Part shown: positions 1 through 64,000 of the stretch, piece after piece
How positions within the stretch are numbered: position 1 is the first letter of the stretch
How the letters are laid out: each line of letters starts with the position of its first letter
Assembly (NCBI GenBank): GCA_029204225.1
Contig: CM055099.1
Span: 68,715,549-68,779,548 of the forward strand
DNA from: Diphasiastrum complanatum
Lineage: Eukaryota; Streptophyta; Lycopodiopsida; Lycopodiales; Lycopodiaceae
Length of the DNA: 64,000 nt
Direction: 5' to 3'
Notes under the pieces: model-generated
The model's database searches: none
What the model saw: only the letters and a program-made list of their open reading frames with translations
Told to the model about the DNA's origin: nothing
Program-made: the position numbers and the translations under genes

Positions 1-217
1 TGAATGTAGGTCTGGTGTACAGTACTCAGACTGTGGGAGGCCGTACTTTCACACGTGTGAAGCCTTCTTCAAGGATTTGGGCCATTTAGTGAGGTTCAAG
101 CATAGATTTTTGATGGATTTTGATGGTTCAACTTGTGCTAATCTTATGAAATCATAATCTATTGTTTCCCTCATCATTTCAAGTGTTTTAGGATCCTTAT
201 TTGCTGTAATTTTTACA
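1..217 (+). repeat. 5' LTR, 3' portion only
   Basis: It matches 5467-5683 base for base by eye and ends in TTTACA directly before the primer-binding site. It contains the palindrome CACACGTGTG near position 51-60. Confidence 0.93.
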
Positions 218-230
218 TGGTATCAGAGCC
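218..230 (+). other. primer-binding site (initiator tRNA-Met type)
   Basis: TGGTATCAGAGCC begins right after the LTR terminal CA. It is the usual plant copia/gypsy site for priming minus-strand DNA synthesis from tRNA-iMet. Confidence 0.9.
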
Positions 231-1028
231 TAAAGGCTGAAATGAGCTAAATCCTTGGTTTGCATTCAATTTGATCACAATTTTTGATCCAAATCTTGTG
301 TAGATTGGATCTTAGCATCTAGTATTGATTCTAGAACTCAAAGTGAGTCAAATACATTGGAGATTGGTGTTGTGTGACTTAATTTGCAGGTGTTTAGGTG
401 TCTAAAACCAGAGGCAAAGTTGAATTCAATTCACATTACCAAGATAGCAAGTTTTGCTTGCTCCAAGCATTGATTTCTAAGCGAGTTTTGGAGGTGATTT
501 CATAGAGAAGGCTTTCTAGCATTCAAGGAGAGGGAAGATCAGAGTTTTGGGGACTCTTCAAGGCTGTTCTAAGGTGTAGTAGGCACCTCCTAAAGTGATT
601 TAGGTTCAGTCCAACCATTGCTTGACTTATGCACCAAATTAGATCAATTTTTCATCAATTTTGATCATTTTTTGCTTGTGATTGGATAGTAGATTGTGTT
701 GCATCCTCATTAAGTTCCATTTAGATCTTTTACAAGTGATTTTGGAAGTATATTAGGTTGCTGAAATTCACTCTTGATCAGATCATTTGGAAGCTTTAAT
801 GTTCTTTATAGAAAGAGGGGCAATTCTACTAGTATTGTCTACTTCAATCAAGCAAGTGCATTGTTTCTAGTATTCTGTGATTTGATTTTGTTAGAGATCA
901 TTCTTAGATCTTTATAGGAAGTCTATTACTGATCTTTTCAGGTCCCTAAGAAGTGGGATAAGGTAGACCTTCAATCAAATCAATAGAAATAACCTTCATT
1001 TGTGTCAAGTCCTTGATTAGGAGACTAG
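231..1028 (+). other. untranslated leader of the copia element
   Basis: About 800 bp between the primer site and the gag start codon, with no long open frame. Packaging and dimerisation signals would be expected here, but I cannot recognise any. Confidence 0.7.
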
Positions 1029-4000
1029 ATGGCATCTATAAATGCATATCTTTTGGATACTAATGAAAGGCTCAACAAAACTAACTATTCCATATGGAAA
1101 GTTAGAATGGAATCTATCATGATCATGCAAGATCTGATGGAAATTGTAAATGGTAAGGAGGGTGAACCTATTCATCCTCAAGAAAAAGCCAAATACATCA
1201 AGAGGTGCAATGTTGCACTACATTGCATAAAAATGAATGTTGCAAATGAACTCTTAAGAGAGGTAGGAGATTGCACTTCAGCTCAAGATGCTTGGGAGAC
1301 TTTGCAAAAGGTCTATGAATCCAAGAACCAAACTAGAATGTTAGCTTTGAAGAATCAAATCTATAGAAGCTATCAAAAGAAAGGAGAGAGTGCACATACT
1401 TTTGTCCTAAGAGTAAAGGAATTGAACAAAGAGCTAGCCTTTATAGGTGACCCTATCAAGGATGAAGAGCTTGTTCAACTCATATTGAATGGACTAAGCT
1501 TTGAATTTGACAATTTGGTTCAGGGATATGCAATTATGGGTAAGCTACCCATACTTGAAGAACTCCAAGGCACACTCATGGCCGAGGAATCAAGAAGGAG
1601 CCAAATGCAAGAGAGGATGGATAGGCTTTCCATCCAAGGTGGAGATGACCAAGCTCTCTTCACCAAAGGCAAAGGCAAGTCCAAAGGCAAAGGATCAACA
1701 TTCAAGAAGTCTACAAAGCTTGAGGATCAAGAAGGACCCCCAAAGGCATCTCCATCAACCACCAAAGTCAAGAAGGACAAATCAAAGGTGAAGTGCTACT
1801 ATTGTAGCAAGATGGGGCATTATGCCTCGGAATGCTTCAAGAGGAAGCAAGATCAAAGCCAAGCCAACATGAGCAAAGAGGAGGAGGAGGAGAGTTCACA
1901 TGAGGACTCTCTCATGATGTCCATATTTTCTTCAACAAGCTTCAAAGGAGAAGATCCTTGGTGGATTGACTCGGGTGCTAGTTCACACATGACTAGTAAA
2001 AGGGAGTTTTTCTCTTCTCTCTTATCTTATGATGGACCTATAAAGTCTATCTATATAGCAAATGATGAAGCTTGTAAGATTGAAGGAGCTGGTAGCATTC
2101 CCCTTTGCTTAGGATCTTCCAAAAAGATCAACATAGAAGGTGTTTTCTACATTCCTACAATAACAAAGAATCTACTAAGTGTTGGCCAAATGGTAGACAA
2201 TGGTTTCAATGTTGACTTTGCTTCAAATGAATGTTTTATCAAGAAGAAGGGTAAGATAGTGGCTAAGGGCACTAGACTTGGCAAACTTTATAAGCTAGAT
2301 GCATTTGTGGATACTAATGTTGTCATGTTGGCCGAGAAGAGCAAGATATCTACCTTTACTTTATGGCACAAAAGACTTGGACATGTCAACTCGGGTTCCA
2401 TGGAGGCTATGATCAAGGAGGAGTATGCTTTAGGCCTACCAAGGTCTATTGGGAAGGAAGACAAGGTTTGTGAAGCTTGTGCCTTATCCAAGGCACATAA
2501 GAAGGTGTTTCCTAACTCCATCACAAAGTCATCTCATCCTCTTGAACTCATACACTCGGATGTGCACATTGCTAGCACCAAATCTAATGGAGGTTCATCC
2601 ATGTTTTTAACCTTCATTGATGACTACTCAAGATATTGTTGGGTGTTCTTACTTTCTTTCAAGTCTCAAGTATTTTATACTTTTGTAAAGTTCAAGTTGT
2701 TTGTGGAAAAGCATCATAATCATAGCATCAAGATTCTTAGAAGTGACAATGGTGGAGAATTCATCTCCAATGAGTTCAAGGCCTTTTGTGAGGAGGAAGG
2801 GATCAAGAAAGAGACTTCTTGTCCTTACACTCCTCAACAAAATGGAGTTGCTGAAAGAAGGAATAGAACATTATGTGAATGTTCTAAGGCTTTAAGATTA
2901 GATGCTTGTTTGCCCAAATCCTTTTGGGGTGAGTCTCTTGTATGTGCAAACTACTTGATGAATAGGGTGTCTTGCAAAGCAATTGAAGGCAAAATTCCTT
3001 ATGAGATGTTGTATGGAAAGAAACCCAATCTTAATCACTTGAAAGTTTTTGGGTGTATATGTTATGTGCATGTGCCATTGGAAACAAGAGCCAAGGAGGA
3101 TCCATCTTCCACAAGAGGGATCATGCTTGGATATGCAAGCTCAAGCAAGGGCTACAAAGTCTATCTCCCATCCTTGAACAAATTTGTTGTTTCAAGGGAT
3201 GTCATCTTTGATGAACATCATATGCATATGCTTGAAGAAGGCTCAAGTGCTCCAACAATCAAGAAGAAGATGGCCGAGGAGCAAGATCTTGGTTTTGAGG
3301 AGGAGCTCATGGAGGAGCAAGCACCAAACCCACCTATCACACCAAGGAGATCTTCAAGGGCAAAAGTGGAGCCATCAAGGCTCACATATCAAGGCAAAGG
3401 ACAGCAAGTTGAGGGTATCTCATCCACTTCTTATGCTTTATCTAGTTTTGAAGAACCGTCTAATGTTGAAGATGCATTGAACTCCAAAGAATGGTATAAA
3501 GCTATGTTGGATGAGTATGATGCCTTGATTGAGAATGAAACTTGGTTGCTTGTTGAGAGACCTCAAAGGAATGTAATAGGATGCAAGTGGGTCTTCAAGC
3601 TTAAGTTGAATGCAAATGGGAGTGTTAACAAACATAAAACAAGATTAGTTGCAAAAGGTTATGCTCAAGAGAGAGGGATAGACTATGAGGAAACTTTTGC
3701 ACCCGTGGCCAAGATGGTCACAATAAGACTAATCATTGCACTTGCATCACATTTTGGATGGATTCTATGTCAAATGGATGTCTCTAATGCTTTCTTGAAT
3801 GGTTTTTTGGAAGAGGATATCTATATGGAGCAGCCACAAGGGTTCATCAAGCATGGAATGGAGAACAAAGTATGCCATCTCCAAAGAAGCATCTATGGCT
3901 TGAAGCAAGCCTCGAGATCTTGGAATTCAAGACTACATTGCTATCTTATTTCACTTTCTTTTGTTCAAAGTGAATATGATCCCACTCTTTACATTAAGTT

Positions 4001-4987
4001 TGATGATGTTGGTATTGTACTTTTACTCATTTATGTAGATGACATCATCATTAGTGGAAATAGTGTTGATGGTATTGAAAAAGTCAAGATAGATCTATCC
4101 TTAGAGTTCAAGATGGTAGATCTAGGGTGTCTTCACTTCATCTTAGGCATAGAAGTACTTAGAGGGTCTGATTTTATCTTTATAAGTCAAGTAAACTATG
4201 CTCAAAGTCTTTTGAAGAATTTAAGATGGAACTATGCAAAAGTGTTGACACACCAATGGAGCAAGATGTAAAAGTGCCAAATGAAGATGATGAAAGATCC
4301 TTCATGGACATCACTTTGTTTAGGCAACTTATAGGTTCCTTAATGTGGATCACTATAACTAGACCAGATCTTAGCTTTAGTGTATGTAGGTTGAGCCAAT
4401 CCATGCAAAAGCCATTGAATATCCATTGGAAAAAGGCTAAGAGGATTCTAAGATACATCTCGGATACATTGGATTTTGGGATTCTATATAGAGGAGATGT
4501 GATTAACCTTCATGCATTTAGTGATTCAAATTTTGCAGGGGACAAGAGGGATAGGAAATCAACAAGTGCCTATTCAATTTTCATAGGAGAAGGTGTGGTT
4601 TCATGGCTTTCAAAAAAGCAAGAAACTATATCTCTATCTTCAACCGAGGCCGAGTACAAAGCTTTGACAACCACTACAAAGGAGGTACTTTGGATCAAGA
4701 GATTATTGGTGGAACTAAAGATCATGGATTCAGAGGAGGCACCAATCATCTACAATGACAATATATCAGCCCAACACCTTGCATCTAACCCAATCTTCCA
4801 TGCAAGATCTAAGCACATTGAGATATGCCATCACTAAATGGTGCAAGCCAAGGAGATTGCTTTGGAGCATGTTCCAAGCAATGAATGTGTAGCTGATCTA
4901 CTTACTAAACCACTTCAAAAGACACCTTTTATGAAGTTCAGATCATCACTTGGAGTGATTAGTAAAGCAATGATTGAACCAAGCTAG
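1029..4987 (+). pseudogene. copia gag-pol polyprotein, one frameshift and one stop
   Basis: The first frame (1029-4271, 1080 aa) holds, in order, a gag domain, a CCHC zinc knuckle (CYYCSKMGHYASEC, about residue 256), the protease motif DSGASSHM (about 314), the integrase HHCC zinc domain (HKRLGH about 447, CEAC about 481), integrase catalytic Asp residues (SDVH about 511, SDNGGEF about 572) with the PQQNGVAERR block, and RT with YVDD at about 1002. Near 4217-4226 the frame shifts by one base. RNase H continues at 4226-4837 with SDSNFAGD and SSTEAEYKAL. A TAA at 4835-4837 then interrupts the conserved C-terminus, which runs on in frame to 4987. Everything else is intact. The protein would be cleaved by its own protease in cytoplasmic particles. 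Confidence 0.93.
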
Positions 4988-4989
4988 AT

Positions 4990-5001
4990 AGTGAGGAGGA
5001 G
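4990..5001 (+). other. polypurine tract
   Basis: The purine-rich stretch AGTGAGGAGGAG lies directly before the 3' LTR TGTTAA and would prime plus-strand synthesis. Confidence 0.75.
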
Positions 5002-5683
5002 TGTTAAAAATTCACAATTCTAGCTTGACTAGTTTTGGTCATATGACTTGTAAATAGTTAGATGGTCATGATGTGGCTTGTCACACGTGCCAAATAGCAT
5101 AGGATTCCATTCATAAGGATGTTCTCAAGTAGACCTAAGTGTTAGAACCTTTGGAATGAGTCCAAATTATGCTTAGATACAAGGGAGAAAAAATAGGAGC
5201 TATTTTTGGTAATTTTTGCATTGTTGAGGGATCTCCAAGATTCCAACCCTAACTTGGTAGGGATGAAAGATCCACCAAAATTAGCATTAGGGATAGGTTT
5301 AGGGCTACTCATACCTGCCCAAAACCGTGATGGATCATGTATATATAGGTGATGATATCTCACCAAAATCAATCAAGCAATTTCATGATTTTTCTCTCAT
5401 AATGGTGCAATTGCTCTCTATGTTCATAATTGTTTGAGTACTTGTGATTACTAATGATTATAGGATTGAATGTAGGTCTGGTGTACAGTACTCAGACTGT
5501 GGGAGGCCGTACTTTCACACGTGTGAAGCCTTCTTCAAGGATTTGGGCCATTTAGTGAGGTTCAAGCATAGATTTTTGATGGATTTTGATGGTTCAACTT
5601 GTGCTAATCTTATGAAATCATAATCTATTGTTTCCCTCATCATTTCAAGTGTTTTAGGATCCTTATTTGCTGTAATTTTTACA
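5002..5683 (+). repeat. 3' LTR, 682 bp
   Basis: It starts TGTTAAAAATTC and ends GTAATTTTTACA. It holds two CACACGTG-type palindromes (near 5082 and 5515). TATATATAG near 5339 may be the TATA element of the U3 promoter. Confidence 0.93.
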
Positions 5684-7454
5684 GTTATGAGATATAGATC
5701 CGGATCCCTCAATGGTATCTCATAAATTCCAAATCAGAAACCCGTAAGAACTATTTCTCTTTTATTTTAAAACCTCTACTTTTTAGAAATTTCTTAAATA
5801 CAAGACAATTGGATTGAGATTCGTATAATGCCTTCCAGTGTAGAACTAGGTTCTGAAAGACTGTTTAAGTAATATGAATTCATGCTAAGAGTAGGTGATT
5901 AACATAGACATATAATCAAGTATTGTGTTTGACAATTACTGGCAGAGTTAACAGATCTGTTCTCATAGATCTATTGGTTAGCTTAAAAGTGATTTGGATA
6001 TGGATCTAAATGTGGTGTTATACTAGTATAATTGAATTTTTCATCTAGACATTTAAGATTTCTAAATCATGAGCAATTTACTTGAGTAGTTGATTTACTC
6101 ATGTGGAAGTTAATTGGTAAAACGGACAGTGTAAAGAGCATTCACCGAAACTGTTGGTTTTGTGTGTATTGATTATAAGACACATAATTTATGAGTCATT
6201 CAGATTCATTAAATTGTGTGCATAGGATACTTATTTCTTAGATAAGTATTTCTCAGTTGAGAAATAGACGTTATTCATTAGTGATAGTATCCCAGTAAGC
6301 TCAATTGGATACCGGATCCTAATGGTTCCAAGAATGTTAAACTGAATTTTGGGAATTCAGCAGAACTTTGTAATCTCTAGACGTTGTTCTAGGAGATTGT
6401 ATAAAGTTTATATTGTTAGAGATGAATGTTATAATAGTCTTTATTTACTTGGCTGATTGTTGAATTTGGAACTCATAATCTGGTAGAGAATCGGATTGGA
6501 AGAATATTCTTGAGATCCAGTATTTTTCCTTGTGGGAAAGATTTCAGAATGATTCTTATATTTCCTGAGTTGTATGTTGTACATATACTCCAATATCTTT
6601 TAGTGATTAAGTATGGTATTAGAATCATGAGAATTATGATTGATGAATCATAAGATTCTAAATGTTTATGATTGACGGATCATAAATTGATACTTAAAGG
6701 TCATTTGAAGATTATAAGAAAATGTGAAGATTCTTAAGATAATGAGTAATTCTTGATCAAATGGGTGAGTCAAGGATTTAGATCTGTTATTTGAACTCTA
6801 AATTCCTTTACTCCAATGCATACTTGAGATTGTATGAATCTCACAGGCCTTTCCATTAAGTAATTGTTCACTTATGAGGAATTGCTTTCTTTACAGATTG
6901 ACAATGTAGTCTATAAGTGCTTGTGTACAAAGTTCAGTCTAAATCTCCAGTTTTGTAGGAGACATATAAATCTATTAAGATACGGATAGATGCTGATTTC
7001 TTGCATATGATGCTAGAAATGGGGCTGTTAACTCATTAGAGTAACTGCAATACTCTGGTTTGAGTTATGATTGTCTGAGACTTGATGGATCTCCTTAGAT
7101 GACTGAATTGTGGTATTTTAGAATATTTGAATATTCAAAAAATATTTGTACCAAGAAGCATTATTTTCTACAATAAATTGAAATGGAATTTCTTTAAATT
7201 TTGGATTTGATCTCTGAAATAAAGAGGTTAATTCACCTAGTGGTTCATGTAATTAGGATTACATGAAGGTGATGAACTTTGTTTTGGAGTAGATCAACCC
7301 ATTTGGAGGATTTATAGTTCAGTGTATCTTTTGGAATTTGAGTTAGTATTCAAGAGTAGGAGCAAGCAATTGAAATATTGTTGCATCTTTGAGTACTTAT
7401 TCAAATGGAAAGATCGGACTAAAAATAATGATTCATAGATAAGATTTGCAAGAT
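5684..7454. other. AT-rich interval without recognisable genes
   Basis: About 1.8 kb with no long open frame, no RNA gene and no LTR boundary that I can recognise. It separates the young copia element from the multi-gene block. Confidence 0.6.
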
Positions 7455-7500
7455 TCATTATAGGAGTTTTGAGCACCAAAAGGGTCTTTTGTCAAGATGC
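7455..7500 (+). repeat. candidate left terminal inverted repeat
   Basis: Bases 7455-7500 resemble the reverse complement of 16951-16995. Both share TCATTA-AGGAGTT followed by CCAAAAGGG at the same spacing: about 24 of the first 30 positions match by eye, fewer further in. The true outer end is uncertain, and both sites could instead be tails of old retroelements. Confidence 0.35.
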
Positions 7501-7872
7501 TGTTTTTGACTTTTCAACTATTCGACGTACATTGGCCCAGTTATATATTTACACCTGTGAAAGACCGTAACGTTGTTGCCGGTCGATTTCTTTTTTGGAA
7601 CTTTCCGGTCATATTTCTATACAATTCAAAACTCCCGTCGGGTAGGGTCCTGACTTGTGATTGGACCGTAATTGCTGCTCGTGAGTTTTCGAAGTGCTTG
7701 GGACCTAAACTTGTGGTTAAAGTAAATCTATTTTGATCTAACCATAGTTAGACTAACATATATGATTTACGAAAGACCACCAACATTTATTACAAATTTG
7801 ATAATTTATTTTCATACTGATTTAACTATATTTTGTTTCAGACTCTGTTGTTCATCTTCTTTTAGCTTTGCA

Positions 7873-9270
7873 ATGGCTTCCGAAAGCCGTAGACCACGAA
7901 GCAATATTGTATCAGTTTCTGTTTGTAATGAAAAAGACTCTGATGGCTCTTGGATACCACGTATCTATAGAAAATTTCATTGGGTTCTCATGCATCCCTC
8001 CTCAAGAGGTGTTTTTGGTAAAAAGAGAAAATCAAATATGGTTATAGGAATTTTTGGAAAGGTAGAATTTTAGACTTCAAAGTTTCACCCGGTGGTCGAT
8101 CCATTTCAGAGGTCTTGATTTAACATGTCTACATGCATAAGGAAATTAGAGTGGAAGGCATAAGTTCAAATGACAGACTCAAATACAATTGTAAGTTTTG
8201 GAGAATTTTTTGCTTTGAGCTTTGCATTAATCATTTAGACGTGTATCTGAGTATTTGAATGACATATAGTTTTATGGATTTGTGCAGATTTGTATCCATC
8301 AAACATAATCGAATGGCAACCTATACAATCCCTTGTCGACATCATGGACATTATTCATTCTGATATTGATCTTCTGCAATACAAGAACCACTCCACGAGA
8401 TCACTTTTGGATTCTTGTATTTTCTTCTATGATTCATTTTACACACCATCCAGTTTAGGAGGAAAATTAGAGACGATATCATTACCCTCTTTCTCAAGCG
8501 AAGAATGGATTCCTCCATATTCCCCCATAGCAGAGAGCTTCCGATCAAGGTTTCTTATGGACATTCAAAACTGTATGAAATATAGCACAGGTTCAAAAAA
8601 TAATAGATTGCACTGGTTTTTGCCTATTGCAATTTTTGTTGAATGTAATATTCGTAAAACAGTGACAATGTTTATTTGTAGTGATTTAACAGACAATATG
8701 TTATCAAGCCTCCTTGATGATCATTGGGATAAAAAGAGGAATGGCAATATCGAGTGCATAGTTAATAGATCGTCAATGAAATTTAGATATCTTATAGAAA
8801 AACAAGTGCTTTCTTTAACATTTTATTATAGAAGATGGTCCAAAGTTGGCAACGGATGGAAGCATTGGATCAGGATTTTACAGTGAATCATCAAGATCAA
8901 ATAGAAATTCAAGTGAGGAAAAATAATTCTACTCTTACAACAATTGAGGTGGAAGAAGATTGGACACTCGATCACATTCGATCAGAGCTTACATTGCTGC
9001 AATATGATATTCCTAAACACTTCTGTTTTTGAGTCAACGAGAGATTGGTAGGTGTATGTGTATTTATTCCAGTACACATTTGAAATGACTTTCAATAATT
9101 TTATTTGAACATGTTTTAGTGTTTTCGGTATTGCAATATTTCATTTGACATAATCTCAATGTTGATATTGTTTAACAAGTTTCTTTGATGTACAGGTAAG
9201 GCCAAGACAAGAAAGTCGCATAGAGTGCAAGGACTTAAATAGAAGCATAGAAATTGTTGAAACCACATAA
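7873..9270 (+). pseudogene. ubiquitin-like-domain protein gene, three exons, decayed
   Basis: Proposed exons are 7873-8190, 8288-9047 and 9196-9270, with introns GTAAGT...GCAG and GTAGGT...ACAG whose phases agree. The start MASESRRPRS follows a pyrimidine-rich leader. The middle, including SLLDDHWDKKRNG, is of no family I recognise. The C-terminal part (about 8900-9270) reads IEIQVRKNNSTLTTIEVEED, then a helix-like segment and FCF-stop-VNERL, and resembles a ubiquitin-like fold (beta hairpin, helix, strand). Damage: a frameshift near 8061, TAA at 8121-8123, a frame change near 8835 and TGA at 9030-9032. It converges on the H3-Ulp1 gene with 250 bp between the two ends. The ubiquitin-like call rests on pattern only; it could equally be a PB1-like domain. 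Confidence 0.5.
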
Positions 9271-9520
9271 ACATTGGGATGATAGACGAGCAACATCAAT
9301 GTAGTTTTTCAAAAAAAAAAAAAGAATACAAAGAAGTCTCAAATGACTTCAAGATTTCATCAAGCAATTTGTATTTAGTATTTTGAAAAATGTACATTGC
9401 TTTTGAAATCGTTATAATATATTTGTGGCATTCAGTAATAGCCCACTTTCTATTTGCCTATCTATTAATCTATGGATCATCATGTGATGATATATTTCTA
9501 TGTGTCTGTCAGAACTATAT

Positions 9521-11349
9521 TTACATTTCAATCAAAGGTGCCTGAGGCATATCCTCGAGCACTGTAACCTCATCCACGGATCCTCTGGCAGGTTCATCCG
9601 AGGCACCTTCATGCTTGTAGGGCCTTGCACATGATAGTAAAATTTCCAGCATTTCATGCCGATACTGATGAATCGCATTTGTTGATACCTCAGGATATTG
9701 GAACTGCAAAAAAAAATATCGAGTGTATGTATGTATTAGCCAATGTTTTAAAATATATAAATTCACAAAGTTAACAATATATCATCAGAATACTGGAACA
9801 TTGAAAAAAATACCTCACGGATACTAGCATCTGGAGGTTGCACCATATACCAATCCAAGAACGATTTACCATCCGCAGCTAAAAGCATAAAAAAAAATCA
9901 CAACGAAAAGTTGTTAAAGTATAATTCAATATATTTCTAAACTACATGCCATCATGCAAATAAAATACGTAAAAAGATTCCTTTTACCTTTGCATCAACA
10001 ACCTCTATGTTGGTATTTACAACCAACCCATCCGGCCTGGGCAATAGCCCCACCATCCTTTTGTACATGGATTTAATCATGGAATGGGTGGCATGCAAAG
10101 AATTCATTGTCATGCACACAAGTGTGCAGCTTCCAGTCGAATCCACTTTCATGGATATGATGTGCACACTCCAATGTTTGCTGCCAGAAAGAGACAAGCA
10201 ATGAATTACTAGAATCTATAAGAGTTTCCAAAAGAAAAATCTTACAGAAAACAGATATTACAAGAAGAAACTATCTTACTTTGAACAGTATGGGATAATG
10301 AACATTGATGCCTCTTTGCTGGTGTGCCTGAAGAGCCTTCTGGCTTTCCTCTCTTTATTCAACAGATGCCCAAAAAATGGAGATACAACAAAAATCTCCT
10401 TCGTGACTGTATATGTATATTTATGTAGATAGTATGCACAAGCAGATTCAACTACTGTGTCTGAGATATATGAGGTCTTTTCTTTTAGCTCCCTACAATG
10501 CGGGTCTTTGATATGCATTGCAAAATTAATATCGTCTATACAGAACATAAACTCCCCTCCGAGATCATCTATTTTCTTGGCTATATACAGGTCAAAATCA
10601 ATGTACCTCTCAGAATAAAAAAATGTGTCTTTAGGTTCATTCGGAAGTCTGATATGCAACTCTTTATCAGTTGCATCAACATCAGAAACAATCATGTCTA
10701 CCACTGTATTTAGGTCATCCTCATGTATAGAAGGAGAATCGTGTTATTGAAGATCAGGGGTTACGGGAGGACTCTCAACTAGTGGAATTGCGGATGTACT
10801 AGCCAGATCTTTTCTAATGGGAGGAGGTGAGGGTGAAGAGCTGGGAGACCTGGGCTTGGGTTGCGAACGCTTGGGCTGTGCTTGCTTTCTCTTTTTGCGG
10901 GGTGGGACAGGCCCTTTTTCAAGAGGAACTTGCCTCTGTGTGAATCCTGACTTAAAAATGCTGTCATAGGTGTTTCAAAGCCTCATGACAAGAAGCATGT
11001 CCTTGGGCATCAGTGTCACCCTCTTGCCATGAATGGAGCACATCATCAAATCCTCAAACAATTTTGTCTAGAAATCCTCGTATGCAGTATGGAGGGCCTC
11101 CAATGCAGTGATATTCCACCTCACTGCATAGGGCAGATGGGTGGTCATGTCTTGTGTAACCTCTCTCATAGCCCAATAGAAGGCTGCTTTCGGGATCAGA
11201 AGTTTGCTGCTCCTCTGCAAGGCCCTGATGTCCCTCAACCATGGACAACTAGGTCTACCGCATCTTTGCGAACGTACGGGTTTAGATGTCTGGGGACGGG
11301 ACGGATGAAAGAAACTGGTAAGCCTAGCGGTTTGTTTCATCCAAGCCAT
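9521..11349 (-). pseudogene. histone H3-Ulp1-like protease fusion, four exons, three in-frame stops
   Basis: Proposed exons (minus) are 11349-10280, 10180-9969, 9878-9814 and 9703-9521, together exactly 510 codons. Residues 1-124 are histone H3-like: the tail keeps K4 and QTAR (AWMKQTAR against ARTKQTAR), followed by LRDIRALQRSSKLLI, MREVTQDM, ALEALHTAYEDF and CSIHGKRVTLMPKD, each aligning with H3 core helices. A basic Pro/Ser-rich linker with PPRKKRKQAQPKR looks like a bipartite nuclear signal. From about residue 216 a Ulp1/SENP (C48) protease-like domain follows, with the catalytic His in KHWSVHII. The usual Asp position reads MNSL, and the Cys box is replaced by VQPPDASIRE, so catalysis is doubtful. 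Stops are TAG 11068-11070, TGA 10975-10977 and TAA 10744-10746, all in one otherwise open frame. It could be two adjacent genes, but the shared frame and exon argue for a fusion. Confidence 0.72.
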
Positions 11350-11358
11350 TGAGGCCGA

Positions 11359-11573
11359 ATATCTATACTACGCGAGGATAGAGACACAACAGAAGAGACA
11401 CTGAGAACTCTAACCGTGATATCGCTACGACGTGAGAGAGTGGTAGAGTCAGGCGGGGAGAGGCAGGGGCTCACGTGATGGCGATATTGAGGAAGTCAAG
11501 CTGATATCGCTACAACACGAGAGGGTGTAAGGAATGGGCATGGAGAGGAGGTCGCTCGTGTGATGGCGATATC
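11359..11573. repeat. ATATCGC-TA-ACRCGAG motif block, left side
   Basis: Related 17-19 bp motifs lie at 11359-11376 (degenerate), 11418-11436 (+), 11470-11487 (-), 11503-11521 (+) and 11555-11573 (-). The consensus is about GATATCGCYAYNACRYGAG, in alternating orientation. Confidence 0.75.
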
Positions 11574-11689
11574 ACGAATGCATTTCGTATGGATGCAATC
11601 AAACGTGCTAGCAAATTATGCGAAAACCTGTACAATCCCCGAGAATGGACTTATAGGGGAGAAAAATTGGCACTTGTGAATACCAGTGA

Positions 11690-12048
11690 CATGTGGCCCA
11701 GTCAATAGCTGACATGTGGAACTACACGTCTGTATACGCACGTGTGAAACTGCACGTCTGGATCAACACGTGTGGGAAACCACGTGGAGACACGTGGCCA
11801 AATGGATCAGTGACATGTGTTCTTGCACGTATAGGCTCACACATGTGGTCACGTGGCCCAATCAGTACCTGACGTGTGGGACCTACACCTCTATATCCGC
11901 ACGTGTGAAACTTGCACGTGTGTCCACGTGGTCCAATGGTTTAGTGACATGTGTTCTGGCACGTGTGATCTTGCACGTATGGGCACATGGGCGAATGGCA
12001 GATTGACGTGTATTGTAGCACGTGTGATCTCACACGTGTGGACGGTTG
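11690..12048. repeat. CACGTG/ACATGTG (G-box/E-box) array with interspersed CCAAT
   Basis: About five degenerate units of 55-95 bp, each roughly CCAAT...TGACATGTG...GCACGTGTGA...CACGTGG. More than a dozen CACGTG or CATGTG hexamers occur in about 360 bp. bZIP and bHLH factors bind such sites; whether they do so here is inference. Confidence 0.8.
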
Positions 12049-12214
12049 TACTACGCGCCATAGATCTGATCTGTTGTTGGATCGACGAGTGTACGGCTTG
12101 GATTTTCTTGGTTTTAGCTAAATAAATTTTGTTTGATCAGTTAAAACATTTTGCTAAGTTTTGGATTTTCACTCCCTGTATCTCACAGTGTGTGAACAGT
12201 TCTTTTTATTTGCA

Positions 12215-12365
12215 GTATCGCTACCATGCGAGAATCTTTCAAAGATTCTAGACGATCTAAGATCCCTCGCATCATTCCGATATCAGGTCATTCGCCAATA
12301 TCGCCATCACGCGAGGAAGTCCTGATTGTCTTTTAACTCCCTGCCACCCCGCGTCGTAGCGATAC
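12215..12365. repeat. ATATCGC-TA-ACRCGAG motif block, right side
   Basis: The same motif family as 11359-11573 recurs at 12215-12232 (+), 12266-12284 (-, degenerate), 12297-12315 (+) and 12349-12365 (-), ending 26 bp before the SAM-like start codon. Confidence 0.75.
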
Positions 12366-12391
12366 TCAACCATATTGGTCATACTTTCTAG

Positions 12392-13523
12392 ATGGCCGCG
12401 TCATCCTCTAATACTTTTGATTCTGCTTTGCACGCCTTCCTCGTTGAATCCGGTGTTGGTAACTACATAGGTCACTATAAGACGTATTTCAATATGTCTT
12501 TTGATATTGAGAGGTTTGGATCAGAACATAAATCATATTTTCCAGTGTTGTATAAGGAGTATTATGAAAGTCTGAATCAGTCTATGTTGATCATGGATAA
12601 TCTACGATTCATCCATTTCCATGACCTAGTACTTGCCCAACCATCTTCAAAGCAAAGCCACGACCAACGATTCACAAAAATCGTGAGTGATTTTAAACGT
12701 GTGGTCAAAGAATTCGAGGACTTCACAAATCTCGACGGTGATGATGATCTACGTGCTTCTATTGATTACAAAGACGGAGATGAATGGATGGATGGGACTG
12801 AAGCACTGTAGTCAATCATGTTTGAAAGCAGGGCATACCAGGCAAATTTGCCCAATGAGGAGGAATTTCTGAAAATCCAGAGCATATATGTGTCACAGTC
12901 TTTGGAAACTAGTCCATCCAGTGCTTCGACGACCATTGTTGCTGGTCATGATCTACATACTGCTGCACTTATTGAAGCTGATGAGCGTGATCTGGTAGGT
13001 AAATTTGGTTTTATCTTAATGAGATTTTTATTCAAATATAGTCATTTTGTTTTACAAGACATGTGACCTTTGCTCATATTTACAAGCTACTGTTGAGGTG
13101 GATGCCTTTGCAACAAGGCAAGGATATTTGAGAGAAGGTCAGGGATCACAACAAAGGGATTCATCCCTATCCAATTATTTGAAGTGCTTTGTAAATAAAG
13201 AGATTTGCATTCATCATAGCAAATTTTCTTCAGATGCTGCGACAATAATAATGGCAATTAAAGTGTTATCCTATTTCTCGAATGGGCATAAATACCCTCC
13301 GAATACATATAAAATTATTTTTGTGAAGAGAGACATTGCCATAAAAGTGTTTGGCTATGTAGCTGAGGAAGTTCTGAAAAGGTCTTCCTCCTTAGCTATT
13401 TTCTCTGGATACATTGACTTGAGCAAAAGAAGATCGATTGATTTTCTAGATCCATATGATAAAAAAAAATTTCTTCATGACCACACAGCAAAGCTGATCA
13501 TTAAAGACAAAGAGAAACAATGA
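12392..13523 (+). pseudogene. SAM-like-domain protein gene, two exons, one in-frame stop
   Basis: Exons 12392-12998 and 13087-13523 join across an AG|GTAAAT...TACAAG| intron with matching phase and total exactly 348 codons. The N-terminus (about residues 8-75, with LHAFLVESGVGNYIGHYKTY) resembles a sterile alpha motif protein-interaction domain. An acidic region containing DGDDDL follows. The C-terminal half (about 200-347) has alternating hydrophobic segments such as TIIMAIKVLSYFSNGHKYPP and is of no family I recognise. A TAG at 12809-12811 breaks the frame, which stays open on both sides. It diverges from the H3-Ulp1 gene and converges on the candidate transposase with about 70 bp between the ends. 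The gene model is firmer than the SAM assignment. Confidence 0.55.
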
Positions 13524-13596
13524 TTTTGCCTTGCATTGTACTACACATGATGCGATATAATACATATACATTTTTCGTCTGATATCATGAAATTTA

Positions 13597-16304
13597 CTAT
13601 GGGTTGACTCTTGCATCAATATTATTTTCGTCTACAAATTTGCACGCCTTTCTGAATTTCTGATAATTTGTTGATATAGTTTTATATCGGATTTGAATAC
13701 GCTTGTAGAACCATTGAAATAGCTGGATGATGTAACTATTTTTTTGAGATGTTCCACCGTGTTGTGTATTTTGATGAAATGCTGCTCTGGCTTGCCAATG
13801 CGATTTTTCCATTCCTTGTGATGACCAAATACTTAGACTGCCATAAGCTTTTGCAAAAAATGATGCATGATGTCGTGAAATGTGCTGCAATATCAGAGAT
13901 ACAAATATTGTCATATTAATCATTTTAAATTTAGCATATGTGCAATGAGATTATAAATCAAAGAGTTAGTTATATTGAAAAGAGATTTACCATATAATGC
14001 ATAATATGATCTTCACCCCAGACGTCTTTAACTGCATCCACAAACTAAATTGTTGATTTCTCAATTAGTAGGACATCAGTATCAGATAGTTTATTTTTTC
14101 TGAGCAATTTGACCATGCTGTCAAGCTTTGTCCAGACTTCAACTTTTTTAATCCTCGTTGTTCCTTTTTCTTCAAAATCCTTTGTGGCATTGAGTACATC
14201 TATCCAAATTGAGTACTGGACTTTAGTTGGTTTTCCAGAATGATTTGATAATAAACGACGAGCTTTGGATCCTCCTATACTTGGTTTGCATGGGATGTTT
14301 CCTGTTTTTCCTTAAAGCTTCTCATCCTTTTGTATTTTAGCGTGTCCTTTATGAAGTCCCGCTTTTGATAAAACTTCTTCCAATCGAGCTATTGCCTTTT
14401 TGGCTAATGACTCTGGCTTAATATTCCAAGCAAACCAAATATGAAGCTATATCAATTTTTCGATATTCTAACCTCTCCATGTAGTGTACAAATGTGAACA
14501 TTTTTAAGCAGAATCGGTAATACTGGTTTCCAAGTCGGATCTTCTATATCCCTTGAAACTCTCGTGCTCTTCGACATGTCATGTGTAATTTTCATGCAAT
14601 AGAGGCATGGATTTTTTGAATTTGCTCCATGTGAGACGTGGAACAAGCATTTCAACGACTTCAGGTCTCCAGCCAAATGCCATTCCACCTTAAATTCACC
14701 TATTCCAAGAACATTGAGTGGTGTGTCGCTCATATGATTCTTAATTATCTCTGGATATTCTGTTTTACTAAAAATCCAAAATAGAATGTCCTGATCTTCT
14801 TTTAAAACGTAAAATCATGAACTAATTTAGGAGAATTGAACTCAGACCTATAATAACAGAACAATATTAACTTAAAACACAAAACCATTAATTCTTGAAA
14901 TGAATTAGTTGCTAGTACTCAATAGAATAGATTTAAACCTGGAAAGCTGCCAACCACCAAATATTATTTTCGGACTGCACACTGAAATCAAGACTCTCCG
15001 AGTTTATCGTATTGCTTAATGCTCCATTCATAATTGTAACACTAACCCTTTCCAGCTTTTGTCCCTTTATTACTTCTGATTCATCTAACTTGAGAACTAA
15101 TATCAATTTTTCAACACTTTCATTTGTGATTCCATAAAACTTTACAATAAATCTCAGTAAATGATTCAGATCTACAAACATATTGTTGGTATAATCACAT
15201 GACAAAGTGCCATGTTTTGAGTTATAAATTTCATTTATATGGTAAGGAATACCAATGATGTTTTGCAAATCCTTGTTTAACACATCCCTCTCTAATTTGA
15301 TTTGAAAGGGCCGAGGAATAGGAAATTTTTTTATATGTACTTGTCCAAATGCCTCTTTGATAATTTTAAACATTGTGTCATATGCATCCCTGCTAATACC
15401 AGAATAATCACATGCCCCTTGTATCAATTTTCGGTCAATGATCTTGCCGACTTCGCCCATAAGGGCCTCTGCAATCTTGGACTTGATTTGAGAATATCGT
15501 TGATTTCCAAGTAGACTCGTTGTTGACTTGGCTGTAAGTACTACACTCAAAGACTTTCCAATCATGTCCTTGTCTTTCAGATTTTCATTGGTGACTAAAG
15601 CTAATCTACAAAAGAAAAATAAGATTTAGAAAAAAAACAATTCACAACCATTGAGTGCTAGATGAAACAAAACACATGAATAGTTTAAAACATAATCTTA
15701 CTTGAAAGCATATATTCTTTTTTTCCGTTGGCCCCCACTTGTTGAAAGCTCATCAATACTTTTTAAAATAACTCTTTTTTGCTTATTGTTCAGTATTTTC
15801 TTCCGTAATGTGTTTACTTCTACATGTATTTGACAATATGAGGTACGCAATGTTTGTACAATTAGTTTCATATTGTTGGTTGAGGTTTAATATAATATCT
15901 TGCAAACGAGAATTATCTATCTTCAAGATTTCATTCTCTTCTTTTGTTTGCAAAAAAATAGTTCCTCTTTCTCGGTAGTCAGTAAGCAAACCATTCAACA
16001 TATTTTCCAAACAATGGATTTTTTTCATTGAATTTCTAATGCCATAACTTTTCAATCTTTCACAATAACCCAATAGACCATTGTGTCCTTCACACAAAAA
16101 CAGTATGAGTTGTGTGATCGATCTAAAATTTGGATGTTGCATTGAGCTTGGATCAATTGGATACAAACTTCCATCAACCCATAGATCACAATGTTTCCTG
16201 TCTTCCGTCCTTTGGTGAGCTGAAAAGGTGGATCCTTTCAGATTTTTTCTCGACAGTGGAGCATATTCTGTGGGAAGATCAATATGGAGATGATATTTAG
16301 ACAT
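13597..16304 (-). pseudogene. candidate DDE-type transposase, four exons, decayed
   Basis: Proposed exons (minus) are 16304-15702, 15605-14939, about 14767-13991 and 13884-13597, roughly 775 codons. Exon 1 ends in a coiled coil (EENEILKIDNSRLQDIILNL), with a frameshift near 15850. The core contains three acidic blocks spaced as in DDE transposases: LVLKLDESEVIKG, WHLAGDLKSLKCLF followed by a zinc-type CLYC motif with nearby His, and GMEKSHWQ near the C-terminus. Gene fragments with GDLK...CxxC...E order are common in eukaryotic transposases, but I cannot assign a superfamily. A frameshift near 14458 is followed by stops at 14447-14449, 14312-14314 and 14045-14047 in an otherwise open frame. 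The exon 2-3 junction phase does not fit cleanly, so that splice site is uncertain. Confidence 0.5.
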
Positions 16305-16400
16305 CTTAATAATCGATAGATTAATCTAGTAGAAAACCAACTTGTTATATATCTTGTAAGCTATTAAAACTCGTCTTAATTAAAAAAAAAAAATTCATTG

Positions 16401-16656
16401 AAAAAGTTTGAAATGACCTTGGCGCTCTTTTTGATCCATCACACTCCATATTTCTTGCTTGATATGCAAAATCAATGCTTCGCAGTTATGAGCAAAATAA
16501 GCAAAATATTTTTTCAATAGATGTGTGTTGAAATCGCAAATTTTTGAATTGCAAAAGTTTGAAATAACCTTACCACTCAATTTGATCCAACACACTCCGT
16601 ATTTTCAAAATTGCAAAAATTTAGATTCACGTTGGCGCTCATTGTGATCCAAAATA
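16401..16656 (+). repeat. subterminal direct repeats upstream of the candidate transposase
   Basis: Three related units (16401-16453, 16552-16604 and a weaker 16613-16656) share AAAGTTTGAAAT-ACCTT and TTTGATCCA-CACACTCC. They lie between the transposase start and the candidate right terminus, where transposase-binding repeats are common in DNA transposons. Confidence 0.6.
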
Positions 16657-16950
16657 TTCAAAGTTTCTTACCATGATTTTCAGATCGATAAGACTGTTTT
16701 TCATTGATGTGAACGCTTTGAGTAGATGAAAAGAAAACTCTGATGTGCAATACGATTTGCATTTACATGAGAAGTTATGTTAGTTAATGGTAGAAAATAG
16801 AATCTTGAAGTATGGACCCCACGCATTGCGGCTACCCAACTTCCAGTTAACTACATACGTTACTAGTGAGGTCAAGTCATCGAAGTTGTGTGGGCAAACC
16901 AAAAACTCGGTCGGAGTTTTAAAATCCGACGATTTTTTCTCTCTTACGTG

Positions 16951-16995
16951 GCATTTCTTAAACAGCCCTTTTGGGCCTTGGAACTCCTGTAATGA
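16951..16995 (-). repeat. candidate right terminal inverted repeat
   Basis: It is the inverted partner of 7455-7500. A gypsy-like purine tract and LTR start begin about 50 bp further right, so the block may have inserted next to, or into, an older gypsy element. Confidence 0.35.
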
Positions 16996-17048
16996 AGGAA
17001 TAATTTCATGTTTTCTTTTTCCCGTTCTGAGGACAGAACCTATTTAAG

Positions 17049-17520
17049 AGAGGAAGAATGTTACGGCCATATTCGGTTAAGGACCTAGAATAATCCTAAT
17101 ATGGTAGTCCGGCCCTCCAGTATTCGAGATTATTGGTCACGCCTGGATTTTATTCCACATCGTGGCCTGTTGGGGACTAATGACCTTGAGAGGACCCAGA
17201 CACTCTAATTGAGACATATGGAGTAGTGCATGTACGTGTGACTGATATAGGCAGGAGGTATGCATGAAGAGTTGTGACCTATTTATAGTTGACCTGCATG
17301 GGAATTGCATGTGCTCATGCACACGATCCTACTCTCCATATATTGAGGTACTGATTATTCCGTTGACGACTTGGTCTAGGTTACCTGATGAGCTCTTCTC
17401 CTCTTGATGTCACATTGGCATGGCTTGGGGGCTAGATCCAGGAGGATTCTCCAGGAGGGATCCAGGTTTGGTTGGGTGGTTTTGCTCCACAGTCTCTCTT
17501 GTGTTTTCCTATCCTCATCT
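17049..17520 (+). repeat. purine tract and probable gypsy LTR fragment
   Basis: AGAGGAAGAA (17049-17058) precedes TGTTACGGCC, the layout of a 3' LTR. The far end is not resolved: the sequence runs into reverse transcriptase at about 17530, so the LTR is truncated or rearranged. Confidence 0.45.
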
Positions 17521-17529
17521 TAGGAGTTT

Positions 17530-18160
17530 GTCCCCAGTGGTCTTTACACCAATAGTCGTAGTACCAAGAAGAACGGCAAAATGCGCATCTGTGTAAACTT
17601 GAAAGCGTTAAATGCAATCACCAAGAAAGATCATTTTCCCTTACCATTTACGGAAAGTGTTCTAGACAGAGTAGCAGGAGCAGAAGCCTACAGTTTCCTG
17701 GATGGTTTCAGTGGCTACAATCAGGTGAAAATAGCACCGCAAGATCAACACAAGACAACATTCACCACGGAATGGGGAACCTATGCCTATAAGGTGATGT
17801 CGTTTGGACTTTGCAATGCCCCAAGTACCTTTCAACGAGTTATGCAAGCGGCATTCAAAGAATATTTGCAAAAATTTCTGGAGATCGTTCCTGGTGGTGG
17901 CAGATCGACTATGATCCTTATCTTTGACAGGTCCATGGCGATCCCGTGTCTGGATACTATATGTCTGGACACTTTTCTGGATTCAAGGATATCTGATTTT
18001 CGCGACATTTCTTCAACACATGTGTTCCGAGTTAGCACGACCAATCTACAAACTCACAATGGAACCACATTGGACAGAGGAAGCCCTGCAGGCTTTCCAG
18101 AAGCGTAAATATGCATTGCTCTCAACACCAATATCTAGTTCAACTTTCCAAAAGAATTTA
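17530..18160 (+). pseudogene. Ty3-gypsy reverse transcriptase fragment
   Basis: The frame from 17581 gives MRICVNLKALNAITKKDHFP, YSFLDGFSGYNQVKIAP and YKVMSFGLCNAPSTFQR, all gypsy RT landmarks. One base is missing at about 17570, where PIVVVP should lead into the frame. After the segment FLEI at about 17885 the YxDD box is absent. The text resumes with the connection/RNase H-side segment PIYKLTMEPHWTEEALQAFQ (about 18030-18110), so an internal deletion has removed the catalytic core. It is non-functional. Confidence 0.88.
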
Positions 18161-18164
18161 GGCT

Positions 18165-18770
18165 CAAAAACCTCTGGGCTTCGCCCAAAAAATTCTATAA
18201 ATCCTTACCAGGCAGAATGGCCTATGCCTAGCCCCTTCCATAGTACGTTTTAGTCCCATATGGTTGCTACGTACTAACCAAAGCACTGGGTAGAGATAGA
18301 TTCACACTAGGTATAGATAGATATAGGTCCCTTAGCCATATGCTGGGAACTTGGGAATTAGAAGTGCAAATATCATGTATCATGTATGGTTTGAATTGAG
18401 TGAGGGTCTCTAGTTGAAAGGTTACAATAGCAATTCAAGCTAGTTGTTCAAAACCGGACGTTTTGATTGGTCCAAAGGCAACGGTTATTGGGTCACATAA
18501 ACAGACTTATGTAAGCAGGTCTGAGACGCGTTCTTCTGGAAATGTACTTTAACACGATATATGATTATTCAGCGTGTTGAGCAGCGATGCCTGTTTTGCA
18601 TACACATTTTGGATTTGATACTGTGTGTGTGCGTTTTGCTTATTCCATGGTTATATGCGCTATTTCCTTTGGTGACATGCTTGATACCTAGCTTTGTTAG
18701 TAATCCATCATCTGCTCAAGCAATAGTATAGCAACTGATCTTTGTGTTGTTAGTAATTCTACAACTTATT
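18165..18770. other. no recognisable feature
   Basis: About 600 bp of unique-looking sequence with no long frame, repeat or RNA gene recognised. Confidence 0.5.
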
Positions 18771-18773
18771 TAT

Positions 18774-19310
18774 TTACCAGATGCTCATATGAGCTAAGTA
18801 AACTTTCAAGTTCCCACTAAATTCTGCATTGTCAATTGATGATCCAGCTGCAGAAAGTTGACCAGGCAGTGATTCAAATTTGTAGATTGTGATCATACTG
18901 ATGTCTGTCTCATTCAATTTTAACGAAAAACGTTTTTTCCTCAAGAAAAGCCTAATAGTAACATCTCTGGTCTCAAACAAACCAACTGCAATGTCTGGCA
19001 TGCTTCCTGTGTCAGCTTCACTCACATATGTGTAGGTAAATCTTTCGGATTCAGGGACAAGAGAAAAGATGTGATTTTCGTCATGCTAGTGTGACTTCTA
19101 CACAATCTGCTTGTAGTTTTTGTCCCAGGACTTCATGGAGATCCATTCTCAACAACACCATCTTCATTTTAAATCTCAACAAGTGGAAATCTTCCCCATT
19201 GATTCTATCAATGAAATTTATAAAGGAGAACCTAATTTCCATCTGCATGAAAAGTGAACGCATGTACTCTGTGCTGTCTACAGTTCCTATTACTTCGACC
19301 CTGCTTTGAT
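18774..19310 (-). pseudogene. unidentified conserved-looking coding fragment
   Basis: Two overlapping minus frames read smoothly if joined by a one-base shift near 19080: the segment around MRSLFMQMEIRFSFINFIDR (19263 down) continues into a frame containing VSEADTGSMPDIAVGLFETR and ISMITIYKFESLPGQLSAAG (stop at 18774). The alternating hydrophobic and charged pattern looks like a beta-rich protein domain rather than noise. I do not recognise the family. It lies downstream of the STOP1-like gene in the same orientation, so it could be a captured gene piece or the last exon of an unknown gene. Confidence 0.35.
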
Positions 19311-19351
19311 ACCCTATAGCAAATTGAAGCCAGTCTGATCATAAATAATTG

Positions 19352-19453
19352 AAGTAGATAATCAATGAAGCAATCTGGATACAATTATGAGAGAATGTAG
19401 TATATATAAGTAGATAATCAATGAAGCAATCTGGATATAATTATGAGAGAATG
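19352..19453 (+). repeat. tandem duplication, 56-bp period
   Basis: A 46-bp segment beginning AAGTAGATAATCAATGAAGC occurs at 19352 and again at 19408 with one visible difference. It lies in the likely 3' flank of the STOP1-like gene. Confidence 0.85.
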
Positions 19454-19822
19454 AACAGAAAATTTAAGCCAGGATATTGAGAGCAGAATACGGAAAACAA
19501 TAGTATTGAACTACAGCTTACACAATTGCAGACTGCAAAAGGAGTACAGAATTCACCCTGTCTCTGTGAAAGGCTCTCTATGAAAAGCTGCCTGTATAAT
19601 TGTCATTCTTTAGCTCCATCTAATGCATAGAGTTCCAGTAAAACCAGCAGAGGCTTAATTATTTCCCTCCTGAACTATTCCACCAAGGATGAAGATCCAC
19701 TGAAACCTCCAAAAGCAAGAGAGAAACACTGTCAGGCTTTTGGCTCAAACAGCCTTAAGCAATACCCAGGGGCCAGACCCAAGCGTGGTTTGATCCCCTG
19801 CTGGCCAGTTGACACACTTGAC

Positions 19823-21493
19823 TCACTTTGTAAAGCCTTGACTGCAGATATTAGTAGTCCCATTTCCAGAGGCACTCTGAGTTTCCGTTCTTTCCATTCC
19901 ACTTCCACCCATATCAATTTCATGAAGAGGCGTTGCAGGCGCATGCCCTACAAAGAGCCCTACATGTCCTAGAAGCTTGTCTTTCCTAGAGAAGGTGGTA
20001 CCACATGAACATTGCCATTTGTCACGTCCACAATGTTTTTCATGCGTCTTTAGATCTGCAGCCACAGAAAACTTTTTGGTCCTGCACTTGGTACATGTGA
20101 GCATCTTTGGGCAATGACTTCTTCTGTAGTGATTTTTCACACACAGCATCGTCTTCAAAGGAAGAAATTTTCTATGGTTTTTGTTCCTTTTGCAACCAAG
20201 ATATGGGCAAGAATATCTTCTTGGCTTTCTTAATGATGGGTCCTGGGAGGACTTATCTGGTTTTGTGAGAGCTGCAACCGTCTTATACTCATCTCCATGG
20301 CCCCTCATGTGCATTCTCAAGTTTGCGTCCCTCTTGAAACCTTTTCCACATATTTCACAAAAGTGAGTATGCTCTGCTAGAATCTCAATGGCTTCTAATT
20401 CAATCAACTCATAAGAACCAGGAGGTAAATTCTCAGCTTCTCCATCATCTTCATCTTCCTTATAGACACCTCCAGAATCCTGATCTTTTGAAGATGAATT
20501 AATCTCCATTGAAATGCTCGACACGAAAGGATTTCCAACACATAGAGCTATATTTTCTTCCTCAAGGTTGATAGTCCCATCCCCACTTGTACCTAAACTG
20601 ACAGCAAAAGAACCTACAAGAGAGTTGCCAGCAGTAGTTTCAAGCGAGCTTCGAATGGTGCAGCTTGAAGCATGGCCTCCATGTGCTTCAAACAACTGCC
20701 TACCAATCTCTGGTGATCCATCTAATCTAGTCTTGACTACAACGGATTCAACCCCTGAGTTGTTTTCTCTTCCTCGATCTACAGAGGAATTGAATCTACC
20801 GTTGCCAGCAGAGATTCCGAAAGCAGTCCCAAGTGAACTCGGAGGTCCATTGTACTGAAAGAAAGCCATGTCTGGTGAGGATGTTGATCCAAAGTGACTC
20901 CTCTGATCGGACAGAGGATGCTGAAATTGTTGATGTACTTGTGGCAGCCACCCTGCAGCTGCTGTTACCAACTGAGAAATAACTGTTGCAATTCCTGCGG
21001 CTGTTGTCATCTGCTGTTGGGTTGCAGAAGCATTGGACATATCCCCTTGCGCAATGAGCTGCACAAGTGTCTGCAAGTGCCCTATTTTCTGCTGGAGAAG
21101 CAAGAGTGTCGTCATGAGTGCTTGTGAGGAAGCATCAGCCACCGGTGAGGGGGCCCTTGCTGATTCCTGCAACCCGTGCACCAATTGGGCACTCAAAATG
21201 GGACCGGAACTGCCCATACCAAAATCCACGAGCTGGTGAAGGCTTATCGGTTTACTAGCAGCATTTGAACCTACGAGTCCTTGGGGCTGTTGACGGGATT
21301 GCGGGATAAGGTTTTGACCAGCAGCCTGTGCATGAGAATGAGATAGAGATGCACCACTGAAACTAAGGCCAGTGGAATCAGAAGGTTGCTGGTTATGCTG
21401 AAAGGAACTATAAGTCGTAAGCTGCTCACCCAAGAAGGAGAACTTGGAGGCATCGCCGCCATCAGAAGAGTATCTAGAGGTAGAAGGATTCAT
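19823..21493 (-). CDS. STOP1: STOP1-like C2H2 zinc-finger transcription factor
   Basis: An intact, intronless 556-aa frame. The N-terminal half is Ser/Gln/Gly-rich with a helix-rich stretch ([20 protein letters not shown]) typical of this family. The C-terminal half holds four fingers: [21 protein letters not shown]; a long CPYLGC...H finger with [41 protein letters not shown]; and [20 protein letters not shown]. This arrangement defines SENSITIVE TO PROTON RHIZOTOXICITY 1, a nuclear regulator of acid- and aluminium-tolerance genes such as malate transporters. An acidic patch ([15 protein letters not shown]) precedes the fingers. Family members are usually near 500 aa, so the length fits. It is the only clearly intact host gene in the window. 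Whether it is STOP1 itself or a STOP2-like paralogue cannot be settled here. Confidence 0.93.
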
Positions 21494-23110
21494 CTTTCAA
21501 ATCGTGAGAGTTTCTTCAAAGTAACTGCGCACGCACAGCAGTTCAAACTTCAAACGAGTGGGGGCGAGGCCTTGTACAGCGAAATGGCGGATACCACAGA
21601 AACAAGATCTGGAGATTACTACATGTGAAATAGCATATGAATGCCTTGATTGCCAGTAAAACGGAAGTTAGAGGCATCCAAGTTGTAACAGAGTTTCGAA
21701 GAGGAGTACGATTTACAATTTAGATTATTGAACTAGCTAGCTTGCAAAGATCCCACGAGCAAAAGTAGCGAAAACCAACCCCTGGAATAATTGTCAGATT
21801 TCTTTTCCCTCTGATAAACTTGATTAGAAAACAAACATTAGCATGCGCTTCCTCTAAGCTTGTGGTCATATACTACTAGAAAAAAGGACTGAAGAGATTA
21901 TCTAAGGGGTCTTTTTCTTCCTTGATCTGGATTTCTATGATTAAGAATGATTCGCGGTCAGATTTGAGTATGTTTTTGGCACAAACAGACAATATCAGCC
22001 AATCTGACTAAATCACAAAGCCCACCTCCTTATCTACCCACTGACCTTACATAGCTGGCATGAATGGACAATGATGAATAAACGGCCTCCGCAATATGGT
22101 GGAAAAGTTGTCTCAATGGATCCTGTCACAACCAAAAGAACCTTTACCAGGTCTCAAGAATGCTACAACAGCCAGTCATTCAAGCCCCTCCATCTAGATT
22201 CGAGATCAGAGACTTCAGTCACGACCATACTTCTTCTTCCAAGTCCTATGAATCACAGGTTCCGATCCACGATAAGGAACCTCATGATCCCCCTAACACC
22301 ACGCTAAAGGATCCAAGCAGCATATTAATCATTTGTTACAGACATCCACGAATTCATAAGAAAGAAAGAATGCATGGATAGTTTTGATCTAATAGAACCA
22401 AGCGAACGAGGTGAAAGATACTAGACAGAGGGTCTCTTCGCAATCATGACTATACTTCTTCCTCTAAATCCTACAATCCACAGGATCCAAGCAGAATGAT
22501 AATCATGTACTACAGAAGTCCATGAAAACAAAGGAACAAAGTATGCATGGATAGTTTCGTTCTCATAAAACCAAGTCAACAAGATGAAATTGCATAGTAA
22601 ACAAAACGTTTCTTCGCAGTCACAATCATTCACCTTCTTACTCCAAATCCTACAATCCACAGTATCTCCAATCCATGATAAGGTACCTCATACACGACCC
22701 TAACCAAGTAACATGACAATCACTTGTTACAGACGTGCACGAAAGTAATCAAAGTGAGTAAGTCGTCCAATCCCCACTATTTAGGACAGAATCAATTGCA
22801 ACGCAGTAACAGCCACCTTGCAGCTGAAAATGATGATAAGCAAAAAAAACCAGGGCACTGAGGGCAGTATTAAGTAAGAGACGAGGTGGGTACTGGGTCC
22901 ATTGCCCGTTGGTAAGCGGAAATGATCGCTGAAGGCCAAATACGCACAAAAAGTTGTCGTCTTGGAGGTTCATGGATCCATGATACAAGCGGAGAGAATT
23001 ATTGTCCAGTTTGGGACGCCCCAAAAGGTGAACACTAAAAAGGCATCTGTGGACGATCTGGACGGCCGTCCGCCGTCGAGGGAGAGAGAGCGAGAGCACG
23101 CAGCTCTGAC
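21494..23110 (-). promoter_or_regulatory. 5' region of the STOP1-like gene
   Basis: No coding frame is credible here. On the minus strand a CT-rich stretch (complement of GAGGGAGAGAGAGCGAGAG, about 23078-23096) looks like a plant 5' leader. The transcript may therefore start near 23.1 kb, with an intron or long leader before the ATG at 21493. The splice sites are not resolved. Confidence 0.4.
22211..22745 (+). repeat. degenerate tandem repeat, about three units of 130-225 bp
   Basis: Units begin near 22211, 22437 and 22619. They share TCTTCGCA-TCA, CTTCTTCCTC-AAATCCTA, CAATCCACAG, GGATCCAAGCAG, TTACAGA and ATGCATGGATAGTTT. The units differ by indels, so the duplication is old. Confidence 0.7.
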
Positions 23111-23180
23111 AGCAGGCTCAGCCACAAACCTGGGCACTGTACTGGGTAGCTTACAATCAAAGCATACTCGACTACCTAGC

Positions 23181-23785
23181 AATATTGTTGTCATTTATTG
23201 CCAACCTTTGAGGAACTATTCATGCATGATGAAAATTGTTAAATTGTGCAACATATGGGCTGAAAATGTTTTTCTAGGGATTGTTTCCTTTGATTCTCTA
23301 AATGAATCATGAACTAGATAATGGGTGTTTAGAGTGTTGCCCATTTACAATACATGCCCAATGCACAAAGCAATTAAATACGGAGGGCTCTCACACCCTC
23401 CATTTGTTAATTGTTGTAAATAAACAAAAGTCATACATCGCTTTGCAATGACACTTCACAGTCAAGTGAAGCTGACTCAGTCGGTAGTTAGGAAACTAGG
23501 CTAATAGTTAAGCTAGGTACACGTAGACATGATGCTTTTCTTGATAAGCTTAGGGACACATATGGAAAAATGGCTTCTTGGTAGTTCTCATGGTTATTGT
23601 ATATGATGGGTAATCAATAGAAGATTAATACGCTTTTTGTGATTCTGATTTGTCTGATTTGACCTGTATCTTCATTGCTTTCATTTGCGCTTTGATAATT
23701 TTGATAATTGTGTGTCTATGATTGCTTGTCCTATTTTGTACACGATCAATTGAGCATTGACACCAAAATACTATTGGCTAATATG
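23181..23785. other. no recognisable feature
   Basis: About 600 bp upstream of the copia fragment, with no gene, LTR end or repeat recognised. Confidence 0.5.
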
Positions 23786-23789
23786 TACA

Positions 23790-24370
23790 CTAATCCTATC
23801 CATTCATCTTGGACCCAACTTGATCCAAGGGTCCTAGATCCGGAATCCCTGGGACATTCGAAGTACTTTCTTACTTTCATAGATGATTTCAGCAGAAAGA
23901 CCTTCTTATACACGTTGAAGACCAAAGATCAAGTGGTAGAGAAGTTCAAGGAATTTGTCACGCTGACAGAAACACAGACATGGAAGAGGGTAAAAAGGGC
24001 CAAATCAGATAATGGAAGATAGTTTATGGGGGATACATCAGGAACACACTATGTCATACTCCCCTCAGCAAAACGGGATTGTTGAGCGCAAAAAACGGAC
24101 CCTTATTAACATGGCCATGAGCATGTTGTATGACAAAGGATTACCAAGATTCCTGTGGGCGGAAGCTGTTAGCGCAACTGCTTATTTCCAACAGAGTACC
24201 GAGCAGAGTCTTAAGGGACAAAATACTAGAGGTTGTGTGGTCAGGAGAAAAGCCCTCAGTGGGGCACACGAAGATATTTGGGAGCAAGGCGTATGCTCAC
24301 ATCCCGGAGAAGTTGAAAAAGTCAAAGACGAAGGACTATGACATAGTGATGGATATTAGATCTCTTCGTC
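23790..24370 (+). pseudogene. Ty1-copia integrase fragment
   Basis: Frames at 23840-24022 and 24012-24341 together give FLTFIDDFSRKTFLYTLKTK, the catalytic-region segment KSDNGR, and YSPQQNGIVERKKRTLINMA, then a piece of the integrase C-terminus (KIFGSKAYAHIPEK in a third frame near 24265). At least two frame changes and a stop break it. Zinc-binding, RT and RNase H regions are absent, so it is an internal remnant cut off by gypsy sequence from about 24430. Confidence 0.87.
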
Positions 24371-24429
24371 CAAACATCACTCAACACTTATTACCGAAAG
24401 CAACTGAAAGGTCTTTTTGCCCCTAAAAA

Positions 24430-26115
24430 GAAAAAAAAGTTTTCTTTGCCAGATGTTGTTGTATTGTCTATTGATTTATAGATCTTGGTGCACCTGAAAT
24501 TGATGTTACCATCGCAGGATGTTTGATTGAAAAAGTGCCGATAGACTCTGATTCCAGCGTGAGCATAATAACAGAAGACACAGCTCATGCTTTGGTGCTT
24601 ACTGACATTCAACCGACACAACAAAATATCAAGTTAGCTGATTCGACGCAATGAAAACTTGTTGGATAATTGAAGGATGTTACTGTTTACATTCAAGCCA
24701 AGCCTTTCACAATGAATTTTATAGTTATCAAACTACTTGGTTTGTCATCTTATTTTGTGCTAATTGGACGGCCCTGGCTTTATCAATCAAACGCAAATGT
24801 TCATTGGAAATCTAGAGAGTTGAGATTTCAAATTGGTGAGACCACTAATCGAGGTAAGCCAGCAGAACAAATAATTACTTGGAGTCGTGACAAATATGAA
24901 GGTGAAACTCCTTTGTCTGACACCAGTTTCACCTCAGAAGATTCTTCTTATGCCTTAAATATTTATTCCAGTGCATCTGACATCGAAGTGCAATTTTTTG
25001 AATGCTATGAGAATACTGACAAAGAAGAATTTTTTGATGCCTGTAATGCTGAAGGGGATGTTTTCAATAAAGAAATTAAAGTTGCAAACACGAACTCTAA
25101 AGAGTCTGATGATGATTCGAGAGACGAATCTGAACACGAATTTGGTAATAAGAACCAAGCTGACGACAAGAATATATCTATGGAGTCAACCATGCGCGAA
25201 ATTCATGGCCATACCAAGGCCAGTATGACAAAAGGTATCATTCCACCAGATTCTACTAAACTAATTGAACTTGCACCTGGCAGATTTGTGCATGTTTCAA
25301 AGTCACTTGGAGAATCGAAATTAGCGAAATTCACAGAATTATTGAAGCAGTACCAAGATGAATTTGCTTGGTTGCTTGATGATTTGAAAGGTATACCTAC
25401 AGAATTCACAGAGCACCGTATTGATTTTAAAGAAGACGTTGTACCTGTTTGACAGAGACAATATCGTCTCAATCCAAAGTACTCCCTCATGGTTAAGGAC
25501 GAACTCAACAAGCACCTTAAGGCAGGTATTATCTATCTCGTCTTAAGCAGTGAATGGGTTTCACCTATTGTTGTTGTTCCAAAGAAAAATATCGGCAAAA
25601 TACGAAGATGCTAGGATTTTCGCAAGCTCAATGTTGCCACAAAGAAGGATCATCTTCCTCTGCCCTTCATTGATTCTATCTTCTCTAGTTATAATCAGGT
25701 TGGAGTGAGAAAGGAGGATCGTTCAAAGATCGTGTTTACTATGGATTGGGGCACTTATGCCTATAGCAAAATGCCCTTTGGTCTTTGCAATGCACCAGCG
25801 ACTTTTCAGTGAATTATGATGTTAATTTTTGCTGCCTTCCTAAGAACTTCTCTTGAAATCTTTATTGATGATTTTTGTGTATATAGTGATATAAAGACAC
25901 ATCTACAAAAGCTGAAACTTACATTTAACGGTGTCGAGATACTTATTTATCCCTTCATCCAGAAAAATGTTTTTTCGGTATGAAAGAAGAAATTTTACTT
26001 TGACACAGAATATCAAACAGAGGAATAGAAGTCGATAAAGATAAAGTTGAGCTTATAAAGAATCTCCAGATACCAACCAATCTACATAAACTAAGAGCTT
26101 TCTTAGGACATGTCT
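24430..26115 (+). pseudogene. Ty3-gypsy protease-RT remnant
   Basis: A retropepsin-like segment (VPIDSDSSVSIITEDTA, where DSG would be usual) lies near 24525-24580 and continues into LGLSSYFVLIGRPWLYQSNA in the frame 24670-25452. An acidic spacer follows, then a partial RT: WVSPIVVVPKKN (about 25557), FRKLNVATKKDHLPLPFI (about 25618), YSKMPFGLCNAPATFQ (about 25763) and the catalytic box FIDDF (about 25860). Stops occur at 25450-25452, about 25612 and 25810, with later frame changes. Similarity ends at LRAFLGH near 26112, where unrelated sequence begins. Integrase is missing. Confidence 0.85.
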
Positions 26116-26234
26116 ATGAAGATCCAACTCAGTCCGATGCTTCAACCAGAGCTTGAGCTGTGACAGTAGGTGACACTGGGGCATCTGATGAAGATGATGA
26201 TTAACCTGATAACCAGGCCCAGTGGTTCTGCACC

Positions 26235-27212
26235 ATGACCAGCAGAGCCAAGAATTTAGTGGCTGAAATATATGAATTTGATCGCTACAGTCAGAAGAAC
26301 ATTTTGGACCTTATTGAAGCAGAGCGAAAGTTTCAAGACTCTCTGAAGGAGTCTTACGAGAAGATCGACTCGTTCGAATCAGATAAAAGCCAACTGATTG
26401 AACGAAATCGTTCTCTCAAAACACAGCTTCAGAATGCAATCAACAAAGCTGATTTTTTGAAGCAGATCAATAAGACGATTGAGACCAAGCCTGTCTATTA
26501 TCAGACTAATATTGATTCTTTAAAAAAACAATTGTTGGATGCAAACAAACACAATGTCGCTCTCCAGAAACATTTGCAAGAGGAGCGAGCGGTACGAATA
26601 AAGACAGAAGCCATGCTTTCTCTATGCAGCAATGCAGGCTCTATCACAATCAACCTCTCAAAATTGAACTAGCTCCAAGGCCAGATGCTCGAAAATTTTT
26701 GAGTGCAGTTCCTGCAACCGCTTGAGGCTGCAAAGGCACTTGTCAAAGAAGAGTTGGCTGAGTTGAAGGAATCGTCTAGTGAAGCCACTAACACTTGCAG
26801 CGGGCCCGACTCTCATAAAGAATATGCCCAAGCCCTACTACACATTGATGATCTGACGCAACAACTTCAAGTTGTATCTGCCTGCTCGGGAGTCACTGAC
26901 CATCCAGAGTATCTGGAGGCAGTAGTGAAGATCAACAAGCTCGAACAGGAGTTGTCAGATCTCAAGCAGCTGTTGGAAAACCAGAAGTTACTTGCTAAGT
27001 TACAAACTCAGGATTTGGCAATAGTAGCTACTCAGGCAAAGCAACCACGTCAAAACCAGTCAAAGGTATGTGCTGAAATATTCAATGCATTTGCTGATCT
27101 ATTCTGGAAGTGGTGTCCACAAGCATTTTGCATTGAATTACAATGGCGTGTGGATTATATGATGCCACAAGGCGCAGTAGGCATCGCCTTCGACGACTGG
27201 AAGACACCATGA
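26235..27212 (+). pseudogene. coiled-coil reading frames of unknown origin
   Basis: Two adjacent frames (26235-26672 and 26703-27212) encode heptad-rich helices, for example LIEAERKFQDSLKESYEKID, LKKQLLDANKHNVALQKHLQ and VVKINKLEQELSDLKQLLEN. An acidic lead-in (GASDEDDD) lies just upstream after a stop. They follow directly on a truncated gypsy RT, and a gypsy-type LTR start lies further on at 28188, so they may be an extra ORF of that element or the gag of another one. No zinc knuckle is visible. I do not recognise the family. Confidence 0.5.
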
Positions 27213-27399
27213 AAAAAGAACAACTTTCTCTAGTTATGGGCCCAATTATCTATCAAGGAGAAAGGATGTCTCTATTGGGGCATAATTCAGGAGAAATTCC
27301 AAGTCGTGCCTTTCGGTTCAGCTGAGTTATACATAGACTCTTCTGCTATGTATGATCTCGAATACATTTGTATTAAAGGATTTTAATTTTTGCAAAATG

Positions 27400-27875
27400 A
27401 AAACACTAAACGACATTTTTGGAAGCGAAAGTCATAGTTCCAATTGTACAAACCAAAAGATATTGCAAATCTAGGCGCTTTTGATGAGGCAGGTTTGTTT
27501 ATCAATGTAAATATTGCCTATCCTGAACTTTTCAGTCTTTACGTGGATTGGGAGCGAAATCTTACTGATTATTTTGCGGAGATTCGACACAATCTGCAAG
27601 ATCAAAGGAAGTCACTTCATTATAAACAATTTTGTACATATTCATTTTAGCAGTTTGGAACTTTTGCAGCAAAGACATTGTTTTTTGTTCAGAATCTTTA
27701 TGTTAAAAGTTCTTTTATAAGATTTTCAGCTCACTATTGTAAGAAAATCACACTTCATAGTGATTTAGATGAAGATGTAAAGTTAACTCAGAAGCTGTTC
27801 GATGGAATGTTGATTGAGGCTCAACAAAATTTGGAGTTAGCCCAAAAACTATATGAAGAATTGAATCCTTCATGA
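27400..27875 (+). pseudogene. short unidentified frames, possibly the same element
   Basis: Frames 27444-27650 (with LFSLYVDWERNLTDYFAEIR) and 27678-27875 (with LTQKLFDGMLIEAQQNLELA) have protein-like helical composition and continue the direction of the coiled-coil frames. A frame change separates them. Function is unknown. Confidence 0.35.
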
Positions 27876-28187
27876 ATATTCATTCTTGCTTATGACGTGG
27901 TGAGGTTTCTATGTGATGTTGAATCCAGATCTTTGAAGTTTTGAAGATGTTTTGAAGTTCGATTCTAGTTCTCATCAATAATTCAAAGATCAAATCAAAT
28001 CAATCTATTCAATTAAAGAAATAGCAAAGGCACATATTCTCTAAGTTGAAGAAATATCTAAAGCAAGAAGCATATGAAGAAATATCTTATCGTCTTAACG
28101 AAAATCTGAAGAACAAAATGTTTCGCGAATGATCCTCGAAATAAAGATTATATGTTCACGAGGACGTTTCACATTTGAGGAAGGGGA

Positions 28188-28560
28188 TATGTGATGCCAC
28201 AAAATTGTTAAATATGGAATATCAACCTAAATATGGCATGATATACTCAAAATGAAGATATGAGCTGGATAAATATAAATCATGAAGAGGCCTAAGTCAT
28301 TTTTTGAGAATATATCTCCTAAGTACTTGCCTTGTATTTAAGTACGAGACCTTTAAAAGGGAAGACATTGCCTTGGATAGCCTGTATTAGGTCATCCACG
28401 TGAAACGACTAGATATGAATCAACATGTTAAACTAGAGTAATATTAACTCTTAGTCAAATATACCTTAGTATGGTATAATTGAACATATACTCAATCTAA
28501 TTGTTAACTAGACCTTTTCGCAGGAGCGACGCACCTGTCGTTTTAGAATGACGCTTCTAA
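28188..28560 (+). repeat. probable gypsy 3' LTR, far end unresolved
   Basis: ATTTGAGGAAGGGGATA (purine tract) precedes TGTGATGCCACAAAATTG, after the CACGAGGACG-type gypsy tail. I could not place the LTR end with confidence. Confidence 0.5.
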
Positions 28561-29225
28561 CAATTCCATACGAGCGAAAAATAAAGTGTATGTATAAAAA
28601 ATGTTTTTTTACTCGTTTATAGGATACAGTTCAATAATGACTTCAAGTTAATGCTAGTAAGGTGCTTGGCTTCAAAACTTCTCTTGGATTCGGCTAGTGA
28701 TTAGTAGGTCGAAAAAGCAGCAGGAAGTAATTTGTTTCCTAAACAAGGCATACGAACTGATTTTGTCATACCATTGCTATAATTTAAAATCATCTCCCTA
28801 CTTGAGGTTGTACAAAATGATTCACTACCATAAATGATTTAACTAACTAAGCTCTACCACCATTTGCTTGAAGGTAAGAGCAAAACCCTACATAAAATTG
28901 AGATGAATATAAACAAGAAATCAATTAAAGTGGAATGCTACAACAAGTCCACAAATGAGGCCCATTGCTCTTTAATACATCAACCTTTGTAGCATAAAAT
29001 CAAAGCCAGGCATGTTGATGCAGTTGTTTCCACTTTGCGCATGTCGGATCGAGTTGGTATACAAAACAAAAATAAAGAAAATCAAATTTTCTAGAACATG
29101 AAGGGTGCGATTGGCATGTCAACGGTTCCATTGAGAGAAAGCTGAATCAAAAGTCTGTAAAAAAATAGGCCAGAAAGATGTAATGGCTAAAAGATCAGCA
29201 ACCAATCAATCACCAAAAATGAGCA
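28561..29225. other. no recognisable feature
   Basis: AT-rich interval between retroelement pieces, with no gene or repeat recognised. Confidence 0.5.
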
Positions 29226-29991
29226 TGCATGATGGAGGCAATCAATATGCTTAGTGTTGGTCTACTCTTAGAAAATGCATGGATCTAGATAATGTCCTTT
29301 ATGTACCATCAACCACCAAGAATATGCTTGGTGTTGGTCTACTCTTAGTGTTGGTCTACTCTTAGAAAGTGGTTTGGATGTCCACTTTAAGCATGGTGTT
29401 TGTTTCATCTTGAAGAATGATGTTTGCATTGCAAAGGGATTTAAACATGGAAGATTGTTTAAGTTAGAAGCTAGTGTTGCTTTTGAGAGGGTGAACTTGG
29501 CAAAGGAGGAGATCACTCAAGAGGAGATCTTGGCAAAGTGTGATCTTGCTTGCATTGAGGACGAGCATCAAAAGGAGGAAGATCTTGAGGATCAGCCTCA
29601 AAGCATGAGAATTCCAAGGGAGTCCTCAATGACAATGGCCAAGTCATCAAATTGCATGCTCAGCTTGGGTGGTATGCATCAAGAGGATGATCAAGGATCT
29701 TCACTTGCTGTATTTTTCAGAGAGCCCAGTCCTCTTTTTTGACAACCCAGTAGCCCAAAAGTTGGCAACCAATCCTATCTTTCATGCTAGGAGCAAGCAT
29801 ATTGAGGTGGCATATCACTTTGTGAGGGAGCAAGTCATGGCAAATGAGTTGGAGCTTCAACATGTGTCCTCAAAGCAATGTGTAGCTGATATCTTCACCA
29901 AAGCATTGGGAAAGGACTTGTTCATGAAGCATAGGACTTCACTTGGAGTATTTTCAAAGTCTATGCTAAAAAAACTAGTTGAAGAGAGAGT
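29226..29991 (+). pseudogene. copia internal-deletion derivative: protease tail joined to RNase H tail
   Basis: The text begins with the segment after the protease (YVPSTTKNMLGVGLLL, followed by FKHGRLFKLEASVAF in frame 29374-29742). It then jumps to the C-terminal RNase H segment NPIFHARSKHIEVAYHF and CVADIFTKALGKDLFMKHRT in frame 29669-29995. A short direct repeat of about 24 bp (GTGTTGGTCTACTCTTAG) occurs at 29256, 29332 and 29348. Integrase, RT and most of RNase H are deleted. The remainder abuts its 3' LTR normally. Confidence 0.85.
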
Positions 29992-29992
29992 G

Positions 29993-30619
29993 TGAGAAAT
30001 TTCAACTAGTTTTGCTATTTTAATAATTGAGGCCAGTTTCATATTAGTCTTAGACTTAGACTTTTCAAATTTATTTTAGTCTACAAGCATTTGAATAAAC
30101 ACTTTTGAAAAGTGTCGGAAACTATAGAACACGAGTCTAGGAGAGATTCATTTTGAGTAGTAGATACATTGAATCTAGTCACAAAATAGTTTTTCATTAT
30201 GGAGGGAAACCAAAGTTTCAAATTAGGTTTGGACCTGCTATACAAGCATGCAAATCATGGGAAAAGATATAGTCTCTCTCTTTCTCTTATCTCACTTTAT
30301 GCTTATACATGAGTTCTCTTGGGTTCATCTATCCATTGGTGCACTATATTGGTGATATCTTGCAATCTTGTGTGTAGAATGCTTATTTTATGCTATTTTT
30401 GGATCCACACATGTGAAATACAATAGCTTACTATTTTTGTATGGAAAAAAGTTCTTCATATCTTGTGTTTGATGTTTGATCAGGTTCTTATTGGTTTTGC
30501 ATCTCTTTCATTGAGTGGATGTTGATTTTTCCACATTGGCAAGATTGGTAGAGTTGATCTATTTCTAACCAAAGATCAAATTACGGATTTGGATCTTAAT
30601 TAATCCCAAATTCTTCACA
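29993..30619 (+). repeat. copia 3' LTR, about 627 bp
   Basis: GAAGAGAGAG precedes TGTGAGAAATTTCAACTAG, and the LTR ends ATTCTTCACA. It is the same family, in opposite orientation, as 39554-40204. It contains CACACATGTG near 30405. Confidence 0.8.
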
Positions 30620-33600
30620 AGATGCTCTACTTCAGGGGTCTCACATTGATAGTAATATTTTTCTTTTCAAAAAATGTACAATGTCCTTGTCATGATTTGA
30701 ATGACATGTCACATAGTGGCACATGTGTTGGGACTTGATTTTGTCAATGACAGCCTTGCCATGTAGGATTGCCCCAAGAAGAAAAACTCTGTGTATAGTA
30801 GCTACAGTGCAGGGATAATTTAATACACTTTTACTTTCCTTTGAATACTCTATCTTTCTAATAAGTTTGTGGGTGTTTGATAGCTTATGGTCATTGGTAG
30901 CATTCATATAGATGTGATTATCGATACTAGAGTGATTTGGAAATCCACCAACTTGTCTTATAATTCTATAATCCTAGTAGACAACAAGACCTTGCAATGT
31001 ATTTTACAAAATCATCTTATTTGATGCCATGGTTATTGTGCATCAAAAAATATAAAGATTAAATTTTGAGCTATAGCATGTACCTTTCATAAGTTTTCTT
31101 GTATGTCTTTTCAATATTAGTTGAACTAATAAAATCACAAAAGCCCAAGTATATTTTTGTGTAGAAGGTGAGCTAATATTAAAGTTGACACGTATTGGGA
31201 CAATACTCAATCCAACCTAAGAGAACTTGCATACAAACCGAGTATCCTTCAATGAATGGGATGTTGGTGAAGGCATCTTTTTTCCTCCTCAAGAGTTCAA
31301 CTCCAATGACCAATTAAGAGAAAAAATAAGAATTATATTACCCTCATATATATATAGCATCAATTTCTTCACAACCCATCCTAGTTCATCCATAACAATG
31401 GTCCTTTATAAATCTTAACCCTATCATAGTGTTTATGAAATTGTATTTTAAACTTTATAGAATTTAATCATCATTGCCATACTTTTTCACTTTTACATAC
31501 CGTTCTAAAAGACACCCAAAACATGAAGTCTCAAAGTTTTTGTAATATCTACATTAAGACATGGTATACATGTAGGTAGGCTAGAAAAACATGGTATAGA
31601 CATAGGTAGGCTAGAAAAACATTATGAGTTCCAAGATTTTTTTTTCAAACTATCGCACCTACCCTACATTCTTACAAAATGTTCAATAAAACTTCCATTA
31701 ATGTCTAAAGGAAAAAAAATAGACTCATTCGTCAATCCTTCATACCACCACATTATTTTCTTAGCAACATGGGATCATAAACAATCATATTTGAGTCTCT
31801 TGTGAGCTATAGTCTATGTTCATTGTGGTATTTGTCATGTTACTTGTCTTGGGTAAATAGCTTTTAATTTTATAAATAATTTTGAGGCTGCTTGACTTGA
31901 ATTGTGCTTTGGAGATACATAAGCTTAGGTATGTATTTATGTGCAATGATATCATCTTAATTTCATATCAATTACATACGGACATGTACATGCTTGATCT
32001 AAGATTTTTATGTCTTGACATTGAAACAAGAATCGCAAGTCTAAGTTGTATTTTTACCAATAATGTATAAGCATCAATTGGGCATCTATTAAGCATCTAT
32101 TGTACGTTCTTTTCCCTATAACATCATATAGAAATATTTCAATAAAAAACCTATGAAGATTGAACTTTTGTTGCAAATAATTGTAGCTTTGTTAAGTTTG
32201 AGTGAATATAGATTTTAGCAAGCATGAAAAAGCAAACAAATATTCATGCAAGCAATCATGGAAAAGCAAAGATTATGTTGCATAACTAAAGTACAAGCAA
32301 CTATGGATTTATTAGTGCATATGATTATTATCTAGTGCAGTATTGAAAAAATGGTAAAATTTATTTATTATGAAAACATTAATAACATATAACTTATCAA
32401 CATGGACCCACTTGAATATGGCTTTATCTCTCTTCAAAACTCATTGGTTCTCTCATTGGTTCTTTGCTATTTGGTAGCTTTCTTTGCAATACTGTTCTAT
32501 TTGTAGCATTCAAGTAAACAAATACAACACAGTTTCTATTATTGTACAAATGTGTCAACAAACTCAACGTTGCATGCAAAATGTTTGAGTGGAACAACAA
32601 ATTGTGTGTGTAAAGGTGTAACTTGTTGATGAGAGTATTTTCATTAGCACAAATAAAAAACAAATCCACCCACATCGATAAACATTGATGATCTACAATT
32701 CTATCAATGTAATAGACATGTGTGATACGATACTCAATAAAGATATTAGTGTTTGACAACGTGGGTTGGCATGTCAAGAAAACATGACATGGAGAGAAAC
32801 AATGTCAAACTAGAATCTAAATAGTGCAAAAGAAAAGGTTATACAATAAGCTACAGCATAATAAGAGCAAATATTTGTCATATTGAAAAAAAAATCTAGT
32901 AGAAATAAATCATGATGGTATTATATTATCGACTACCAAAATCTCGATAGAAATTCAATATACCACATCCTTAAAGTTACATTGCTTTAGCTAATATAAA
33001 TATGTGACATCTGCTCACAAAATACAAGAATGCAAGGCTATTTTATATATTTTCATTTTCTTTTCAACCAATTACATATGTATCATGTGATACATTTGAT
33101 TCACCAAAAGAACATGGCTGCCACTAGTGTGATCATGTAGAGTGACATTCAATGCAAGACCCTTTAACTTTGTAGCATCACAAGACCATGCAAGAGAATG
33201 AAACAATTGTGAATCAAGTGTGGTTCAACAAAATGGAGAACATATAAGGGTTTATGAAAATTTTATTGGTTTTGAATTGGATTTTATCCATTTGGGGTGC
33301 CAAAGTCGGAATCTTTTCTAGCTAACATTATAGTTTCTTGATATTGTAAAGGAAAATATGGCTTTTCATGCTAAGATAATCAATTTTCATGTGAAGCACA
33401 AAGTCCAAAAGCTTTGATAGACCATCATAAAAAAATGACCATTTTCTATCAAAAGATCATGCAAGAGCTTTGTGTTTTGGTGTTCACAGTAAATGATTTA
33501 GTTTCAAACATAAACAAGGACTATAATGCTTGTTGGATAATAACATCAATTTGTTTGTGTGCTTTGCCTACAATCATAATGTGTCCATAAACCAATTCAA

Positions 33601-33730
33601 TAATAGCAACAAAATTGTGCTCAAAGTTACATAAAACTAGCATACAAATGTGCAGCATTGATGAAAACAATAATCATTTATCAAAGCTACTTTCACTCTT
33701 GGAAGTTCAAACAGTTTATTCCAAAAAACA
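30620..33730. other. gene-poor interval
   Basis: About 3.1 kb, AT-rich, with only short scattered frames and no recognisable domain, LTR or RNA gene. A short direct repeat (ACATGGTATA-ACAT-GTAGGCTAGAAAA) occurs at about 31560-31620. Confidence 0.55.
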
Positions 33731-36190
33731 TCATTTGAAAAGCAAGTCATAAGGTTGTTGATTGCCTAACATCAAGTTCAATAGCCTCATCATCCACAGA
33801 TGGGCATCATCTCCTAATCTTTGTACACACACAAGAAAACTCCTAAAATTAGGATCCTCCTCAGTTATTCTTGTGATGGACTCTGGATACACCGGCAAGG
33901 ACATGTGCTTAGCAATACAACACATGTTAATAACTAGTACATGCAAGACAAGTAGAATGTAATATTTCAATTGTGAAACTAGAAAACAAAAAATGTACCA
34001 ACCCAAGGGTATCGAGAAGGTGTGAACCTCATCTCCAAGGATATCATCCTCGTCTACCAATGGCATGTCAAGCTTTCCTTTCCCTACATCTTTTAGTGGC
34101 ATGAGATACTCTTGCACCAAAACACCATCATAATCAAGAGACAAGCAAGGCCTACATGACTGCCTAGCTGCCTTTATAACTACACCAATCCTGCATTCCA
34201 AATCAATAATAGTTCCTCTTGGAGGACAGAGATACTACATGAGAAACAACATAAATGGTGTAGAATTCTCTAGGGTGCCTCCATGGCTCTTTTGTACTTT
34301 TATTAATAGCTTGTTCACAATTGGGAAGATGATGACAAAGTACTTCACTCTCCACAATCAAATTCAACATGCTACTAATTTCTTAGAGGAGATCTTAAAT
34401 GTGTGTGGGCAAGAATTTTTCCTATGGAGGAGAAAAATCACAAGGATATCCATCTACAACAAAACAAGACATAAGATTGTGTAAGAAAATGTATAAAAAC
34501 TATAGTATGAGAAGTACAGACAAGAACTTAGAAATTGTCACCTTGATCTTGGTGTCCACGGTTTGTGACATTCTCCGAATGGGCTCATGCCAATCACAAC
34601 AAACCTTCGAGAAATGGTCAACAGACCCATAGCCTTGGCATGCTGTTCTACTACACTCACAAATCCAAACTTGCAAAAAGAATGACCCATCCAAAATCAT
34701 CTACAAGTGCAGATGACAATCCCAAAGAATACAATGAGTGATCATCTATCATGACATTCCATGATGGAATCTTTTCACAAACTCCAATCACACCATGTCT
34801 AGTGGAAATATCAATACATATTACATTTACAAACCATGCACATGTTGAATTTCACACGTGGGGGAATGCCACAAAAGTGTGATTTTGATCTCCTAAGACT
34901 TTGGCACATAGATCACACATAGATTGAAAATCAAGATCTATTCCATAAATCGAAGTCCATAAATCTAAGGCAAGAGCACATTACACCATGCATAAATCAT
35001 CAAGACAAGTAGATTCACACATGTGGATGCTTGTACAACTGAAAAACTAAGTGTGGAACTGCCCTCCTCTCAAGTAGAGAGAGAATCCAACTGAGAAAAC
35101 TCAACTAGAGAGAGAAACTCGAGATTGATCAGAATAGTGTAGAAATCTCATAACTCCAAAAACTTACAATACAAATGAATTGATGCTCATATATATAGGT
35201 GCTTGAGCTAGAGGGGAGTGAAACATGATTGGACCCCTTTTTTACCTCCTCTAAATCCTATTGGTTGAGTGACATATAGGCCCTGGATCATGATTGGACC
35301 ATTTTGATAGATTTCTAGCTTTTTATTGATGACCAACTCTCATGCCAACATATGGAGATGTGTCACTCACCAAATGTAATCTTGACACATGTAAGTAGCC
35401 TAACCGAACTCGGGCTACATCACTTTTGACTTTTGGCCTAATCATAACTTGACATGTGTACTTGCACAAATTGCCTCTAATGCCAAAAATGGCCTAATCA
35501 ACAACTAACATGTGTATGGTCTCTACTAAAGTTTGAGTACCCCTAGATTAACATGAATAACATGATTTTGACTATTTTACACATGTGGGAACATGATCCA
35601 CACGTGTGAGATTTTCACATGAGCTAGAAATATAAAATAACCAAGCTAGATTTTGCCAAATTTTCACAGCACAATCCATGCCTTTTCTTTTGCATCCCCT
35701 TGAAATATTGTGCTTGAAAAACTCTCTAATTGCTTGAAATTCATGCATATCTGTCCTACCCTTCTCAACCAAGCTATTGAGTGATATATAATCACAAACC
35801 AAGATTTCCAACTCTTTAGTAGGCTATGAATGCCAATATTGTGGAACGATAGACTCCAAAGATATATATACAACATCAAAAATACATTTATGTATCTTAC
35901 TCTCTCGTGCACTTATGCCAAGCAAGTCAAACACTTTAATATTGTCCCCTTCACCAACATCTAACAAGTGAACCAACACCAAAAGACAATTAGAGCTCAT
36001 ATTTCAAAGAAAAACATGATACTATTAAAATCAATTCAAATGCAAAGTTCAAGAAGTGTGCAAAACAAGAACAAACATAAAAACTCACCAAGGTTTATCA
36101 TTCTCCTCTTTTTTGGTCTACCAAGTTGTCCTTTTCTTGTTTCTTGAGGCACATTGTCCACTAGCTCTTGTTGGCTACTTTGCTATTATC
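33731..36190 (-). pseudogene. decayed multi-exon gene of unknown family, split by an LTR
   Basis: Minus-strand segments that look coding: about 36185-36090 (QETRKGQLGRPKKRR, basic, ending at a GTGAGT donor); about 35990-35640 (DNIKVFDLLGISARESKIHK, then LNSLVEKGRTDMHEFQAIRE, with one stop); about 34842-34680 (VICIDISTRHGVIGVCEKIP); and 34201-33731 (CRPCLSLDYDGVLVQEYLMP, then a probable intron, then SITRITEEDPNFRSFLVCVQ). The order and strand are consistent across the LTR at 34843-35619, suggesting the LTR inserted into a pre-existing gene or transposon. I recognise no family. A DNA-transposon protein is possible. Confidence 0.4.
34843..35619 (-). repeat. copia LTR, about 777 bp, reverse orientation, probably solo
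   Basis: Read on the minus strand it starts TGTGAAAATCTCACACG and ends GAAATTCAACA. Its 3' part matches, in inverted orientation, the LTR fragment 37506-37817. No primer site or coding tail abuts it, so it looks like a solo LTR. No clear target duplication was found. Confidence 0.7.
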
Positions 36191-36199
36191 ATCAGAAAA

Positions 36200-36670
36200 G
36201 GAGCTTTCCGAAAGTAGTATACCACTCTTGTTCCTTTTCATAAAAAAAAATTTCCTCATCATAGTGTGTTGCCGTTATGTATACATACATGTGACAATTA
36301 TAACAATTGTGAAGGCAACAAGCGTGAAGTAGCGCAGTTACTACAAAGTACTGAAATGAACTATGACGTGGTTTGCATCGTGGACAGGGCAGAGGAAGAG
36401 CTCCATTTTGAATGGTAACAGTAGACAATCGTCGCGACGATCGTCGAAGACGTTGAGCAAGTCGAGTCGACTGGCTCGCCCTTGAGAAGATGTCGATGTC
36501 GATGGAGTTGATATCAGGATGTCGACTAAGTCCATTTGGTGAAGTCAATGACATGAGCGTCGACTAAGTCGATCCTACTTCTGCTTCAAGTTGAGGTAGT
36601 GCACAGACGGTTTGACTTGTGCGAGTAAGACTGCATGTCGTTGTAGAGAGAGAATATTTACATTGTATAC
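36200..36670. other. CpG-rich patch with GTCGA motifs and palindromes
   Basis: In otherwise AT-rich DNA, 36425-36575 carries many GTCGA/TCGAC pentamers and the palindromes ATCGTCGCGACGAT and CGACGATCGTCG overlapping near 36428-36447. GTCGACTAAGTC occurs twice. No gene was recognised. Confidence 0.6.
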
Positions 36671-36676
36671 TTCAAC

Positions 36677-37505
36677 TCAGAAAATGGATATAGGTGAGTA
36701 GGAGTTAAGATTAAGTCCAACACATAGAGCAAAAGTTTCATCGTAATCAATTTCCTTGGTTTGCAAGAAGCCTTTTGCTACAAGCCTAGCTTTATACTTA
36801 TATATTGATCCATCCTGATTATACTTCAATCTATACACCCACTGGTGATCAAGTGGTTTCTTTCCTTGAGGAAGATTAACAAGATACCAAGTATGATTTT
36901 CCATGAGAGCATCATACTCCACTTTTATAGCATTCATCCAACTTTTTGATTTACAAGCATCTTTAGAACAAGTTGGTTCATCAAACATTAAAATAAGGAA
37001 AGTGTATGAAGTAAAAGATGAAATGCCTTACCTTTGATCACCTTTGCCATCATAAGTGAGCCTCAATGGCTTGGCCCTTGTTCTTGTGGATCTTCTTGGA
37101 GTCCTTGGATATTGAGGTGGATCCTCAAGCTCTTGATCACTTTGAAGATCCTCCTCCATCCTAGCATGGTCTTTGACATCAAGATGATTAGTAGCATTAT
37201 CATCCTCTTTACAAGCATGTACTTCATAAAAATTAACATCCCTACTCGCTAAAACGTTTTTAGTGATGGGATTGAAGACTCTATACCCTTTGCTATTTTT
37301 ACCGTATCCCACAAAGATGTCTTCTATGGAAGTTGCATCATCCTTCTTTCTTGTATTCAAAGATTGTTGTGCATAGCATGTGGATCCAAAATCTTTAGAT
37401 CCTTGAGATTTGGATTTTCTCCAAATAGAGCTTCATATGGTGTGATTCCTCCAATGTCTTGGTTGGGCAATCTATTGCATAGGAAGTTAGCACATGTGAT
37501 TATTT
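36677..37505 (-). pseudogene. Ty1-copia integrase C-terminus to RT fragment
   Basis: Read on the minus strand, the sequence begins with the integrase C-terminal segment CNRLPNQDIGGITPYEALFG (about 37470-37410). It then gives IFVGYGKNSKGYRVFNPITK (frame 37360-37028), a Pro/Arg spacer with PRTPRRSTRTRAKPLRLTY, and early RT: WMNAIKVEYDALMENHTWYL and YKYKARLVAKGFLQTKEID (frame 36988-36677). The RT frame is lost after DETFA, well before YxDD. At about 37505 the sequence abuts a plus-strand LTR, so two elements meet head to head here. Confidence 0.88.
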
Positions 37506-37817
37506 TAAGTTTTTGGAGTTATAAGATTTCTACACTATTTTGGTCAATCTTGAGTTTCTCTCTCTAGTTGAGCTTTCTCACTTGGATTCTCTCTCTACTC
37601 GAGAGGAGGGCATTTTCACACTTAGCTTTCAATTGTACAGTATCCACACACGTGAATATACTTGTCTTGATTGTTTATGCACGTAGTAATGTGCTCTTGC
37701 GTTACATTTATGGAATAGATCTTGGTTTTCAATCTATGCGTGATCTATGTGCAATCACCACATCTTAGTAGATCAAAATCACACTTTGTGGCATTCCCAC
37801 ATGTGTGAAACTCAACA
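37506..37817 (+). repeat. truncated copia 5' LTR
   Basis: It matches the reverse complement of the 34843-35180 part of the LTR above, including a CACACGTG-type palindrome. It ends AACTCAACA before a primer-site-like TTGGTATCC (about 37822-37830), then gag at 38049. Confidence 0.7.
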
Positions 37818-38048
37818 AGTCTTGGTATCCATTGCCAATGTAAGTAAAGTCCATTCCAATGCATTTAATTAAAAGGTAAATTATTTTGATTAATTCGTGG
37901 AATTAATTAAAATACAGGCTAATAAATGTACAGCCTATGCTTTGTGCTTGATTGATTGTGAAAACTTTCTAACTTACACTTTTTATATCAGAGTGTAGAT
38001 TAGTGCTACTAGAAGGGCGAACATATTGAAACTTATGCCATTTGTAAG

Positions 38049-39129
38049 GTGAGGATGGAGTCCATTTTGTGGCTCCAAGATGTGATGGAGATTGTGCTAG
38101 GACTTGAGGAGGAGCCTCAAGTCCAAAAGTGCAAAAAGAGGGCTAGGATGGCCCTACCCATCATAAAGATGAATGTTTCCAATGAAGTGTTGTGGGAGAT
38201 TGGCTCATGCACCTCATCCGAAGAGGCTTGAGGCACATTGAAATCCATCTATGAGGGAAAGAACACATTGAGAATCAATCAACGTTCCTTGAAGGATGAT
38301 GGAGAGGTGAAAGCAGACTTCACAAAGTACAAGCCAAGAGGAAGGGGCAAAGAGCAACATCAATATTTCAAGAAGGACAAGTCAATCGAAGGAGAGTGAT
38401 GATGAGTCATCACAACCATCAACAAGCTGCAAATCCAACAAAATGTGCTTCTTTTGTGGCAAGAAGGGGCATTTTGCTTCTAATTGTTTCAAGAAGAAGG
38501 ATGGTGATGTGGGAGCAAGTGGGACTAGATGTGGTAGTCTTTTCAAGATTGATGCTAATCCTTGTGAAAGTGTGACCAAGAGGAGCTTGGACCATCTCAA
38601 GGAGGAGAAAGCAAGTGATCTACCTCAACCTATGTTCCAAGATGGTAAGGCTCATGAAGAAGGTGCTTTCGCAAAAGCACATGGGGAGCTATTGCCAAGG
38701 AGGTCTACTTCTCAATTCTTTTATCTTGTTCATTTGGATGATTTCATTTCATCATGTAGAAGCAAAGATGGTGCAATTTCATGTGACTTCTTATTTGAAG
38801 ACTTCAATTGGAGGTATCTCTTATCAAAGGTGCTTGATATGAAGATTGCAATAGTTGATACTTTGGGGATCTTTAGATCCATATAATTTGCCAATATTCC
38901 TTTGCATATAAGGATTAAGGATCATCTAATCTCAATCAAGAGGATGATGGTACGATTCTCAAATCTACCAAAAATCCAAGTGTATGATGGAGATTTGCCA
39001 AGGCTCGAGGAGGAGTCTTCTCGACACTCCATAGTCATGAATGCTGGAAAATTCAACTTCAGTCAAAGATCCATCAAAGAAAAATATGTATCGAGCAAAA
39101 ACCAAACTGTGAATTATGGACAATATTAA
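38049..39129 (+). pseudogene. Ty1-copia gag fragment with zinc knuckle, decayed
   Basis: The frame at 38049 gives RMESILWLQDVMEIVLGLEE and IIKMNVSNEVLWEIGSC, closely similar in plan to the gag of the element at 1029. A TGA stop at 38229-38231 and deletions follow. A zinc knuckle, CFFCGKKGHFASNCF, appears at 38446. Beyond about 38650 only low-complexity frames remain, and no protease motif is found. It is the 5' half of the element whose RNase H lies at 40620-41160; the middle is deleted or replaced. Confidence 0.82.
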
Positions 39130-39305
39130 AAACTTGCAGAAACCCTAATGGACAAAATTGGGCAAATTACAAGAAATGGGCAAAGTACGCAAATGAGTCA
39201 GTAATCCCGAGAAACCAAAAGCCAAAATCCGGGCCATGCATACTACAAGAAAAAATCAAATAAAACACCAAGGAAATGGAGGACCGAGGGAAAAAGAGGA
39301 CACCT

Positions 39306-39310
<5 letters not shown>

Positions 39311-39377
<67 letters not shown>
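39311..39377. repeat. (GA)n microsatellite
   Basis: About 33 uninterrupted GA units. Confidence 0.97.
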
Positions 39378-39381
<4 letters not shown>

Positions 39382-39553
39382 GTAGATACCTCCTCTAGAT
39401 GTTGACAAACAAAAGTGGCATCTTGGTTGGTTTTGGAAAGGGGCCTTAAATGGCACCAACCCCTACACCCTCAAGGAGGCCACTTGATGTACTTGCCAAT
39501 GGGTGTTGGACAAATGGACAAAAGGGCCCAAAGGGCATGAAAATTGACAAGGC

Positions 39554-40204
39554 TGTGAAAGATCTCAGATCCTTAAGATCTAATCTACTTGAATGATCTT
39601 TGGTTAGAAAGAGAAATACACTACCAATTTCACCAATGTAGAAAAATCAGCATCTACACACAATTTGAGATGCAAACACTAATAGAACTTGATCAAACTT
39701 GAATGAAATGATTATGTACTGTTGCTATCCATACAAAACCAGCAAGCTACTGTATTTCACACGTGTGGATCCAAAAATAGCAAATATAGATCATTCTACA
39801 CATAGAATTGCAAGCAATCACCAAGATAGTGCACCAATGGATAGTAGAACCCAAGAGAACCATGTATAAGCATGAAATGAGATAGAGAAGAGGGAATATG
39901 ACTCTCTCCATGAGTTACATCCTTTTATAACAGGTCCAAACCCTATTTGGCCACTTGACTTTCCCACCAAAATGCTAACCCTACCAATTTTGGGTCTAGA
40001 TTCAATGTACCCAACTTATTCACATTGAATCTACTCAAACTCGCATTCTATCTTTCCCACACTTTCAAAAAGTGTTTATTCAAATGAAATTTAGACTAAT
40101 GAACTTTGAAAAGTCAACCTCTAAGTCTAAAACAAGTTTTGACCACAATATGCCAAATATGGAAATATTGCAAAATGTGATGAAACTAGTTGAATCTTTC
40201 ACAC
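39554..40204 (-). repeat. copia LTR, 651 bp, reverse orientation
   Basis: On plus it runs from TGTGAAAGATC to GATTCAACTAG-type ends with TCTTTCACA. The minus-strand purine tract GAAGAGGGAG and the end of a pol gene (complement of 40205-40235) abut it, so it is the 3' LTR of an inverted element. It is the same family as 29993-30619. Confidence 0.78.
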
Positions 40205-40235
40205 TCCCTCTTCAACTAGTTTTAGCATAGGCTTG

Positions 40236-40595
40236 ATGTCATCTTATGGCAAGATGGAGATGGAAGCTCATTCATGGAGTATCATGGTGGATACAAGGCA
40301 ACAAAGGACAAAGGAGGAGAAGACATGCAAGCAAAAGTTGATCACTCACATTTATTGTTTGTTTGCTGTATTTTTTTAGAGAGTTCAGAGTTGGAAGCAT
40401 GATGGAATCATCTCACTTACATTCTATTTGATTCTTCATGTTCTAGTGACATTTTTACATGTAAAATTGATGTAAGAAATAATGAGGCATCCCAAGTGGA
40501 CACTATTCTCTATATCAATTATGGTTGTTTCTATTTTGAGCATTACATGATCATTGAAAGGAGATCTATTCTTAGGAAGAAGATCATTAAAGTTC
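40236..40595. other. retroelement debris without clear frame
   Basis: It lies between the inverted LTR and the RNase H fragment. Nothing specific is recognised. Confidence 0.45.
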
Positions 40596-40619
40596 TATTG
40601 GCAAAAACTATGCTAGGAG

Positions 40620-41172
40620 CATTGGAAGCTAGGAAAGCGAGTTTTGAGGTACATAATTGGAACTCGAGATTTTGGCATATTGTATGAGGGATCATCACCT
40701 AATCTTTTTGGATTTTCAGATTCGGACTATGTTGGAGATGTAATGGATAGGAAATCCATTAGTGCTTATTGTATTTTCATAGGTGATGGAGCTATATCAT
40801 GGATGTCAAAGAAACAAGCCACTATCTCATTGTCATCTAGTGAGGCCGAGTACAAAGCTCTTACACATTGCACAAAGGAGATGGTATGGATCAAAAGGAT
40901 GATCAAGGATCTTCACTTGCTAAATTTTTAAGAGAGCCCAATCATCTTTTATGACAATCAATCAGCCCAAATAATGGCATCCAATCCTATCTTTCATGCT
41001 AGGAGCAAGCATATTGAGATACAATATCATTTTGTGAGGGAGCGAGTCATTGCAAAGGAGGTGGAGCTTCAACATGTGTCTTCAAGGGAATGTGTAGCTG
41101 ATATCTTCACCAAAGCATTGGGAAAAGACTTGTTCATGAAGCATAGGACTTCACTTTTGACCATGAATGAGT
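40620..41172 (+). pseudogene. Ty1-copia RNase H fragment
   Basis: Frame 40644-40931 gives FGFSDSDYVGDVMDRKSISA (catalytic Asp present) and ISLSSSEAEYKALTHCTKEM (catalytic Glu). After a stop at 40929-40931, frame 40974-41174 gives NPIFHARSKHIEIQYHF and CVADIFTKALGKDLF. The usual step into a 3' LTR is missing: the text diverges after HRTSLL at about 41158. Confidence 0.88.
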
Positions 41173-41273
41173 GACATAATGAACCTCCAATAGCTTCATT
41201 TCCATCAGCAAAACCAGCCAAGAATGCTAGTACAAATCCAACATCAAAACAATGTTCACCAATGTAGCTAGTT

Positions 41274-42064
41274 TTACCATATCTTGACAATTTGCACACA
41301 TCCACATAAAAAAAGCTCAAACATGAGATAGAACAAGTAAAGTAAACTTGAACAACACTTCCTTGCTGCTCCTTTGACCTTACTTGAGTCTTCAATATGC
41401 TGCAAAAACAGATCCATAACACCTTTGCCAATCTCTCCTTTGATGCTCTTGACTAGCTCCAAATTGCCAACTTCCCTTTTGACTAGTTGAAGCGCTCCTT
41501 GATTCTTTTGAGCACGATCCATAATACTCATATGAGTATTAAAATTTACAGCATTCCGATAACGATGTGGCAATTTGTTGTATGACTCGAGCTCTTGTAG
41601 TACCCATTGTTGTGGATCTTGAGCAGCCACACCAACAGGATGAAGTCCAAAAGCTTGAAGTGGAAAATCGTTTGGTGTTGGAACAGTTGGTTGCAACCAA
41701 ATAAGTTGATCATCGCATGCTTGTTGCTTTCCCTTGTTGTTTTGCATTGTCTCCAGATGATCATAACTACCTTGACCTGGATTTTCATATGTTGAAGCAT
41801 TTAGGAAAGAAGAAGGGTTTTGACCTTGATAAACATCTTGGTTTTGTAGGGTAGTACTCATCACAGATTCAAAGTGCGACATCATCAACTCTAACATCTT
41901 CTCCCAACGTCGAACTTTCCTGCATTTGCTGCCATCTTTGTTTATTCACTTCGGTAGTGTCTTGTATAGCAGTTAAAACTTTGGTTAATATTTCCTCTGT
42001 TCCAAGCGGATTCTCATTGATAGGAACTTCTTCGGTATTACTTGTTTTTTCGGTGCCATTTTAT
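41274..42064 (-). pseudogene. gag-like frame, probably gypsy, frameshifted
   Basis: Minus frame 41897-41274 (207 codons) is Gln/Asn-rich with MLELMMSHFESVMSTTLQNQ and LQELESYNKLPHRYRNAVNF. Upstream, a second frame to 42064 begins MAPKKQ, and a shifted frame gives LTKVLTAIQDTTEVNKQRWQ. A charged N-terminus followed by a helix-rich Gln/Met segment is typical of gypsy gag openings. It lies in the right orientation for the LTR and primer site at 44350-44925, though about 2.3 kb away. No zinc knuckle is seen. Confidence 0.4.
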
Positions 42065-42384
42065 TGAACTCAACGTAATAATCACTTTTGCTTTTTACTA
42101 CGTTGAAATCCGATGTCACACAGAAGAGAGATGGAAATTTGAAAATTTGGTAGGAAACAACATAAGATTGAACTTAGAAATAGGGGTCTTATAAAAATGT
42201 GAAATGTATATGATTTTTTTTTTTGAAATCCATGAAACACTTGTGCTCGTAGAAGATAGAGAGCCGTTAAAAACTTAAAATTTGACGACAATTTTTCTCT
42301 TGGGTCACTGAGGTGGATGAACCATGTGCTCGTTAAACAATTAAGACCGTAAAACAAAATAGAAAAAACCTGGGAAGGGCTCGT

Positions 42385-42610
42385 GAAGAGGAGGTCACGG
42401 TCTCGGCTAAGGAGTCAAGCTGAGGAACAAGACGCTCGGTCGAGAGCTGAGGACAAATGCTCGGTCGAGTTTTGATGTGTGGCCCCAATAGTGCATTCGG
42501 CTCGGTCGAGAGCCGAGGACAAATGCTCGGTCGAGAGCTGAGTCGCGAAATGCCCGGTCGACTCACGAAATGCTCGGTCAAGAGTGGACGCACGAAATGC
42601 TCGTTGTGGG
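42385..42610. repeat. CTCGGTCGAG-containing repeats
   Basis: GCTCGGTCGAGAGC(C/T)GAGG-ACAAATG recurs at about 42429, 42461, 42500 and 42524, with decayed copies (ACGAAATGCTCG) to 42605. CTCGGTCGAG is a near-palindrome. Confidence 0.8.
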
Positions 42611-42664
42611 CAGAGATAGCAGTACTTTCTCGAGTAGAATTAAACAAATTAACCTGCTGCGGAA

Positions 42665-42832
42665 GGATTGGTCATAGATTGATTGCTAGCCACAAAATCA
42701 GAGTAAATTTGCAAAGATCAGGTGCTCGGATTGGTCGTAGATTGATTGCTGGCCACAAAATCAGAGTAAATTTGAAAAGATCATGTGCTCGGATTGGTCG
42801 TAGATTGACTGCTGGCCACAAAATCAGATGGA
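42665..42832 (+). repeat. 63-bp minisatellite, 2.7 copies, open in one frame
   Basis: Units start at 42665, 42728 and 42791 (GGATTGGTCGTAGATTGATT). The period is exactly 21 codons, and the frame 42457-42921 stays open through all copies, encoding repeats of RIGRRLIAGHKIRVNL. Coding use is doubtful. Confidence 0.88.
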
Positions 42833-42924
42833 AATTAATGGTAAAAAGCAAAAGTGGAAGATCCTTTGTAGAAAGAATGTGGATCAGCGATGCTTGGCTT
42901 GAATGCAAGAAGAAAAACTGAATT

Positions 42925-44350
42925 TCAAAAGATAGAGCAGCGTGTACACTAAGTTCTAGACTTCCTGTTACGTTGTGCTTGTGTGGGAAAGCTGAGAGCG
43001 AAAAGTAAATGCATGTTCACCGGGTGATTCGTCAAGATGTTAGTTGGTAAGCCAAGGCTGTCGTAAAGCGGAATAGGGTATGAAGTGTTTCGCTCGAAAT
43101 ATCAACAGCAAAAGAAGGCCTACTTTGTGCCTAAATCCGCAAACTGCCAATGCATTGCATAGCTTTTTCTCAGAAGCATTTGCGGCTGTACAGGTAATTG
43201 GCAATATCATTGATTTGGTTGGATGATGCTAAGCGGTGAAATTTTTCTAAAAAGCAGAATACCAGTTCTGGTTTGAGGTCAAGATCCATTGAATGGGATG
43301 GTAGGCAAGAATAACTCCAATGTATCAGATCATTAAAACAATACTCAGAGATGCTGGAAATAAACTTGCTATGCAGGAGTTCACGATCCTTCTTGTTGGT
43401 GGTTCGTCATTCAAGAAAACGATGAAAATAACGGATCTGAGAAAGACAGTCAGTCACAGGAAAATTTTGAAAGACAAGCTGACAATGAACGTCTTAGTGT
43501 TTAGGACATCATCCATTATTTTGAAAGTAGAACAGAGGCCAATAATTCTACTAGCAAAGAAATCTCATTGGAGGTGTCATAGGATGTCCTCGGGCTAAGA
43601 GGGTAGATGTGGGGAAGGTTAGAGTAGTTTTAGGTTAGGTTTAGGCTTTAGGGTAGTTTTTTTTCTTTCTAGTTAGGCCCTAGGATTAGGTTAACTTAAT
43701 TTGGCCACGATATCTCTTTTGTTTTTTGGCTTTTCTTTTTTTAACCTAATCTGCAAAGATAGGATTAGGGCTGTACGAGGGTAGGGTTAGGTTAGACTTT
43801 TTCTTAGATGGACCTGCGAAAGCTTCAAAATGAAAACATTGAAAAAAACTTACAAGGAAACAAAACTTCAAGAATGATGAATTGAAGTGCTTATCTCCCA
43901 AATTTTCTACTCAAACTAAGAATTGACCTCTTCCACAAGATTTGTCATATCTATTTCAATTTTCAACCAAATTGGCAGCAAATTGGCTCAGATTCAAGCT
44001 AAGAGTGAGATCTACAATCCTATAAAATTATAGTCACAAAATTCGACCAAAAGTATAGCAAAAAATGGAGGAAAATAGACTGCAAAAACTATCACTAACT
44101 AAAATTAAAAAGAAAACACTAGAATGGCCATAACTTGGTCATTATAGCTCCAAATCAGAAAATCTTAGTATCTCCAAAAACTTAAAAGAGAGATCTATTG
44201 ATCTCCAATAAGAAACTACACAAAAATTGAAGATTAAATGGTCAAACGTCGAATCAAAACTTGTTGGAAATTGAAAAAAACAAGAAAACTAAAACAAGAA
44301 ACTCTACCAAACTTAACAAAAACCACCAAATCTGATGGGGAAAGGGTCTA
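42925..44350. other. non-coding interval, gypsy leader on the minus strand at its right end
   Basis: AT-rich. TTTAGG-rich text near 43620-43700 is not a telomere repeat array. The last several hundred bases may be the untranslated leader of the inverted gypsy whose LTR begins at 44369. Confidence 0.45.
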
Positions 44351-44363
44351 ATGCTCTGATACC
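44351..44363 (-). other. primer-binding site, minus strand
   Basis: GCTCTGATACCAA on plus is the complement of TTGGTATCAGAGC. It sits a few bases inside the inverted gypsy LTR, as expected for a 5' LTR on the minus strand. Confidence 0.85.
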
Positions 44364-44368
44364 AAAAT

Positions 44369-44925
44369 TGTCATGTGCCAATCTTAGCATTCAAACATCT
44401 AATCCATTCATTAAAACATCAAATTACAATGGAAATACAAGAAATCAAGAAACTAGTCAAAATCAAGAAGATAGCTAAATGTAGCAAAACTTCACCAAAA
44501 TAGGCAAAGTAAGGTATCATTATTCATGAGTATTGATCATTCACAAGATTAAGCCTAAAACTAGAGCATGATCATAGCTCTCATGTGATTGTAGGCACAT
44601 GAACCATCAATACTCTCAAGAAAGCTCTCAAAGAGAAGCTTCAAGATCACCAAGAGTTCAAAAATCATAAAAGTAGAATAGTCAAATTAGCACGACCTCC
44701 TCTAGTTATAGTGGGTCTTTAGTGCTTCTAATTAACATTTGGGGCCTTATTATCTTAATTTAGGCCTTACAACCATTATTATAATTCCCACCAGTACAAA
44801 TGTGGCGTGGTTGTTTGCGTCTTTTATTAACAATTCCAATGACTAGTTCTAGTCTAGTTTAGCTCCATGGCTATTTTGGTAATTCATTACTAAGATCATG
44901 GGCCAATTACATACAGCACATGACA
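44369..44925 (-). repeat. Ty3-gypsy 5' LTR, 557 bp, reverse orientation
   Basis: TGTCATGTGCC...CACATGACA. It matches the 61088-61649 LTR in inverted orientation along its whole length, with scattered differences. Confidence 0.9.
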
Positions 44926-45830
44926 GGAGAGCATGTGCATGAGCCAGGATGTATCTCCAGGCCAGGAGATGTGCGCTAGGGAGAGCCGAGTGCAATGGCT
45001 AGTGGTATGGGACGCCAATTATCGTAGGAGGGCATGATTATGTCGATAGCTCCAGTGCATGGGGGTGGGTCAGTTGTGACCCTACGAATGGGCAGTTATA
45101 GTGCATCGTCACTGGTATGGGGTGTGTGGAACCTTCAAGGCAATAGATGATCCTAGGGAGTTGTAACACCTGCCCTAACTGCTTGCTACCCATTGCCTGC
45201 TGCCCAACCTCCTGCCCGACCCAGAGTAGTCTTTTGCTACCCACGTGTTCTCAATATCATATGTCCCATAAGTTTTATAGTATACGATATCTGTTTCCAT
45301 ATATACGAAAACCAACACATTTTCTCTTGTGTGCGTGTGTGCTCGCGAAAAGGTCCAAAATGCCCAAAAAATGCTTGTGATGGGCTTTTAAATTCCAAAC
45401 ATTTGGACAGTGTGAAGAATTGCCAAAAATTGGCAAATCTAGCTTGATCAAAAACCATGTAGTATAATGTAAATTTGTACATAAGTGGATTCCACACATG
45501 TGAGGCCAAGATGACACATGACAATCCACTCCTAATGTATGTTAGGTCAAGTCCATAGAGTTGGTCATGTCATTTTGGTAGTGATTCCTAGTTTATAGGA
45601 CCTAAATCCTAGATTTAAGGTGAGAATTGACCAACTAGCTATCTACCAAGCATGACTCTAGGGAATAGACTAGGGTTTCAATTTAGGAAAAAAAGTCTGA
45701 GTTAACCTCCTTATTACATGCTGGAAATCCATCTAACTTCACAAAGGAAGTCGAATTTGCCATGTATTCCAAGCTCCCATAGTGAGAAGATAGAATATCT
45801 TTGGAGCTCATTGGCAATCTCAAGCTAGTT
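44926..45830. other. no recognisable gene
   Basis: Includes a CACACATGTGAGG palindrome near 45491. Overlapping short frames at 45030-45530 have no domain. It may include an unrecognised LTR. Confidence 0.45.
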
Positions 45831-45834
45831 CACT

Positions 45835-48541
45835 ATGTACATTGAGTTTTTGTTGATACTCAAGGGCGAAGGACAATTTCCCTGGGTGGATGGCACAGAA
45901 GAAATGCCTACAACAACAGGCAAGGATCTATGTGAATGGAGGGAGAAAAATGACAAGGCAGTAGCCTTGCTATCATCTTTCATTGAACATAGTCTCACAC
46001 TTGACCTGGCTACACTCTCCAAAGCTAAGGAGATGTGAGATGCATTACTCACTCACGTACTTGTTGAGAGCCTTACCCAGATCATTCCAGACGACAAGAA
46101 CCCTGTTCACGAAAGATCCCGCCATGAACCTCAAAAAGACAAGAGAACATCTTGATCACAAAGATGGTTCTGACCAGTCCCTCTACGACAACAAAGAAAA
46201 ATCAAAGAAGCAATTTAAGCCTAAGAGGGAGTCCAATCAGAGGTAGAATCATGACCAACAAGCAGAGGGAACAAGCAACGGCAACTGGAAGACCAAAGGG
46301 AGGTCGAAACAACTCTACAGCCGCATACATCCAGAATAGAACAGGCAAGTCTGGTGTCCCACACACGACACCACATGAGCTATGGTGGGGTAGAAAGCCC
46401 AACTTGTCTCACGTCAGAATTTTTGGCTATGCAGCTTATGCACATATTCCTGATAAGCTTTGTAAAAAGCTTGATGAGAAAGCCGAGCATGGATTTCTGA
46501 TAGGTTATGACAACAACTCGTCATACTACATAGTCTACATGCCAGACACAAACACTGTGAAAACAGTGAGAGATGTCAGATTCAATGAGAGCAGGACAAT
46601 GGCCAATGACGATCCTGTCAGCTACGAAGTTCTGGAGAGACAATACTATGAACTGCCACCAATGACAGAGGGAGCAGAGGACGAACACGAAAACAAAGAT
46701 TTTTGAGTCGTCTCCCATTCGAACGACAAATCTGACGAAGAAAGATTCGAGAGGTAGCCTACTGTCGCAGTTCCTTTAAACGAAAATGATTCCGGACCAA
46801 GCAGAGCAGACAAGGACAAAGGCATAGCTATTCCAGGAGGATCTCCCAGAAGGTCGACAAGACCACAAAGAGCACCAGCAAGATATGTGCCAGACAGCTC
46901 AGCTTCCACATCAAAAGAGTTCTGCAGGTTCAGTGGCGAACCACAGACTTTCGAGGAGGCTATTGAAGGTCCAGAAAAGGACAGATGGATCCAAGCCATG
47001 AACGAAGAGATGGAGTCCATGAGGAAGATCCAGGTATGGACGTTGGAGCCATTACCACATAAGCGCAAGACTGTCAAATACAAATGGATTTTCAAGCTCA
47101 AATACGGACCAGACAAGAATGTGATGATATACAAGGCAAGACTGGTAGTGAAAGGTGTTTCTCATAGATACGGTATTGACTACTCTGAAACCGTCTCTCC
47201 TGTCGTCAAACATTCGTCCCTACATCTGTTATTTGCATATGCAGCAACTTATGACCTCAAGATCCACATTGTGGATGAGAAGACAGCCTTCTTGCATGGC
47301 GAATTAGACGAAGAGGTCTACATGGATCAACCCCCAGGATATGTCTCGAATTCACTTCCTGACTATGCATGCAGAATGCATAGAAGCATCTACGGTCTGA
47401 AACAATCAGCCTGACAATGGTACAAGAAGAAAGATCAAGCCCTGAAATCATTAGGATTCAAGCCTCTGTTGGCTGATTTCAATGTATATGTTAGAGTTAC
47501 ATATGGGCAGATCATCATAGTGGCTGTATATGTGGACGACACTCTAATACTTTGCAGGAGTGAGCAGCCAATTGCTGAAGTAAAGACAGACATCTCGAAA
47601 CATTTTGAGATCATGGATCTAGGAGAAACCAGGTGTTACCTAGGCTTACAAATTGAAAGGGACTATGAGGGAGGTAAGTTATACCTTCACCAGTCCAGAT
47701 ACACCCAGAAGATCCTAGAGGACTTTGGAATGCTGAACTACAAAGGAGAAAATACTCCAATGCTCACAGGGATGGTGCTGACGAATGATGACTGTCCAAA
47801 GATTGAGGAAGAGAGAGAACAGATGCAGCTCACACCTTACAAGAAGTTGATAGGATCACTGATGTACCTTGCTGACAACACATGTCCTGATATTGCTTAT
47901 GTAGTATTCAGGATGAGCCAATTCTGCACGAATCCAGGCTCGACACATTGGAAGATTGCAAAATGAATTTTGCAATATCTTCAATTAATGAGGGATTATG
48001 GCTTGTGTTATTGTTGTGATACAAGTTTCAGGATACTTTCCTACAGCGACGCTAGCTGGGCATTTCTCAAGGATGACTGTAAAAGCTTCTCGAGAGGATG
48101 CACCATCGCATCAGGAGCAATAGTGCTCTGGTTCAGCAAGAAGCAGACCATTGTAGCCCAGTCATCCTGCAAAGCAGAATATGTTGCAACAACAAAGATG
48201 GCCAATGAAATAATCTGGCTAAGGCAGTTCCTGGACGAATTGGAAAAAGCAAGGAATGAGCCCCTGGTCTTGCAGATGGACAACACCTCTGCAATACACC
48301 TGACAAAAGATCCCGTGTTTCATTCCAAAACGAAACATATTGCGATCAAGTACCACTTGATCAGGGATCTAATTGAAAAGAAGATGTTGTAGACCACCTT
48401 CATTGGAATGAAAGACATGGTTGCTGACATCTTCACTAAAGCCCTGGACAAAGGACTCTTTGAGAGACAAAGGAGCAGTCTCGGGATCATAAAGTTATCA
48501 TGCTTTGAGAGGGAACTGAAGAAACAAAATGTTTCTAACTA
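45835..48541 (+). pseudogene. Ty1-copia element body, gag joined to integrase C-terminus, RT and RNase H
   Basis: A gag N-terminal piece (LCEWREKNDKAVALLSSFIE, about 45931) is followed, after a deletion of the zinc knuckle, protease and integrase core, by the integrase C-terminus (GRKPNLSHVRIFGYAAYAHI, about 46390). RT follows (YKWIFKLKYGPDKNVMIYKA, about 47080; catalytic YVDDTL at about 47528). RNase H carries YSDASWAFLKDD and VAQSSCKAEYVATTKMA, and the terminal ADIFTKALDKGLFERQRSSL runs to about 48500. Stops interrupt at 46036, 46704, 47412, 47964 and 48390, all within otherwise conserved text. The family differs from the element at 1029. Confidence 0.9.
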
Positions 48542-49374
48542 GAAAGCCTTGCTAGCTTTCAACCCTCAGCCTGACAAAGTTGTTCGTGAACACGAAAGTC
48601 AGGAGACACGAAGCATGAAAAGTTTCGCGAACACAAAAGTCAAAGGAAGCGAAGACAAACGATTTGTGAATACAAAAGTCAAAGCAGACGAAGACAAACG
48701 GTTCGCAAACACAAAAGATTCATGAATGAGAATCTTTTGCGGTCCAGTACGAGAGAAGACAAACGACCAAAATGAAACCAACGATGGAAACGAAACCTTC
48801 TCTTGCCCTCCACGCTCCAAAGAATACCAGCAAGATCATGCAAGTACCCAGAAGTACAGATATATGATCTGATGGTATGACGTCAGCAAATACATTTTAG
48901 GTCATGGCTAATCTGCAACTCTTGTAATTCTCTGATTAGTTGTAGATGCTTAATCACTCTAATCTCAGATTTACATAGAGCAACCATACTTACTAGATGA
49001 AAGTTGACATATAGATCAACAGATTACACATACAATGTAATGAAGTAGTCTGATGCTAGTAAGCAATCAAGATGAAATATAGATAACAAGTCTACCTGCG
49101 TGCGAGACGAGCTCTGTGATCAGGATCCATAGAGATTCAACTGTTCGCTAGTAAAGCGAGACGATTACTCGTGAGAGAACCGCGTTTCTCCCACGTCAAC
49201 GCACTGCATGGATTTGCATGTAGTGCTTGAAGAAATCAGAAAAATGATGTTTTTATTCTCATCAGAAAACGAAACAAAGCCTTGATGGTGAAAGGCACAG
49301 GTGAAGAAACATGAAATTTCTACTCACAAAGCATTGCTAGCTTATGAACCAAAACCTATAGATATACACGGACA
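48542..49374. other. probable copia LTR-derived sequence, boundaries unresolved
   Basis: It follows the end of the previous pol. Text near 48520-48560 (GAAGAAACAAAATGTTTCTA...GCATTGCTAGC-like) partly recurs at 49311-49356, suggesting LTR pieces or a duplicated junction. Repeated GCGAACACAAAAGTCAAAG motifs occur at 48623-48715. Confidence 0.4.
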
Positions 49375-51206
49375 TTGTTAGAAATGGTGAACTCCTGCAA
49401 CTTTGTCGGAGCACGAGCAAGACACGAAGGTTGAACAAGAAACCAGTTAGATCAACATGTTGAGAAGATCAGAACGATCTTCGCTCAACTCGTTGCATCA
49501 GGACAGGAGCACCAGGTCCCAGCACCACAGCAACTGATGTACTTCATGAAATCTCTACCGACGTCCTATCAACCGCTGAAAATGCTCATACTGAGTCTAC
49601 CAGATATGACATTCGACAAAGCAGTCAGTCTTGTCACTGATGAGAGACTGATGAGAGACGAAGGAGAGGGAAGTAGTGTTAGAGGAGATCGAGTCGATGA
49701 GGCAAAACGAGACATGGACATTAGAGCCACTGCCAGAAAACAAAAAATAGTCGACTACAAGTGGGTGTACAAGAAAAAGCTAAAATCAGATGGCACTATT
49801 GGCCACTACAAGGCAAGGCTTGTCACAAAGGGCTACACGCAGAGATATGGTGTCGACTATTTCGACACATATTTGCCCATGGTGAAGATGACAAGCATAA
49901 GACTACTCCTTGCATACGCCACACTATACAATCTGAAAATTCACCAGATTGACATGAAAATAGCCTTTCTCCATGGAGATCTAGAGGAGGAAATCTTCAT
50001 GAAGCAACCTGAAGGCTATGAAGATCTCGACAATAGACAATATGTCTGTCGATTGCAGAGATGCATCTACGATCTAAAACAGGCATCACGGGCCTAGTAC
50101 AAAAAGCTTGATGGTCTTCTGAAGTCTCTAGACTTCAATCTTACTCAACCAGACTGTAATGTCTACATCAAAAGAGTAGGAAAGGATTTTGTGATATTGA
50201 CCATCTTTGTGGATGATTCGCTAATGATCGAAAATTCCTTGATGGTGATCAAAGACACGAAGAGTCAAATTTTTGAAAGCTACGAAATCACAGATCTTGG
50301 AGAAGCAACAAAATGCCCAGGACTGGAGATCAAAAGAGATCGAACAAATGGCAAAATGCACTTGAGTCAGTCAGAATATGCCAGAAAAGTGCTGAAGTAG
50401 TACCACATGATGGACTGCAAAGAGAAAGCCACACCAATGAAAGCTGGAGCCAAGCTCACGAAACAAGATTGCCCAAAAATAGAAGAGGAAGAATAGAAGA
50501 TGGCAGGTATACCCTACCAGAACTTAATCAGGAGTCTGATGTACTTAACAGTTTATACCAGACCGGATCTGGCCTTCTCTGTCTACGCACTGAGCCAATT
50601 CTGTTCCAATCCTGGTCTAGCACATTGGCAAATGGCCAAACGAATCTTACATTATTTGAAGGGTACCCAGAATATTGGATTAACCTACAAAGCTAGAAAA
50701 AAGGAGAAAGGATTTGAGCTGCATCAATACAGTGATGCGAGCTGGGCAAGCTACAAGGATGACAACAAGTCCATTACTGGAGGATGTACAATAGCATGTA
50801 GAGCTACAATAAGCTGGATATGCAAAAAGCAAACCCTGGTAGCTCAATCCTCTTGCAAAGCTGAGTATGTCGCAGCCTCGAAAGTGGCGAATGAGGTAGT
50901 GTGGCTGTGAATGATGTTGGAGGCAATCAGAATACCACAAGAGGGGCCAAGCACGATGATGATGGACTCCCAGAGTGCCATTTATCTGTTCCAGAATCCT
51001 GTCTTCCATTCAAAGATGAAGTACATTCCTTTGAAGTACCATCACATTCGAGATTTGATCTCAAAAGGAGAGCTCCAGGTCCAATTCATAAAATCAGAAA
51101 GTATGATTGCAGATCTCCTCACAAAACCGCTCGACAAGCCACTCTTTGCCAAGCAAAGAGAGGCAATTGGATTGAACAAACAAAGTTGCAAGGTTCAAGA
51201 GGGAGT
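49375..51206 (+). pseudogene. copia deletion derivative with in-frame gag-RT fusion
   Basis: A stub of about 65 bp matching the start of the 3' LTR (TGTTAGAAATGGTGAACTCC) runs straight into gag (HVEKIRTIFAQLVASGQEHQ and SLPTSYQPLKMLILSLPD). The frame 49537-50097 then passes without interruption from gag (SLVTDERLMRDEGEGS) into RT (VDYKWVYKKKLKSDGT and YKARLVTKGYTQRYGVDY). Protease and integrase are absent. The RT box is FVDDSL (about 50208); RNase H has YSDASWASYKDD and SSCKAEYVAASK. Stops at 50095, 50398, 50494 and 50908 break the downstream part. Terminal ADLLTKPLDKPLFAKQR ends just before the 3' LTR. Confidence 0.88.
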
Positions 51207-51793
51207 GTCAAAAATGGTGAACTCCTGCAACTTTGTCGCAGTATGAACAAGACACGAAGGTCGAACGAGAAAAATTCGCAACAGTCAACGTGTCTTTGAC
51301 TCGAAGCACGAACGATTCGCGAATCAATCTTGAATCGTAAACACACCTCTAGGACTGCAAACCGCAAAAGGAGTGCAGAACGAAGACAACGAAGAGAACA
51401 AAACAAACAAAGAGAAATCCTTCGCGCTATCAACTGACAGCTCAACGGGCTTCATGCCCAACTAAAATGAATAGCAACGATGGAGAGACTAACTAACTAG
51501 TTGATTAGTGTTAACTAGTCTTGTGATTCTACGTTTAGCTATATTGTAAACTCCACATAGTGGAGGTATAAACGATCCTCTCTGGATCGTAACCAAGTAG
51601 AGAAAATAGGAGAGAGATAGTGAATACAAAGATTTGTAAGAAACAGAGAGAGACATAGCGAATAGAGTAAGAAAGCAAAAACACCATAGCTGTGCATGAA
51701 AGTCTGCCAACGAGCAGAACACAGCGAAAGAGCAGAGAGTCAACCCGCCAACAAACGAGACACTGACGATCTTGCTCTAAAACCAAACTGACA
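51207..51793 (+). repeat. copia 3' LTR, about 587 bp
   Basis: GAGGGAG then TGTCAAAAATGGTG, ending AAACTGACA. The first 60 bp match the stub at 49375. The proposed end is by pattern (TGTCA...TGACA). Confidence 0.65.
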
Positions 51794-52109
51794 ATATAGT
51801 CGTTCTATTTCGTGTATCTCTTGGCCTTGTGCTGTGTCCCTTGATTGCTAGAATAAAACATGTTCTGTGATGCGTAGTTGAGTGTCTGGGATCCCGTAAG
51901 AGCTTCTGCATGAAAAGAAAATTCAAAGACAAAAAATTGTTCACGAATCAGAAGAGAGGACGAACACGAAACAAGGAAAAAAAAAGCTTTCGTGACAGAC
52001 ACTGCCCATAGACAAAAACCGTAAACAACCACCCCTTGTCCATTACGAAGTCGAAGACCAATCGCAACCACAACCGCAACCGCAATGCACCACAAGGGTC
52101 AATGTTACG
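51794..52109. other. no recognisable feature
   Basis: A short interval between the LTR and older copia remains. Confidence 0.5.
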
Positions 52110-52602
52110 GTTATAAGCGAAGACCATTTGTGCAATGTGTAAGTGCTTTGTACTCGCCCTCACTAGATGACAATGAGATAATGGCTTGTTTCTTCTCGGC
52201 ATCCATGATATAGCTCCATCACCTATAAAAATTCAATGAGCACTTATGGATTTCCTATCCATTTTATCTCCAGCAAAGTTCGAATTTGAAATCCAAACAA
52301 GTTAGGTGATGATCCCTCATACAATATGCCAAAATCTCGAGTTCTGATGATGTACAAAAATGACATCTCTACCAATAATCACCTTATTAGTAGAAGGAAT
52401 GTAAACCTTGTAGGCTTAACTCACCTCACTATATCCAACAAATATATCTTTCCTTGAGAGTGGATCCTCTTTTGTCCTATCATCAAGAGTTATATTGACT
52501 AGCAAGACCATCCAAAAGTTTTAAGAAAGTTGACACTCAACCTCTTCTTGAATAGCATCTCAAAAGGTGTTCTTCCATCCAATATAGCACTTAGCCACCT
52601 AT
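52110..52602 (-). pseudogene. older Ty1-copia remnant, RNase H and integrase C-terminus
   Basis: On the minus strand the integrase C-terminal text (IFVGYSEVS and AYKVYIPSTNKVIIGRDVIF, about 52480-52350) runs into RNase H pieces (SSPNLFGF, GDGAISWM, and a frameshifted SSSEGEYKALTHCT, about 52310-52110). RT is deleted between them. The left edge of the nested element's target duplication (CCTAT, 52598-52602) ends this piece. The sequence resumes at 58562. Confidence 0.78.
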
Positions 52603-53656
52603 TGTTGGGAGAGAGGAAGAAAGAATAAATGACAAACACGAACGAGAAACAAACTCAAACAGAAAATGTTCGTGCGCAACAGAATGAGTTAAATGACTCT
52701 CTCCCTAAGCATGACTACGCCTATCAGAATGAACAAAAATTTAGTGATCGAAATCACAGTCATTCTAGATTATGTAGCCAAACATTTAATGGATGCTAGA
52801 TGAAAAATTTGTCGAGAATTGCATGACAAATTATCTGTCACGAATGATTATCGAAGAGCTAGACTGTGCTCGACTGACAATGAGTTGCAAATTATTCGCG
52901 AAAGACAAGACTAAAAGTTAATCATCTATTACCAGAAAGAGCAACAAGAAAGATCAGACAGAATGAAGAATAAACATAGCAATATTGACAGATCTAAAAC
53001 GCAGAACAAATGAACTATGTCAGATTAAGTATATCAAGTATACAAGTCAATAATGCGGTAGAGCACAAGACTGTAGCGGACGAAACCTCGTGTCCTACAA
53101 AGCTTATTTCTGTCTGTAATGAGGAATGAAAATCTCCTTCACTTGTTCTAGACTTATCTTACTTCATCAAAATTCATCATCGTAGAATACGTAGATGGTA
53201 TCCAGTATATATAAATAATATTATAGGTGTGCAGATGCGAAAGTACAGAGTGGATGTGCTGTCTGTAGGAGACCATGGGTGGCTGCAATCGTTGTCCAAT
53301 CTGTTAGCGCAACTGCATGGGGTGAGCATAAAAAGGGTGCGACGTCAGCCAGTACGGAAGTGAACGTTGGTGATGATGCAAAAGTGCGTCACTCTTATGA
53401 ATGGCCTTAGGATAAGATTTACAAGACGCCTTATTTGTTAGGACACCTTTGGCATTCAGTAAGGTAGTGTCCCCTTTTCGCCTGTCACAATGACCAGTGT
53501 AAGAACACAGTGTCGCGATTCATTTGTCTTTTCTTATGTCTATGCGAATTTGTGTGTAGAAAATGCAGACTGCGTGACAACGTTAGAAAAATATGCAGCA
53601 TGAATGGAGGCAGATTAAAATTGGGATTTAGGAGAGTAGGAGGAATAAATACAACA
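52603..53656 (-). repeat. 3' LTR of the nested copia, 1054 bp
   Basis: TGTTGGGAGAG...AATACAACA on plus. The adjoining CCCCCCCC at 53657-53664 is the minus-strand polypurine tract. Confidence 0.93.
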
Positions 53657-53792
53657 CCCCCCCCTTAATCTGGATCCGTGAATGCCTTGATCTTCAGACT
53701 TAGCAATGCACAAAATCTGTTGTGTGCATTAACACTGAGTGCTTTCGTAAAAATGTCCGCAACCATGTCCTATGTTCTGCAGTACATCAAGC

Positions 53793-56700
53793 TCACCTCT
53801 CTGTCGAGAACCTTGCCTTGATGTAGTGATATCTTATCTCAATGTGCTTACTCCTAGAATGAAATCTAGGGTTGGCCGATAAGGCAATAGCACTTTGGTT
53901 GTCACAAAACAAAATTGTAGGGCTCGGATACAAATTGATGTCTGACAGCAAATCTCTCAACCAAAACGCTTCCTTAATAGATTGAGAAGCAGCAATATAT
54001 TCTGCTTCAGTAGAAGAAAGTGCGATAGAGGTTTGCTTACGACTGTTCCACGAAGTAGGATCGCCATTGAAGAAGAATGTAAATCCAGATGTGGACTTGC
54101 GATGGTCTGCATCTCCTGCCCATCTTGCATCAGAATATTTACTGAGCTGATGAAGATTGTCATTGTTGACATCTCCATAGCAGATGCACTGGTCCGTGGT
54201 AGCTCGAATATATCTCATGACTCGAATAAGAGCCTTCCAATGGGTAATTCCAAGATTAGCCATGTATTGGCTGAGTGAGCTGACAACAAAAGAGATATCT
54301 GGCCTTGTACAGACCATTGCGTACATGAGAGATCCGAGTATCGATCGATACGGGTATTCTCTCATTTGCTCCTCTTCCTGCTTTGTCTGGGGACATTGGT
54401 CATTTGACATATACAGGCCTGGATCCATTGGTGAGTGAGCTAATTTACAATTCATCAAATTGTATCTGTTAAGAACATTATGAAGATACCTTTGTTGAGT
54501 GATGTAAATCAGTCGATTTGCTCTGTCTATGTGGATTTGAATTCCAAGACAGAAGTGAGCTTCGCCTAGATCAGTCATGTCGAATTCTGAGAACATCATC
54601 TGTTTTGAATCCTTGACCATATTGGCATTGTTGCTGAAGAGCAACGTATTATCAACATACAAGGTGACAATAATGAAGGATTGCAGCACTGAATTTGAAT
54701 AAACGTTGCAATCAAGAGTGCTTGGTTTAAATCCTTGTTCAATGAGGAATGTGTTGATCCTCTGAAACCAAGCTTTGGCAGACTATTTCAAGTCATATAG
54801 TGCTTTATGGAGTTTACAGACATGATTCTTCATGCCTTCCAGAACGTATCCTTTGGGCTAGATCATGTAGATATCTTCTTGTATAGCTCCATTCAGATAG
54901 GCTGTTAGTACATCGAGTTGATGTACTTCGAGGTTGACAGTTGCAGCATAAGATAGGAGCATTCAGATCGATGAATGTTTGACGACTGGACTAAAAGACT
55001 CATTGTAATCTACATTCGAGATCTGGGTGAATCCTCGTGCTACCAGTCTAGCCTTCCTTCGATCAATCGCTCCATTGGCGTTATATTTGATCTTAAAGAT
55101 CCATTTGCAATCAATAATATTGCAGCCAATAGGAGCTTCGACTAATGACCATGTCTGATTCTTGATCAGAGAAGAATACTCTTTGTCCATAGCTTCTCTT
55201 CAGAGATAAGATTCTGGTTGGCTAAGTGCCGTTTCGACTGTCATCGGTTCCTACATTAAAAGACAGGCAGACTCAAGAGTATACCTTGTGGGCTGTGTGC
55301 ACACTCGGCTTGATCTTCTGGGAGGATTCGATTGATGAACTACTCCTGGGATATGTTGCTGGGTAGCAGCAACATCTTTGTCTGATTCGCTGTCTCAAAG
55401 TGGGTCGACGATAGACATTCCTGAGCCAGAAGCTCGGATTGTCATGTCAAAGATAGGTGATGAAGGTTCTTCTTGAGCAATATCCTTGCCTTTGAGGTCG
55501 ACGAACTGATCCTCGATAAAGACTGTATCCTGACTATACAAGGTTTGCTGGGTATCAGGATCGTACAGCTTGTAGGTGTTATCAGACGAAGTATATCTGA
55601 TCAAGATGGTCTTTAGACCTTGGAAGTCCAATTTCTTCCTTGTGTCCTTTGGGATTTGCGCCTTGTGGGGTGTCTTGTCTGAGAGGGCTTTGGTCAAACA
55701 TCTGTTCTGGATGTAAGCTGCAGTGGAGACAGCTTCAGCCCAGAACCTCTTGGACAACGATGCATGTGCTAGCATACACTTAGCAGATTCGACCAGAGTT
55801 CAGTTCTTCCTCTCAACTAAGCCATTAGACTGAGGACTGTAAGGAATGATAAATTGCTGCTTAATGCCTTGCTTTGGCAATACTCCTTAAACTTGAAAGA
55901 GATATATTATCCATCGTTATCTGACCTTGGGGCCTTGATCGTCCTTCCAGTCTCCTTTTCTGCACGCTCCTTGAAGATTCTGAAGCAGTTGAAGGCTTCT
56001 GATTTCTTCTTTATGAAGTACACGATCGTTTTTCTCGAGAATTCATCAATAAAAATTATAAAATACTTGGCTTCCTTCAGCGAAGGATTTTTCATCGGGC
56101 CACAAATATCTGAATGTACAACATCCAGCAATCCTCTAGCAACATGCTGATGGCTTGACTTAAATGGCTTCCTAGTCTGTTTTCCAACTAGATAGTCTTG
56201 ACAGACATGTAGCTCGATTGTTTCGTGAAGATATTCGAGATCAAGAACAATAGATTGTCTAGACATTTGTTGTATAACAACATAATTTAAATGACCAAGT
56301 CTATAATTCCAAAGTAAACCTTTATTTGATTGAATTGAAGTACCGAGAGCCTGACTAGAGGCAGAAAAGCAATGACTTCATTTATACAAGTATCCATGCC
56401 TCTTTCCGAGTGCTAGGATCTTGCCTGTCCTATCAACTACTTTACATTGATCACATTCAAATTTTACTCTGTGTCCTAGATCTGTGATTTTGCTTACAGA
56501 GAGTAGATTTGTGGATAACTTAGGTACATACAGAACTTTGGAGAGTAGCCTAGATTGATCATTTGCAAAGTATAATCTTACAGTTCCTTCACCTTTAATA
56601 GTTTGTGTGCTATTGTCGCCAAGGTGAACAAATTTTTGGGTACTGTAAGGTGTATAGGACTCGAAACAGCCAATCAGACTAGTCATGTGTTAAGTGGCTC

Positions 56701-57500
56701 CGGAATCCAGAAACCAAGAACTGTCGCCAGATGCTCCTTGATGGTTGGTCATGAAGGCATCATGATCCGCTTCTTGAATGGGCTGTGGAGCTTCTACAGC
56801 TGCATTTTCCACTTGATTTGACTGCCCTTTGCTGTTGTTCTTCGCTTGAAGTATTCGGTAGTCTTGTATTTCATGGTTATTTCGTTTGCAGTATCTGCAG
56901 AACAGCTTCTTCTTTGTCCACAAATTTGACTGTTCCTTGTGCTGAGCTGGTTTCTTGTCTGGCTTTGATAGCTTTGGGACTTTCTTCTTCCTCTGCTTTG
57001 TCGTGCCCTTGTTGGTGTACAAGGCGTGAGAATCAGCTGAAGAACTTGAGGCTTCGTTCCTTCGCATGTCTTCCTGCAACAACATAGTGATGACTCTAGA
57101 AAGAGTCAACTCTGGATGAGTCGTGATGATCATCGCCCAACTGTCGTAAGAACTTGGCAAGCTTGTAAGTAGTTGCATCACTGCATCTTGATCGTCTATG
57201 ACAGATCCGACAGCGGTCATTTGCCTTAGCAAGTTCTTGAATTGATTAATGTGATTCTGCAGAGAATCACCATTCGTCATCTTGAGGGAGTAGAATTTCT
57301 TCCTAAAATGTAGCTTGGAAACTACATCTCGCACTTTGTATAGCGTGCTCAAGATGTCCCAGACTTCTTTCGATGTCTGAGCCTCGGATACATGGACGAT
57401 CGGTATATCCGTGATGTTGAGGATGATCAGCACGAAAGCTTTTTCATCTTTCAGCTTCCATCTGGCGATTGCCGCGTCGTCCGCTTCGGGTTTTCCTTAT
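53793..57500 (-). pseudogene. copia gag-pol of the nested element, decayed
   Basis: Read on the minus strand: gag from about 57480 without its N-terminus (SEAQTSKEVWDILSTLYKVR, LLTSLPSSYDSWAMI); a zinc knuckle with CRYCKRNNHEIQ (a CCHC in which the last Cys is replaced); protease FLDSGAT broken by TAA at 56690-56692; integrase pieces (DVVHSDICGPM, FIIFIDEFSRKTIVYF, KAPRSDNDG, frame 56266-55907; C-terminus 55775-55395); RT (WSLVEAPIGCNIIDCKWIFK, 55190-54963); and a final frame 54689-53793 with RT box YVDN and RNase H (YSDARWAGDADHRKST, SSTEAEYIAASQ). The second catalytic Asp of the RT box is Asn. At least five breaks are present. Confidence 0.9.
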
Positions 57501-57502
57501 GC

Positions 57503-58561
57503 TGTTGGGAGAGAGGGAGGAAGAATAAATGATGAACACGAATGAGAAACGAACTCGAACAGAAAAAGTTTGTGCGCAGCGGAATGAGTTAAATGACTCT
57601 CTCCCTAAGCATGACTACGCCTATCAGAATGAATAGAACTTTAGTGATAGAAATCACAGTCATTCTAGATTATGTAGCCAAACATTCAAATGGATGAAGT
57701 GCTAGATGAATAATTTGTCGCGAATTGCAAGACAAATTATCTGTCGCGAATGATTCGTGAGGAGCTAGACTGTGCTTGACTGATAATTAGTCGCAAATTA
57801 TTCGCGAAAGACAAGAATAAAAGTTAATTGTCGATTACCAAAAAGAGCAACAAGAAAGATCAGACAGAATGAAGAATAAACATAGCAATATTAACGGATC
57901 TAAAATACAGAACAAATGAACGGTGTCAGATTAAGTATATCAAGTATACAAGTCAATAATGCGGTAGAGCACAAGACTGTAGCAGACAAAACCGCGTGCC
58001 CCACAAAGCTTATTTCTGTCTGTAATGAGGAATGAAAACCTTCTTCACTTGTTCTAGAATTATTTTACTTCATCAGATTTCATCATCGTAGAATACGCAG
58101 ATGGTATCTAGTATATATATATAATATGAAAGGTGTGCAGATGCAAAAGTACAAAGTGGATGTGCTGTTTGTAGGAGATTGTGGATGACTGCAATCGTTG
58201 TCCAATCTGTTAGCGCAACTGCATGGGGTGAGCGTAAAAAGGGTGTGACATCAGCCAGTACTGAAGTGAACGTTGGTGATGACGCAAACGTGCGTCACTC
58301 TTACAAATGGCCTTAGGATAAGATTTATAGGGTGCCTTATCTGTTAGGGCACCTTTGGCATTCAGTAAGGTAGTGTCCCCTTTTCGCCTGTCACTATGAC
58401 CAGTGTAAGAACACAGTGTTGCGATTCATTCGCCTTTTCTTCGTCTGTGCGAATTTGCGTGTAGAAAATGCAGACTGCGTGACAACGTTAGAAAAATATG
58501 CAGCATGAATGGATGCAGATTAAAATTGGGATTTAGGAGAGTAGGAGGAATAAATCCAACA
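57503..58561 (-). repeat. 5' LTR of the nested copia, 1059 bp
   Basis: It is the partner of 52603-53656. A TATATATATAATATG stretch near 58112 may be promoter related. Confidence 0.93.
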
Positions 58562-58830
58562 CCTATTGCATAGAAAGTTAGCACACAACAAAGCGTGATC
58601 CTAAAACGGTTTTGGAAGATTAGCACCTAACCTCATGGCTTTGGCACTTTCACATAAAGTCCTATTCTTCCCTTCGGCCACTCAAATTTTCTTGTGGTGT
58701 CCTTGGAGTTGTGTACTCCCTCTTGATCCATGCTCATCACAAAAAAGCCTTAAACTTGGTAGATATGTACTCTTCGCCATTACCACTCCTTAAGATCTTA
58801 ATCCTTGTGGGAAATTGGTTCTCCTTTGCA
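58562..58830 (-). pseudogene. older copia remnant, integrase part
   Basis: On the minus strand, broken frames give integrase core text ([16 protein letters not shown] near 58800-58750, AEGKNRTLCESAKAMRLGAN near 58660, LLCANFLCNR near 58580). It is the continuation of 52110-52602 across the nested insertion. Gypsy sequence takes over at about 58830. Confidence 0.72.
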
Positions 58831-61031
58831 TTCTTGAACTTAACATAGAACTTAAACTCGGCTCAAAGCCAGTCAATATTCCTCCTTACAGGTTATCACA
58901 ACTAGAAAGGGAAGAAGTTCACAAACATGTCCAAGAATTACTTGATCAAGAGTTCATTAGTTTGAGCAAATCACCCTTCACCTCACTTGTTCTTCTCGTT
59001 AAAAATGGTGCTTTTCGAATCTCCATAGATTATCGAGCACTCAATAAGATTACCATCAAGAATAGATTCCCAATTCCTCGGGTTGATGACTTATTAGATG
59101 CCCTTAAAGGAGCACAAGTGTTTTCAAAGAATGATCTCCATTCTGGGTATCATGAAATCAAGGTAACCAGAGGATCAACACAAGACTGCTTTTCGTACAG
59201 ACATGGGGCATTATCAATTCAAATTTATGTCTTTTGGTTTAACCAATGCACTGGCTACATTCCAAGCATTGATGAATCGAATATTTGGGCCATACTTGTA
59301 TAAATTCATCTTGGTGTTCTTTGATGACATATTGATTTATAGCCGAAACTTAAAAAAACATGCTCAACATCTGGAAGTGGTTTTGAAATTGCTGCAGGTA
59401 TATAAGTTGTTCGCCAAGATGTCAAAATGTGAGTTCGCCCAACAAGAGATTGAGTATTTGGGGCATATGGTAAGGTGGATCAACGTAAGGCCGAAGTGGT
59501 TAAAAATTGGAAAGCCCTAAAACTTTGCGACATTTAAGAGGATTTTTGGGATTTGCATCTTATTATCGACGGTTCATATTCAATTTTTCAAGGATAGCAA
59601 CAACACTCACACACTTGTTGCGGAAAGGAAAATTCAAATGGAGTGAAGATGCTCAGAGAAGCTTCGATCAATTAAAGGAGGCCTTGGTGAATGCTCCAGT
59701 TTTGGTACAACTAGACTTCAGTTTACCTTTCAAGGTGACTGTTGATGCAAGTGGAAGTGGATTAGGAGCCATACTAAGTCAGAAGGATGGTGTGATTGCA
59801 CGAAAAGTGACCGACAAGGAGATGTCATATCCTACGCATGACAAAGAGATGTTAGCTATAGTTCATACCTTGAAAAAATGGCGACACTACTTTTATGGGT
59901 CTAAATTCATCATTAAAAGTGATCACCATAGCCTTAAGTATTTCTTAAGTTAGAAGCAGCTTACGGACAAACAAAAGAGATGGTTGGCACAAGTTCAAGC
60001 ATATGACTTTGTTATTGAATATCTAAAGGGTAGGGAAAACCAAGCTGCTGATGCTTTATCATGGTTGTGGAGAATGCAAATGTGTGATACAGGCGAATCC
60101 TTAGAGGAGTATATAACTGTTCTCCAAGATGCAGAGGAGAATTGCATGTCCAACCTCACAGGGGTTATGTTGCATAATAGAAAAAGGCATACTGAATCCC
60201 CTCATTTTTTTGGAAAATGACTGGAAGTCCGTCATTTTGGATGAGTATACTAAAGATGTAGCTGTGACGCAGGGTAAATCAATGGTTGGAATGTTATTTG
60301 AGGCATTTTGTAGCAGACCAACAAACAAAATGGATTGATTGGTTGCATTTGGCAGAGTTCAATTACAACTCAACACCCCACATGTTGATTGGAATGACAC
60401 CGTGTTATGAATTGTATGGATATAAACCTACAATGCCAATTGACATGGAGTTAGCGGACATAACAGTGGCGGCAGTAGCTTATGAACTGCAGATGCAAAC
60501 CATCCTTAAGGCAAATCATGATCACATGCCAACAAAAGATGAAATATTACGCGGACAAGCTTCGATTGTTTAGGGAATTCCACAAAGGGGATTATGTGTA
60601 CTTACGATTACAACCCTATCGCCAATCAATATTGCAGAAAACCAAGAGCGAAAAGCTATCTCCAAGATTCTATGGGCCATATCAAATACTCAAAAGGGTT
60701 GGTGAACTAGCATATGAACTGGATTTACCAACCATAACAAAAATGCATAACGTGTTCCATGTAAACCTATTGAAAAAATATATCGAAAAAATGTTCAAAA
60801 ACAATGGTTGAACTACCATCAATCAATGAAGAGTGGAATTTGGAAGTGGAACCAGAGACAGTGGTTGGTTACCGAGATAAAGAGTTACAATATGGGAAGC
60901 AAATACAACAATACTTGATTAAATGGAAAGGATTACCTCCAGAAGACAACACATGGGAAGATCATTCCTACCTAAAGAGATGGCCTACAATTTTGGAGAC
61001 AGCCAGAGGCCTTATGGAGCATGAGACTTGA
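58831..61031 (+). pseudogene. Ty3-gypsy chromovirus pol, integrase core deleted
   Basis: RT begins in frame 58815-59303 ([40 protein letters not shown]) and continues after a frameshift ([20 protein letters not shown]; catalytic FFDDILIYS at about 59320). RNase H follows in frame 59507-59953 (VTVDASGSGLGAILSQ, KSDHHSLKYFLS), with a stop at 59951. The integrase zinc and DDE core are missing. Text resumes in the C-terminal domain (LAEFNYNSTPHMLIGMTPCY, GPYQILKRVGELAYELDLP). The frame 60804-61031 is a chromodomain (IQQYLIKWKGLPPEDNTWED), the hallmark of chromoviruses, which guides insertion into marked chromatin. The 3' LTR follows 57 bp later. Confidence 0.93.
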
Positions 61032-61087
61032 TGAAAAAACTACATGGTCTTCATTTTTTAGGGCAGAAAAGCCTAAAGTAGGGAGAG

Positions 61088-61649
61088 TGTCATGTGTTGT
61101 ATGTAATTGGCCCATGAGCTTAGTAATGAATTACCAAAATAGCCATGGAACTAAACTAGACTAGAACTAGTCATTGGAAGTGTTAATAAAAGACGCAAAC
61201 AACCACACCACATTTGTATTGGTAGGAATTATAATAATTTTTGTAAGGTCCAAATTAAGGTAATAAGGCCCCAAATGTTAATTAGAGGCACTCTAAGACC
61301 CACTATAAATAGAGGAGGTCGTGCTAATTTGGAGACTATTCTACTTTTATGAGTTTTGAACTCTTAGTGATCTTGAAGCTTCTCTTTGAGAGCTTTCTTG
61401 ATAGTATTGATGGTTCATGTGCCTACAATCACATGAGAGCTATGATCATGCTCTAGTTTCAGGCTTAATCTTGTGAATGATCAATAATCCTGAATAATGA
61501 TACCTTACTTTGCCTATTTTGGTGAAGTTTTGCTACATTTGGCTATCTTCTTGAATTTTGACTACTTTCTTGACTTCTTGTATTTCCATCGTAATTTGAC
61601 CTTTTAATGAATGGATTAGATGTTTGAATGCTAAGATTGGCACATGACA
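61088..61649 (+). repeat. Ty3-gypsy 3' LTR, 562 bp
   Basis: AGGGAGAG then TGTCATGTG...CACATGACA. TATAAATAGAGG near 61304 is a plausible TATA box with the transcript start just downstream. It is the inverted partner of 44369-44925. Confidence 0.92.
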
Positions 61650-61882
61650 TCTCCATCCACCAACTCCTGAGTAGACTGAATGAATGGCAAGAGGAAAACC
61701 CCACCACTATATAGGCATAGCACAATGGGTCCCATCAAGCACGGTCCTGCCGGCGACACGTGACCACCTAGGATGGTGACACGTGGCACCCAAACATGTC
61801 AAAAACTCAAGTCCTGAGTCATGCCCCTTGCAAGGTCATCACTGAAGGGCGTACCGTTATGGTACATAACATCCTCCCCCCC
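61650..61882 (-). repeat. truncated gypsy LTR and polypurine tract
   Basis: On the minus strand a purine tract (complement of 61872-61882, ATCCTCCCCCC) precedes TGTTATGTACC at 61871. The LTR is cut at about 61650 by the plus-strand LTR. It contains GACACGTG motifs near 61757-61785. Confidence 0.65.
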
Positions 61883-62041
61883 ATAAAAACTTCCTTTTAT
61901 GGGGAAAAACTAGGGAATCTAAGCCTTAAATCATCTTCCTTATCTCAGGTGTCCTCGTCATCTGACTTATCTTTCCGATAAATTAATTGTTCAGAAATCA
62001 AACAATTTCTCAATTGATGTCGTCGAGTGTCCATGATCCAT

Positions 62042-64000
62042 TTATGGTTCATGGGGTACAAAAGCAGTCAAATCCTCCAATAGCACTAGATCATCTGCGG
62101 GAATGAGACTATCTTTTCCACCAAGTCGTTCCTTTAAACGATTAACATGGAATATAGGATGAACTTTAGTTCCAATAGGGAGTTCTACTCTATAAGCAAC
62201 CTTACCAATCTTGTTAAGAATTTTGAAAGGACCGCTAAAATGTGGAGATAACTTCGGCCATTTCCCTGTTCGAAGTGTCTTAGAGTCTTTTGGGATTCTA
62301 AGATACACCCAATCACCGATCTCAAATTCTCGAGGAGCGCGGCTTCAGTTAGCATAAAATTGGGCTTGATCCTGAGTTGATTTAATGATTTCCCTAGCCA
62401 CCTGCAACATTTCTGCATATCCTACAAGAAATCCGCTGCAGCTTGAACCTTGAGACCTTTGATTCCAATGGAGATAGGGGAATGGGGCTGAAAGCCGTAC
62501 AAGAGCATAAAAGGACTAAAACCAGTGGCAGAATGCTTCATACTATTGTATGGGAACTCAACCAGTAAAAGATACTTTTCCCACTCTGATTGTCACCTGG
62601 AAATATATGCACGAAGCATATCTTCCATGGACTGGTTGAAATGTTCAGTGTGACCATCGGTTTCTGGGTGATTTGTAGATGATAGACTTAAGGTAGTGTC
62701 CAGTCTTTCAAAGACCGCCTGCCAGAACTTGCTAGTGAACTTGGAATCATGATCACTTACAATATCGTTCGACAAACCATACAACATGAACAACTTTTCA
62801 ATGAAGATTTGAGCAAGTTCAGAAGCTTTGACAGTAGTTTTTGTTGGAATAAAATGTGCCATTTTGGTTAGCATGTCAACTACTACCCAAATAGCATCGT
62901 GACCCTTCCCTGACTTGGGAAGTCTGACCACAAAATCCATGGAAATACTTTTCCATTTCTTGCTGGGAATTTCCAATGGATGCAACAGACCAGCTGCTTT
63001 GAGTCTTTCCTCTTTATTTACTTGGCACTGTTCACACTTTTGAACATATGCCTCGACATGACCTTTCATTTTTGGCCAATAAAATTCTCTCTTAACAAGG
63101 TCAAATGTCCTCTGTATACCAAGGTGTCCCACACTGGGGCTATCGTGGCACTCGTGCAGGATCTGGGCCCTTATATCCGTGATATCTAGCACACAAACTT
63201 TTTTCCTACAGAAAAGCAAACCATTCCTAATGGAATAATCATCAAGTATCTTCTCTTCGCGAGACTTTTTGGAATCCTGCTTTCCAAGATTATTTCTCAA
63301 AATAGAGCTTCCTGCCAGGACTTCTTGCCAAATATGACCCAAAAACTCATCGGTTCCGACAAAGATCTCGTGGAGAAAGATACAACTCGGATTGGAATTC
63401 AACAAAACATAACTGATTAACTTTCCCAATCCGGCTCAAAGCATCAATGATACAATTCAATGTACCTCGACGGTACTTAATGTCGAATTCACACTCTTGA
63501 ATGAGTTCCGACCACCGAGCCTTGCAACCCCTAAGATCCGAGGCATCACAGATATACTTAAGAGATCCATGATCCATCATAACCACAAATTTAGATCCAT
63601 ACAAATAATATCTCCAGATCTTTAACGCATGGATGACAGCAAAAAGTTCCTTCTCATAAGTAGAATATCTACTTTGAGCTGGGTCCAATGTTTTGCTCTC
63701 AAAAGCCACAGGTCTACCATCCTAGCAAAGGACTACACCCATCGCATAGTCACTAGCATTTATTTCCACCAAGAAAGATCCGCTAGGGTCCACTATGTGT
63801 AAGATAGGGGAAGTAGACACTAACATCTTCAAAGCTTCAAAGCTTTGATTAAGTTCATCGGTCCAGACAACAGGTGGACTAATTTTTAAATGCCTTCCGG
63901 CCTAACACCATCCAATCAGTCCATTAAGTCGTCCATCCGAGGTAAGGGATAATGGTTCTTAATTGTCATTTTATTAAGCTTTTTGTAATCGACACAAAGA
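62042..64000 (-). pseudogene. Ty3-gypsy pol, 5' part beyond the window
   Basis: On the minus strand from the window edge: RT text (VDYKKLNKMTIKNHYPLPRM, about 63990-63930), then a deletion that removes the RT catalytic box; RNase H (frame 63709-63347: AFESKTLDPAQSRYSTYEKE, VVMMDHGSLKYI); integrase in frame 63429-62593 with its zinc domain (HECHDSPSVGHLG, CEQCQVNK) and core (KSISMDFVVRLPKSGKG, DIVSDHDSKFTSKFWQ, NHPETDGHTEHFNQSMEDML). After stops near 62590 and 62430 the C-terminal domain closes at 62042 (KLSPHFSGPFKILNKIGKVA, VHPIFHVNRLKERL). No chromodomain follows. It overlaps no intact frame and is non-functional as it stands. Confidence 0.92.

Follow-up and report, generated by a model that had tools for sequence, protein, structure and literature searches.

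The window, by which we mean the whole stretch of 64,000 nt of Diphasiastrum complanatum DNA that was analysed, contains on its minus strand, at positions 11349-9521, a pseudogene with a predicted model of 502 codons. Its ancestor appears to have carried, in one coding frame, a divergent histone H3 domain of the CENH3 type and a region related to the Ulp1/SENP proteases (peptidase C48), connected by a basic linker. We tentatively regard the locus as a dead gene copy that could stem from a multi-gene mobile element of clubmosses and that would have encoded a CENH3-like H3-linker-C48 protein. This is the reading we prefer, with a confidence that stays somewhat below even. Its parts differ in strength: that the two regions shared one coding frame in the ancestral gene is supported, while the origin from a mobile element, the nuclear targeting and an anti-silencing function are proposals built on the predicted domains and their surroundings.

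Gene model and loss of the reading frame

The gene model, which was predicted from the DNA, consists of four exons, all on the minus strand, which are separated by GT-AG introns and splice together in frame, and in this respect the splicing proposed in the original prediction holds. Exon 1 (10280..11349) comprises the H3-like domain (codons 1-137), the basic linker PPRKKRKQAQPKR and the first part of the Ulp1/C48-like region. The core of that region, with NKHWSVHII and, placed by eye, MNSL, lies in exon 2 (9988..10180). Exon 3 (9819..9878), for which the choice of donor site is uncertain by 5 nt, contains RSWIGIW, which we read as occupying the position of the C48 motif DCG, and exon 4 (9521..9703) encodes the C-terminal part (YRHEMLEILL) and ends with a TAA stop. 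The spliced model measures 1506 nt, equivalent to 502 codons including the stop, instead of the 510 codons counted earlier.

The frame was originally read as continuous from the H3 tail to the protease-like domain. It is shared, in that a single exon and a single frame span the H3 domain and the linker and extend halfway into the Ulp1-like region, but it is not open: exon 1 carries an in-frame TAG at codon 94 (11068..11070, minus strand), a TGA at codon 125 (10975..10977, minus strand) and a TAA at codon 202 (10744..10746, minus strand). These three stops are few for a frame of 356 codons, as dinucleotide shuffles of the exon had 19.3 on average and none of 2000 had three or fewer. Within the first 138 codons there are two stops where 6.5 are expected, a number as low being found in 51 of 2000 shuffles, and the 218 codons after the H3 domain have a single stop against 12.9 expected, which was equalled in none of 2000 shuffles. 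On the latter count we reject a frame opened purely by accident behind the histone, and the depletion across exon 1 as a whole argues that coding sequence once continued through the H3 part into the Ulp1-like part.

The linker PPRKKRKQAQPKR is basic, of a proline/lysine type, and judged by eye it may have been a nuclear localisation signal. The window copy itself is a pseudogene, since it has three in-frame stops and has lost the catalytic Cys and Asp of the protease-like region. The CpG observed/expected ratio is 0.39 in exon 1 and 0.47 in the window, as compared to 1.02 in the adjoining region 11350-12391.

The histone H3 domain and its relatives

The H3 domain occupies 10939..11349 on the minus strand, from MAWMKQTAR to MRL*NTYDSIFKSGFT (the asterisk standing for a stop), and its assignment, based on Pfam, on a close relative and on a tree, bears out the original reading. 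The Pfam Histone profile (PF00125) gave 68.7 bits and an E-value of 6.9e-19, with a curated cut-off of 26.4. A sequence search of the PDB returned 174 distinct sequences at E<=0.001, and among the best 60 of these 174 the top matches were H3.3 and then cnp1 of fission yeast. When 5.8 billion proteins were searched with the H3 part, four matches at E<=1e-6 were obtained among 8 candidates. The best of them, P0006, is a hypothetical protein of 137 amino acids from the clubmoss D. complanatum, encoded on a 52-Mb contig, and it is identical to the window domain at 118 of 137 positions (86%) over its whole length. A chance resemblance to H3 is ruled out by this relative together with the Pfam E-value.

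P0006 is intact at the positions of the first two stops of the window copy, where it has residues. Its tail begins MARTKQTAR like that of canonical H3, has leucine at position 9, and after K4 is free of lysine as far as residue 48; in the window copy there is one more lysine in the tail (KPVR). Of the tail that had been described as AWMKQTAR with K4 retained, the lysine is indeed kept in the intact relative, which differs in the letters before it. The annotation of P0006 comprises nothing beyond the H3 part, its end coinciding with the boundary between H3 and linker, where the window frame continues. This argues mildly against a fusion, or else P0006 is truncated or under-annotated. Between the two sequences there are 19 amino-acid differences, corresponding to 21 minimal base changes, of which 18 count as transitions if ties are broken in favour of transitions. 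Such a predominance of transitions would be expected of a silenced, methylated repeat.

Several characters distinguish the window domain from canonical H3 and are shared with CENH3/CENP-A: a loop 1 that is longer by four residues, an RW pair before helix 2, LLIPKAAF as in plant CENH3 (pattern LLIPxAxF), and RVTLM. In a maximum-likelihood tree of the H3 core, constructed from a small set of 16 sequences, in part of less certain accuracy, and having long branches, the window domain and P0006 fall with plant CENH3, CENP-A, cnp1 and Cse4 against canonical H3 (support 92). A node that unites the pair with two plant CENH3s, P0004, P0007 and P0008 has a support of 80, whereas the order inside it is poorly supported (28 and 51), the value of 28 applying to the grouping with the plant CENH3s themselves. 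Other characters are unlike CENH3. The tail of P0006 starts as in canonical H3 and then loses its lysines, and the window frame extends at its C-terminus into the linker and the protease-like region. Furthermore, core identity is no higher to CENH3 than to canonical H3, with nearly equal values of 39/85 for Arabidopsis CENH3 and 39/83 for H3.1, and the closest core apart from P0006 is that of P0001, on the canonical side of the tree (42/83). It is possible that the grouping with CENH3 reflects long-branch attraction. As judged from these comparisons, the domain is divergent and CENH3-like and no ordinary H3, and a CENH3-like ancestry is moderately supported.

The protease-like region

A Ulp1-like domain with KHWSVHII had been claimed. 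A match to a home-made profile speaks for it, and Pfam gave no C48 match to the region at E<=1 nor any at E<=10. By sequence, the PDB yielded no credible relative (one dynein chain, E 0.52); none of the 286 candidates from the protein search with the Ulp1-like region was a homologue at E<=10, and a search with the whole read-through protein produced only five matches among 3802 candidates, all of them histone proteins. An hhalign comparison of the single Ulp1-like sequence aligned the wrong region, with a probability of 0.6%. The home-made profile was built from SENP1, SENP2, Ulp1 and SENP8 and was run with filters off. It scored the region at 10.0 bits, a value reached by none of 10,000 composition shuffles (best 9.7), and placed it first of 281 sequences, the next score being 4.9; the other 280 were stop-to-stop ORFs of at least 60 amino acids from the window, mostly shorter than the query. 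Leaving out one protease at a time gave 11.4 bits without SENP1, 8.9 without SENP2, 8.9 without SENP8 and 2.7 without Ulp1. Since the score drops this far when the yeast Ulp1 is omitted, the C48 identity that the sequence suggests is supported only moderately. Thus, of the two domains, H3 is matched by a Pfam profile and the Ulp1-like one by the home-made profile only.

In the profile alignment SYISDTVVES falls on the WLND motif and FIIPYCSNKHWSVHII on the HW motif, and the later motifs were placed by eye. Among the columns that are invariant in the four known proteases, the window copy retains the Asp of WLND, the His, the Trp and the Ser of DS. The catalytic His is present (KHW, in NKHWSVHII). 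The position of the catalytic Asp reads Asn (in MNSL), and the catalytic Cys is missing, as WIG in RSWIGIW stands for DCG, both as placed by eye, so that of the His-Asp-Cys triad of C48 enzymes only the His is left. The region resembles SENP/Ulp1 in a weak profile match over the WLND-like and HW parts, and differs from this family in being undetected by Pfam and in lacking the catalytic Asp and Cys, without which the window copy could not be a protease. The original observation is partly confirmed, being correct for the most part as regards the ancestral gene and mistaken in taking the frame as open, and the interpretation given to it is partly supported.

Origin, possible function and known systems

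Upstream of the H3 gene, the intergenic region 11350..12391 separates it from divergent frames and is occupied by CACGTG palindromes, diverged direct repeats (11690-12055) and, at both ends, TATCGC-containing repeats (11420-11566 and 12216-12359). Twelve of the 23 CACGTG sites of the window are located within these 1,042 nt. Shuffles of the region had 0.59 on average and 6 at most, and 12 was reached in none of 2000, although the sites are partly interdependent, since duplication of the repeats has in part copied them. In CpG, the array's 1-kb windows come 3rd and 4th among 253. This is only suggestive, because other stretches of the window are equally high and the ratio of the array drops to 0.80 when ACGTG/CACGT is masked; the high CpG content may reflect just the motif or an ordinary promoter.

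The divergent frames themselves (12392..13523, plus strand), perhaps two exons at 12392-12811 and 13023-13523, possibly belong to the same element. As in the decayed frames at 13597..16325 (minus strand) and the frames at 7.5-9.0 kb (plus strand), no Pfam family above cut-off was found in them. The frames at 13597..16325 look transposase-like by eye only (HLAGDLK..CLYC, GSLSIWSSQGMEKSH). At E<=1 Pfam detected neither a MULE transposase domain nor one of any other transposase in 12 neighbouring frames between 7.4 and 16.4 kb, frames that are decayed and were scanned with the same method that missed the C48-like region. The best candidate for a terminal inverted repeat, 7453-7500 / 16950-16998, is not significant (equalled by 49 of 500 random segments), and by eye no target-site duplication was seen beside it. 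Rfam at gathering cut-offs and tRNA scans found nothing in the window. Because Pfam names no family in the flanking frames and the terminal repeat candidate is not significant, the mobile element is something that we infer.

The wider surroundings, read by eye, are retrotransposon-rich DNA in which other decayed frames adjoin the locus. Three stretches are rich in CpG: 7251-8000 surrounds the beginning of the frames at 7.5-9.0 kb (plus strand), 11251-12750 lies between the divergent frames, and 16251-17250 is located upstream of the frames at 13.6-16.3 kb (minus strand). A single multi-gene element might have used them as its three promoters. A young LTR retrotransposon is marked by direct repeats (1-227 and 5467-5692) that are 98.7% identical and flank a polyprotein at 1029-4268 (plus strand), read from its frame by eye as Copia-type. 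At 34840-37820, two inverted copies of a repeat (about 330 nt, 83% identical) enclose about 2.3 kb with fragments that look Copia-like by eye. An open frame of 556 amino acids at 19829-21496 (minus strand) has C2H2 zinc fingers like those of STOP proteins (PF23115, E 1.3e-17; PF23118, E 2.5e-17) and represents a common kind of plant gene, for a transcription factor of the STOP type.

The alternative that has to be taken most seriously, and that we nevertheless consider rather unlikely, is that a stand-alone pseudogene of a CENH3-like H3 variant is followed by a frame that was never fused to it, being in register by chance or belonging to a separate gene. It would explain why P0006 is intact, begins as canonical H3 does and ends at 137 amino acids where the linker begins, as well as the failure of Pfam and of the protein search to find anything related to the Ulp1 half. 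It does not agree with the near absence of stops in the 218 codons past the histone, which belong to the same model exon, nor with a C48 profile score above those of all 10,000 shuffles. If a fusion is accepted, it may have been a host clubmoss gene for an H3-variant fusion that died in this genome, with no mobile element involved. The lack of significant terminal repeats and of any matched transposase family in the 12 frames scanned would fit such a gene, as would the fact that P0006 is encoded on a 52-Mb contig in a clubmoss whose genome has been sequenced. We consider this unlikely in view of the retrotransposon-rich DNA and the decayed frames beside the locus, and of the mostly transitional differences to P0006.

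Two further explanations have very little probability. Some large DNA viruses are reported to encode histones, and an integrated giant virus with an H3-like gene might have left a fragment here; this is highly improbable, as GT-AG introns interrupt the gene model, the closest relative comes from a plant, and a search of viral contigs with the H3 part and one neighbouring frame gave 12 and 4 pattern matches and no tblastn relative. The original interpretation went further and suggested a deconjugating enzyme placed in chromatin by its H3 part. The splice-consistent exons and the conserved KHW motif speak for an H3-guided SUMO protease that is active today. Such an enzyme is contradicted by the three premature stops and by a triad reduced to its His, and short of stop readthrough combined with a non-protease role it is hardly conceivable.

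According to the preferred reading, a dead copy of a gene from a mobile element, the encoded protein would have begun with a CENH3-like H3 fold, its tail nearly devoid of lysine, continued through a basic linker and ended in a domain of the Ulp1/SENP type. Its most likely function would be that the H3 domain held an activity for removing SUMO, or for a related deconjugation, on the chromatin of the element or close to it. Through its H3 part the protein may have entered the nucleosomes of the element, its tail not being open to methylation at K9, and the protease may have removed SUMO-type marks. The tethered activity would have opposed silencing that depends on SUMO and on K9 methylation, and the intergenic motif array could be the target or promoter region that was kept unmethylated. 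With later decay, the window copy would have lost its frame and two of its three catalytic residues. We regard as quite improbable the more specific proposal that an element-encoded CENH3-type H3, devoid of tail lysines except K4 and hence without K9, and fused to a SUMO-family protease, acted against silencing by replacing the host histone at the element; it would be a self-encoded nucleosome subunit that is not methylatable at K9 and carries an eraser of silencing marks. If true, the joining of Ulp1 to a CENH3-like histone whose tail is poor in lysine would direct attention to chromatin and to the SUMO/H3K9 silencing pathway, and would provide a case of a selfish element that encodes its own nucleosome subunit. 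Judged by title and the opening of the abstract, no description of an H3-Ulp1 fusion was found among the matches listed in a literature search that reached few subscription journals and preprint servers.

Histone domains at one end of a larger protein are also present in P0004 and P0005 of Haematococcus lacustris (799 and 847 amino acids) and in the related P0002 and P0003 (835 and 819 amino acids, on short contigs). In P0002-P0004 the H3 lies, as in the window gene, on the CENH3 side of the tree, which did not include P0005. They differ in that their H3 is C-terminal, with a very long loop 1 and after a large unknown domain in P0002 and P0003, and in that no C48 domain was detected in P0002-P0004 (P0005 being outside the scan). 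In P0004, whose H3 is CENH3-like, Pfam recognized only Histone and a weak DUF6964. The N-terminal part of P0004 and P0005 has the look of a TnpB/Fanzor-type nuclease, and these proteins possibly represent a second, independent capture of a histone by a mobile element.

Among known systems, the VANDAL transposons of Arabidopsis, which are non-TIR MULEs, offer one of the closest comparisons. VANC proteins are described to bind tandem motif arrays in the non-coding DNA of their own elements and to strip silencing (PMC5735166, PMC10398659), and some VANC genes (KIU) are described in a review to carry a Ulp1 domain (PMC13317346). According to the same review, the exact role that Ulp1 plays there is not known (PMC13317346). 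Why transposons acquire such domains is a question on which the proposed fusion would bear. The locus studied here likewise has a Ulp1-like region and, at 11350-12391, a tandem motif array in non-coding DNA. It differs from KIU/VANC in that no MULE or other transposase domain was recognized by Pfam in the frames scanned, that the N-terminal partner is a histone H3, and that the host is a clubmoss instead of a eudicot. By analogy with the VANC proteins, sequence-specific binding and demethylation of the array would be putative activities of the clubmoss protein.
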